Position numbers and translations under genes: made by a program
Shown here: positions 1 through 41,881 of the stretch, piece after piece
Layout: each line of letters opens with the position of its first letter
Position numbering within the stretch: the first letter of the stretch is position 1
Assembly: GCA_035559815.1 (NCBI GenBank)
Contig: DATMAT010000031.1
Coordinates: 1 to 41,881, forward strand
Source: Thermodesulfobacteriota bacterium
GTDB taxonomy: Bacteria; Desulfobacterota_D; UBA1144; Nemesobacterales; CSP1-2
Reading direction: 5' to 3'
Length of the DNA: 41,881 nucleotides
Notes under the pieces: generated by a model
What the model saw: only the letters and a program-made list of their open reading frames with translations
Database searches by the model: none
Told to the model about the DNA's origin: nothing

Positions 1-161
1 TTCTCGTATCTTCAAAATAGCATTAAAAAACCAATCTGCTGAAGAATGATATGTCCATTTTTATCCGGCACATGTTAATCCCTTTACCACTTCTACTTTT
101 TGTTCACTACCTCTACCCGTGCAGCTATCTGTCAAATTGTCATTTCGAATGTTCATATCGA

Positions 162-227
162 TGTCATTCCGAACGAATGTGAGGAATCTTTTGTGTTTTA
201 AGATTTCTCCTTTCAGTCGAAATGACA
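162..227. repeat. Imperfect inverted repeat (MITE-like hairpin)
   Basis: Left arm 162-190 begins TGTCATTCCGAACGAA and right arm 200-227 ends CGAAATGACA. The reverse complement of the right arm matches the left apart from a few substitutions and a one-base gap, with a loop of about 9 nt. Hairpins starting TGTCATTCCGA are common non-coding intergenic elements in environmental bacteria. No coding potential is seen. Confidence 0.7.
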
Positions 228-376
228 GGTGGCAGAGTAGGGCTGAACAGTGTGGAAGTCGAGATAAATGCAGTTGAAGTCCAGGTGTCAGAATCCTAAT
301 TTGACATTCTTAGTATGTGCTTCTCACCTGTCATCGTTACAAACCCGTGAAGCCACTACCCTTGTCATTACCACAT

Positions 377-529
377 GTTACCCGATTAATACTTTCCGGT
401 ACGAGTTTAAATAGGAATCCCCCAATCTGTCATTCCCGCGCAAGCGGGAATCCAGTTTTTCAAAAAATGGGTCCCGATTAAGCTTGTCCCTGCACGTTAT
501 CCGATTAATACTTTCGGATACAAGCTTTA
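377..529. repeat. Pair of ~33-bp direct repeats
   Basis: Positions 377-409 and 496-529 share CCGATTAATACTTTC followed by a near-identical tail (GGTACGAGTTTA versus GGATACAAGCTTTA). The copies are in the same orientation about 119 bp apart, with the 429-453 hairpin between them, so this looks like a composite or duplicated intergenic repeat. Confidence 0.7.
429..453. repeat. GTCATTCCCGC-type palindromic hairpin
   Basis: A perfect 8-bp stem, ATTCCCGC (432-439) with GCGGGAAT (444-451), closes a GCAA loop (440-443). This is the widespread REP-like GTCATTCCCGCGNAAGCGGGAATCC element. Read in a coding frame it gives the false peptide SRLRGND, a known artefact of this repeat. Confidence 0.8.
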
Positions 530-566
530 GCGGGGAACATTCGGGAATGACGGGTGAGTGAATCAC

Positions 567-650
567 CGATTGGTCCCCTGGTTTAACCGGGGGGACGGGG
601 ATGACATGGGGGGAGGAGCCCCGACTTGGTCTCCTGGTTTGACTGGGAGA
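567..650. repeat. Two degenerate copies of a GGTCYCCTGGTTT repeat
   Basis: Copy 1 (567-596) and copy 2 (622-650) share a CGA-TTGGTCYCCTGGTTTRAC core and each can fold on itself (TCCCCTGGTT with AACCGGGGGGA in copy 1). The remaining sequence between 1 and 801 shows no gene, so this stretch is a repeat-filled spacer. Confidence 0.55.
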
Positions 651-801
651 TAATCAATCAGAACCATTTATAGATGAGAATGCTTGAAGTAGTATTTACT
701 CGATATCAATACATCTGCAGCTTGCAGAAAGTTTTTCATTTTTTATACAGTTCTGGTTACAATATTAAATATGTTATTTACGGTCGAAAATTAAAAACAC
801 C

Positions 802-1170
802 ATGGTTATTTCTCCAAGAATAAAGAGAATATCCTGGGGTAGAATAGAGGTAGAAGGTAACGAGAAGCCATTCAAAGATGCCAAACTCTTTCCCGGAGGC
901 TCCAGGGAATGGGATTGGAACGAAACCGGTACCCGTCATGTGCCGGGCATCCAACCCGCCGATGTAGAAGAATTGCTGGAGCACGGCGCTACTGAAGTGA
1001 TACTTTCAAAAGGTGTGTACGAGCAACTCCAAGTTTGTCCGGAGACCCTGGAGATGCTCAAGCAAAGAGGTATCACCACACATGTATTGCAAACCGAAGA
1101 AGCAGTTAGGCTCTACAACGAGCTAAGGGAAAAGAAGAGAGTAGGTGGGCTATTTCATTCAACATGCTGA
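802..1170 (+). CDS. Mth938-like domain protein (DUF498/AAMDC family)
   Basis: The 122-residue protein is a single Mth938-like domain over nearly its whole length. Family hallmarks are the N-terminal KDAKLFPGGSREWDWNETGT segment (about residues 26-45), the central LEHGATEVILSKG strand-loop, and the C-terminal VGGLFHSTC motif that closes the protein. Relatives include archaeal MTH938, mammalian AAMDC and the complex I assembly factor NDUFAF3, but the bacterial stand-alone protein has no settled biochemical role. The ATG at 802 lacks a convincing Shine-Dalgarno. It stands alone after an 800-bp repeat-rich spacer and just before the vapBC pair, so context gives no functional clue. Confidence 0.85.
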   Translation: MVISPRIKRISWGRIEVEGNEKPFKDAKLFPGGSREWDWNETGTRHVPGIQPADVEELLEHGATEVILSKGVYEQLQVCPETLEMLKQRGITTHVLQTEEAVRLYNELREKKRVGGLFHSTC

Positions 1171-1256
1171 CGCTTTAGGGGAAAGCTTGAATTATATTGA
1201 CATACACATTTCCGACGGTTATTTTGTGTATGATATTTCGATACTGGAGATACCGA

Positions 1257-1460
1257 ATGAAACGCACAAATATTGTCATCGATGAGTCATTGGTAAAAAA
1301 AGCGCTCAAGGCTACCGGACTCAAGACACGCAGAGAGTTGGTTGATTACGCCTTGCGTGAACTAATCCGTCGAGAATCCCAGAAAGACATTCTGGAATTA
1401 AAAGGAAAGGTTACATGGCAAGGTGATATCAAGGCTATGCGTAAAGGCCGAATATCCTAA
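1257..1460 (+). CDS. vapB: VapB-type antitoxin
   Basis: A 67-residue protein with the ribbon-helix-helix-like N-terminus typical of VapB antitoxins of PIN toxins: MKRTNIVIDESLV, then a helix containing TGLKTRRELVDYALRELIRR (about residues 17-37), then a short charged tail that would wrap the toxin. The reading frame is open from 1197, but the ATG at 1257 is chosen because GGAG at 1246-1249 lies 7 nt upstream and the family starts here. The stop overlaps the vapC start by one base (TAATG at 1460), the usual arrangement for translational coupling. By family analogy it should neutralise VapC and autorepress the operon. Confidence 0.88.
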   Translation: MKRTNIVIDESLVKKALKATGLKTRRELVDYALRELIRRESQKDILELKGKVTWQGDIKAMRKGRIS

Positions 1461-1855
1461 TGACTCTTGTAGATACTACAGTATGGATTGACCTATTCGC
1501 AGGCCGTAATACACCTCAGGTGTCTTCTTTTGAGTCATTGATAGTAAATAGAGAAGATATATGTTTATGCGGTGTTATTCTTACCGAGGTACTACAGGGA
1601 ATCAGAGACGAGAAAGAATATCTAAAGACAGAATCGGTACTTTCAAACCTAATATATCTACCCATGGAACATGGTACGTTTCTTCTTGCCGCTGGCATAT
1701 ATAGGTCACTTCGATCAAAGGGTATCACAATTAGAAATTCCATTGACTGCATGATAGCGGCGGTTTGTATTGAAAATAAAATACCAATTCTACACAACGA
1801 TAAGGATTTCGATCTGATTGCTAGAGAGTTTGATCTGGAGGTTTTAAAGGTATGA
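1460..1855 (+). CDS. vapC: VapC-type PIN-domain ribonuclease toxin
   Basis: A 131-residue PIN domain of normal VapC length. The acidic residues that bind Mg2+/Mn2+ are visible: D5 in LVDTTVWIDL, E43 in LTEVLQG, D96 in SIDCMIAA, and D114/D116 in HNDKDFD. VapC toxins are endoribonucleases that usually cut tRNA or rRNA when freed from VapB. All catalytic residues are present and the frame is intact, so the toxin is probably functional. It overlaps vapB by one nucleotide. The natural RNA target cannot be told from sequence. Confidence 0.9.
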   Translation: MTLVDTTVWIDLFAGRNTPQVSSFESLIVNREDICLCGVILTEVLQGIRDEKEYLKTESVLSNLIYLPMEHGTFLLAAGIYRSLRSKGITIRNSIDCMIAAVCIENKIPILHNDKDFDLIAREFDLEVLKV

Positions 1856-1909
1856 TTCAACTAAATCTAATATTTCAACCTCCTATGCCCGAAATCTTGA
1901 GTGGCTTGC

Positions 1910-2128
1910 TCATACTGCTACTATTAGAGCTTCAAAATGTTCTTCCGGAATAGGTAAACCGTCTTCTTCAAGCGCCGAAATATATCCCTGAATCGCTTCT
2001 TTGATATTGGCGATAACTTCTTCTTTGCTTTTCCCTTGGCTTACACATCCAGGAAGGCTAGGACACTCCGCTACCCAATAGCCATCTTCACCGGGATAGA
2101 TGATTGCTTGTCTCTTTGTTCAACTCAT
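1910..2128 (-). pseudogene. HicB-like antitoxin, start codon lost or frameshifted
   Basis: The minus strand from 2119 down to 1910 encodes a well-conserved HicB-like domain: RQAIIYPGEDGYWVAECPSL, then PGCVSQGKSKEEVIANIKEAI and a C-terminal helix ending EALIVAV-stop. No ATG, GTG or TTG lies in frame before the conserved region. The in-frame ATG at 2128-2126 is followed at once by AGT TGA. Deleting one G in AACAAAGAGACAAGC would give the expected N-K-R-Q-A start behind a TTG, so a +1 frameshift or a sequencing error is likely. No hicA-like toxin gene is visible beside it. It is convergent with vapC and divergent from the HEPN remnant. Confidence 0.65.
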
Positions 2129-2153
2129 TCGGCAAGTCATTTTTAGAACTTAA

Positions 2154-2537
2154 ATGATATCTTGGGTTATTTGTATTCCCCAACAAAAACAGAATATGAG
2201 AAAGCTTTTCGTTATTACTTTGTTTATAGTAGGGGTTTGGTTAGTCCTACGGGCTTTTCAGTCCTGGGAAGAGGCGTATTGTTCTAAATTATTTCTTGAC
2301 AAGGTTTTCCGGGAGATTGTTTCTATGCTAGGTCTTGACTATTCGCCCTATGCTACTAAGGAAAAAATCATCGACGAGAGATTGCTTGGCTTAAGAAATA
2401 ATATAGCTCATGGTAAATACCTTACGATAGATCTTAGGGATTACTTAGAACTGCATAGCGAAGTTATAACCATGCTGAACACTTTTAGAAATCAGATTGA
2501 CAACTCAGCCAATACTCAATCTTATCTCCGAAGATGA
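2154..2537 (+). pseudogene. N-terminally truncated HEPN-domain protein (MAE_28990/MAE_18760-like)
   Basis: The 127-codon frame holds the C-terminal half of a HEPN nuclease-like protein: from about codon 44 it reads as LDKVFREIVSMLGLDYSPY, then DERLLGLRNNIAHG with the RX4H signature (R81, H86), and it ends FRNQIDNSAN-TQSYLRR as in that family. Full-length relatives are about 200-250 residues, so roughly half is missing. The first 43 codons contain a hydrophobic stretch (codons 18-36) that does not resemble the family and may be out-of-frame decay. There is no Shine-Dalgarno at 2154; an internal ATG is at 2196. A real but shortened gene is possible; a remnant is more likely. Confidence 0.55.
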
Positions 2538-2694
2538 AAGACTTAGGTAAGGAAATATTGTAAGCCCGTTTTACCAAAAGTATACAAAAGACTTCTACAA
2601 CTATGACCCCGATTCCACAATCTTGCTCTTTGATAACCCTCCACACATTAGCTAAACTAAAGATTCACAATTCAATCCCAAAAGAGGAAAAGAG

Positions 2695-4002
2695 ATGAGC
2701 AAGTATCCGAAAGGACTGGAGATGTTTATTGACTACCGGTTTATAGATGCGGTATTCCAGCGGAGGTCGAGGAGATTCGGGCTGGGGATGGAGATTGACA
2801 AAGGGCCTCTCAAGTATCAATCCAAGCATAATTCCGTCCCGCTTACCGAGCTTGAAGAGGCACTGCTGGTCTGGACTGGGCTGGGAATAAAGAGCATAAA
2901 CCTTTCCGACTTTCCGCCACACGTGGGGCTCGACCTGGAGATGCAATTTACCAGTAAAACCATACCGGCACTCGGCGACGTTCATAGGACGGAGCTATTC
3001 TACACGAACGATAACGGCACGTACATGATTAAAATGCACGACAAAAAACCAGACGACTTTAAAGGCCTGGAAGGGTTGAGTCGAGAAGAAAGGGTAGAAA
3101 GAATACTGGAGCTATTCAAGGAATCGAGGATAACCCTCGAAGATAAGCGCGCACATCTGCCCAACCGTCCGCCTGGTATCGCCGCACATAATCTATGGAA
3201 TGTCAATAAACCGGGCACGACCGTGTTCATGCCGGTGACAGACCTCTCCGCTTGCATCATAAACCTCTACTTTTTCTACATGAGACCGGACCACCGGTTT
3301 AACTTTGTCGACGAACTCCACGGAATGAGGCCGCCCGGAACTGCCGGATGGCTCAAAAAGGGATTAATAGACGAAGGGAAGAGGATGCCGCTCATCGAGG
3401 CGGAATTGAGATTTGCCAATGGCTATATCGCTGAGCAGGCCTTCATGGGCCAGAACATGGTGCTGGCACTACAGGCTCTTGGCCTAGGCGGTTGGCTTTT
3501 CAGCGGATTTGCCAGCATGTTCATGCTTGGTGGGACGCCCTTTTTTAGGGGACTGGGCTTTAGGTTTATAACCCCGAAGATTAAGGGTGAAACCGGAAAC
3601 CCTAATCCGGTGGCGGTGGGTAAAGACGGTCTATTTGAAGCGTTTTGCCCTCCCTACTACAAAGATATGGGTGAGGCGGTGGAAGCGCTTAACGATTTAA
3701 AATGGAGCAACTGGGCATCGCATAAAATGCCCTACAAAAATCCGGAAGGGGTGATGCAGGAGATCGAAAGGCCAAGCAAAGAGGAAATCCAAATCGTGAA
3801 GGATATCTGCAACTACGTGTATGACACCTACGGTAGATTCCCCGCTTTCTCAGACCCGATGTTCTTGCGGTTCATGGTTCAGGCCCATCATCTCGACCTT
3901 GATTTTTATGACCAGTTTTACCCGGAGGGCGCTTATACGGAGAACCACAAAAATCACTTCAAGCTCTGGCACCCGGAAATCCCCGACCCGTTTGAGAAAT
4001 AA
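2695..4002 (+). CDS. Uncharacterised 435-aa protein with nitroreductase-like features
   Basis: I do not recognise this protein with certainty. The N-terminus (AVFQRRSRRFGLGMEI, then LTELEEALLVWTGLGI) resembles the RRSxRxF FMN-phosphate-binding start of nitroreductase-fold proteins. The later segment QNMVLALQALGLGGWL (about residues 253-268) resembles their conserved N-LALQALGLG helix. At 435 residues it is about twice the length of ordinary nitroreductases, with a large middle insertion rich in aromatic residues and a C-terminal extension rich in His, Tyr and Phe. No signal peptide or transmembrane helix is obvious. The ATG at 2695 has GAGG at 2684-2687, spacing 7 nt. It is monocistronic, with repeat DNA after it. 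Confidence 0.6.
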   Translation: MSKYPKGLEMFIDYRFIDAVFQRRSRRFGLGMEIDKGPLKYQSKHNSVPLTELEEALLVWTGLGIKSINLSDFPPHVGLDLEMQFTSKTIPALGDVHRTELFYTNDNGTYMIKMHDKKPDDFKGLEGLSREERVERILELFKESRITLEDKRAHLPNRPPGIAAHNLWNVNKPGTTVFMPVTDLSACIINLYFFYMRPDHRFNFVDELHGMRPPGTAGWLKKGLIDEGKRMPLIEAELRFANGYIAEQAFMGQNMVLALQALGLGGWLFSGFASMFMLGGTPFFRGLGFRFITPKIKGETGNPNPVAVGKDGLFEAFCPPYYKDMGEAVEALNDLKWSNWASHKMPYKNPEGVMQEIERPSKEEIQIVKDICNYVYDTYGRFPAFSDPMFLRFMVQAHHLDLDFYDQFYPEGAYTENHKNHFKLWHPEIPDPFEK

Positions 4003-4012
4003 AAGAATTTTC

Positions 4013-4201
4013 AACCACTAAGGCACCGCGGCACAAAGGAAGAATATGCATCGTAAAAAAGTGGTTTCAAGAAAAAGTTCAGGAATCAGAATACAGGAGT
4101 TAAAATGGTTTTTTTTCTGACTCCTAACTTCTCTATTCTATATTTCAACTTCGTGTCTTAGTGTTGTCTGGACAAAGCTCGACACAGGTTTTGTGGTTAA
4201 A
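4013..4201. repeat. Inverted-repeat element of the CCACTAAGRCAC family
   Basis: AACCACTAAGGCACCGCGGCACAAAGGA at 4014-4041 is matched in inverted orientation by CTTCGTGTCTTAGTG (about 4150-4164) and TTTGTGGTTAA at the right edge. This type of intergenic element (ACCACTAAGACACGAAG) is frequent in environmental genomes. Between the arms lies a second, weaker inverted pair (CAGGAGTTA with TGACTCCTA). Its right end contains the GTG at 4193 that would otherwise extend the next gene. Confidence 0.6.
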
Positions 4202-4210
4202 TGTTTTCAA

Positions 4211-5185
4211 ATGAAAAAGGTTTATATAACGGCCAATCTTCCCGGAAAATCAGTGGAGGATTTGAAGAGAGATTACAAAGTGGAGGTATTTTCGGAGGAA
4301 CGCTCGCCGACTGAGGAGGAGATACTCCGGGGCGCAAGGGATGCTCACGCCTTGGTGGCTATGGTTACAGATAGAATTGATAGCACCGTTATCGACTCAT
4401 GTCCAAGTCTCTTAGTTATTTCCAATTGCGGTGTTGGATACGAGAACATAGACGTAGACCATGCTACCAAAAGAGGGATCTTGGTGACAAATACGCCTGG
4501 GGTTCTCACCGAAACTACTGCAGACTTGGCTTGGGCGTTGATTTTCTCCGTTGCCCGAAGAATTATATCCGGAGATTCGTTTGTGCGGGAAGGTCGGTTT
4601 GTAGGCTGGAGGCCAACCCTTTTTTTGGGCGTTGATGTTCATGGAAAAACCCTGGGCATCTACGGCATGGGACGTATCGGCACGGCTATAGCCAGGAGGG
4701 CTAAGGGTTTTGACATGCGAGTTATTTACCACAATAGGAAGAGAAACGAAGAATCGGAAAAAGAAAGCGGAGCTATTTACGTTGATTTTCCTACTCTTTT
4801 GAGAGAGTCCGATTTTGTGGCCATTGCTGCACCCCTGAACGAAGGTAGCAGAGGTCGTTTTGGGCTCGATGAATTTAGACAAATGAAAAGAACTGCCGTA
4901 CTGGTGAATGTAGGGCGGGGTCAGATCGTGAAGGAAAAGGAGCTGGCATTGGCCCTTGAGGAGAGAATCATCTGGGGGGCAGGACTCGATGTCTACGAGA
5001 GAGAGCCGGCTGTGGAAGAGAAACTTTTGAAACTGCGAAATGTGGTCCTTCTTCCTCATCTGGGGAGTGCTTCCCTTGAAACAAGGGAAAGGATGGCCAG
5101 CATGGCTGTAGAAAATGTGGTTCAAGCGCTGAGTGGTGAAGCCCCTCGAAATCTGGTTAACCCCGAGGTTCTTGATACGAGGTAG
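4211..5185 (+). CDS. D-2-hydroxyacid dehydrogenase (glyoxylate/hydroxypyruvate reductase type)
   Basis: A 324-residue NAD(P)-dependent D-isomer-specific 2-hydroxyacid dehydrogenase, closest in appearance to D-glycerate dehydrogenase/glyoxylate reductase (GyaR/GhrB-like). Visible features are the substrate loop CGVGYENID (73-81), the Rossmann motif GMGRIG (152-157), and the catalytic triad R236 (NVGRGQ), E265 (YEREP) and H283 (LPHLGS). Basic residues after the second strand (NRKR, 175-178) suggest NADPH preference. The frame is open from a GTG at 4193, but that codon lies inside an intergenic repeat arm, so the ATG at 4211, where family homology begins, is preferred. It should reduce glyoxylate or hydroxypyruvate in the cytoplasm; the exact substrate is inferred. 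Confidence 0.88.
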   Translation: MKKVYITANLPGKSVEDLKRDYKVEVFSEERSPTEEEILRGARDAHALVAMVTDRIDSTVIDSCPSLLVISNCGVGYENIDVDHATKRGILVTNTPGVLTETTADLAWALIFSVARRIISGDSFVREGRFVGWRPTLFLGVDVHGKTLGIYGMGRIGTAIARRAKGFDMRVIYHNRKRNEESEKESGAIYVDFPTLLRESDFVAIAAPLNEGSRGRFGLDEFRQMKRTAVLVNVGRGQIVKEKELALALEERIIWGAGLDVYEREPAVEEKLLKLRNVVLLPHLGSASLETRERMASMAVENVVQALSGEAPRNLVNPEVLDTR

Positions 5186-5210
5186 GGGCAACTCGGCGAG
5201 TCGCCTCTAC
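5182..5210. repeat. GTAGGGGCGACTC-type hairpin overlapping the dehydrogenase stop
   Basis: Arms GTAGGGGCAACTC (5182-5194) and GAGTCGCCTCTAC (5198-5210) pair with two imperfect positions around a GGC loop. The TAG stop of the upstream gene (5183-5185) is part of the left arm. A degenerate relative lies at 39675-39701. It could act as a bidirectional terminator between the convergent genes, but there is no clear T-tract. Confidence 0.6.
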
Positions 5211-5217
5211 AATTTAT

Positions 5218-5706
5218 TTATCCGGTTGATGAGAGGCTGGGAAGGGGATTCTTGCCGCCGGTCAGCTTTTGCATTGTCTTGAAGACATCGCTTTCCTGAA
5301 ACTCGGAGGGATTTATGGGGTCTGTGTATTCGTCCTCGAATTGTCGGTCATAAGAAATTATAAAAGCCTTTGCCTTGGCTATCTGGGTCCTCATAGGTTC
5401 CTGGTCCAGCTTTCCCAGCACTAGCTCGACGAACTGTTTTCCCTTTTCATCTCCGTAGAGTCTTATAGCCTCTTCCATTATTTTCTGATGTACGTCCGGT
5501 TCTACCTTTTTCAGCTCCTCTACGTTCTGCTCTATGGGTTCATATATGGAAATTAGCTTTTTGCACAGCTCCCTTATGGTTTTCATGTTTTCGTGGATCA
5601 CATCTATTTTCTCCATCACATCGGGGAGGTCCTTCTCGTCGACATCGGAAAGGTCAAAACCTTTGTAGTTGCTGGGGTTATCATAGTCGAAATCATCCCT
5701 GGCCAT
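5218..5706 (-). CDS. Hypothetical acidic helical protein
   Basis: A 162-residue protein that I do not recognise. It is strongly acidic and predicted largely helical: an N-terminal D/N-rich tail (MARDDFDYDNPSNYKGFDL), a heptad-like stretch of hydrophobics from about residue 30 to 75 (MEKIDVIHENMKTIRELC), then a helical segment and a Pro/Ser-rich end. It contains no signal peptide, membrane segment or metal motif. The start is well supported: AAGGAGG (complement of 5714-5720) is 7 nt before the ATG. It is the last gene of the minus-strand run and follows aroE after a 238-bp spacer, so it may have its own promoter. Function unknown. Confidence 0.75.
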   Translation of the reverse strand: MARDDFDYDNPSNYKGFDLSDVDEKDLPDVMEKIDVIHENMKTIRELCKKLISIYEPIEQNVEELKKVEPDVHQKIMEEAIRLYGDEKGKQFVELVLGKLDQEPMRTQIAKAKAFIISYDRQFEDEYTDPINPSEFQESDVFKTMQKLTGGKNPLPSLSSTG

Positions 5707-5944
5707 TGTGCGTCCTCCTTATGGAGAATTCACTATACCGTACATTCTAATCATGATGAAAAACATTTCAACTGGTTTTGATTCGACCTTGAAATTATAT
5801 AGGATCCTGGAAAACATGGTTTTTGGGCGAGGCTGAAGCTAAAAATTATTCCGGACACGTCTGGAATCTCCATTTGGTGGAAATAGGAAGGCTAATATTA
5901 AGATAATTAAAATAGACCAGGCCCTGTAGGTCCTTACGACAAAG

Positions 5945-6793
5945 TTATTGGATGGCTTTTCTCATAGCCTCTACCGGGGCGTCTATTCCCGTCCATATCT
6001 TGAAGCTTTCTACTCCTTGATATAAAAGCATACTGAGTCCTCCGGAGACCTTGTGACCAAGCTCCTTTGCTCTTTTGATAAGCTCGGTCTGGCGAGGCTT
6101 ATAAACTAAGTCATATACCTTCGAGTCTTTGGGCAGGAACTCGAGGGGTATATCGAATAGACTGCTACCCTCCATTCCGGCAGAAGTGGCGTTAACCAGG
6201 AGGTTAGTGCTACCCAGACAGCTTTCGACCATCTGCTTATCCTCGGGGGAAATAGCCTCGATCATCGTGTCTTTGAAGTGCTTTTTGAACTCGGATACCA
6301 GTTTTTTTGCTTTGTCGAAGGTCCGGTTTATCAGGTAAACATGGGATGCGTCATTCATGCATAGCGCCGAAAGCACAGCTCGCCCCGCTCCCCCGGCTCC
6401 CAATACAGTCACACTCAAACCCTTTGGATGAAGCCCTAGATCCTCCTTTATCGCCCTAAGAAATCCTCCCACATCTGTGTTATACCCTTTCAGCTTTCCG
6501 TTATCGTTCTTCACTGTATTGACGGCGCCGGTAAGTGCCACCTCGGGAGAGATTTGATCTAGGAAAAAGGTCATGCTTTCCTTGTGGGGAATGGTGATGT
6601 TCACCCCGGCGATTCCCAGGGACTTGATTGCGCGAGCGGCAGACTCAAGGTCCTTAGGCTGTATATCGAAAGCAACGTATACGCAGTCTAGATCAAGCGC
6701 CTGGAAAGCACAGTTGTGCATTATCGGGGAAAGGCTATGGTTTACCGGATGACCAAAGATACCATAGACCTTGGTAGTTGCTTTTATGCTCAA
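5945..6793 (-). CDS. aroE: Shikimate dehydrogenase
   Basis: A 282-residue AroE that reduces 3-dehydroshikimate to shikimate with NADPH in the aromatic amino acid pathway. The N-terminal substrate domain shows GHPVNHSLSPIMHN (14-27), catalytic K71 (NITIPHKE) and D107 (YNTDVGG). The NADP domain shows GAGGAGRA (132-139) and the NRT motif (156-158) that recognises the NADP 2'-phosphate. The start is a TTG at 6793 with a GGGGG Shine-Dalgarno 7 nt upstream; no ATG fits the conserved N-terminus. aroQ, the preceding pathway step, lies about 9 kb away in the same minus-strand run. Confidence 0.95.
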   Translation of the reverse strand: MSIKATTKVYGIFGHPVNHSLSPIMHNCAFQALDLDCVYVAFDIQPKDLESAARAIKSLGIAGVNITIPHKESMTFFLDQISPEVALTGAVNTVKNDNGKLKGYNTDVGGFLRAIKEDLGLHPKGLSVTVLGAGGAGRAVLSALCMNDASHVYLINRTFDKAKKLVSEFKKHFKDTMIEAISPEDKQMVESCLGSTNLLVNATSAGMEGSSLFDIPLEFLPKDSKVYDLVYKPRQTELIKRAKELGHKVSGGLSMLLYQGVESFKIWTGIDAPVEAMRKAIQ

Positions 6794-6815
6794 ATATCGT
6801 CCCCCTTAGCCTCGA

Positions 6816-6824
6816 AGTATACCA
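6816..6824 (-). promoter_or_regulatory. Candidate extended -10 promoter element for aroE
   Basis: The minus strand reads TGGTATACT, a TGnTATAMT extended -10 element, 22 bp before the aroE TTG. A -35-like TTAGAC lies 19 bp upstream, a suboptimal spacing. This would let aroE be expressed independently of the ribF operon. Inference only. Confidence 0.35.
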
Positions 6825-6930
6825 CTAACATTCGAGAAAAGTCTAAGTTTACAGTATCTGAAGCAGGGCTAAAAGATTCGCTGCCTTTCGTATCAGCCCG
6901 CAAGGCGGCCTAATTCCAAACCTCAGCGGG

Positions 6931-7863
6931 CTATAGACCGACCGTGCTCTTTTTATCAAAAATCTCTTTCGCCTTCTCCACGTCCTTTCTAATCTCTGCA
7001 ACCAGAGCATCGACGCTTTCGAACCGTCTTTCGTCTCTCAATCTTTCTAAGAACTCCAGTCTCATGGTTTTTCCGTAAACGTCGCCACTGAAATCAAGTA
7101 GGTGAGTTTCTATGAGTAGCTGGTTAGCATCGAAGGTGGGGCGGATACCGACGTTGGTTATGCTCTTGAAGATTTTCTCGTCAATGTACGCCCAGGTAAC
7201 GTAAACTCCTCTTTTAGGAAGAAGCTCCCAGTCGGTATCTAGGTTGGCGGTGGGGAAGCCGAGCACCCTTCCCCTCTTTTCTCCCTCTTTTATTCTGCCC
7301 TCGATAAAGAAATTTCTGCCAAGGAATCTTCCCGCTTTTTCCACCTTTCCGTTTTCGATCAAATCCCTAATAACGGTGCTGCTGACCGGTTCGTTGTCCA
7401 GGGAAACGGGTTCCACTATTTTGGTCTCGAAGCCATGGGTCCTGCCCAGCGATTCCAGCAAATCGATGTTGCCTTCTCTTTTCCTGCCGAAAAAAAAGTC
7501 CGGACCCACGAATATAGTCCTAACACGCAACTTTCTTACTAGGGTGTCTCTCACAAAATCCTTGGCGGATATTTGGGCAAACTCTTTGGTGAAATTAAAG
7601 CATACGGTTATGTCTACTCCTTCTTTCTCCAGGAGTTTCAGTCTTTCTCTCAGGGGGACTATGAGCGGCATGGCTGTTCCGCGGAGCACCTTCTGGGGAT
7701 GAGGGTGAAAAGTGACAACACAGGAATGAAGACCCTTTTCCCGGGCCTCATTTTTCAGGAGCCCGATGATTTTCTTATGTCCTACGTGAACCCCATCGAA
7801 GATTCCGATGGTTACGGATGTAGGAAATTCAAGCGGTTCTTCGGGGTTGAAAATTATCTTCAT
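6931..7863 (-). CDS. ribF: Bifunctional riboflavin kinase/FAD synthetase
   Basis: A 310-residue RibF with the usual two domains. The N-terminal FMN adenylyltransferase domain carries GIFDGVHVGH (20-29, with the HxGH nucleotidyltransferase motif) and SSTVIR (161-166). The C-terminal flavokinase domain carries GFPTANL (202-208) and TNVGIRPTF. It converts riboflavin to FMN and then FAD. Its ATG overlaps the ktrA stop by 4 bp (ATGA, 7860-7863), so it is translationally coupled to the K+ transport genes although the functions are unrelated. Confidence 0.96.
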   Translation of the reverse strand: MKIIFNPEEPLEFPTSVTIGIFDGVHVGHKKIIGLLKNEAREKGLHSCVVTFHPHPQKVLRGTAMPLIVPLRERLKLLEKEGVDITVCFNFTKEFAQISAKDFVRDTLVRKLRVRTIFVGPDFFFGRKREGNIDLLESLGRTHGFETKIVEPVSLDNEPVSSTVIRDLIENGKVEKAGRFLGRNFFIEGRIKEGEKRGRVLGFPTANLDTDWELLPKRGVYVTWAYIDEKIFKSITNVGIRPTFDANQLLIETHLLDFSGDVYGKTMRLEFLERLRDERRFESVDALVAEIRKDVEKAKEIFDKKSTVGL

Positions 7864-8534
7864 ATCCTGAGTTTCTTGAATCCTTCGATTGCTTTCTCCT
7901 CTCCGAGTACGAAGAGTACATCACCGGCCATGATTTTATCCTCCGGACGCGGGACTATGGAAACCTCTTTTCCTTCCGCGGTTTTTCTGTTTATCCAGAC
8001 CACGGTTATGCCATACTTTGACCTTATGTGGGCTTCTTGGAGGGTCTTATCACATAGTTCCTTTGGGGCTTTCATTTCCACTAAGGCGTAGCCCTCGTGG
8101 AGGTTTATCTGTTCAAAAACATGTGGGGTACTCAATTTGTCTGCCAGTCTCAGGGCTGCTTCCCTTTCTGGGAATATAACTTCTGTTGCCCCAATTTTTT
8201 CGACTATTCTAGCGTGGTCCTGAGAAATTGCTTTGACGATTATTCTTGTTATTCCGATGTCGCGTATATGTAAGGTAGCCAGCACGCTTGCATCTATCCT
8301 GCTTTCTCCCAGGCTTATTACCGCTGCATCAATCGACCCCAGGCCGATTTGGTCCAGTGCCTCTCTTTCAGAAACATCTGCTACTACCGCTTCGGAAACA
8401 TAATCCTTGGCCTCAGCAACCCTTTTTTCATCGATGTCGATGGCAATAACTTCCTGGCCTTTTTCAAAAAGTCTTCTTGCCAAATAAGACCCGAAATTGC
8501 CCAGCCCGCAAACTAGAAATCTGGCTCTCTTCAT
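7860..8534 (-). CDS. ktrA: KtrA-type potassium channel regulatory subunit (RCK)
   Basis: A 224-residue cytoplasmic RCK protein: RCK_N with the Rossmann motif GLGNFG (10-15) and acidic residues D33/D35 that should bind the ribose of NAD(H)/ATP, followed by an RCK_C domain (about 140-224). A single RCK_N/RCK_C unit of about 220 residues is the KtrA/KtrC architecture, unlike the doubled TrkA at 11454. Octameric KtrA rings gate the KtrB pore in response to ATP/ADP. It overlaps both ktrB (8531-8534) and ribF (7860-7863) by 4 bp, so the three form one coupled operon. Confidence 0.92.
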   Translation of the reverse strand: MKRARFLVCGLGNFGSYLARRLFEKGQEVIAIDIDEKRVAEAKDYVSEAVVADVSEREALDQIGLGSIDAAVISLGESRIDASVLATLHIRDIGITRIIVKAISQDHARIVEKIGATEVIFPEREAALRLADKLSTPHVFEQINLHEGYALVEMKAPKELCDKTLQEAHIRSKYGITVVWINRKTAEGKEVSIVPRPEDKIMAGDVLFVLGEEKAIEGFKKLRI

Positions 8535-9871
8535 CCAACCATGACTCTTTCTTCTGCGTATTTAAAACGAACTGGCTTTTCTCCTCCGACTGCCAGGGCG
8601 ATGGCAAGTGGTCCCACCCTTCCGATAAGCATAGTGAAGATTACCACAATTTTACCAAAAGTTGAGAGCTTTGCGGTAAGCCCGAGGGAGAGCCCCACTG
8701 TTCCAAAAGCAGATACGATTTCAAAAAGCGCATCCATATAGATACCGGGCATTTTAGTATAGGAGATTGCCCAACTTTCTGATGCAGTCAGCACTACTGA
8801 CATGAAAATTATCACCAGTGAACTTGCCGTGACCACGGCAATACCCTTGGATACAAGGTCTCGGGGTATTGTTCTATTAGAAAGAAAAACCTCTTCTCTT
8901 CCCAAGGAGCGGTCTTTGATGAAAGCGAGCAGCACGGCGAGGGTTGAAGTTTTTATACCGCCGCCGCATGAGCCCGGAGATGCACCGATAAACATTAAAA
9001 TAATCATGATGAAAAGCGTAGAGCTTGAGAATAGGGTGAGGTCTATGGTGTTAAATCCGGTCGTCCTGGCAGTAGCAGATTGAAAAATAGAAATGAGAAT
9101 TTTCTCTTTTAGCGGCATTTCTTTCAAAGCTCCATTCCATTCAAGCCCCAGGATGGCTACCCCGCCGCCCACTAGGAGAACTACGCTTAGTAAAAGTACG
9201 ATCCGGGAATGAAGGGAGATTTGCGGAATTTTTTTCAAAAAGTAGAGTCTCAAGTCGCGGACAACCAAAAAACCTATACCGCCGGTCACTAGGACGAAGA
9301 TCAGAACCAGGTTTACTCCGGTATGATTCTTATATCCGATGAAGCTATCCGGGTAAAAGGAGAAGCCAGCATTGCAGAAAGCAGCCACCGAATGGAAAAG
9401 AGCGGTAAAAAAACCACCTTCCGGAATAAACATGAAAAGAAAGAGCGCTCCTACAAGTTCGACCAGTAATGTAAATAGAACAATCTCGAATAACAGTGTT
9501 CTGAAGTTGGTCACCCCGAAATGGGCGAAGGAGTCACGTATCACTGCTCTATTCTTCAAGCTCAGTCTGCCGGTGAGTACGGAAGTAAAAACGGCGCCGT
9601 AGGTAGCAATACCCAGCCCTCCTACCTGAATCAGTAGAAGAATCACTATCTTCCCAAAATCGGTAAATTTAGTGCCGGTGTCTACCACAATTAGTCCAGT
9701 AACACACACTGCAGACGTGGCCGTAAAAAGGGCATCGACGAAGGATATTCCGCCATGGGTGGCGATAGGGAGTTTGAGTAGAACTCCCCCGATGACACAT
9801 GCGGCGGCGAATGTTAGGACGACAAGCTGTGTGGGATTAAGTTCTTTAAGCCGGTCTTTCTGTTCGGGCAT
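8531..9871 (-). CDS. ktrB: KtrB-type potassium uptake membrane subunit
   Basis: A 446-residue membrane protein of the TrkH/KtrB superfamily of K+ transporters, with four M1-pore-M2 repeats. The four selectivity-filter glycines are visible: G59 (AVCVTGL), G169 (FCNAGF), G272 (ARTTGFN) and G393 (FGTVGL). The flexible intramembrane loop after the third pore is GASPGSCGGG (296-305), the gate typical of KtrB. KtrB systems usually import K+ with Na+ coupling. The start is an ATG at 9871 with no good Shine-Dalgarno, only about 18 bp from an extended -10 element, so the leader is probably very short. Confidence 0.92.
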   Translation of the reverse strand: MPEQKDRLKELNPTQLVVLTFAAACVIGGVLLKLPIATHGGISFVDALFTATSAVCVTGLIVVDTGTKFTDFGKIVILLLIQVGGLGIATYGAVFTSVLTGRLSLKNRAVIRDSFAHFGVTNFRTLLFEIVLFTLLVELVGALFLFMFIPEGGFFTALFHSVAAFCNAGFSFYPDSFIGYKNHTGVNLVLIFVLVTGGIGFLVVRDLRLYFLKKIPQISLHSRIVLLLSVVLLVGGGVAILGLEWNGALKEMPLKEKILISIFQSATARTTGFNTIDLTLFSSSTLFIMIILMFIGASPGSCGGGIKTSTLAVLLAFIKDRSLGREEVFLSNRTIPRDLVSKGIAVVTASSLVIIFMSVVLTASESWAISYTKMPGIYMDALFEIVSAFGTVGLSLGLTAKLSTFGKIVVIFTMLIGRVGPLAIALAVGGEKPVRFKYAEERVMVG

Positions 9872-9888
9872 CTAATAAATTGGGGGAT

Positions 9889-9897
9889 ATTATACCA
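9889..9897 (-). promoter_or_regulatory. Candidate extended -10 promoter of the ktrB-ktrA-ribF operon
   Basis: The minus strand reads TGGTATAAT, a perfect TATAAT preceded by TGG (extended -10), 17 bp upstream of the ktrB ATG. No -35 with 16-18 bp spacing is evident, which extended -10 promoters tolerate. The predicted transcript leader is only about 10-12 nt. Confidence 0.5.
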
Positions 9898-10002
9898 TTT
9901 TCAGTCGTTCAAATGCTTTGGTTTAATGCGGGAAGGTTTATTTAATAATCTTGGATTAGCGGAAATAGATTGTGCTTTCGGAAATTGGGCTTAACGTTGG
10001 CG

Positions 10003-11454
10003 TTACTTTCTCCAGAACGCCGGGGCAAAAAGAACCAGGATGGTGAATAGTTCAAGCCTTCCCAGAAGCATAAGCAGCGAGAGGACGATTTTGGACAAGG
10101 AGGTTAGGCCGGCGTAGTTGAGAGTGGGGCCTACTTGCTCCAGCCCTGGTCCTACGTTCCCAATGGTTGCCGCACAGGCCGAAATTGCGGTAACTATAGA
10201 GGCCCCTTCAGCCATGATAAGCAAGGTTCCGATTAGAAAGACCACCAAGTAAAGCAAAAAGAATCCGGTTGCACTGGATACCGCTTCTTCGCTGACTGCT
10301 TTTTTCCCTAGCCTTATCGGTAGGACCGCCTTTGGATAAATCAACTTGTGAATTTCTCTGTAGCATTTTTTCAAAAGAATCATGATGCGTATGTTTTTGA
10401 TAGCACCGGAGGTCGACCCGGCACAACCTCCCAGAAACATCAGTATCAGAAGAAGCCATTTGGAGAAGGAAGGCCACAGGTCAAAATTATCCGTGGCAAA
10501 GCCGGTGGTGGTTCCTATCGATACTACTTGGAACGAAGCGGCTCTCAGAGCATCGAGAAAGTCCGGATTCATTCTCATCCATAGCTCTAACGTCACGAGG
10601 ATAATTGCGCCGATGGTTAAAAACAGATAGAACCCAAATTCGGGGTCCCGGATAAGCTTCTTGTAGTCTCCTCTCAAGAGTCCGTAATGAAGGACGAAAT
10701 TCATCCCGGCGATAAACATAAAAAAAATGACCACAATCTCGATGTAGGGGTTTCCAAAGGCACCGATGCTCAGGTTCTTAGTCGAGTATCCGCCCGTAGA
10801 CATGGTGGAGAAGGTGTGGACGATGGAATCGTAGACCGACATCCCGGCCAAGAAAAGCAACAAAGCCTGGATGGCCGAAAACAGCAGATACACAACCCAC
10901 AGTTTTTTTGCCGTCTCCGTAATCCGCGGCGTCAGCTTTTCGGTAGTAGGACCGGGAACCTCCAGGGACATAAGCTGCATCCCGCCCACCGCTAACCGGG
11001 GAAGAATGGCGATTCCCAGGATTATGATGCCCATTCCGCCAAGCCATTGGGTGAGGTTTCGCCAGAACAAGATTCCGTGCGGGAATAATTCGATGTCCCT
11101 CATGACACTAGCTCCGGTGGTAGTGAATCCGGATACCGATTCAAAAAAGGCGTCAACCGGATTTTCGAAAACGCCGTAGACAACATAAGGAATAGCCCCA
11201 AAAATGCTGGCGGACAACCAGCACAGGCTGGCGATGAGAAAGGCCTCCCTTCTCTCCAGTTCCTCGAAATCCTCGGATGTTTTAGTCAGAATCTCCAAGG
11301 TCAGTCCAAATACGGAGGTTATAATGGCAGAAATCAGAAAGGTCTCTAGGTCGTCCTCCCCGTAGATGAGGGAACAAACCGCCGGGACCAGCATAAGCAG
11401 TCCCAAAAATTTTAGAAAGTGGCCTATGGGATTGAGGGAAAGTTTTATGTTCAC
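10003..11454 (-). CDS. trkH: TrkH-type potassium uptake membrane subunit
   Basis: A 483-residue TrkH, the length of classical TrkH/TrkG with extra N-terminal helices compared with KtrB. Filter glycines of the four pore loops: G114 (GFTTTGAS), G221/G222 (STMSTGGYS), G318 (IGTTTGFA) and G432-G435 (ATIGNVGPG). It forms the K+ pathway in the inner membrane and is regulated by TrkA. The start is a GTG sharing its first base with the trkA TAG stop (TAGTG at 11454), so the pair is tightly coupled. It is followed by a 131-bp spacer before the ktrB operon. Confidence 0.94.
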   Translation of the reverse strand: MNIKLSLNPIGHFLKFLGLLMLVPAVCSLIYGEDDLETFLISAIITSVFGLTLEILTKTSEDFEELERREAFLIASLCWLSASIFGAIPYVVYGVFENPVDAFFESVSGFTTTGASVMRDIELFPHGILFWRNLTQWLGGMGIIILGIAILPRLAVGGMQLMSLEVPGPTTEKLTPRITETAKKLWVVYLLFSAIQALLLFLAGMSVYDSIVHTFSTMSTGGYSTKNLSIGAFGNPYIEIVVIFFMFIAGMNFVLHYGLLRGDYKKLIRDPEFGFYLFLTIGAIILVTLELWMRMNPDFLDALRAASFQVVSIGTTTGFATDNFDLWPSFSKWLLLILMFLGGCAGSTSGAIKNIRIMILLKKCYREIHKLIYPKAVLPIRLGKKAVSEEAVSSATGFFLLYLVVFLIGTLLIMAEGASIVTAISACAATIGNVGPGLEQVGPTLNYAGLTSLSKIVLSLLMLLGRLELFTILVLFAPAFWRK

Positions 11455-12776
11455 TAGCCGAGAATCTTCTCTACGTTTTTTACTGCCTCGGGAAGAGAGA
11501 AAACAATTAGCCTGTCCCCTAGAAGCGGTTTGTAGTCTCCCCGGGGTATGATTACTTCGCTCCCACGAGAGACAATTCCGACTATGGCCCCATGTGGAAA
11601 TCCTGCTTTTTGAAGCGGACAGTCGAGGATTTTTGTATTCTTGGTTACTTCAAATTCCAGCACTTCTGCTTTTCCTTCTTCGACTAGAGCTACGTGAGTA
11701 ACCCCCCCGATTCTTAGATGGCTCAAAATTTCGTTAGCGGTGGCAAGCCTCACGCTCACCGCCCTGTCCACGCCGATCGCCTCGATTACCTCTATGTACT
11801 CGGGCTTGGTGTAGAGAACAGTAGCCTTCTTAGCCCCCAGATTCTTGGCCAGGAGTGCGCTGAATACATTATCCTCGTCATCACCGGTGAGGGCGATGAA
11901 GTAATCGGCGGAAGCGACGCCGGCTTCTTTGAGCGTTTCGCTGTCTGTGGCATCGCCATTGAATACTAACACGCTCGGTAGATCTTCGGCGATTCTCCTG
12001 GCCTGGTTAGGGTCATTCTCGATTAACCTCACGGAAATCTCATGCTCACAAAGGTTCATCGCCACTTTACTACCGATTTTTCCACCGCCTACTATGACCA
12101 CCGATTCTACTTTTTCCTCTCTCACTCCAAGAAGTTCCTTGAGTCTTTGAAGGACCGACGGGACTCCAAAGGCAAAAACGTAGTCTCCTGCCTTTAACCT
12201 GGTTTCCCCGGTGGGTATGGTAATCTTTCCGTTTCTGGATACTGCCACGAATATCCAGGATTTAGCCGGGCCCAGCTCGGCTAGCTTCTTTCCGATTATC
12301 GGGGCGGATTCTTCTATCTTTAGCTTCAGCATCTGAATCTTGCCCATGGCAAACGTTTCCGTCTTCCAGGCGAAAGGTGCACTGATGAGGCCGGTAATTT
12401 TCTCGGCAACTATAGACCCGGTATTGACGATTAGTATCTCCGGCCTTTTGAGAAGAGCCGGATACTCCAGGTATCTGGGGTCGTCAATCCGGGCAATGAC
12501 CCTTTGGATCCCGTGAGAGTGGGAAAAAAGGGCGGAAAGGATATTGGTTCGGTCATCTCCGGAGACGCAAATTACTATATCAGCCTTCTCTATCTCCGCT
12601 TCTTTCAAGACGGCCGGGTTGTCTCCGTCGCCCTGAATGGTAAGAACGTCGAGTGTTTCTTTAATCCGCTCGACCGTGTCCCTCTCTTTCTCGATGACCA
12701 CGATGTCGTGTTCCTGAGAGAGACTTTTTGCCAGAAAGGACCCGATTTGACCGGCTCCTATGATTACAATGCGCAT
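11454..12776 (-). CDS. trkA: TrkA potassium uptake regulatory protein
   Basis: A 440-residue protein made of two tandem RCK units, as in classical TrkA. First Rossmann motif GAGQIG (7-12) with E29 at the end of strand 2; second Rossmann motif GGGKIG (230-235). RCK_C domains lie at about 140-220 and 360-440. TrkA assembles as a ring under TrkH and controls it through NAD(H) and ATP binding. The ATG at 12776 is preceded by an AGGA-like Shine-Dalgarno. It is the first gene of the trkA-trkH pair. Confidence 0.95.
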   Translation of the reverse strand: MRIVIIGAGQIGSFLAKSLSQEHDIVVIEKERDTVERIKETLDVLTIQGDGDNPAVLKEAEIEKADIVICVSGDDRTNILSALFSHSHGIQRVIARIDDPRYLEYPALLKRPEILIVNTGSIVAEKITGLISAPFAWKTETFAMGKIQMLKLKIEESAPIIGKKLAELGPAKSWIFVAVSRNGKITIPTGETRLKAGDYVFAFGVPSVLQRLKELLGVREEKVESVVIVGGGKIGSKVAMNLCEHEISVRLIENDPNQARRIAEDLPSVLVFNGDATDSETLKEAGVASADYFIALTGDDEDNVFSALLAKNLGAKKATVLYTKPEYIEVIEAIGVDRAVSVRLATANEILSHLRIGGVTHVALVEEGKAEVLEFEVTKNTKILDCPLQKAGFPHGAIVGIVSRGSEVIIPRGDYKPLLGDRLIVFSLPEAVKNVEKILG

Positions 12777-12919
12777 TCAAGAATTCCTGTATTAAATAAT
12801 GGGTATGGTGTTATGGAGTAGTAAGTTTAACAACTCTATCCCACTTTACAAAATGCTTTCTTTGCCTGGAATGGTTTGAATTCGTTCTATATGGGGCAAT
12901 AAAAGATCGCCCTCGCTTT

Positions 12920-13675
12920 CTAGCTCCTAGCCTTGGCGGCGGCCCTAAGCTGAATGAGCTTCAAAACCCCTAGAATTATTATTCCAACTGAAATTAGCTG
13001 AGCCTGAGAAAGTCCGGGAATAAAGCTGGGACTGGTATTTCGGATGAATTCTATGAGAAATCTTTCAATTCCCAGTAAGATAAACATGACTGAGGAGAGC
13101 CAGCCATTAGGTCTCTCTTTCTTACGAATCTTCCAGATAAAGAGGAATAAACCAATCATTAGGAGGGTGTCATATACCTGGGTGGGATGAACCCTTTCCA
13201 TGGTTGGGGGCGCACCATGGGGAAAAGCCATAGCCCAGGGCAGGTCTGACGGGGTTCCGTAATCGTCGCCCACCAGAAAGCAGCCGACCCTGCCGACAGC
13301 GTATGCCAATATGAGCCCGGGGGCCAGGGAGTCCGTGACTGCCCAGTAGCTTACTTTTTTTTTCCATACAACGAGCCCGATCAGCAAGAGGGCCCCGATC
13401 AACCCTCCATAGAAGGTGAGTCCTGAGGAGAGATACTGGACGGGGTCAGCTACCAGTTCGGATAAAGTTACATTCTGTAGGAGGAAAAGGACCTTTCCCC
13501 CGCCTATTCCTCCTAATACACAGGCGAGGAGTAGCAAATCAGCCAGGTTCCCGTTTAGTCCCCTCCGCTTGAGTTCTATCTCACCTAACCAGTAACCAAC
13601 CAGGAAGGCAAGGAGTACCATGACGGAGTAGGAGGAGATTACCACGTCTCCTATTCTAAAAAGCACCGGGTACAT
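12920..13675 (-). CDS. lgt: Prolipoprotein diacylglyceryl transferase
   Basis: A 251-residue inner-membrane enzyme with about seven hydrophobic segments. It moves diacylglycerol from phosphatidylglycerol to the lipobox cysteine of prolipoproteins. The Lgt signature is GRVGCFLVGDDYG (128-140), with conserved Arg129, followed by HPTQVYD (163-169). Where E. coli has FHGG around His103, this protein has FYGG (88-91), a variation also seen in other phyla. It lies downstream of recJ with a 167-bp spacer and upstream of trkA. Confidence 0.95.
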   Translation of the reverse strand: MYPVLFRIGDVVISSYSVMVLLAFLVGYWLGEIELKRRGLNGNLADLLLLACVLGGIGGGKVLFLLQNVTLSELVADPVQYLSSGLTFYGGLIGALLLIGLVVWKKKVSYWAVTDSLAPGLILAYAVGRVGCFLVGDDYGTPSDLPWAMAFPHGAPPTMERVHPTQVYDTLLMIGLFLFIWKIRKKERPNGWLSSVMFILLGIERFLIEFIRNTSPSFIPGLSQAQLISVGIIILGVLKLIQLRAAAKARS

Positions 13676-13842
13676 ATATCTTCTCGACTCCGCTTTTTAT
13701 TTTGAGGAGTTTAAAGCTAACACGGTTTGAATGGAGCTGCAAATGGATTTGTTTTCTTATGGCTAAAGCCAACCACTCTGATAAACAGCACTTAGTCGGT
13801 TCATGTAGACAGCACAGCCTTTCCCGCTTTCGCCATTCCCTA

Positions 13843-15537
13843 TTACCAATCCACATCCATTATGCGGAGCCTAACCTCTTTTTTTCCATTCCAGGTGTTG
13901 AACTCCGGAGTGAAAACAACGTCAACCTTATGGGGAAGGGTAACCGGCTCTTTGAGGTTAAACCAGATGGCATCAAAAAATCTCCCATTCTGTCTTAGCT
14001 TAAGGCCCAGGTGTTTATCTTTATAGTTTCGTTGGGAAACTACGTCGACCGATTGTGCCAAAAGGAGCGGCTCATGATTTCCAATCCCAAAAGGGGCGAG
14101 TAGACCGAGCTCGGAGACCACCGAATCGTTGATATCGGCTAGATTCACCAGACAATCGATCTTGAGCTTCGATACAAAGTCACCGTCTGATTTTTGAACC
14201 GCTTTTTCAAACAGGGCCCTTAACTTATCGATGTTTTCCTCTTTGATGGAGATACCTGCGGCCAACTCATGCCCACCGAATTTCTGGAATAGTTCCCCGC
14301 ACTCGGAAAGCGCCGAATAGATATTTATTCCCTCGACGCTCCTGCCCGACCCTTTGCCGATTCCATCATCGCCGACGGCAATGAGAATGGCCGGCCTTTG
14401 GTATCTTTCCACGATTCTCGATGCCACTATGCCTATTACTCCGGGGTGCCAATTTGGAGACGACAGAACCAGGGAGTTAGAATTGAGAAGGCTGGGATTA
14501 GACTCGATTTGTGAAACAGCATCGATAAAAATCTCCTCTTCGATATCCTGCCTCTTTGAGTTTTCCTGGTTGAGTTTTTTGGCCAGCTCCCTGGCCCGTT
14601 CCAAATCCGAAGCGATCAAAAGCTCAACGGCGGCTCTGGCGCTGTTTAATCTTCCCGAGGCGTTCACCCTGGGGCCGAGTTTGAAGCCGAGATCATAAGA
14701 ATCTACCGCTTCCTTGATGCCGCTAGCCTCCTTCAGTGCCATAATCCCCGGGCGCTTGGGGTTTAACATCCTCTTTATTCCCTCTTTCACCAGGATGCGG
14801 TTTACGTTTGTAAGAGGCGCGCAGTCGGCTACCGTTCCTAGGGCAACTAGGTCTAGGTAATCCCCCAGGTTGGGCTCGGTTCCTTTGAAAAAACCGGAAT
14901 CCCTGAGGGCTCTTCTCAAAGCTATGGCCAGGTTGTAGACCACTCCGACGCCGGTAACCTCCTTCCCGGGATAGGCACATCCGGATTGGTGCGGATTCAA
15001 GACCGAAACGGCGTCGGGAATTAGTTCCGGTGGTTCGTGATGGTCAGTAACGATGAAATCGATTCCTAATTTTTTGGCCTCTTCTACCTCTTTCCAGGCG
15101 GTAATGCCACAATCACCCGAGATTATCAAGGAGACCTCTTCCGCCTTGAGTTTGTGAATGGCCTCCGTGTTAACACCATATCCCTCTTTTATCCGGTCCG
15201 GGTTATAGTAGGTGACGCTGGCGCCTAGATTACCGAGAAAGGTATATAGTAGAGCGGTAGCGGTAACGCCGTCGACATCGTAGTCTCCATAAATGGCAAT
15301 CTTCTCTTTTTTCTCTACGGCCGATTTTAATCTTTCTACTGCCTTGTCCATACCCTTCATGAGATAAGGTGAAGGGAGGTCAAAGAGGCTGCTTTTGATG
15401 AAGAGCTCTGCCTCCGCTTCGTTCTCTACTCCGCGGTTAATCAAAACCTGAGCGGTGAGAGGAGATATTCCGAGGGTCTTGGTAATTTTCTCTCTGAGCT
15501 TGGGATTTTCTTTTTCTAAAACCCAGTTTTTTTTCAT
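13843..15537 (-). CDS. recJ: Single-stranded-DNA-specific exonuclease RecJ
   Basis: A 564-residue RecJ (E. coli 577), a 5'-3' ssDNA exonuclease of recombination and base-excision repair. DHH-family metal motifs are present: GDYDVDG (84-90; D85, D87, D89), GDCG (141-144), TDHHE (164-168), and the DHHA1 region with GGHELAAG. Conserved GPRVNASGRLNSAR lies near residue 290. The C-terminal OB-like domain is present, so the gene is full length. The next upstream gene on the strand is aroQ, separated by a repeat-bearing spacer. Confidence 0.96.
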   Translation of the reverse strand: MKKNWVLEKENPKLREKITKTLGISPLTAQVLINRGVENEAEAELFIKSSLFDLPSPYLMKGMDKAVERLKSAVEKKEKIAIYGDYDVDGVTATALLYTFLGNLGASVTYYNPDRIKEGYGVNTEAIHKLKAEEVSLIISGDCGITAWKEVEEAKKLGIDFIVTDHHEPPELIPDAVSVLNPHQSGCAYPGKEVTGVGVVYNLAIALRRALRDSGFFKGTEPNLGDYLDLVALGTVADCAPLTNVNRILVKEGIKRMLNPKRPGIMALKEASGIKEAVDSYDLGFKLGPRVNASGRLNSARAAVELLIASDLERARELAKKLNQENSKRQDIEEEIFIDAVSQIESNPSLLNSNSLVLSSPNWHPGVIGIVASRIVERYQRPAILIAVGDDGIGKGSGRSVEGINIYSALSECGELFQKFGGHELAAGISIKEENIDKLRALFEKAVQKSDGDFVSKLKIDCLVNLADINDSVVSELGLLAPFGIGNHEPLLLAQSVDVVSQRNYKDKHLGLKLRQNGRFFDAIWFNLKEPVTLPHKVDVVFTPEFNTWNGKKEVRLRIMDVDW

Positions 15538-15549
15538 TTGTTAATATCT

Positions 15550-15703
15550 AGCCACGAATATTCACGAATCAGCACTGATGCAACAATCCCAGACTTCGTC
15601 GAGAGCTCAATCGAACGATGCATGATCCGTGATTAAAGAAAATTTTCTATCCTGCATCGTGTATCGTGCATCTCGATCGCTTTCATTCGTATCAATTCGT
15701 GGT
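15550..15703. repeat. Nested inverted repeats between recJ and aroQ
   Basis: Outer arms: GCCACGAATATTCACGAATC (15551-15570) with its inverse ATTCGTATCAATTCGTGG (about 15684-15701). Inner arms: TCGAACGATGCATGATCCGTGAT (15611-15633) with the inverted CTGCATCGTGTATCGTGCATCTCGA (15652-15676). Both types resemble mobile-looking intergenic elements; the inner one is related to the hairpin at 16216-16285. Confidence 0.65.
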
Positions 15704-16147
15704 TTACTCGCTTTTCCTCTTCAGGTGGCTCACCAGCCCTCTCAATCCCAGCAGGTAACTATCCACCCCGAATCCGGATATTACCCCAATGGCCACGCCG
15801 GAAATAAAAGACTTCTGTCTGAACTCCTCTCGTTTAAAAATGTTTGAAATATGAACCTCCGCTGTGGGTATGCCGGTAGAGGTAATGGCGTCTCTAATGG
15901 CGATGCTGGTATGGGTATAAGCGCCTGGATTAATAACTATTCCATTCAATTTTCCCATCCCTTCCTGAATTTTGCTTACTATATCGCCCTCAGAGTTTGA
16001 CTGGAAGAAATCAATACCAATGCCCAATACCTTTGCCTCTTTCTGGAGAAGGTTGTTGATTTCATCCAGGTTTGTCGTGCCGTATACTTCCGGCTCTCGT
16101 TTTCCGAGAAGGTTGAGATTGGGTCCGTGTATTACCAGGATCTTCAT
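15704..16147 (-). CDS. aroQ: 3-dehydroquinate dehydratase, type II
   Basis: A 147-residue type II dehydroquinase of the shikimate pathway (3-dehydroquinate to 3-dehydroshikimate), active as a dodecamer. Key features are [16 protein letters not shown] (8-23, catalytic Tyr22), NPGAYTHTS (73-81), EVHISN (97-102, catalytic His99) and the R110 region (EEFRQKS). Length matches the family. The gene sits alone between two repeat clusters on the same strand as recJ and the TPR gene. Its pathway partner aroE is at 5945. Confidence 0.96.
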
Positions 16148-16215
16148 TTTTTAGTCCTCGATGATGCATTTAAATCATTAATTAACATAGGCCTGGTGCA
16201 AAGACAAACTATGTA

Positions 16216-16285
16216 AGATGCAAGATTCATGATGCATGATGAAAAGATGTATTTTATATCGTGCATCCTGTATCCTGCATCATTC
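16216..16285. repeat. GATGCATGAT-type hairpin upstream of aroQ
   Basis: Left arm 16217-16240 and right arm 16258-16281 pair over 24 positions with about 20 matches, enclosing a 17-nt AT-rich loop. The right arm runs up to the stop codon of the TPR gene (16284-16286). Sequence and spacing relate it to the inner hairpin at 15611-15676, so aroQ is bracketed by two members. Confidence 0.7.
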
Positions 16286-16985
16286 ATTTCTTGTTCACAA
16301 AACCGGCTTTTTCACTCAACAAATATGCTTTTGCCCTTTTCAATTTTCTCTCCAAAGAATCATTCGTCCGGTCGCGCTCTAATAGTTTTTCGTAAACCCC
16401 CGCGGCATCGGCATAAAACCCCTGGCTCATGTAAAGATCGGCCATGGTTTCGGTGTATATTTCTGCCTGCAGGAGGTTCGGAAAAGACTCTTCACCATCC
16501 TGGTCGCCGATGGATTCTGGTTCATCTGTTGATTCTATCTCCCCAGTGAGAGAGATCTCTCGTTCAAGTTCTTCGATGACCAACTTTAATTCATCGTCCC
16601 CGGGAATGTAAAACGAAATGGACTGGGCAATACCAAGGGCTTTATGCGGTTCGCCCTCGTCCCGGTAGATTTGTATGAGAATCTTACCCGCCGCCACATT
16701 ATCCGGGGCGGACTGCAGCACCTCTCCCATCTCCTTTTTGGCTTGGTTTATCATTCCTCGGTCAAGATGTATCTTTCCTAAAAGGAACTTTGCGGTGACG
16801 TTGTCCGGGTTCCGTCTCAAACCTTCCACCAGGATATCGGTGGCCCGGTCAAATTGCGACCTTTTTATCAAGATTTCTGCCAGGAAGACGAAGGCGGCAG
16901 AGGAGGGATTTTCGATCAAAAGTTTCTCGTACTTTTCTTTGAGATAATTTAATTCTTCTTCGTTAGACTCTCTCACTTTGCTCAT
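16284..16985 (-). CDS. Tetratricopeptide-repeat protein
   Basis: A 233-residue soluble protein with TPR-like helical pairs: residues about 24-60 (AAFVFLAEILIKRSQFDRAT), 58-93 (AKFLLGKIHLDRGMINQAKK), 92-126 (AGKILIQIYRDEGEPHKALG), and after an acidic Ser/Glu-rich linker (about 148-172) a last unit around 173-215 (AEIYTETMADLYMSQGFYAD). No signal peptide or membrane anchor is seen. TPR proteins scaffold other proteins; the partner is unknown. It lies between murJ and aroQ, and a link to envelope assembly would be a guess. Confidence 0.8.
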   Translation of the reverse strand: MSKVRESNEEELNYLKEKYEKLLIENPSSAAFVFLAEILIKRSQFDRATDILVEGLRRNPDNVTAKFLLGKIHLDRGMINQAKKEMGEVLQSAPDNVAAGKILIQIYRDEGEPHKALGIAQSISFYIPGDDELKLVIEELEREISLTGEIESTDEPESIGDQDGEESFPNLLQAEIYTETMADLYMSQGFYADAAGVYEKLLERDRTNDSLERKLKRAKAYLLSEKAGFVNKK

Positions 16986-17068
16986 AATACCCTTAGTTGA
17001 TAATAATGTAAATTATGAGTATTAGACAGGAAAGTAATCTAGGGAAAAACTTCTATATTTTTATCATC

Positions 17069-18631
17069 TCAGGTAATTTTTCTTCTTATCATGCTGATTA
17101 GAAAATCAAGTTCCCCTATCCTTAAAAGCTTTGTTAAAGCGAGGTAAGTTGCCATAGAAGCGAAGAACGAGGTAGTGAACACCACGAGTTTCTGAGTGGA
17201 AATACCGCTTTGCTCCCATTCAGAAAAAGTAGAAATCTTCCAAGCCAATGCCCCCATTATCAGTGATGCAAATGCAATTTTAATGCAGTATATCAAGGTG
17301 TTTTTTAATTCTATCTTTCCCATGCGTTTATTCAGCGCGAAAAACAAAAGAGAAAAGTTAAAGATTGAGGAAACGGAGCTTGCAAGAGCGAGCCCAGTGT
17401 GATTGAGTCCAAGCGTAAACCCGAGAATATATCCAAATGCGGCGTTGACTATGAAGGCAAAGAAGGCAAACAGAACTGGGGTCCTAGTATCCTGCATGGC
17501 GTAGAAAGCCGGGGCTGTTATCCTTACCCCCGCTACCGCCCAGAGCCCTAGGCTATATCCGAGAAGAGCTTGAGAAGTGAAAATAGTAGCTTCATGCGTG
17601 AATTCCCCCCTTTGATAGAGGAGGTTGCATATAGGGACTCTAAGGGCTATAAGCCCGGTAAGAGCAGGAGCTATTAAAAAAAGCATAAATCTTAGTGCGA
17701 ATGAATAACTTTCCCTAAATCTTTCTACTTCTCCTTTTGATACCTGGGAAGAGAGACTAGGAAGAAGGACCGTGGCGATAGATACGGCGATGATTCCCAG
17801 GGGAAATTCCATCAGTCTTTCTGAATAGTAGAGGTAGGAGACGGTTCCCTCCGGAAGGTGTGATCCATACTGTGTGCTTATTAAGATGTTCAGATTATAG
17901 ACAGCAACTCCAAAAAGTTGAGGGGCCATTAGGAAGGCTATTTTTTTCACTGCCGGATGTCGCAGGTTTTTCGTAAAGCTATGTATAAAACCAGTACTCC
18001 TCAGAAAAGGAATCTGGAAAATATATTGTATAGCCCCTCCGATAATAACTCCTATAGCTAGAGAAAAAATCGGAATGCTGAGGCTTTGATGAAGGAGAAA
18101 AATTACGGAGATGCTCCCTATATTGAAAGCCACTTGGGCAAAAGCTGGGGCGAAAAAACGTTTTAGCGAATTTAGTATCCCCATGGATAGTGCGGTGAGA
18201 GATGCGAAGAAGATATAAGGAAACATTACTCGATTAAGGTCTACTGCGAGGTTAAAAGTCTCACCTTTAAAACCGGATGCAAAAAGTTTGATTATGAATG
18301 GAGAGAGCACCACTCCGAGAAAAGAAACCAGGATTAAAACCATGAAAAGAAGCGTGAACGTAGCGTCAGACACCCTTTTAGCTTCTTCTCTACCGTTTTT
18401 CTCCAGGTATTCAGTGAATACAGGGATGAAGGATATGGTAAGGGAACCTTCAGCAAGAAGCCTGCGTAGAAGATTCGGAATTCTAAAAGCTACATAGTAT
18501 GCGTCGGTATCTGCTTTTGCTCCAAAGAAATAGGCTATTACCATGTCCCTTAGGTAGCCGGTTATTCGGCTGAGCAGTGTTATGAATCCTACGACCCCTG
18601 CGGAACGAGTGATTTCCTCTTCATGCTTCAT
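17069..18631 (-). CDS. murJ: Lipid II flippase MurJ (MviN)
   Basis: A 520-residue polytopic membrane protein of the MOP superfamily. The N-terminal part shows the MurJ signature: SAGVVGFITLLSRITGYLRD (10-29), then FFGAKADTDAYYVAFRIPNL and RLLAEGSLTISFIPVFTEY (57-75). About 14 transmembrane helices are expected from the hydrophobic pattern. It flips undecaprenyl-linked lipid II to the periplasmic face. It is transcribed away from the dcw cluster that makes its substrate and begins the long minus-strand run. Upstream lies a 551-bp spacer. Confidence 0.96.
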   Translation of the reverse strand: MKHEEEITRSAGVVGFITLLSRITGYLRDMVIAYFFGAKADTDAYYVAFRIPNLLRRLLAEGSLTISFIPVFTEYLEKNGREEAKRVSDATFTLLFMVLILVSFLGVVLSPFIIKLFASGFKGETFNLAVDLNRVMFPYIFFASLTALSMGILNSLKRFFAPAFAQVAFNIGSISVIFLLHQSLSIPIFSLAIGVIIGGAIQYIFQIPFLRSTGFIHSFTKNLRHPAVKKIAFLMAPQLFGVAVYNLNILISTQYGSHLPEGTVSYLYYSERLMEFPLGIIAVSIATVLLPSLSSQVSKGEVERFRESYSFALRFMLFLIAPALTGLIALRVPICNLLYQRGEFTHEATIFTSQALLGYSLGLWAVAGVRITAPAFYAMQDTRTPVLFAFFAFIVNAAFGYILGFTLGLNHTGLALASSVSSIFNFSLLFFALNKRMGKIELKNTLIYCIKIAFASLIMGALAWKISTFSEWEQSGISTQKLVVFTTSFFASMATYLALTKLLRIGELDFLISMIRRKIT

Positions 18632-19182
18632 CGAGGCGTGTAGTTTATATCAAGACTATAAGCAATCAAGAAAGAGAGAATTTAGCCAGCATGTCTCTTT
18701 TGCTGATTTCGCCGTACAATCGGTGAGTTGGATGCATAAACTGGTAAAATATTAATCCGTCCTTGAGTTAAACAGTCGGATTGATAAAGACGGTAGGAAT
18801 AATATCGCTTAAACAGTGAGTATTGCCTCTAACACGGTGAAGTTGCATTATCTTGCACTAGAAGAGATGGTTAGAATTAAAGCAAATGTAATATGATGTA
18901 GGGAACGCATATATTTCGACGGAGTTTATCCTGAGGAATTATGTTAAAAAGGGGTTAAGTATAAACGGTTCCCTTCTTATAATTAACACAATACATAAGG
19001 AGGGAACAGTCATGGAGAAAGTCGAAGGGCTCAGTACAGGTATATGTTCCTTACATTTTACTAAGCTCATCGACGAGCACATTCCGTTTCTCAAAATGGC
19101 TCTTTGATTTCCCTTTGTCAAAAGGGTTACGATGAACGAGTTGAGTAATCAGAATTAGATAAGTAATAAAGAGGCCAGGTTA
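18632..19182. other. Intergenic spacer between murJ and the MBL-fold gene
   Basis: This 551-bp AT-rich stretch separates divergent transcription units. Apart from the 31-codon ORF at 19012 and its upstream TATAAT (18978-18983) I see no conserved coding region, RNA gene or strong repeat. It should carry the promoters for murJ (minus) and the MBL gene (plus). Confidence 0.6.
19012..19107 (+). CDS. Small ORF with strong ribosome binding site (31 aa), unknown
   Basis: A 31-codon ORF beginning MEKVEGLSTG and ending HIPFLKMAL. It is preceded by TAAGGAGGG at 18996-19004, 7 nt before the ATG, one of the best Shine-Dalgarno sites in the window, and by a perfect TATAAT at 18978-18983. No good -35 is evident. 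It ends 75 bp before the MBL-fold gene. It could be a leader peptide, a small protein, or the surviving start of a larger gene broken by a stop. No homology is recognised. Confidence 0.4.
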   Translation: MEKVEGLSTGICSLHFTKLIDEHIPFLKMAL

Positions 19183-20139
19183 ATGGAATATTCAATAGCT
19201 GAAAGAAAGCCAGGCGTTTGGTTTGTCGATTTGAAGGTAGGGGGCGAGAGGGAATATACCGGAGCATATATCGTTGCCACGGGAAATGAAGTTGCCTTCG
19301 TGGAAGTAGGGCCTTCGACCACAGCGGATAGTATGCTTAAGGCGCTCGATGAAATCGGATACCGTCCTGAAAATGTTAAATACCTACTACCCACCCACGT
19401 TCATCTGGACCACGCCGGCGCTGCCGGGGCCCTGGTGAAGCATCTTCCGAGCGCTTATGTTATTTCACATAAAAGGGCAGTTCCTCATATGGTTGACCCG
19501 GAATCGACGCTGTGGAGGGCAGCGAATAAGGTCCTGGGATTTGTGGCGGAGATCTACGGAAAGCCAGAACCAGTCCCGCCAGAAAAAATTATTCCGGTCG
19601 AGGACGAAATCGGAATCTATGTAGGGAAACTCCATTTGAAGATTATTTCAACGCCGGGACATGCCAGCCATCATCTCTCCGTCTTTCTCCTTCAACATAG
19701 CATTGTTTTCACCGGGGATGCTGCCGGCATATACGTGCCAAGCCTCGATGTGGTGCTTCCGGCTACGCCGCCGCCTTTTAGACTGGGCCAAGCGCTAAGA
19801 TCCATCGAGGCTATGATTTCGCTCGGACCCAAGCTGGTTGCTTATACCCATTTCGACCTCTCCGCAGACGGAGAAAGAAACCTGAAGAAGCATTACTATC
19901 AACTTATCCATTGGTATGAAACTGCGAAGAAAGCCGTTACGAATGGGATGAATGATCCCGATGACTTTTTTGATCTGATTGCAGAACGGGACTACGACCT
20001 GAAGAAGTTCCTTTTAAATTCGCATAATCTGGATGGTCTAAGACGAGGTGTGGAGACTAGTTTAAGAGGATTTATGCTGATGGTGGAGGAGGAAAGAACG
20101 GAGGGTCAAGCCCTTGAGAGACAGGTGGAATCGAGCTAG
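19183..20139 (+). CDS. Metallo-beta-lactamase-fold hydrolase
   Basis: A 318-residue MBL-fold protein with a complete dinuclear metal site: HVHLDH (72-77, HxHxDH), H160 (TPGHASHH), D179 (TGDAAG) and H223 (YTHFD). The N-terminal region has the beta-sheet start AYIVATGNEVAFVEVG. An alpha-helical C-terminal part of about 80 residues (ERNLKKHYYQLIHWYETAKK) resembles hydrolases of the glyoxalase II/thioesterase-like type. The substrate cannot be assigned. The ATG at 19183 has a GAGG-type ribosome binding site. It is convergent with the DUF4911-like gene. Confidence 0.88.
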   Translation: MEYSIAERKPGVWFVDLKVGGEREYTGAYIVATGNEVAFVEVGPSTTADSMLKALDEIGYRPENVKYLLPTHVHLDHAGAAGALVKHLPSAYVISHKRAVPHMVDPESTLWRAANKVLGFVAEIYGKPEPVPPEKIIPVEDEIGIYVGKLHLKIISTPGHASHHLSVFLLQHSIVFTGDAAGIYVPSLDVVLPATPPPFRLGQALRSIEAMISLGPKLVAYTHFDLSADGERNLKKHYYQLIHWYETAKKAVTNGMNDPDDFFDLIAERDYDLKKFLLNSHNLDGLRRGVETSLRGFMLMVEEERTEGQALERQVESS

Positions 20140-20167
20140 AGAAGGTATTAGAATCAAGGTTGTATAA

Positions 20168-20386
20168 TCAAAAGCCCGATTCTACTTCTTCAAACTCAAT
20201 CTCCCTCTTCAGGTTTCTTAGGACCTCCCTAGTTTCCTCCACCAGGTCATCGGTGGGAATAATTTTAATTATCCCGAGCTCTACATTCTCGGTCCTAACC
20301 CATGCCAGGTGTGAATAGGTTCCGAGGATTGACTGAAGGTAAACTGTGTCGCTAGGGTCAAGAAGCTTTATGTATATGGTAGCCAT
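20168..20386 (-). CDS. DUF4911-like protein
   Basis: A 72-residue protein starting MATIYIKLLDPSDTVYLQSI with a beta-alpha-beta pattern and a central SHLAWVRTENVELGIIKII, resembling the short DUF4911 family (LxxxDP..I.FLK.ILEGYDGLA.VRT). No function is known for that family. The frame is open to a GTG at 20422, but homology begins at the ATG at 20386 and neither start has an ideal ribosome binding site. The gene lies between the convergent MBL gene and the divergent dcw promoter region. Confidence 0.65.
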   Translation of the reverse strand: MATIYIKLLDPSDTVYLQSILGTYSHLAWVRTENVELGIIKIIPTDDLVEETREVLRNLKREIEFEEVESGF

Positions 20387-20723
20387 GCTATAGAATAACT
20401 CCCGGCGATAATCAGTCAACACTTTAATTACTAAGGTCTTATAGATGGTTACATTATATACTTAAAGCGAACTGTGTTCATTTCAGGGCAATTTTAGTGA
20501 CACCATATTTTTTGAATTTCATACCCATAGCCCGGATATCCAAAATTCTATGAGATAATAAAAGGTGCAAAAAGACAGAGTGATTGGGGTGTGATGATTA
20601 ATGACCAGTCGAAAATCGGGAGGGGAAGCTACGCTTTATTTGTTTTTATTTGGTTACAATCCTGTGAATACGCTTGTCTTAGCCCCCTCCCATATAAAAA
20701 ATTAAAAAATTTCACAAAGTTAC

Positions 20724-20752
20724 TTGACAAAGTTTACACGTTTTTATATAGT
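20724..20752 (+). promoter_or_regulatory. Consensus sigma-70-type promoter of the dcw cluster
   Basis: TTGACA at 20724-20729, a 17-bp spacer, and TATAGT at 20747-20752 (5/6 match to TATAAT). The predicted transcription start is near 20759-20760, about 40 bp before the mraZ ATG. The first MraZ-like box begins at 20751, inside the -10 element. Confidence 0.85.
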
Positions 20753-20780
20753 GGTTTAAAGTGGCATAAAGTGGCATAAT
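20751..20780 (+). promoter_or_regulatory. Triple 10-bp MraZ operator boxes
   Basis: Three head-to-tail copies: GTGGTTTAAA (20751-20760), GTGGCATAAA (20761-20770), GTGGCATAAT (20771-20780). Boxes of the AAAGTGG/TGGGN type repeated every 10 bp in front of mraZ are known MraZ binding sites in E. coli and mycoplasmas. Here they cover the -10 region and the predicted start site, so binding should block RNA polymerase. Confidence 0.85.
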
Positions 20781-20800
20781 AAGGCGTCTGAGAGCATGTA

Positions 20801-21247
20801 ATGTTCCGCGGCAGATATGAACACACCATGACCGATAAAGGGCGAATTAGCGTGCCTTCAAAGTTTAGAGAGGTCCTGAAAGAAAAGTACGATGATGAAA
20901 CCCTGGTGATAACCAACTTTGACAAGTGCTTAGCCGCCTATCCGGTAAAGGAATGGAATGAGATAGAAAAAAAAGCGGCAGAACTACCCCAGTTCAGACA
21001 AGAGGTGATTTCTTTCCTTAGATATTTGATGGGTTCGGCCATCGATTGCCAGATAGATGGGTCTGGTAGGGTGCTTATACCTCAAGCTCTAAGAAACCAC
21101 GCCCAGATTAAACGAGATGTTGTTATGATCGGCATGCTCAGCCGGTTTGAGATATGGTCGAGAGAGCTTTGGGAAGAAGAGGAATCCAAGAAGGCTTACG
21201 AGGAGTTCAAGAGGAGTAGGGAAATCTTGGCGGGTCAGCGATTATGA
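20801..21247 (+). CDS. mraZ: Transcriptional regulator MraZ
   Basis: A 148-residue protein with two SpoVT-AbrB-like DNA-binding domains. The first starts MFRGRYEHTMTDKGRISVPSK and the second contains DCQIDGSGRVLIPQALR (about 83-99). MraZ oligomerises into rings and binds direct repeats in its own promoter, controlling the dcw operon; three such boxes lie 20-50 bp upstream. The stop overlaps the rsmH start by 4 bp. The ATG at 20801 has only a weak Shine-Dalgarno. Confidence 0.97.
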   Translation: MFRGRYEHTMTDKGRISVPSKFREVLKEKYDDETLVITNFDKCLAAYPVKEWNEIEKKAAELPQFRQEVISFLRYLMGSAIDCQIDGSGRVLIPQALRNHAQIKRDVVMIGMLSRFEIWSRELWEEEESKKAYEEFKRSREILAGQRL

Positions 21248-22209
21248 ACATTGAGAAGGCGGTGTTGGAGATAAAAAATCCGGTACACAAGCCGGTGATG
21301 GTGAAGGAAGCGGTAGAGTTCTTGCGTCCTTATCCTGGTGGTATATACGTAGATGCCACTCTGGGGCTGGGAGGGCATACCGAGGCGATTCTAAAATACT
21401 CCGAGTATAGGGCCAAGATCATAGGATTCGATATCGACGATGAATCACTTTCCCTATCCAAAAAAAGACTATCCGGCTCTGCCGGTCAAGTCGTGTTTGT
21501 GAACAGGAACTACTCGGAGATCCAAGAGGTGCTCGAGTCGATGGGGGTGGATGAGCTGGACGGAATAGTGGCTGACCTGGGGATGTCTTCATTCCATATA
21601 GAGGCAAGCGGTAGAGGATTCAGCTTTCTCAAGGACGAGCCGCTCGACATGAGAATGGATGCCAGATTGAGATTCACCGCTAGCGACTTAGTCAATGAAA
21701 TGGATGAGGAGGAGATTTCCAGGATTCTTAGCACATACGGCGAAGAGAAATGGTCTAAAAGAATAGCCCGGGAGATACTTAGATTCCGCCGAGGGGCGGC
21801 TATAAAAACGTCTGCTCAGCTTGCGGATATAGTTTCCGGTGCCATCCCGAAACAGTTTCATCCCCAAAACATTCACCCGGCAACCAAGACCTTTCAAGCG
21901 TTTCGTATAGCAGTCAACAATGAACTGGAAAACCTGGAACGCTTCTTACAAGAGGCCGTTCCCTTGGTTAAGGTCGGCGGAAGAATAGTCATAATCTCTT
22001 TTCATTCCCTGGAAGACAGGCTGGTAAAAAACACGTTCAAGAAGCTATCGTCGCCTTGCATTTGCCCCCCCGGTCTGCCCAGATGCGGATGCGGAAGAAA
22101 AAGTATCCTCAAGATAATTACCCGTTCCCCGGTCATGGCCGGGGTAGAAGAATTACTGGATAACCCGAGGGCAAGGAGCGCAAAATTAAGAGTAGGAGAG
22201 AGGATATAA
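21244..22209 (+). CDS. rsmH: 16S rRNA (cytosine(1402)-N4)-methyltransferase RsmH
   Basis: A 321-residue SAM-dependent methyltransferase (MraW) that N4-methylates C1402 in the 16S rRNA P site. The opening NPVHKPVMVKEAVEFL (12-27), the SAM loop VDATLGLGGHTEAIL (36-50), the insertion domain, and the C-terminal HPATKTFQAFRIAVNNEL and SFHSLEDR motifs are all present. The CICPPGLPRCGCG cysteine cluster near the end is typical. It begins with ATGA overlapping the mraZ stop. Confidence 0.97.
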   Translation: MNIEKAVLEIKNPVHKPVMVKEAVEFLRPYPGGIYVDATLGLGGHTEAILKYSEYRAKIIGFDIDDESLSLSKKRLSGSAGQVVFVNRNYSEIQEVLESMGVDELDGIVADLGMSSFHIEASGRGFSFLKDEPLDMRMDARLRFTASDLVNEMDEEEISRILSTYGEEKWSKRIAREILRFRRGAAIKTSAQLADIVSGAIPKQFHPQNIHPATKTFQAFRIAVNNELENLERFLQEAVPLVKVGGRIVIISFHSLEDRLVKNTFKKLSSPCICPPGLPRCGCGRKSILKIITRSPVMAGVEELLDNPRARSAKLRVGERI

Positions 22210-22212
22210 GCC

Positions 22213-22551
22213 ATGGCCCTGGCCAGGACTATTAGAGTAAGAGGGAATTCAACTTTAGAGAGGGTGGTATTTTCCACGAGGTTTCTGGTGGCGATTATAT
22301 TGGTCATGGTTCTGGCTATTGCCTACATAACCATCAAGGTCGAGGCGACAAGAATGGGTTATGAGATTTCAGCCAGTAAGAGGGAAGAAGAAAAATTACT
22401 CAAAGAAAACCTTCTTCTCACCGCCGAGCTAATGAGGCTGAAATCGCCTCAAAGGGTCGAGGGTCTGGCGCATGAGCTCGGTTTTAAGTTTCCCACTCCG
22501 GAAGACCTTATATATATAGAAGAGAATACCTTAATCGGGGAGAGCAAATGA
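22213..22551 (+). CDS. ftsL: Cell division protein FtsL
   Basis: A 112-residue bitopic protein: short cytoplasmic N-terminus, one transmembrane helix (about 24-41, LVAIILVMVLAIAYITIK), and a periplasmic coiled coil (about 45-80, EISASKREEEKLLKENLLL) ending in an AHELGFKFPTPEDLIYIE segment. FtsL sequences diverge widely; the call rests on this architecture and its place between rsmH and ftsI. It should act with a FtsB-like partner, FtsQ, FtsW and FtsI in the divisome. It overlaps ftsI by 4 bp. Confidence 0.88.
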   Translation: MALARTIRVRGNSTLERVVFSTRFLVAIILVMVLAIAYITIKVEATRMGYEISASKREEEKLLKENLLLTAELMRLKSPQRVEGLAHELGFKFPTPEDLIYIEENTLIGESK

Positions 22552-24464
22552 CAGGAAGGAAAAGCTCCAAAAAGAGGATATCGTTGGCCAGGGACTTGAC
22601 GAAACCAATGTGGAAAATCTCGATTGTCGGCGGGATGCTGCTCATACTTTTTACTGCAGTATCGGTCAGGGCTTTAAAGCTCCAGGTGCTCAGCACGGAT
22701 AAGGCCTTTGAACTGGCCAGAAAGCAACACACCGGCCTTTTCACCCTCCTTCCCCGTCGAGGGAGGATACTGGACATAAATAAGAAGGAACTGGCCATAA
22801 ACGTAGATGCGGTATCCAGTTATGTGCATCCGGGGAATGTGAAAGACCCGAAGCAGTTTTCTCTAGTGCTTTCAAAGTTGGTAAAGCGCCCCCAAAAAGA
22901 AGTACTCAATATGCTGCTTTCCCAAAAACCGTTTGTTTGGATAACCAGGCTGGGCGAGCCGGAGCTGATTTCTAAGCTAAAAAGCGCTAATTTAGACGGT
23001 ATAGGTTTTGTAGATGAGCCCAAAAGGGTTTATCCGAACGGCCACCTGGCCGGGCAGGTCCTAGGTTTTACCAATATCGACTCAAAGGGGATAGAGGGAA
23101 TCGAGTATGAATTCGAGAGTTTACTCGCCGGCAGCCCGGGCAGAATTACCGTGAAGAGGGATGCCCGAGGAAGGCATATAATCAGCACTCCCACCGATGT
23201 CGAAGCCAGCGTTTCCGGCTACGACATCATCCTCCACCTGGACTCACAAATTCAATACATAGTGGAGAAGGAGCTTAAGGAAGGCATAAAAAAGGCATCG
23301 GCAGAAAAAGGGATGGCTCTTCTCATGGACCCGGAGACCGGTGCGATACTGGCAATGGCTTCATATCCTTTTTTCGACCCAAACGAATTCAATAAGTACA
23401 GCGGGGACTCCAGGAGGAACCTGCCGATTTGGTACTCGTTCGAGCCGGGTTCGACCATCAAGATGTTTTTGGCCGCTGCCGCCCTGGAGGACAAGAAGGT
23501 CAATCTGTCGTCAAAGTTTGATTGCGAGAATGGCAAGAGAAAGGTGGGACCTTACTTTATAAACGATGTTCACCCCTACGGGGTGTTGAATGTGGCCCAA
23601 ATCGTGGAGTTGTCTAGCAATGTATGCGCCTCTAAGATAGCCGAGACCCTGGGCAAGGACCGGTTCCATGCCTATCTTAGGTCTTTCGGGTTTGGGGAAA
23701 AGACAGAAATCGACCTGCCCGGAGAATCAACCGGAAGACTGGCCAGCCCCAAGAAATGGGGGCCGGTTGAACTGGCCACGCTCTCCTTTGGTCAGGGGAT
23801 CTCGGTTACCGCTATCCAACTGGCGTCGGCACTGTCGGCCATCGCCAACGGAGGCTACCTTTTGAAACCGCGTGTGGTCAAAGAAATAGTGAGTCCGGAC
23901 GGCAAGGTGGTAAAGGGAAATGAGCCAGAAGTGGTCGGCCGGGTTATATCATACGATACTGCCGAGACCATCAAGGGAATTTTGGAAGGGGTTGTGGAGA
24001 ATGGCACGGGTAAACAGGCTTCGATTCCCGGCTATCGGGTAGCCGGAAAGACCGGTACGGCCCAGATTCCCAACCCGGAAACCGGAGGGTATTATTCTAA
24101 CCGCTACCTGTCTTCTTTCATCGGTTTTGCCCCGGTTGATGACCCTAAGATAACACTGGTCATAGTGGTGGAGAACCCTAAAACCAGCAACTACGGCGGG
24201 GTTGTAGCCGCTCCGATATTCAGGGCAATTACGGAGAAGGTTCTTTTCTACAAGGGGATTCCTCCTCAAAAAGGCTTCGTAGAAGCAAAGATAATGCCCG
24301 ATCTTCGCGGTAAGAGCGCAAGGGATATTCTCAGATGGGCGGAAAAAGAGGGGCTCAAGGTTAAGTTAACCGGAAGCGGATATGTCAAGGACCAAAAACC
24401 GCGGGCCGGAGAAAGGATAAAGGCGGACACGGTTTGCTCCGTAGAGTTAAGGCAGACGATATAA
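22548..24464 (+). CDS. ftsI: Division transpeptidase FtsI (PBP2/3-type) with PASTA domain
   Basis: A 638-residue class B penicillin-binding protein: cytoplasmic basic N-terminus, transmembrane helix (about 23-43), pedestal domain, and transpeptidase domain with S302TIK305 (nucleophile Ser302), SSN (356-358) and KTG (501-503). A single PASTA domain follows at about 583-638 (MPDLRGKSARDILRWAEKEG). E. coli FtsI (588 aa) lacks PASTA; its presence is common in Gram-positives and deltaproteobacterial-type lineages. It crosslinks septal peptidoglycan with FtsW. A 70-bp gap precedes murE. Confidence 0.96.
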   Translation: MTGRKSSKKRISLARDLTKPMWKISIVGGMLLILFTAVSVRALKLQVLSTDKAFELARKQHTGLFTLLPRRGRILDINKKELAINVDAVSSYVHPGNVKDPKQFSLVLSKLVKRPQKEVLNMLLSQKPFVWITRLGEPELISKLKSANLDGIGFVDEPKRVYPNGHLAGQVLGFTNIDSKGIEGIEYEFESLLAGSPGRITVKRDARGRHIISTPTDVEASVSGYDIILHLDSQIQYIVEKELKEGIKKASAEKGMALLMDPETGAILAMASYPFFDPNEFNKYSGDSRRNLPIWYSFEPGSTIKMFLAAAALEDKKVNLSSKFDCENGKRKVGPYFINDVHPYGVLNVAQIVELSSNVCASKIAETLGKDRFHAYLRSFGFGEKTEIDLPGESTGRLASPKKWGPVELATLSFGQGISVTAIQLASALSAIANGGYLLKPRVVKEIVSPDGKVVKGNEPEVVGRVISYDTAETIKGILEGVVENGTGKQASIPGYRVAGKTGTAQIPNPETGGYYSNRYLSSFIGFAPVDDPKITLVIVVENPKTSNYGGVVAAPIFRAITEKVLFYKGIPPQKGFVEAKIMPDLRGKSARDILRWAEKEGLKVKLTGSGYVKDQKPRAGERIKADTVCSVELRQTI

Positions 24465-24534
24465 TAAGCTGGTATATAATTTGATCCCTCGGGCCATAGG
24501 ATAAACCTGTTTTCATGCACGGCTGAGCAGTTAG

Positions 24535-26040
24535 ATGATTTTGAGAGACCTGGTCAAAGGAGCAGAGATAAAGGAGATTCTGGGCGGTGATAATCTGGAA
24601 ATTTCCGGTATAACTTACAACTCTGAAGAGGTCCGCGACCGGTTTCTCTTCGTCGCTATAAGAGGGGAGAAGGCAGACGGGCATACCTACATAGGCTCGG
24701 CTGTAAAAAACGGGGCAGGGGCGATACTGTTGGAGAAGGTTCCAGAGAATAGCTTTGGTAGCGTCTCGATAGTTCGAGTGCCGGATACGAAGTCTGCACT
24801 TGCCACTATCTCTGCAAACTACTACCGCCATCCCACAAAGGGGCTTACTCTAGTGGGCGTAACCGGAACTAATGGAAAAACAACTGTAAGTTATCTCTTG
24901 GAATCAATTTGGGAGGCGGAAGGAAAAAGCTCAGGGGTGGTGGGAACGATTGAATACCGCTACATGGGAAAGAAAACCCCAGCGCCCATGACTACTCCTG
25001 AATCCCTGGACCTGATGAAGTTGTTGAAGGATATGAAAGACTCCGGGACGGAGTATGTGGTGATGGAGGTTTCTTCCCATGCCCTGGATAGAAAAAGGGT
25101 GTCAGCCTGCCACTTTGATGCGGCTATATTCACGAACCTTACTCAGGATCATCTCGATTATCATGTAAACATGGAAAATTATTTTGAGGCAAAAAAAAGA
25201 TTGTTCACGGAGGTTCTAGAGGCAAGCGAGAAGAGGAAGAAGTTTGCTATAATAAATCTCGACGATGCATATGGAGCGAGAATAGCCAAGTGCTCGGCCG
25301 GAGAAGTAATATCCTTCTCCACTAAATCTAGCTCTGCGGCTGTTCATGCGGAGAGGGCGACTATCAATGAGCAGGGGATTTGGGCCGATGTAAATACACC
25401 CTGGGGAAGAATTGAGCTTCATTCAAAACTCTTTGGTATTCATAACCTCTCTAATATGCTGGCGGCGTCCGCCACTGCGCTTTCTCTGGGAGCATCGCCT
25501 TCATCCGTGGAAAGTGGGGTTTCGAGAATAATCTCGGTCCCGGGAAGGCTGGATAGGGTGGAGAATACAAAGGGAATAAACGTGCTCGTAGACTATGCCC
25601 ACACCCCGGATGCACTCAAGAATGTGTTATCGGCGGTCAGGCCGCTTACGCCCGGTAGCCTCATACTGGTCTTCGGCTGCGGTGGAGATAGAGACCCGCT
25701 AAAAAGACCGGTGATGGGAAGAATAGGAAGGGAGCTTTCCGATGTGCTCATTGTAACCTCGGACAACCCGCGCACCGAGTCTCCTGACAGCATTATAGAC
25801 CAGATAGAAAGAGGGGTTTTTGAAGCGGTCGACGCTCGAAAAAGCTATTTCCGGGTCACGGACAGGCGTCAGGCCATAGAGAAGGCCATTAGAATTGCCC
25901 AGAGGGGTGACACGGTGCTCATAGCGGGAAAAGGGCATGAGGATTATCAGATTTTGGGGACAAAAAAAATCCACTTCGATGATAAGGAAGTGGCGAGGGG
26001 AATACTATCGGAGATAGATAAGGAAGAATGCTTAAACTAA
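24535..26040 (+). CDS. murE: UDP-MurNAc-tripeptide synthetase MurE (meso-DAP type)
   Basis: A 501-residue Mur ligase. The ATP site is GVTGTNGKTT (108-117), the carbamylated-lysine region lies near AKKRLFTEV, and YAHTPDALKNVL (354-365) is conserved. The DNPR motif at 410-413 (TSDNPRTESP) marks enzymes that add meso-diaminopimelate rather than lysine, so the peptidoglycan is probably of the DAP type. It adds the third residue to UDP-MurNAc-L-Ala-D-Glu. Its 3' end overlaps murF by 13 bp. Confidence 0.97.
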   Translation: MILRDLVKGAEIKEILGGDNLEISGITYNSEEVRDRFLFVAIRGEKADGHTYIGSAVKNGAGAILLEKVPENSFGSVSIVRVPDTKSALATISANYYRHPTKGLTLVGVTGTNGKTTVSYLLESIWEAEGKSSGVVGTIEYRYMGKKTPAPMTTPESLDLMKLLKDMKDSGTEYVVMEVSSHALDRKRVSACHFDAAIFTNLTQDHLDYHVNMENYFEAKKRLFTEVLEASEKRKKFAIINLDDAYGARIAKCSAGEVISFSTKSSSAAVHAERATINEQGIWADVNTPWGRIELHSKLFGIHNLSNMLAASATALSLGASPSSVESGVSRIISVPGRLDRVENTKGINVLVDYAHTPDALKNVLSAVRPLTPGSLILVFGCGGDRDPLKRPVMGRIGRELSDVLIVTSDNPRTESPDSIIDQIERGVFEAVDARKSYFRVTDRRQAIEKAIRIAQRGDTVLIAGKGHEDYQILGTKKIHFDDKEVARGILSEIDKEECLN

Positions 26041-27425
26041 ACTGGGTCTTGAGTTCTATAAATGGAGAACTTGTAGATAGGCAAAATTCTCCATCTCTAC
26101 CCAAATTGGAGAATTTATCCTTTTCCGGGGTCTCCACCGATTCCAGAAGGATAAGAAAGGACGAACTCTTCTTTGCTCTTAGCGGGGATAACTTTGATGG
26201 TCACGACTTTGTCTCCGAGGCTTTAGATAAAGGGGCAAAAGGCGCGGTGGTGGAAAGGATAGTTGGGGGTATAAAGACAAATGGGAAAGTGCTCATAAAA
26301 GTTCCCTCTACACTCAGGGCTTTCGGAGACCTCGCCTCGGCGTGGAGAAGGAGCTTCGTTGACCTAAAGCTGGCCGCTATCACCGGCTCTAACGGTAAGA
26401 CAACCACCAAGGAGATGGCCTGGAGCATCCTCTCGGTCAAATTCTGTGTGCTCAAGAACACGGACAATTTGAACAACCTGGTCGGCCTTCCCATGACCCT
26501 ACTGAGAATTGCCGAGAGCCACGAGGCCGCCGTGGTAGAACTCGGAATGAATGAGTTTGGCGAGATACAAAGACTGGCGGAGATTGCACTCCCGGACACC
26601 GGGGCGATCACCAACATTGGCCGAGCCCATTTGGAGAAGCTAGGGGGAATAGAGGGCGTGGCCAAAGCAAAAGGAGAACTGGTAGAGGCATTCACCGAGC
26701 ACAACACATTTGTAGTGAATATGGACGACCCCTGGGTTCGAAAAATTGCCGAAGGTGCCAGGTGTAAGAAGATTACATTCGGAGTAAATTCCCCGGGAGT
26801 GGACATCTCCGCCAAAAACATTAGCCCGGTTGATTTTTCGGCAATCAGGTTCAATATGATCGTCGGTGAGAGTGACTTCCCGGTGAGAATAAGGGGAATA
26901 GGGCTCCATAACGTGATGAATGCGCTCTGCGCCGCGGGAGTGGGTTTGTCTTTAGGGTGTAGCCCTGATGAAATTCAGGCCGGACTGGAAAGATTCACCC
27001 CGGCCTACATGAGGCTTGAGGTTATGGATACCCCGTTTGGTTTCAAGATCATAAACGACGCCTACAATGCCAACCCCGACTCGATGAGGAGAGGAATAGA
27101 GGAACTGGCCAGGCTCAGGGGAAAAGGCAGGGCAATAGCAGTGCTCGGAGACATGCTGGAACTCGGGGAAATGAGCGAGAACGAGCACGTGGCCTTGGGA
27201 CAGTTTCTTGCGGAAAAGGAGCTGGACTTCGTTATCACCCGGGGTAGATATGGAACGGATATTCTTCGTGGAGTTGATGGTAAAATCGAAGGAACATTTG
27301 TGGAAAGTCATGAGGAGGCGGCAGAGGTGCTTATAAGGATGGCTAAGCCCGGCGACTTGGTGTTGATAAAGGGCTCGCGAGGGATGAGGATGGAAGACAT
27401 AATTAGGAGGCTTTTTGAGAGGTAG
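26028..27425 (+). CDS. murF: UDP-MurNAc-tripeptide:D-Ala-D-Ala ligase MurF
   Basis: A 465-residue Mur ligase with the N-terminal UDP-binding domain (FSGVSTDSRRIRKDELFFAL, 32-51), P-loop TGSNGKTTT (119-127) and a C-terminal domain containing INDAYNANPDSM. It adds D-Ala-D-Ala to complete the pentapeptide. No ddl gene is present in this window to supply the dipeptide. The start lies inside the end of murE (13-bp overlap), implying coupled translation. Confidence 0.97.
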   Translation: MLKLNWVLSSINGELVDRQNSPSLPKLENLSFSGVSTDSRRIRKDELFFALSGDNFDGHDFVSEALDKGAKGAVVERIVGGIKTNGKVLIKVPSTLRAFGDLASAWRRSFVDLKLAAITGSNGKTTTKEMAWSILSVKFCVLKNTDNLNNLVGLPMTLLRIAESHEAAVVELGMNEFGEIQRLAEIALPDTGAITNIGRAHLEKLGGIEGVAKAKGELVEAFTEHNTFVVNMDDPWVRKIAEGARCKKITFGVNSPGVDISAKNISPVDFSAIRFNMIVGESDFPVRIRGIGLHNVMNALCAAGVGLSLGCSPDEIQAGLERFTPAYMRLEVMDTPFGFKIINDAYNANPDSMRRGIEELARLRGKGRAIAVLGDMLELGEMSENEHVALGQFLAEKELDFVITRGRYGTDILRGVDGKIEGTFVESHEEAAEVLIRMAKPGDLVLIKGSRGMRMEDIIRRLFER

Positions 27426-27433
27426 CTCACGAT

Positions 27434-28543
27434 ATGCTTTATTTTCTCTACTTGCTGAAAGGGGATTTTATATTATTCAACGTTTTCAAATACATTACGT
27501 TTCGCTCTTTTGGAGCGGGTGTAACCGCTTTTTTGATAAGCATCGTCCTGGGAAAGGCATTCATAGATTTTTTGAGTAAAAAGCAGTTCAAGGAGAACAT
27601 CCGTTCAGACGGTCCTCCTGGTCATCAATCTAAAGCCGGCACTCCAACTATGGGAGGGGTGTTTATAGTTATAGCCATAGCCGCCTCGACACTTCTTTGG
27701 GCCAACCTGACCAGTGAAGTGGTATGGTTCGTGCTGGCTTTCACCGTCGGCTATGGAGCGATTGGTTTTACCGATGACTGGTTAAAGCTATCGCGCGGGA
27801 GAGGGATGCGGGCAAAGGTCAAGTTCTTCTTGCAGATTGTCCTGGCGGTCATCTTTGTCTTGTTATTGATAATGGAGAAGAAGGGATTCACCATGTCGCT
27901 CCGGGTTGACCAGATTGCCTATTACCCGTTTACTTCGGTGGTTTTTCCTTTTTTCAAAAAAGGGGTTTTAATGCTCGGGTGGTTCTACATACCGTTTGCA
28001 ATTTTGGTCCTGGTAGGTGCATCGAACGCGGTGAACCTTACCGATGGTCTCGATGGTCTGGCTATCGGCGCGATATCCGTTACCGCAGCAACCTACATAG
28101 TTTTCGCTTATCTTTCCGGACACGTAGAATTTTCGAGATACCTGCAAATTCCCTATATCTCAGAAGGGGGAGAGCTGGCGGTCTTTCTAGCGGCGGTAGG
28201 GGGTGCCTGTCTCGGATTTCTCTGGTACAACTCCCATCCCGCTCAGGTATTCATGGGTGATGTTGGCTCGCTGGCATTGGGGGCGGCTATCGGCTCAGTT
28301 GCGCTCATAATTAAGCAGGAAATCCTACTGATCTTGGTGGGTGGTCTTTTCGTTATGGAGACCGTTTCGGTAATTATTCAGGTGCTTTCCTTCAAGCTGA
28401 CTGGCAAGAGGGTTTTCCGCATGGCTCCGTTGCATCATCATTTTGAGTTGAACGGCTGGCCTGAATCGAAGGTGGTCATAAGGTTCTGGATAATTTCTCT
28501 GGTGCTTTCTCTGGTGGCGCTTTCTACCCTGAAGCTCAGATAG
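27434..28543 (+). CDS. mraY: Phospho-MurNAc-pentapeptide transferase MraY
   Basis: A 369-residue integral membrane enzyme with about ten transmembrane helices, making lipid I from UDP-MurNAc-pentapeptide and undecaprenyl phosphate. Signature elements: KAGTPTMGG (67-75), the acidic pair D114-D115 in GFTDDWLKL, NLTDGLDGLA (201-210), and the late MAPLHHHFELNGWPE motif. The N-terminus MLYFLYLLKGDF is typical, supporting the ATG at 27434, 8 bp after murF. Confidence 0.97.
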   Translation: MLYFLYLLKGDFILFNVFKYITFRSFGAGVTAFLISIVLGKAFIDFLSKKQFKENIRSDGPPGHQSKAGTPTMGGVFIVIAIAASTLLWANLTSEVVWFVLAFTVGYGAIGFTDDWLKLSRGRGMRAKVKFFLQIVLAVIFVLLLIMEKKGFTMSLRVDQIAYYPFTSVVFPFFKKGVLMLGWFYIPFAILVLVGASNAVNLTDGLDGLAIGAISVTAATYIVFAYLSGHVEFSRYLQIPYISEGGELAVFLAAVGGACLGFLWYNSHPAQVFMGDVGSLALGAAIGSVALIIKQEILLILVGGLFVMETVSVIIQVLSFKLTGKRVFRMAPLHHHFELNGWPESKVVIRFWIISLVLSLVALSTLKLR

Positions 28544-28558
28544 ACTTTGCTGGTGTTT

Positions 28559-28578
28559 AGGCCTCCTGATGGGGGCCT
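28559..28578 (+). terminator. Short GC-rich hairpin between mraY and murD
   Basis: AGGCCTCC (28559-28566) pairs with GGGGGCCT (28571-28578) over 8 bp with one G-T pair and a TGAT loop, followed by TAAAATC rather than a T-run. It lies in the 174-bp mraY-murD gap, the longest in the cluster, and could act as an attenuator or RNA-processing site. Weak as a terminator. Confidence 0.35.
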
Positions 28579-28717
28579 TAAAATCTTGACTAAGAGGATA
28601 AGGGGAAAACCAAATCCATATAAGTGGGAGCATCTAACCCCGAAGGCGGGAGATGGAGGATATTTATCTAGTCAGGGAGTCGAGTTGAATAAAATATTAC
28701 GGAGCTCAAAGACGTAG

Positions 28718-30049
28718 ATGGAATTAGATGGAAGAAAAGTAGTGGTTGTTGGTCTGGGCAAAACTGGTATTGAAACCGTCAGATTCTTGCTCAAAAAAGG
28801 CGGAGAGATAAGGGCAAGCGACATTAACCATCTGCAAAAGCTCTCCCAGGATGTAAAGGCGTTCATGGAATCTGGGGTAAGAATAGAATCCGGCGGACAC
28901 CAAGAGGAAACCTTTTTGTGGGCTGACACCATAGTGCTCAGCCCGGGCGTACCATTTAATATTCCACCGGTTAAGAAAGCCTTGGCCAAGGGCATAGAGG
29001 TTATGAGCGAATTGGAGCTTGCCTCCAGGTTTATCAAGAAACCGATAATTGGAATAACCGGCTCTAACGGAAAGACCACCACTTCGACCCTCGTGGCCCG
29101 GATTCTAGGAGCATCCGGGAAAAGGGTATTTCTTGGCGGAAATATCGGCACCCCTTTAATTCAAATTGCCGGGGAGGATGAAGGATTTGACCTTCTGGTG
29201 CTCGAACTAAGCAGCTTCCAGCTTCAAGGCGTGTCCACGTTTAGACCACACATAGGAATACTCCTTAATATATCTCCTAATCATCTCGATCATCATGAGA
29301 GTTTTGAAGAGTATGTGAACGCCAAGCTCATGCTCTTTTCTAACCAGGGCCCGGATGACTGGGCAATATATAATCTTGATGACCCGGTGGTAGAGACCAG
29401 CTCTTTAAATAAATTAAAGTCCAGAAAGATTCCTTTTGCAAAAACACCTGCCGAGGGCGGGGTATTTTTTGACGGCAACTGTGTCCGGTTCATGGGTGAA
29501 ATCTACGACATAAAAGGCATGAAACTTCCGGGGATTCATAACGTCGAGAATGCCATGGCTGCCATAGCATCGACCCGGGTCTTAGGGTGCAAGCCGGGGT
29601 TGATAGAGCGGGAGATATTGGAATTTGTTCCCCTTCCTCATAGGATTGAATTCGTCCGTGAGGTTAAGGGGGCAAGGTTTTACAACGATTCGAAATCAAC
29701 CAGCCCTGGAGCCACACTCAAGGCACTGGAAAGTTTTTCTTACCCCATAATTCTCATAGCCGGTGGAAAGGATAAGGGGGTTAGCTATGGGATTCTCCGG
29801 GATGAAATCAAGAGAAAGGTAAAGCTACTCATACTTTTTGGTGAGTCCCGGTCGAGAATGAAAAGAGAACTGGGAGAAGTGGTTAACACTGTCCTGGCCA
29901 GTTCACTTGATGAGGCAGTAGAATTGGCGGTTAAGAACATGGGTGAAGGGGATACCGTTCTTTTTTCACCCGGTTGTTCCAGCTTCGATATGTTTAGCTC
30001 CTACGAAGAAAGAGGAGGGAGATTCAAGCAGATTGTCCAAGATATTTAA
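28718..30049 (+). CDS. murD: UDP-MurNAc-L-alanine:D-glutamate ligase MurD
   Basis: A 443-residue Mur ligase: N-terminal Rossmann motif GLGKTG (12-17), ATP site GSNGKTTT (115-122), then SSFQL and LNISPNHLDHH of the central domain, and NDSKSTSP in the C-terminal part. It adds D-glutamate to UDP-MurNAc-L-Ala in the cytoplasm. A 174-bp spacer separates it from mraY. Its last 17 bp overlap the proposed ftsW start. Confidence 0.97.
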   Translation: MELDGRKVVVVGLGKTGIETVRFLLKKGGEIRASDINHLQKLSQDVKAFMESGVRIESGGHQEETFLWADTIVLSPGVPFNIPPVKKALAKGIEVMSELELASRFIKKPIIGITGSNGKTTTSTLVARILGASGKRVFLGGNIGTPLIQIAGEDEGFDLLVLELSSFQLQGVSTFRPHIGILLNISPNHLDHHESFEEYVNAKLMLFSNQGPDDWAIYNLDDPVVETSSLNKLKSRKIPFAKTPAEGGVFFDGNCVRFMGEIYDIKGMKLPGIHNVENAMAAIASTRVLGCKPGLIEREILEFVPLPHRIEFVREVKGARFYNDSKSTSPGATLKALESFSYPIILIAGGKDKGVSYGILRDEIKRKVKLLILFGESRSRMKRELGEVVNTVLASSLDEAVELAVKNMGEGDTVLFSPGCSSFDMFSSYEERGGRFKQIVQDI

Positions 30050-31145
30050 TTTTGAAGGAAAAGGTTACGACGTAGGAATAATCGTGTCGGTGGTGTTCCT
30101 CTCGGCGATGGGTATGTTGATGGTGTATAGCACCAGTTCAATATACGCGCTCGAACAATATGGAGACCCCAGCTATTTCCTGAAACGCCACGCCATATAT
30201 CTTCTCGTCGGCATGTTCGGCATGTTTATTTTGATGAGCCTAGACTATCAAATCTTGAGGAGGTTCGTCTATCCTGCTTACATATTTGGCCTCATTATTC
30301 TGGTATTGGTGCTCATCCCGGGAATAGGCGAGGAGGTTGGTGGAGCAAGGAGATGGATAGACCTAGGCCCGGGTAGTTTTCAGCCCTCAGAGATAGCCAA
30401 ATTTCTCCTAGTTCTATATCTAGCCCATTCTATCACTAAAAAAAAGGATAAGATGGACAGCTTTTCCGTGGGTTTTATATCGCACCTTCTGATAGCCGGG
30501 GCATATATATTGCTAATCCTTCTTGAACCAGACTTTGGCATGGTGGTAATACTCTTTACCATGCTCTTTGGCATGCTTTTTATCGGAGAAGTTAGGGTTG
30601 GTTACCTGATAGCTTCGGGGGTGATTTCCGTCATCCTCATGGTCTTGGCGGTGATGGACCAAAGCTACAGAATGAAGCGTATAATATCTTTCCTTAATCC
30701 CTGGGAGGATCCCCTGGGTTCCGGATACCAGGCGGTTCAGTCTTTCGTAGCCTTTGGCCTGGGTGGTATAGTAGGTACGGGACTGGGGGACAGCACCCAG
30801 AAGTTGTTTTTTCTTCCCCAGGCACATACCGATTTTATTTTTTCCATAATCGGCGAGGAGCTGGGTTTTATCGGTGTGCTCTCGATCATTGTCGCTTTTG
30901 GATTTCTGGTGGTCAGGAGTCTCCGGGTAGCACTGAAGGCACCGGACCTTTTCGGTTGCTACCTGGTATTTGGTTGTATAATGCTGGTCGCTCTTCAGGC
31001 CGGCATCAATATGGCTGTGGCCGTCGGACTTTTTCCGATCAAGGGACTCACTCTTCCTTTCATAAGCTACGGAGGGACATCGCTGGTGAGCAGTTTGGGG
31101 GCGATGGGAATAATACTGAGCGTATCAAGAAAGGGATTAAAATGA
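30033..31145 (+). CDS. ftsW: Division glycosyltransferase FtsW (SEDS family)
   Basis: A roughly 370-residue SEDS polymerase with about ten transmembrane helices. Typical motifs: MLMVYSTSS in the first helix, FLKRHAIYL, RRWIDLGPGSFQPSE, FIFSIIGEELGF, and LPFISYGGTSLVSSL near the C-terminus. It polymerises septal glycan with FtsI. The frame is open to 29943 inside murD, but homology begins near LSKIFNFEGKGYDVG, so a TTG at 30033 is proposed; AGGAGGG at 30013-30019 lies 13 nt upstream, rather far. The stop overlaps the murG start (ATGA). Confidence 0.93.
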   Translation: MSKIFNFEGKGYDVGIIVSVVFLSAMGMLMVYSTSSIYALEQYGDPSYFLKRHAIYLLVGMFGMFILMSLDYQILRRFVYPAYIFGLIILVLVLIPGIGEEVGGARRWIDLGPGSFQPSEIAKFLLVLYLAHSITKKKDKMDSFSVGFISHLLIAGAYILLILLEPDFGMVVILFTMLFGMLFIGEVRVGYLIASGVISVILMVLAVMDQSYRMKRIISFLNPWEDPLGSGYQAVQSFVAFGLGGIVGTGLGDSTQKLFFLPQAHTDFIFSIIGEELGFIGVLSIIVAFGFLVVRSLRVALKAPDLFGCYLVFGCIMLVALQAGINMAVAVGLFPIKGLTLPFISYGGTSLVSSLGAMGIILSVSRKGLK

Positions 31146-32227
31146 AAGTGATAATCGCTGGAGGAGGAAGCGGGGGGCATGTATTTCCAGCGTTCTCCAT
31201 CGCCGAAGAGATTCGGAGAAGAAATCCAGGACACGCGGTTCTTTTCGTAGGAACAAAACAGGGGTTAGAAAAAAAAACCCATTTGCCCCCGGGTTGTGAG
31301 CTGGAGTATATAAGCTCGAGTGGAATAATGGGCAAAGGGGTATCTAAGGGCTTGAAAGCAGCCGTCCTGGCTTTTAAAGGCCTCTTCGAATCTATATCCA
31401 TAATTAAAAAATTCGGCCCGGATGTAGTATTGGGTGTGGGGGGTTATGTATCCGGTCCGGTAGTTTTCGCCGCATTACTTCTCTCCGTACCCACTGCTAT
31501 TTGTGAGCAGAACTCAGTACCCGGAGTTACAAATCGTATTCTAGGACGGTTCGCAAAAAAGATATTTGCTTCGTTTGAGGAAAGTGTTAAATTCTTTCCC
31601 AGAAAGAAAACTATGGTCGTTGGAAACCCGGTGAGAAGTGAGATATTGCACGGCGGCAAACTAAACACAGCGGGGAAGGGCCTGATTAACATTCTTGTTT
31701 TTGGTGGTAGCCAGGGGGCGCGTAGGCTCAATCTTTCGGTGCCTAAGGCATTTGCAATCTTAGGTCGACGTGATGTTGCGATAATTCATCAGACCGGACA
31801 AAACGATATGGAGGACGTAAAAAAAACATACGAGTGGTATGGCATCCAAGCGGAGGTAATACCTTTTATCGAGGATATGGCCAAGGCATATGGGCGAGCT
31901 GATTTGGTGATTGGAAGGGCTGGCGCGGGCACCATCGCCGAGGTTACAGCGCTGGGAAAACCTTCGATCCTTGTGCCTTATCCCTTTTCGGCGTACAATC
32001 ATCAGATGGAGAATGCGATGATCATGAAGAACGCCGGAGCAGCAGTGGTTGTCGAAGACGAAGATGCAGTGCCGGAAAAATTGGCTCATGTTCTGAATAA
32101 CCTGCTGAAAGGCGATATACTTAAAGAGATGGGAATCAAAGCGAGGGAACTGGGCAAGCCGGAAGCGGCAAAAAAAATCGTCGACGAGGTTTATAAACTG
32201 GCCGGAGTAAATATTAATCAAGAATGA
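31142..32227 (+). CDS. murG: Lipid II synthase MurG
   Basis: A 361-residue GT28-family transferase that adds GlcNAc to lipid I on the inner face of the membrane. The N-terminal glycine loop IIAGGGSGGHVFPA, the GGYVSGP segment, the EQNSVPGVTNR motif, and the C-terminal GRAGAGTIAEVTALGKPSIL with PYP are present. The frame extends upstream into ftsW, but the ATG at 31142 overlapping the ftsW TGA matches the family start exactly. Confidence 0.97.
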   Translation: MKVIIAGGGSGGHVFPAFSIAEEIRRRNPGHAVLFVGTKQGLEKKTHLPPGCELEYISSSGIMGKGVSKGLKAAVLAFKGLFESISIIKKFGPDVVLGVGGYVSGPVVFAALLLSVPTAICEQNSVPGVTNRILGRFAKKIFASFEESVKFFPRKKTMVVGNPVRSEILHGGKLNTAGKGLINILVFGGSQGARRLNLSVPKAFAILGRRDVAIIHQTGQNDMEDVKKTYEWYGIQAEVIPFIEDMAKAYGRADLVIGRAGAGTIAEVTALGKPSILVPYPFSAYNHQMENAMIMKNAGAAVVVEDEDAVPEKLAHVLNNLLKGDILKEMGIKARELGKPEAAKKIVDEVYKLAGVNINQE

Positions 32228-32230
32228 TAC

Positions 32231-32340
32231 TAGAAATTTCAAATCTCAAATCACCAATATCAAACAACATTCAATCCCTGAATTCCGAATGTTCGGTATT
32301 TGGAGTTTTATCTGTTTGCAATTTGATATTTGATCATTGG
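32231..32340. repeat. Inverted AT-rich repeat between murG and murC
   Basis: GAAATTTCAAATCTCAAATCACCAATATC (about 32236-32264) is mirrored by GCAATTTGATATTTGATCATTGGAGC (about 32318-32343). Repeats of the AAATTTCAAATC / GATATTTGATCATTGGAG type occur as intergenic elements in environmental genomes. Its right end supplies the GGAG (32339-32342) that may serve as the murC Shine-Dalgarno. Confidence 0.5.
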
Positions 32341-32353
32341 AGCTTGTTCTAGA

Positions 32354-33721
32354 ATGTACGGACGAATTAAGGAAATACATTTCATCGGCATAGGCGGAAT
32401 AGGGATGAGCGGTATAGCCGAGGTTCTCCTGAACATGGGCTACAGTGTGACTGGCTCCGACCTTAAAAGAACGGAGATAATAGAGAGGTTGGAACGGCTC
32501 GGGGCATCGATATATATAGGCCATGCTCCGGAAAATATAAAGGCCCCCGATGTCGTGGTAACTTCTTCTGCTATAAACAAGAATAACCCGGAGGTTCTTC
32601 AGGCCAAATCGAAAAAGATACCGATAATTCCCAGGGCGGAGATGCTCGCCGAGCTGATGAGGCTAAAATATGGCATAGCCGTTGCCGGGAGCCATGGGAA
32701 GACTACCACCACGTCCATGATCTCCACCGTCCTGGATTATGGGGGCTTTGACCCGACTATCGTGGTCGGGGGTAAAGTGAAAACGCTGGGCAGTAACGCT
32801 CATCTTGGAAATGGAAATTTTATGGTGGTAGAGGCTGACGAGAGTGACGGCTCTTTTCTGATGCTTTCACCGGTGATAGCGGTGGTCACAAATATTGATA
32901 GAGAACATCTCGATTATTACGAGAATATAATCCATCTCCAGGATGCGTTCTCTGATTTTCTGAATAAGATACCGTTCTACGGGCTGGCCGTTCTCTCTGC
33001 AGACTGTCCCCGGGTTAAATCGATCATCCCCAATTTCAGGAAGAGGCTGGTTACATACGGGTTTTCGCCACAAGCGGATTTCCGGGCCGAAGAAGTTATA
33101 GTCAATGGATTTGAAACCACTTTCCGGGTTTCGTACCGGGATTCATTCTTAGGCCAAGTTAAGCTCCACGTTCCCGGTAGGCACAATGCGGAGAATGCGC
33201 TTGCCTCTTTTGCCGTGGGGATGGAGCTGGGTATGAGCTTCGAGCGCATAAGGGATGGACTGGCCGAGTTTAGAGGGATAGATAGGAGGCTTCAGGTAAA
33301 AGGAGAGCAGAAAGGTGTATTAATCATAGACGACTACGGGCATCATCCGGAAGAGATAAGGGTAACTTTAAGAGCGCTCAGAGAATCTTTCTCCAGGAGA
33401 CTGGTGGTAGTTTTCCAGCCTCATAGATATACCAGAACTCATCTTCTATTCGATGATTTCGTGAAGGTTCTCAAGGAGACCGATGTGCTTTTAATTCTGG
33501 ATATATATGCGGCAGGCGAAGCACCAATAGCCGATGTAAGTTCGGAGAAGCTGGCCGAAGCTATAAAAAAGGCCGGACATAACGGCGTGTTCTACGTGGG
33601 CAAAATGGATGAGGCCGTCGACCATGCTTTGAGAATATTAAGACCGGGGGATATTGTTCTGACCCTCGGTGCAGGAAATGTATGGACTTTGGGGGAGAAG
33701 ATGATGAAGGAGATTTCATGA
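32354..33721 (+). CDS. murC: UDP-MurNAc:L-alanine ligase MurC
   Basis: A 455-residue Mur ligase that adds the first amino acid. It shows IGIGGIGMSGIAEVL (11-25), P-loop GSHGKTTTT (112-120) with the His typical of MurC, EADESDGSF, and DDYGHHPEEI in the C-terminal domain. The start is the ATG at 32354 (MYGRIKEIHFIG), with GGAG at 32339-32342; the frame is open a few codons further upstream into a repeat. The stop overlaps the murB start by 4 bp. Confidence 0.97.
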   Translation: MYGRIKEIHFIGIGGIGMSGIAEVLLNMGYSVTGSDLKRTEIIERLERLGASIYIGHAPENIKAPDVVVTSSAINKNNPEVLQAKSKKIPIIPRAEMLAELMRLKYGIAVAGSHGKTTTTSMISTVLDYGGFDPTIVVGGKVKTLGSNAHLGNGNFMVVEADESDGSFLMLSPVIAVVTNIDREHLDYYENIIHLQDAFSDFLNKIPFYGLAVLSADCPRVKSIIPNFRKRLVTYGFSPQADFRAEEVIVNGFETTFRVSYRDSFLGQVKLHVPGRHNAENALASFAVGMELGMSFERIRDGLAEFRGIDRRLQVKGEQKGVLIIDDYGHHPEEIRVTLRALRESFSRRLVVVFQPHRYTRTHLLFDDFVKVLKETDVLLILDIYAAGEAPIADVSSEKLAEAIKKAGHNGVFYVGKMDEAVDHALRILRPGDIVLTLGAGNVWTLGEKMMKEIS

Positions 33722-34611
33722 CCGGGATTGCCGAGGAGTTGAGTAGAATCGGATGTGAATGCGTGTCTGGGTTTTCCATGAGCCGTTATACCTCCATGCG
33801 GGTAGGAGGCAACGTGGAATTGATAGTTTATCCCAAGAGCGCAGAAGTCCTGATTAAAGTTCTTAAGATGCTTTCTCTCCTAGGTATAAAGTCTACTGTT
33901 CTTGGGGCCGGGTCTAATACGATCATAGACGATGAGGGAATAGAGGGGGTAGTGGTCAGTACGAAAAACATGCGCGGTATTCAAATTCTGGAGAACGGAA
34001 AGGTTCTGGCCGAGGCCGGGGCGGTGCTCGGAACTATATTAAACAAAACCATCCGGGTGGGACTTAGCGGGTTTGAGTTTGTGGCCGGTATTCCCGGCAC
34101 GGTGGGCGGCGGCATCTTCATGAATGCTGGTGCGAACGACGGCGAGATAAAGGATGTAGTAGAAAAGGTCTGGGTCTGGGTAGATGGCAAAGAGATGGTC
34201 CTTTTCAGGGACGAGATAGAATTCGAGTATAGAAAGTGCCATATTCCCGAAGGGAGCGTCGTGACCAGGGCGCTTTTCGGACTAAAGCCTGGCCGAAGCG
34301 ATGAAAGCGAGAAAAGGGTCAAAGAATACCTGGATAAGAGAAGTAAAACACAGCCTATAACCATGTCTAATTCCGGGTCTATATTCAAAAACCCTCCGGA
34401 GATTCCCGCCGGTAAGCTTTTAGAAGAGCTGGGGTTCAAAGGATTCTCCATCGGCGGAGCAAGATTTTCCGAGCTTCACGCAAACTTCATCGTCAACTGG
34501 AGAAACGCCAAGGCATCCGACGTCATAAGGCTGATAGAATTGGCAAAGAAAGAGGCTTTATCCAGAAGGGGTATAGACTTGGAGACAGAGGTCAAAATTA
34601 TCAGGAAATAG
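33718..34611 (+). CDS. murB: UDP-N-acetylenolpyruvoylglucosamine reductase MurB
   Basis: A 297-residue FAD-dependent reductase forming UDP-MurNAc. FAD-binding motifs are YTSMRVGG (24-31), LGAGSN (62-67) and GIPGTVGGGIFMNAG (125-139). Catalytic residues expected for the family are R172 (FEYRKC), S221 (SNSGSIFKNP) and E291 (LETEVKI). The short form without the E. coli-type insertion indicates type II MurB. The start is the ATG overlapping the murC TGA. No ddl follows; ftsQ begins 6 bp later. Confidence 0.96.
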   Translation: MTGIAEELSRIGCECVSGFSMSRYTSMRVGGNVELIVYPKSAEVLIKVLKMLSLLGIKSTVLGAGSNTIIDDEGIEGVVVSTKNMRGIQILENGKVLAEAGAVLGTILNKTIRVGLSGFEFVAGIPGTVGGGIFMNAGANDGEIKDVVEKVWVWVDGKEMVLFRDEIEFEYRKCHIPEGSVVTRALFGLKPGRSDESEKRVKEYLDKRSKTQPITMSNSGSIFKNPPEIPAGKLLEELGFKGFSIGGARFSELHANFIVNWRNAKASDVIRLIELAKKEALSRRGIDLETEVKIIRK

Positions 34612-34616
34612 AAAAG

Positions 34617-35321
34617 TTGAGACGAGCGCGATTTTATCTTTCCACTCTCTTTTTACTCATATCTGTCTTGGTAATTACCTATTTATCCGCTTCTTATTTT
34701 TCCTTCTTTACTATAAAGGAAATCCAGATAACCGGAGCTAAACGAGTTTCCCGAAAAGAGATCATGAAGAGGTCCGGGTTAATAGCTGGGAAAACCAATA
34801 TTCTCTTTCTCGACAGCAAAGTGATTAAGGAGATCGCCAATAATAATTGGATAACCAGCGTTCGAATAAGAAGGGAGTTGCCCCAAAAAGTGATAATCGA
34901 AGTGGAAGAAGCTGAACCATTTTGTATATTCGTGGCCGAAGATAGCTCTCTTTACTATATGACTGAATCAGGAAAAAAATTGGGCACGGCAAATTTTGAT
35001 CAGGGACTTGATTTTCCCGTTCTTATAGGTGATGGTATATGGAAACCTGACCTGTTGGGTGACGCTTTGACTATCCTCAAACTTTCCCAGAAGAGCAGCG
35101 CCCTTAATTGGGTAGAAATCTCGGAAGTAAATCTAGACTCAATTTATGGAATTACCATATTCACTAACGACGGCCGACGTGTAGATTTTGGAATGAACAA
35201 CATCGAACGCAAGTGGTCGAAGGTGGAAAAAATAATCAAGCATGTACGTAGCATGAACTTAGCTGAGGAATACATAAACATAACTTCGGAAAAAAATGGG
35301 ATAGTTAGTTTCAAGATCTGA
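34617..35321 (+). CDS. ftsQ: Cell division protein FtsQ
   Basis: A 234-residue bitopic divisome protein: basic N-terminus, one transmembrane helix (about 7-29), a POTRA domain (about 32-100: FTIKEIQITGAKRVSRKEIM with ELPQKVIIEVEEAEPFCI), and a beta domain to the end. It links early and late divisome proteins and recruits the FtsL/FtsB partners. The start is a TTG at 34617, 5 nt after the murB stop. It is slightly shorter than E. coli FtsQ (276 aa). Confidence 0.92.
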   Translation: MRRARFYLSTLFLLISVLVITYLSASYFSFFTIKEIQITGAKRVSRKEIMKRSGLIAGKTNILFLDSKVIKEIANNNWITSVRIRRELPQKVIIEVEEAEPFCIFVAEDSSLYYMTESGKKLGTANFDQGLDFPVLIGDGIWKPDLLGDALTILKLSQKSSALNWVEISEVNLDSIYGITIFTNDGRRVDFGMNNIERKWSKVEKIIKHVRSMNLAEEYINITSEKNGIVSFKI

Positions 35322-35348
35322 TAAGTTGATTCTTAGGAGTTTGGTTGG

Positions 35349-36578
35349 ATGGGTAGAGAACCTAACCTGATTATCGGACTGGATATAGGCACTACCAAGG
35401 TGTGTGCGATAGTGGCAGAGGCCAACTCGCCGGACGAGGTGGATGTTATCGGTATAGGCACGCATCCCTCCTATGGTCTTAAAAGGGGGGTGGTTGTTAA
35501 CATCGAGAATACTGTACAATCCATAAAACAGGCGGTGGAAGAGGCTGAGCACATGGCCGGCTGTGAGATAAGAACGGTTTTTGTGGGTATTGCCGGAGGG
35601 CACATAAAAGGGATAAGCGGCCATGGCATGATCACACTCAGAAACCGAGAAGTGGCCAGGCGTGATGTTGACCGTGTTATCGAATCGGCAAACGCCCTCT
35701 TAATACCAGCGGATAGGGAAATCATTCACGTCATTCCCCAGGAATTCATAGTGGATGGCCAGGGTGGAATCAAGGACCCGGTGGGGATATACGGGATAAA
35801 GTTGGAGACTAAGGTACATATAGTTACCGGGCAGGTTACTGCAGCGCAGAACCTGGTGAAGTGTATACACCGTGCCGGAATGGATGTAGCCGATATCGTC
35901 TTGGAACAGTTGGCGTCGAGCGAGGCTGTACTTACTCCGGATGAGAAGGAAATAGGAGTGGTTCTAATTGACTGCGGAGGCGGGACGACGGACATAGCCA
36001 TATTTTCCGGGGGCAGTATAAGGTATACAGAAAATTTAACACTAGGAGGTGATCACATAGACAGGGATATCTCTCTCGGGTTTTCCACCCCTTTGGCCGA
36101 AGCAAGAAAGCTCAAGGAGAAATACGGCGTGGCCCTGGCCGAGCATGTCTATACAGACGAAAAAATCGAGGTGACCAGTGTTGGTGGAAGACGCCCGAGA
36201 AATATCAGCCGAAAGGACCTGGCGCTTATAATTGAACCAAGAATGGAGGAAATCTTTAGTCTGGTACGGAGGGAAATAACCAACTCCGGGTATAGGGACC
36301 TGGTCCCGGCGGGCGCGGTGATTACCGGTGGCACTGTGATAATGGACGGCACGGTAGAGCTTGCGGAAAAGATACTGGGCATACCGGTAAGAAGGGGAGT
36401 TCCCAACGGGATAGGTGGCTTGAGCGATATCATAGCCAACCCGGTTTATTCCACCGGAGTGGGACTCGTTCTTTACGGAGCAAGATATAAGGGAGACAAA
36501 AAGATCAGGATCAGAGATGAAAACGTTTTTAAAAAAGTATTCGACAGCATGAAGAACTGGTTTCGAGAGTTTTTTTGA
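35349..36578 (+). CDS. ftsA: Cell division protein FtsA
   Basis: A 409-residue actin-like ATPase that tethers FtsZ to the membrane. Phosphate loop 1 GLDIGTTKVCAIV (9-21), SHS2/1C region, DCGGGTTDIAIFSGG phosphate 2, and ITGGTVIMDG near the adenosine site are visible. The C-terminal end MKNWFREFF is an amphipathic membrane-targeting helix. AGGAG at 35335-35339 lies 9 nt before the ATG. A 45-bp gap follows to ftsZ. Confidence 0.97.
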   Translation: MGREPNLIIGLDIGTTKVCAIVAEANSPDEVDVIGIGTHPSYGLKRGVVVNIENTVQSIKQAVEEAEHMAGCEIRTVFVGIAGGHIKGISGHGMITLRNREVARRDVDRVIESANALLIPADREIIHVIPQEFIVDGQGGIKDPVGIYGIKLETKVHIVTGQVTAAQNLVKCIHRAGMDVADIVLEQLASSEAVLTPDEKEIGVVLIDCGGGTTDIAIFSGGSIRYTENLTLGGDHIDRDISLGFSTPLAEARKLKEKYGVALAEHVYTDEKIEVTSVGGRRPRNISRKDLALIIEPRMEEIFSLVRREITNSGYRDLVPAGAVITGGTVIMDGTVELAEKILGIPVRRGVPNGIGGLSDIIANPVYSTGVGLVLYGARYKGDKKIRIRDENVFKKVFDSMKNWFREFF

Positions 36579-36623
36579 GTTAAAATAGCAATCCTAATAA
36601 ACAAGGAGGAGGGGTTAACTGTT

Positions 36624-37694
36624 ATGGCAAATTTTGAACTAGAGGATAATTCATTGGAACAAAAAGCAAAAATAAAAGTCATAGGGGTCGGAGGTGCAGG
36701 AGGAAACGCAGTTAATACCATGATCGAAAGGGGGCTTTCCGGTGTAGACTTCATCGTCACAAATACGGATGCTCAGGATTTGAAGAAATCGCGTGCTGCG
36801 ACCAAAATACAAATCGGCTCGCGGTCTACGAAAGGTCTTGGGTCCGGTGGCAACCCCCAATTGGGAAGGGAAGCGGCTATAGAAGACCAGGCCAAGATAT
36901 CCGAAGCTTTAGAAGGAGCGGACATGGTTTTCATAACTGCTGGAATGGGGGGCGGCACCGGTACTGGTGCTTCGCCGATAGTGGCGCAGGCAACAAAGGA
37001 AATGGGCATACTCACAGTCGGAGTCGTAACCAGGCCCTTTAGCTTTGAAGGTCCCAGGAGGAACAAACAAGCACTTAATGGAATCGAGAATCTGGAGAAA
37101 GAGGTAGACACCCTCATCATCATACCAAACGACCGTCTGGCCACCGTGCAAAAAATAAGCATTCTCGAGGCCTTTAAAAGGGCAGACGAGGTTCTTCATC
37201 AGGCAGTGAGGGGTATCTCGGACATTATTACCGGGACGGGATACATCAACGTGGACTTTGCCGACGTCAAGGCCATCATGGGTGAAAACGGGGGGAAGGC
37301 GCTCATGGGAACCGGTTATGCCGAGGGAAACAACCGAGGGATAGAAGCGGCAGAAACGGCGATTACCAGCCCTCTACTCGAGGACGTATCGATCGATGGG
37401 GCGAGGGGAATCCTGTTGAATGTAACCGCTTCACCCGACTTTGGGATAGAAGAGCTAAACGACGCCTGCAATTACATCAAGGAACGGGCACACGAAGATG
37501 TCAACCTCATCTTCGGCCTGGTGTTTGACGAAGCGATGAAAAATTCGGTACGCATCACGGTGATCGCTACCGGCATTCAGGGTACTAGGGAGAGTATAAA
37601 CAAGATAGTAACTAAAATCCCCTCGGATGTAGTGGGGGATGAGTTTGAAATACCCGCTTTTATAAGAAGGCGAAATATTAGGGAAGGAAAGTAA
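36624..37694 (+). CDS. ftsZ: Cell division GTPase FtsZ
   Basis: A 356-residue tubulin homologue. The GTP-binding GGGTGTG lies at 109-115, and the T7 loop NVDFAD at 209-214 supplies catalytic D211 and D214. The globular core ends near residue 318. The C-terminal conserved peptide FEIPAFIRR (341-349), which binds FtsA and other partners, is present, but the linker between them is only about 22 residues, short against E. coli (383 aa total). AAGGAGGAGGGG lies upstream of the ATG. It is the last dcw gene. Confidence 0.98.
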   Translation: MANFELEDNSLEQKAKIKVIGVGGAGGNAVNTMIERGLSGVDFIVTNTDAQDLKKSRAATKIQIGSRSTKGLGSGGNPQLGREAAIEDQAKISEALEGADMVFITAGMGGGTGTGASPIVAQATKEMGILTVGVVTRPFSFEGPRRNKQALNGIENLEKEVDTLIIIPNDRLATVQKISILEAFKRADEVLHQAVRGISDIITGTGYINVDFADVKAIMGENGGKALMGTGYAEGNNRGIEAAETAITSPLLEDVSIDGARGILLNVTASPDFGIEELNDACNYIKERAHEDVNLIFGLVFDEAMKNSVRITVIATGIQGTRESINKIVTKIPSDVVGDEFEIPAFIRRRNIREGK

Positions 37695-37710
37695 AAAATA
37701 TCATAAAGTA

Positions 37711-37743
37711 GAGTAGTGAGTGGAAGATCTCCGCTCACTACTC
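37711..37743 (+). terminator. Strong hairpin after ftsZ
   Basis: GAGTAGTGAGTGGA (37711-37724) pairs with TCCGCTCACTACTC (37730-37743): 14 bp with one G-T pair and a 5-nt AGATC loop. It begins 17 bp after the ftsZ stop and is followed by CCTCTTATA, without a full T-run. It probably ends or stabilises the dcw transcript. Confidence 0.6.
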
Positions 37744-38073
37744 CCTCTTATATAACGTTTCAAGCTTCTACTTACAACTTCACGCCATTCCCAGGTCCAA
37801 ACAGAGAGAGAAAAGCCTTCAGTAACTAGTTACTAGATAGGAGTTCCCTATCCGCCGCTAAATCTGGTCCGAATACATACCAAGATAAAATGGATGATGG
37901 TTAGCAATTATACGTGCTATTTTTATGTTTGTGTATTTAATTGATACAATTTGCTTACTGAGTAACCGTTTCAATCTTCAGTTCGGCCGATAATCTGTCG
38001 TGATAATAGCCACTTCCTCGTGGCATCAATTTTGCACGATTTAATGAGAAAATATTCAGGGAGCAGGAAAAAT
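37744..38073. other. Intergenic region with palindromes upstream of the carbonic anhydrase gene
   Basis: A 330-bp non-coding stretch. It holds a perfect 14-bp palindrome AGTAACTAGTTACT (37822-37835) immediately followed by a hairpin GATAGG-AGTTC-CCTATC (37837-37853). These could be an operator or a second terminator. No additional gene or clear promoter is seen, although TGATAAT at 38001-38007 could be a -10 for the downstream gene. Confidence 0.5.
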
Positions 38074-38574
38074 ATGAGTGTTATCGATGAGGTTCTTGAG
38101 GCTAACCAGGAGTATGCAAAAGGTTTTAAGCTTGGCCACCTTACCATTCCGCCGGTGCGTAAGCTGGCGATTATTGCCTGTATGGATGCTCGGTTAACCG
38201 TCGAGGAACTATTGGGCCTTAAAACCGGAGACGCGCACATAATCCGAAACGCCGGGGGGGTCGTCACTGAAGATGCACTAAGGTCGTTGATTATTTCTCA
38301 CCATCTCCTAGGTACTCACGAGTTTATGATCATAAATCATACCGACTGCGGAATGTTGACTTTCAAAGATGAGGAGCTTAGGGAGAAGCTTGAGCAGGTA
38401 TCGGAGACTGCTGTCGTATCCCCAAATCATTTTTATACGTTCAATGACTTAGAAAGAAACGTCAGACGTCAAGTACAAAAGGTTAAATCCCATCCCTGGA
38501 TTCCCAAACGAATCCCGGTAAGGGGTTTCATCTACGACGTAAAAACCGGCAGGCTAGGAGAGGTTCAAGCTTAA
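38074..38574 (+). CDS. Beta-class carbonic anhydrase
   Basis: A 166-residue beta-carbonic anhydrase of the short prokaryotic clade, interconverting CO2 and bicarbonate. Zinc ligands: C36 in ACMDARL (with D38 and R40 of the CxDxR dyad), H89 and C92 in NHTDCGM. RNAGG (58-62) is conserved. The frame is open from a GTG at 38020, but the ATG at 38074 matches the family start (MSVIDEVLEANQEYAKGF) and has AGGA close upstream. Its TAA overlaps the convergent rsfS stop by 4 bp at 38571-38574. Confidence 0.93.
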   Translation: MSVIDEVLEANQEYAKGFKLGHLTIPPVRKLAIIACMDARLTVEELLGLKTGDAHIIRNAGGVVTEDALRSLIISHHLLGTHEFMIINHTDCGMLTFKDEELREKLEQVSETAVVSPNHFYTFNDLERNVRRQVQKVKSHPWIPKRIPVRGFIYDVKTGRLGEVQA

Positions 38575-38963
38575 GCGTAATCTTCTTGCCTTTTTTTGTG
38601 TTGTCTGGAAAATCCATCTTCAAAGGCAAGCTTGATTCGGGGGGCATCGATCCAGAGGCCTTCGAGGTCGTAAAATCTTCTGACCGGGTCATAAAACACA
38701 TGTATTATGACGTCTGATGTATCTATTAAGACCCACCTGCCTTCGGTATACCCCTCGATCCCCATAATTTTAAGTCCCAGTTCCTTTAGTTTTTTTTCTA
38801 TATTGTCTACGATTGTTTTTACTCCCCGGTCTGAGTCAGCGCTACAAATTATGAAATAATCGGTGACGTCGGTAAGCGTCTTCATGTCGAGCAATACCGT
38901 GTCCTGGGCATTTTTTTCCCAGGCGGCTTGGGCCAGGGCGATGGCTTTTTCTCTAGGCTTTAT
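38571..38963 (-). CDS. rsfS: Ribosome silencing factor RsfS, probable ATA start
   Basis: A RsfS/Iojap protein that binds ribosomal protein uL14 and blocks subunit joining in starvation. Conserved VTDYFIICSA and EGRWVLIDTSDVIIHVFYD with RRFYDLEGLW are clear. A start at TTG 38894 gives 107 aa but loses the conserved N-terminal helix. The frame continues upstream as KPREKAIALAQAAWEKNAQD, which fits the family, and reaches a stop at 39017 without any ATG, GTG or TTG. An ATA at 38963-38961 lies 7 nt after AGGAGG (complement of 38971-38976) and overlaps the nadD stop, giving 130 aa. ATA initiation is inferred. Confidence 0.85.
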   Translation of the reverse strand: MKPREKAIALAQAAWEKNAQDTVLLDMKTLTDVTDYFIICSADSDRGVKTIVDNIEKKLKELGLKIMGIEGYTEGRWVLIDTSDVIIHVFYDPVRRFYDLEGLWIDAPRIKLAFEDGFSRQHKKRQEDYA

Positions 38964-39637
38964 AGATGTTCCTCCTTTACATAAAGTTTTTTTGCCTGGA
39001 TATAGGATTCGACCTCACCTGGGACCAGGTACTTTATGGATTTGCATCCTTTGATTAGGTCTCTTATCCGGGATGAGGATACTTGGAATCCGTTTATCTC
39101 TACCAGTTGCAGCATCTTGGAGCTTTTATGTAGATAAGTGGTCAAGCCGTTCTCTTTTTTATAATATCGAAATTCGTCTTTTAACGCAAGTGGAAACATC
39201 GAGGAGATATCTTCGTAAAAACCGGGCCGGATAATCACTGCAAAATTCGAGGTTTCGAACAGTCTTTTGTAATCTTTCCAGGTGTCTATCTGCGAGAAGA
39301 GGTCTGTACCCAGGATAAAATAGAGCTCAATATCGGGGAAAGTAGAAGAAAAGTATTCAAGGGTATCTATGGTGTATGACTGGCCTCCCCGTTTCAACTC
39401 GACATCCGAGACCTTAAAAAAGGGGTTTCCCCGGGTGGCTAGCTCGAGCATTTCTAGACGGTCTGCCACGGAGATAATGTCCGAAGCCTCTTTGTGGGGG
39501 GGGATGTATGCCGGTATAAAATAAACCAAATCAAACCCAAGAACCTCCCTTATTTCTTCCGCCGCCCGAAGATGGCCTAGGTGTACAGGGTTAAAGGTTC
39601 CACCAAAGAGGCCTATCTTCCGGTGATTCTTTTTCAT
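38960..39637 (-). CDS. nadD: Nicotinate-mononucleotide adenylyltransferase NadD
   Basis: A 225-residue nucleotidyltransferase making deamido-NAD from NaMN and ATP. GGTFNPVHLGH (12-22) is the HxGH-type ATP site and VSSSRIR (186-192) is the ISSTxIR-type motif. FIPAYIPPHK and the ILGTDLF segment (108-114) are conserved. Its TAA overlaps the likely ATA start of rsfS, a neighbour pair common in bacteria. ribD lies upstream after a 65-bp spacer carrying a hairpin. Confidence 0.96.
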   Translation of the reverse strand: MKKNHRKIGLFGGTFNPVHLGHLRAAEEIREVLGFDLVYFIPAYIPPHKEASDIISVADRLEMLELATRGNPFFKVSDVELKRGGQSYTIDTLEYFSSTFPDIELYFILGTDLFSQIDTWKDYKRLFETSNFAVIIRPGFYEDISSMFPLALKDEFRYYKKENGLTTYLHKSSKMLQLVEINGFQVSSSRIRDLIKGCKSIKYLVPGEVESYIQAKKLYVKEEHL

Positions 39638-39674
39638 ACCCCATAAATTATCACATTATAAATAAAGAAGTAAT

Positions 39675-39701
39675 AGGGTAACCCACCAGGTCGCCCCTAC
39701 T
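39675..39701. repeat. Degenerate GTAGGGGCGACC-type hairpin
   Basis: AGGGTAACCCACCAGGTCGCCCCTAC region: the right part (GGTCGCCCCTAC) matches the reverse complement of GTAGGGGCGACC, and the left part (TAGGGTAACC) is a decayed arm. It relates to the element at 5182-5210 and lies between ribD and nadD. Confidence 0.45.
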
Positions 39702-39702
39702 A

Positions 39703-40818
39703 TTATTCTTTCGAGAGATTTCCCTCGACCACGAATTCTTCTCCTATCTTTTTTAGCTCGATATTACCTAAGGTCAATGCTTCACTCACTTTGCTGATTC
39801 CCAGTGGCCCGATCATGCTTATACCGTCGGCTCCTATGATTTTAGGTGCATAGAAGAAGATGATTTTATCCACTATTCCATTCTTCAACGCGGAGGCGGC
39901 AACCTCACTGCCGCCTTCGATCAAGATACTGGTGATTTCCATTCCACCTAATTTTTTCACCAGGCTCTTTAGGTCGACGTGCCCTTTGTCGTCACCCTTT
40001 ATTACCAGAACTCGGGCTCCGAGATTCTCCAATTCCCGGATCTTGGTATCCTTGGAGAGGCTGGTAGTAGCAATAATCGGTGATTCATGTGCCTTAAAAA
40101 GAGCTGATTCCGGTGAAATTTTAAGCATGCTGTCTAGAACCACCGGTATCGGCTGGCGGTTATTTTTTTCCTCTAGCCTCACCGTGAGCCGAGGATTATC
40201 TTTTGTAACAGTCTCAATCCCGACCAGAATTGCATCGACCTTATTTCTTAGCTCGTGTGCGTATTTCCTTTGGGTTTGGCTGCCAATCCATTTTGAGTCT
40301 CCGCTGAAGGTTGCAATCTTCCCGTCTAAGGTTGCGACGAGTTTCAGAATAACGAATGGATCCCCTGTGGTTATATACTTGAAAAAGTGCTGATTAATCT
40401 CTTTACACCTTTCTTCGAGCGTGCCAACCACTACTTCTATCCCACTTTTTCTGAGTCTTTCTATTCCTTTTCCCCTTACCTTTGGGTTTAAATCAAGGGT
40501 ACCTACAACCACCTTGGATATCCCTTTGTCTATGATGGCGTCGACGCAGGGCGGGGTTCTTTTGTCGGGGTGGCAGCAGGGCTCGAGCGTCACGTATAAG
40601 GTGGAGCCTTTTAGGTTATGTCCTTTTCGCTCCGCATCTAAAAACGCCTCTACCTCGGCATGAGGAAGCCCGGCCTTTTTGTGGTAGCCCTTTCCCCGGA
40701 TCTTTCCACCCTTTACTACTACCGCTCCAACCAGCGGGTTTGGGCTGGTCATGCCTTCAGCTTTTTTAGCCAGCCTGACAGCTAGGGACATGAATTTTTC
40801 GTCAAGGTTTTTAGGCAT
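39703..40818 (-). CDS. ribD: Bifunctional riboflavin biosynthesis deaminase/reductase RibD
   Basis: A 371-residue two-domain enzyme catalysing the deamination and reduction steps of riboflavin synthesis. The deaminase domain has HAEV (53-56, catalytic H-A-E with E55) and the zinc cysteines in PCCHPDKRTPPC (80-91), one residue longer than the E. coli spacing. The reductase domain begins near FVILKLVATLDGKIA (155-169) and ends around LIEGGSEVAASAL. The frame is open to 40878, but those 20 codons lie in an inverted repeat, so the ATG at 40818 is chosen. ribF at 6931 acts later in the pathway. Confidence 0.95.
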   Translation of the reverse strand: MPKNLDEKFMSLAVRLAKKAEGMTSPNPLVGAVVVKGGKIRGKGYHKKAGLPHAEVEAFLDAERKGHNLKGSTLYVTLEPCCHPDKRTPPCVDAIIDKGISKVVVGTLDLNPKVRGKGIERLRKSGIEVVVGTLEERCKEINQHFFKYITTGDPFVILKLVATLDGKIATFSGDSKWIGSQTQRKYAHELRNKVDAILVGIETVTKDNPRLTVRLEEKNNRQPIPVVLDSMLKISPESALFKAHESPIIATTSLSKDTKIRELENLGARVLVIKGDDKGHVDLKSLVKKLGGMEITSILIEGGSEVAASALKNGIVDKIIFFYAPKIIGADGISMIGPLGISKVSEALTLGNIELKKIGEEFVVEGNLSKE

Positions 40819-40829
40819 GTAGCTTTGGG

Positions 40830-40886
40830 AATTCGGATTGCGGATGGAAAGGTTAATTCCCAGATTCGCAATCGGCAATCCGAAAT
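40830..40886. repeat. Inverted repeat between ftsY and ribD
   Basis: Left arm AATTCGGATTGCGGA (40830-40844) and right arm TCGGCAATCCGAAATT (40871-40886) pair imperfectly around a 26-nt loop. Another intergenic palindromic element that adds false codons to the N-terminus of ribD. Confidence 0.6.
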
Positions 40887-40889
40887 TAT

Positions 40890-41881
40890 CTAATGCAGTG
40901 TTTCCTTCCCGGTGAGGAATAGTGCCTCCACGAATTCCTCAGCGTTAAATTCCCTCAAGTCCCCCAGGCCCTCTCCAATTCCGATAAACCGGACCGGGAT
41001 ATTTAGCTCGTCGGCAATGGCTACGATCACCCCGCCTTTGGCTGTTCCGTCCAGTTTTGTCAGCACTATTCCGGTCACCTCGATAGCTTCCTTGAACATC
41101 TTTGCCTGTTGTATGGCGTTCTGCCCGGTTGTGGCGTCGAGTACAAGAAGTGTCTCGTGGGGCGCGCCGGGGAGCTCTCTTCCTATTACTCGCCTTATCT
41201 TTTTAAGCTCGTCCATCAGGTTGGTTTTGGTATGAAGTCTTCCGGCGGTGTCGATTATCAGGACATCGGTTCCTCGGGCGTGTGAGGCTTTTATGGCGTC
41301 AAAAGCGACTGCCGATGGGTCTACTCCACTCTGGCCCTTGAGAAAGTCGCTTCCTACCCTCTTAGCCCAGATTTCGAGCTGTTCAACTGCGGCCGCTCTG
41401 AATGTATCGGCCGCGGCCACCATGACGTTTTTCCCATCTTTCCTGAATCTATAGGCCAGTTTTCCGATGGTGGTCGTTTTCCCTACCCCGTTTACCCCGG
41501 CTACCATGAGCACAAACGGCTTGGTATCTAACGACAGTGGGCTGCCCTCTGCCTTCTTGAGCGTGCTGAGGATTTCATCTTTCAGGGTGGTCTTGATGGC
41601 TATAGGGTCACTAAGGGATTTTTTAGTCAGTTTACCTTCTATCTCCTGCCTCAGTTTCATCGTGGTCCCGACCCCTACATCGGACATGATTAAAGCTTCT
41701 TCAAAGTCGTCCCAGAGATTATCGTTTATCTCCTTTCTCACAGAAAGCATCTCATCGAGCTTGCCGATGAGGCCGGCCTGGGTCCTGGAAAGTCCGGCCC
41801 TGAGCCTGGAAAAAAGCCCTTCCCTAGTCTCTTCTATCTCCTCTTCTAGTTCTTCCAGAGGCTCCACGTTGAGTTCTACAT
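40890..41881 (-). CDS. ftsY: Signal recognition particle receptor FtsY (5' end outside window)
   Basis: The SRP-type GTPase that docks SRP-ribosome complexes at the membrane. G1 loop GVNGVGKTTT, DTAGRLHTKTNLMDEL (G3) and TKLDGTAKGG (G4) are present with the NG-domain helices before them, and GIGEGLGDLREFN closes the protein. The acidic N-terminal part (EPLEELEEEIEETREGLFSRL) is the start of the A/N region. The frame stays open to the window edge, so the true start may lie upstream; a GTG at 41867 is possible. Confidence 0.94.
   Translation of the reverse strand, partial: VELNVEPLEELEEEIEETREGLFSRLRAGLSRTQAGLIGKLDEMLSVRKEINDNLWDDFEEALIMSDVGVGTTMKLRQEIEGKLTKKSLSDPIAIKTTLKDEILSTLKKAEGSPLSLDTKPFVLMVAGVNGVGKTTTIGKLAYRFRKDGKNVMVAAADTFRAAAVEQLEIWAKRVGSDFLKGQSGVDPSAVAFDAIKASHARGTDVLIIDTAGRLHTKTNLMDELKKIRRVIGRELPGAPHETLLVLDATTGQNAIQQAKMFKEAIEVTGIVLTKLDGTAKGGVIVAIADELNIPVRFIGIGEGLGDLREFNAEEFVEALFLTGKETLH

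Follow-up and report, generated by a model that had tools for sequence, protein, structure and literature searches.

The mraZ promoter and the dcw cluster

The window, i.e. the whole stretch of 41,881 nucleotides analysed here, belongs to a Candidatus Dadabacteria MAG and contains a 15-gene dcw cluster headed by mraZ, with all genes on the + strand and mostly overlapping or closely spaced. The mraZ product was recognized by TIGR00242 (127 bits, cut-off 98) and PF02381 (111 bits, two domains), and phmmer matched it to solved MraZ structures (PDB 1n0e, 9qlr, 9qlg and 9sx6). No other gene of the genome carries an MraZ domain, both domain matches being those of mraZ itself. These matches, together with rsmH to ftsZ lying behind the gene, bear out the initial annotation of this reading frame as an MraZ gene heading dcw. 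Most of the closest named relatives are likewise Candidatus Dadabacteria MAGs, their MraZ proteins being 69-85% identical to that of the window. Ahead of mraZ lies a sigma-70 promoter whose -10 element is fused to an array of 10-bp boxes (the fused layout):

20691..20723, + strand: A/T-rich tract directly 5' of the -35, a candidate UP element by its presumed function
20724-20729, + strand: -35 element TTGACA, read directly; invariant in the 24 relatives with the fused layout
20747-20752, + strand: -10 element TATAGT, after a 17-bp spacer; its final two bases are common to box 1
20751-20760, + strand: putative MraZ box 1, GTGGTTTAAA; AGTGG core at 20750-20754
20759, + strand: predicted transcription start, 7 nt 3' of the -10 (+/-1), placed by the spacing from the -10
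20761-20770, + strand: putative MraZ box 2, GTGGCATAAA; AGTGG core at 20760-20764, invariant in 22 relatives
20771-20780, + strand: putative MraZ box 3, GTGGCATAAT; AGTGG core at 20770-20774, core plus C invariant in 22 relatives
20781-20784, + strand: weak, degenerate box-like AAGG at the fourth position, in step (10 bp) with the boxes
20801..21247, + strand: mraZ (148 aa), encoding the transcriptional repressor of dcw, which presumably binds the boxes
21244..37694, + strand: rsmH, ftsL, ftsI-type PBP, murE, murF, mraY, murD, ftsW, murG, murC, murB, ftsQ, ftsA and ftsZ
37711..37743, + strand: 14-pair hairpin just 3' of ftsZ, from a pattern scan; T run weak

The promoter TTGACA-17-TATAGT carries 11 of the 12 consensus bases and is the top + strand match in 17.5 kb, and the near-consensus promoter of the initial annotation was thus exact to the base. 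A second, weaker promoter-like match in the same scan is TTTACA-18-TAAAGT. The GTGG units begin at 20751, 20761 and 20771, which is 50 to 30 bp 5' of the mraZ ATG (20801). Box 1 and the -10 overlap by two bases (G20751 and T20752), or by three when the AGTGG core that is invariant among relatives is counted. Boxes 2 and 3 cover the predicted start and the leader and both read AAAGTGG-CAT, while box 1 begins ATA, being fused to the -10, and also differs 3' of the core (GTGGTT vs GTGGCA), where it could partly be promoter or discriminator sequence. The unit is therefore better written as AGTGG-N5 or AAAGTGG-N3. The AAGG at the fourth position is possibly just a remnant of a ribosome-binding sequence; in many relatives this position reads ATGG or AGGG and there lies at the ribosome-binding position. 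A search of 19000-22000 against Rfam found no RNA element.

Within the dcw cluster, 16 internal promoter-like sites were found against 21.2 expected by chance, and a single transcript for the whole 17-kb cluster from the mraZ promoter is plausible. The hairpin behind ftsZ is a candidate for its 3' end.

Specificity and conservation of the box array

Short two-unit matches are common across the genome: GTGG-N6-GTGG has 43 occurrences in 3.97 Mb, and when the 660-bp upstream region was shuffled 20,000 times with its dinucleotides preserved, two GTGG units at 10-bp spacing appeared in 105 cases. This would favour a chance repeat within an A/T-rich leader. The full array GTGG-N6-GTGG-N6-GTGG, however, arose in none of the same 20,000 shuffles, and two consecutive overlapping pairs occur only at mraZ. 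Likewise, TATAGTGG-N6-GTGG-N6-GTGG with up to two mismatches has a single match in the genome, at mraZ. Across genomes, the zero-mismatch array was recovered once per genome in 22 genomes, each time at mraZ, and the control search with a 9-bp register gave no mraZ matches. Because the array is conserved, having been kept across 22 species, chance is excluded as an explanation, with a residual likelihood that is negligible. The claim of three 10-bp boxes running in register from inside the -10 is upheld by these counts.

Apart from the mraZ locus, a second tandem array of AAAGTGR at 10-bp steps was observed in one sister genus. It has six copies in one species (L076, around 2850-2915, - strand; G001:C20:34359-34414) and five in its sister species (L077, around 3035-3085; G002:C183:13535-13580), and lies between divergent uvrC and a frameshifted reading frame that by eye looks like a pyridoxamine-phosphate-oxidase type. 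With up to two mismatches allowed, this orphan array was not found in the other genomes. It may be a second MraZ target or a decoy.

The initial annotation had proposed a search for the box ahead of mraZ in relatives. In a first set of 19 named relatives, TTGACA-17-TATAGTGG fused to the box array was present in 17. The whole class comprised 58 genomes, 55 of them with mraZ and 54 with readable upstream regions, of which 24 carry TTGACA-17-TATAGTGG ahead of mraZ; G007, G057 and most f6 genomes, where the automatic promoter finder gave implausible results, were read by eye and not counted as having the fused layout. By family, the fused layout is found in all 7 genomes of f1 (the family of the window), in the single genome of f5 and in all 16 of f7. 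Where the spacing is exactly 10 bp, in 22 relatives, all three boxes keep an unchanged AGTGG, and TTATATAGTGGT at the -10 is likewise invariant across 22 relatives, whereas the preceding bases (TTTA, TTCA or TTGA) and the bases between the boxes vary. The A-tract AAAAAATT with CTTAC ahead of TTGACA is seen again in most relatives.

The main live rival to reading all three repeats as MraZ boxes is that only boxes 2 and 3 fill this role and that box 1 is the -10 plus discriminator (TATAGTGG), kept for promoter strength. There would then be no real overlap, and repression would, as in E. coli, target the initially transcribed region. The absence of CA after GTGG at box 1 in 22 of the 24 relatives is consistent with this, as is the start of the arrays of E. 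coli, Proteus, Aeromonas and deep Dadabacteria one turn later. Several observations nevertheless make it unlikely that box 1 serves the promoter alone. GTGG at this position is invariant (24/24), and 22 of the 24 have a step of exactly 10 bp to box 2. Family f3 retains TATAGT in place, followed by TATCAA instead of GG, which argues that GG is not needed for the promoter. In addition, G003 and G006 have five boxes with a first step of 11 bp, and their box 1 is GTGGCAT, the full consensus of boxes 2 and 3, which argues for box 1 as a real box.

Related GGCA-type arrays start 11-13 bp after the first base of the -10 in f2, f3, f6 and f8 (promoters of f2 and most f6 were read by eye), and, overall, nearly all Dadabacteria without the fused layout have related arrays at another offset before mraZ. 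In the MraZ tree, f3 and f6, both without the fused box, fall inside a group with f7, which has it; the layout thus changed more than once or was lost. Two genomes of one genus in f4 (G010 and G011; loci L092 and L090) have rsmH with mraZ absent, and no box array was found in the roughly 200 bp before rsmH. They may represent a natural loss of the MraZ circuit and, as one event in one lineage, weakly suggest that the boxes travel with mraZ.

Two further observations concern the array and its presumed reader. In many f7 relatives an in-phase fourth position (ATGG or AGGG) lies about 8-10 nt before the mraZ start, and the fourth box and the ribosome-binding sequence may have merged there; in the window, the mraZ start codon is one 10-bp unit further from this position than in the f7 relatives. 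The f8 genomes (e.g. L040, L041 and L043), a deep order with genomes of about 1 Mb, have a diverged box, GGCA-N6-GTCA-N6-GGCA, and a diverged MraZ (41-46% identity), which suggests that protein and site changed together.

Predicted autorepression of the dcw promoter

Directly established are the match to a promoter, the presence and conservation of the boxes, their joint loss with mraZ, and the identities of the mraZ and dcw genes. The locus is best explained by MraZ autorepression of the dcw promoter through occlusion of RNA polymerase, to which a probability of roughly 0.88 is assigned on the basis of sequence comparison. Binding by MraZ, repression and steric exclusion are inferred, though very likely. 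The near-consensus sigma-70 promoter would drive mraZ and 14 cell-division and cell-wall genes, and neighbouring subunits of the MraZ ring would read the three AGTGG boxes, placed one helical turn apart. The boxes would span the end of the -10 and the start site (about 20759), reaching to about +21. As they run from the -10 end across the start, bound MraZ and RNA polymerase would exclude each other on the promoter, and by this mutual exclusion accumulating MraZ would shut down its own operon in a negative feedback loop. A literature search found no Dadabacteria in which binding, footprints or start sites had been recorded.

Among other organisms, MraZ represses dcw in M. genitalium (PMC8475190), but in M. 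gallisepticum overproduction of MraZ was linked to raised FtsZ and filamentation, as PMC8475190 relates from Fisunov 2016. Pure repression is thus not guaranteed in every species.

Two functions other than MraZ binding could be imagined for the repeats. They could act as -10-like hexamers (TATAGT, TAAAGT and CATAAT, one per 10 bp), retaining sigma-70 and inducing a promoter-proximal pause. At E. coli mraZ, a pause that depends on sigma-70 does occur at 14-15 nt, with pausing elements situated some 11 bp downstream of the -10 (PMC7876045); the TTTACA-18-TAAAGT match in the window would also fit. What is invariant in the relatives, however, is AGTGG, while the TAA part of the presumed hexamers is variable, and the pause in E. 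coli belongs to the proximal class, for which no downstream -10-like element is required. Pausing in place of MraZ binding is therefore very unlikely, although it could coexist with MraZ boxes. Alternatively, the GG runs could form a G-quadruplex controlling mraZ, as claimed for S. aureus, where a G4 motif has been reported at the mraZ promoter (PMC11796246). The array offers G runs no longer than doublets (GG), spaced by 8 bp; in G001 and G002 their number is three, not four. The f8 array moreover has GTCA in its middle, and an exact 10-bp period is not required for a G4, all of which makes a quadruplex more improbable still. Autorepression by MraZ through the three boxes thus remains the preferred interpretation.

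Comparison with known MraZ promoters

The closest experimental counterpart is PmraBc of B. cenocepacia, a sigma-70 promoter with four 7-nt repeats, separated by 3-nt spacers, over the start; MraZ binds this dcw promoter by EMSA, promoter activity was measured, and dcw is transcribed from mraZ through ftsZ (PMC7761207). Although that study describes the boxes as downstream of the -10, the sequence of B. stagnalis has TTGACC-17-TAAAGT fused to GTGGG, with boxes at +4, +14, +24 and +34 (all such offsets here are counted from the start of the -10). 5'-RACE placed the B. cenocepacia start on a C that lies 100 bp before mraZ (PMC7761207). In B. stagnalis the base 100 bp before mraZ is likewise a C, at +12 and 7 nt after TAAAGT. 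Placed on the latter sequence, the mapped start has the same offset as the predicted start at 20759, and by this analogy a start near 20760, as initially proposed, appears probable. The two systems differ in that Burkholderia has four boxes and a 100-nt leader, and the window three boxes and a leader of about 42 nt.

In sequence, the unit AAAGTGG-N3 of the window corresponds to the Mollicute MraZ site, given as (AAAGTGKN3)3 in PMC5282649 from Fisunov 2016, and the 10-bp period is the same in both. Boxes 2 and 3 match this unit, while box 1, beginning ATA, does not. As far as the site quoted there allows, the MraZ-like identity first suggested for the boxes is thereby supported.

E. coli Pmra resembles the window in having a TTGACA promoter, three GTGGG boxes with a 10-bp period and mraZ as the first gene of dcw. 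Its boxes go back to Eraso 2014, as cited in PMC8475190 and PMC7761207, and its repression is cited in PMC8475190. It differs in its 18-bp spacer and TAAACT -10 (17 bp and TATAGT in the window), and in that its array starts at +13 rather than +4, so that no box touches the -10.

Arrays of GTG[G/T] at 10-bp steps were found at mraZ in E. coli and 12 other genomes, in a small and uneven sample of other phyla drawn from chromosomes filed as plasmids. Such entries in PLSDB, chromosomes or chromosome pieces with mraZ and dcw, include NZ_LR134401, NZ_CP030101, NZ_CP083716 and NZ_OL790811. A unit at +4 is present in Neisseria (TATAGTGT), Legionella (TATAGTGT), Nonomuraea (TATGGTGG) and Tsukamurella, and in the latter two, which are actinobacteria, the array also fills the spacer. 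In Proteus, Aeromonas and Bacillus the array starts at +11 or +12 and in Monoglobus at +13; in the mraZ leaders of Listeria and Paenibacillus no clear promoter was found. The overlap with the -10 had initially seemed tighter than usual, which does not hold, since the same +4 offset occurs in Beta- and Gammaproteobacteria and in Actinomycetota. The overlap of an MraZ box with the -10 thus recurs in several phyla, and the downstream layout of E. coli is not the rule.

These offsets fall into a group at +4 (Dadabacteria f1, f5 and f7, Burkholderia, Neisseria, Legionella and actinobacteria) and a group at about +11 to +13 (enterobacteria, Aeromonas, Bacillus, Monoglobus and other Dadabacteria). 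Perhaps the array is phase-locked to the -10 across phyla, with two start positions one helical turn apart, although the odds lean against this. A Rayleigh test on the offset modulo 10 gave R = 0.72 (p = 0.012) when restricted to the eight lineages outside Dadabacteria that have a good promoter, and R = 0.66 (p = 0.0007) over all 15 lineages, two of which lack a clear promoter, the input being a small sample of promoters picked by hand from the score, to which periods of 9-11 fit about equally. The two-offset pattern is thus a lead only. If true, it would mean that MraZ meets RNA polymerase on a fixed promoter face, beyond plain blocking of the site, and that gain or loss of the -10 box is an evolutionary dial for repression strength; two discrete array positions would also yield a cheap, testable prediction on the contact between MraZ and RNA polymerase.

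Taken against these systems, MraZ control of dcw in Dadabacteria is an ordinary example of a known circuit and not a new one. The comparison extends MraZ/dcw autoregulation, with conservation at the level of single bases, to Candidatus Dadabacteria, whose representatives here are nearly all metagenome bins. Only two points are new: that the array may be phase-locked to the -10, and that one sister genus has an orphan array near uvrC.
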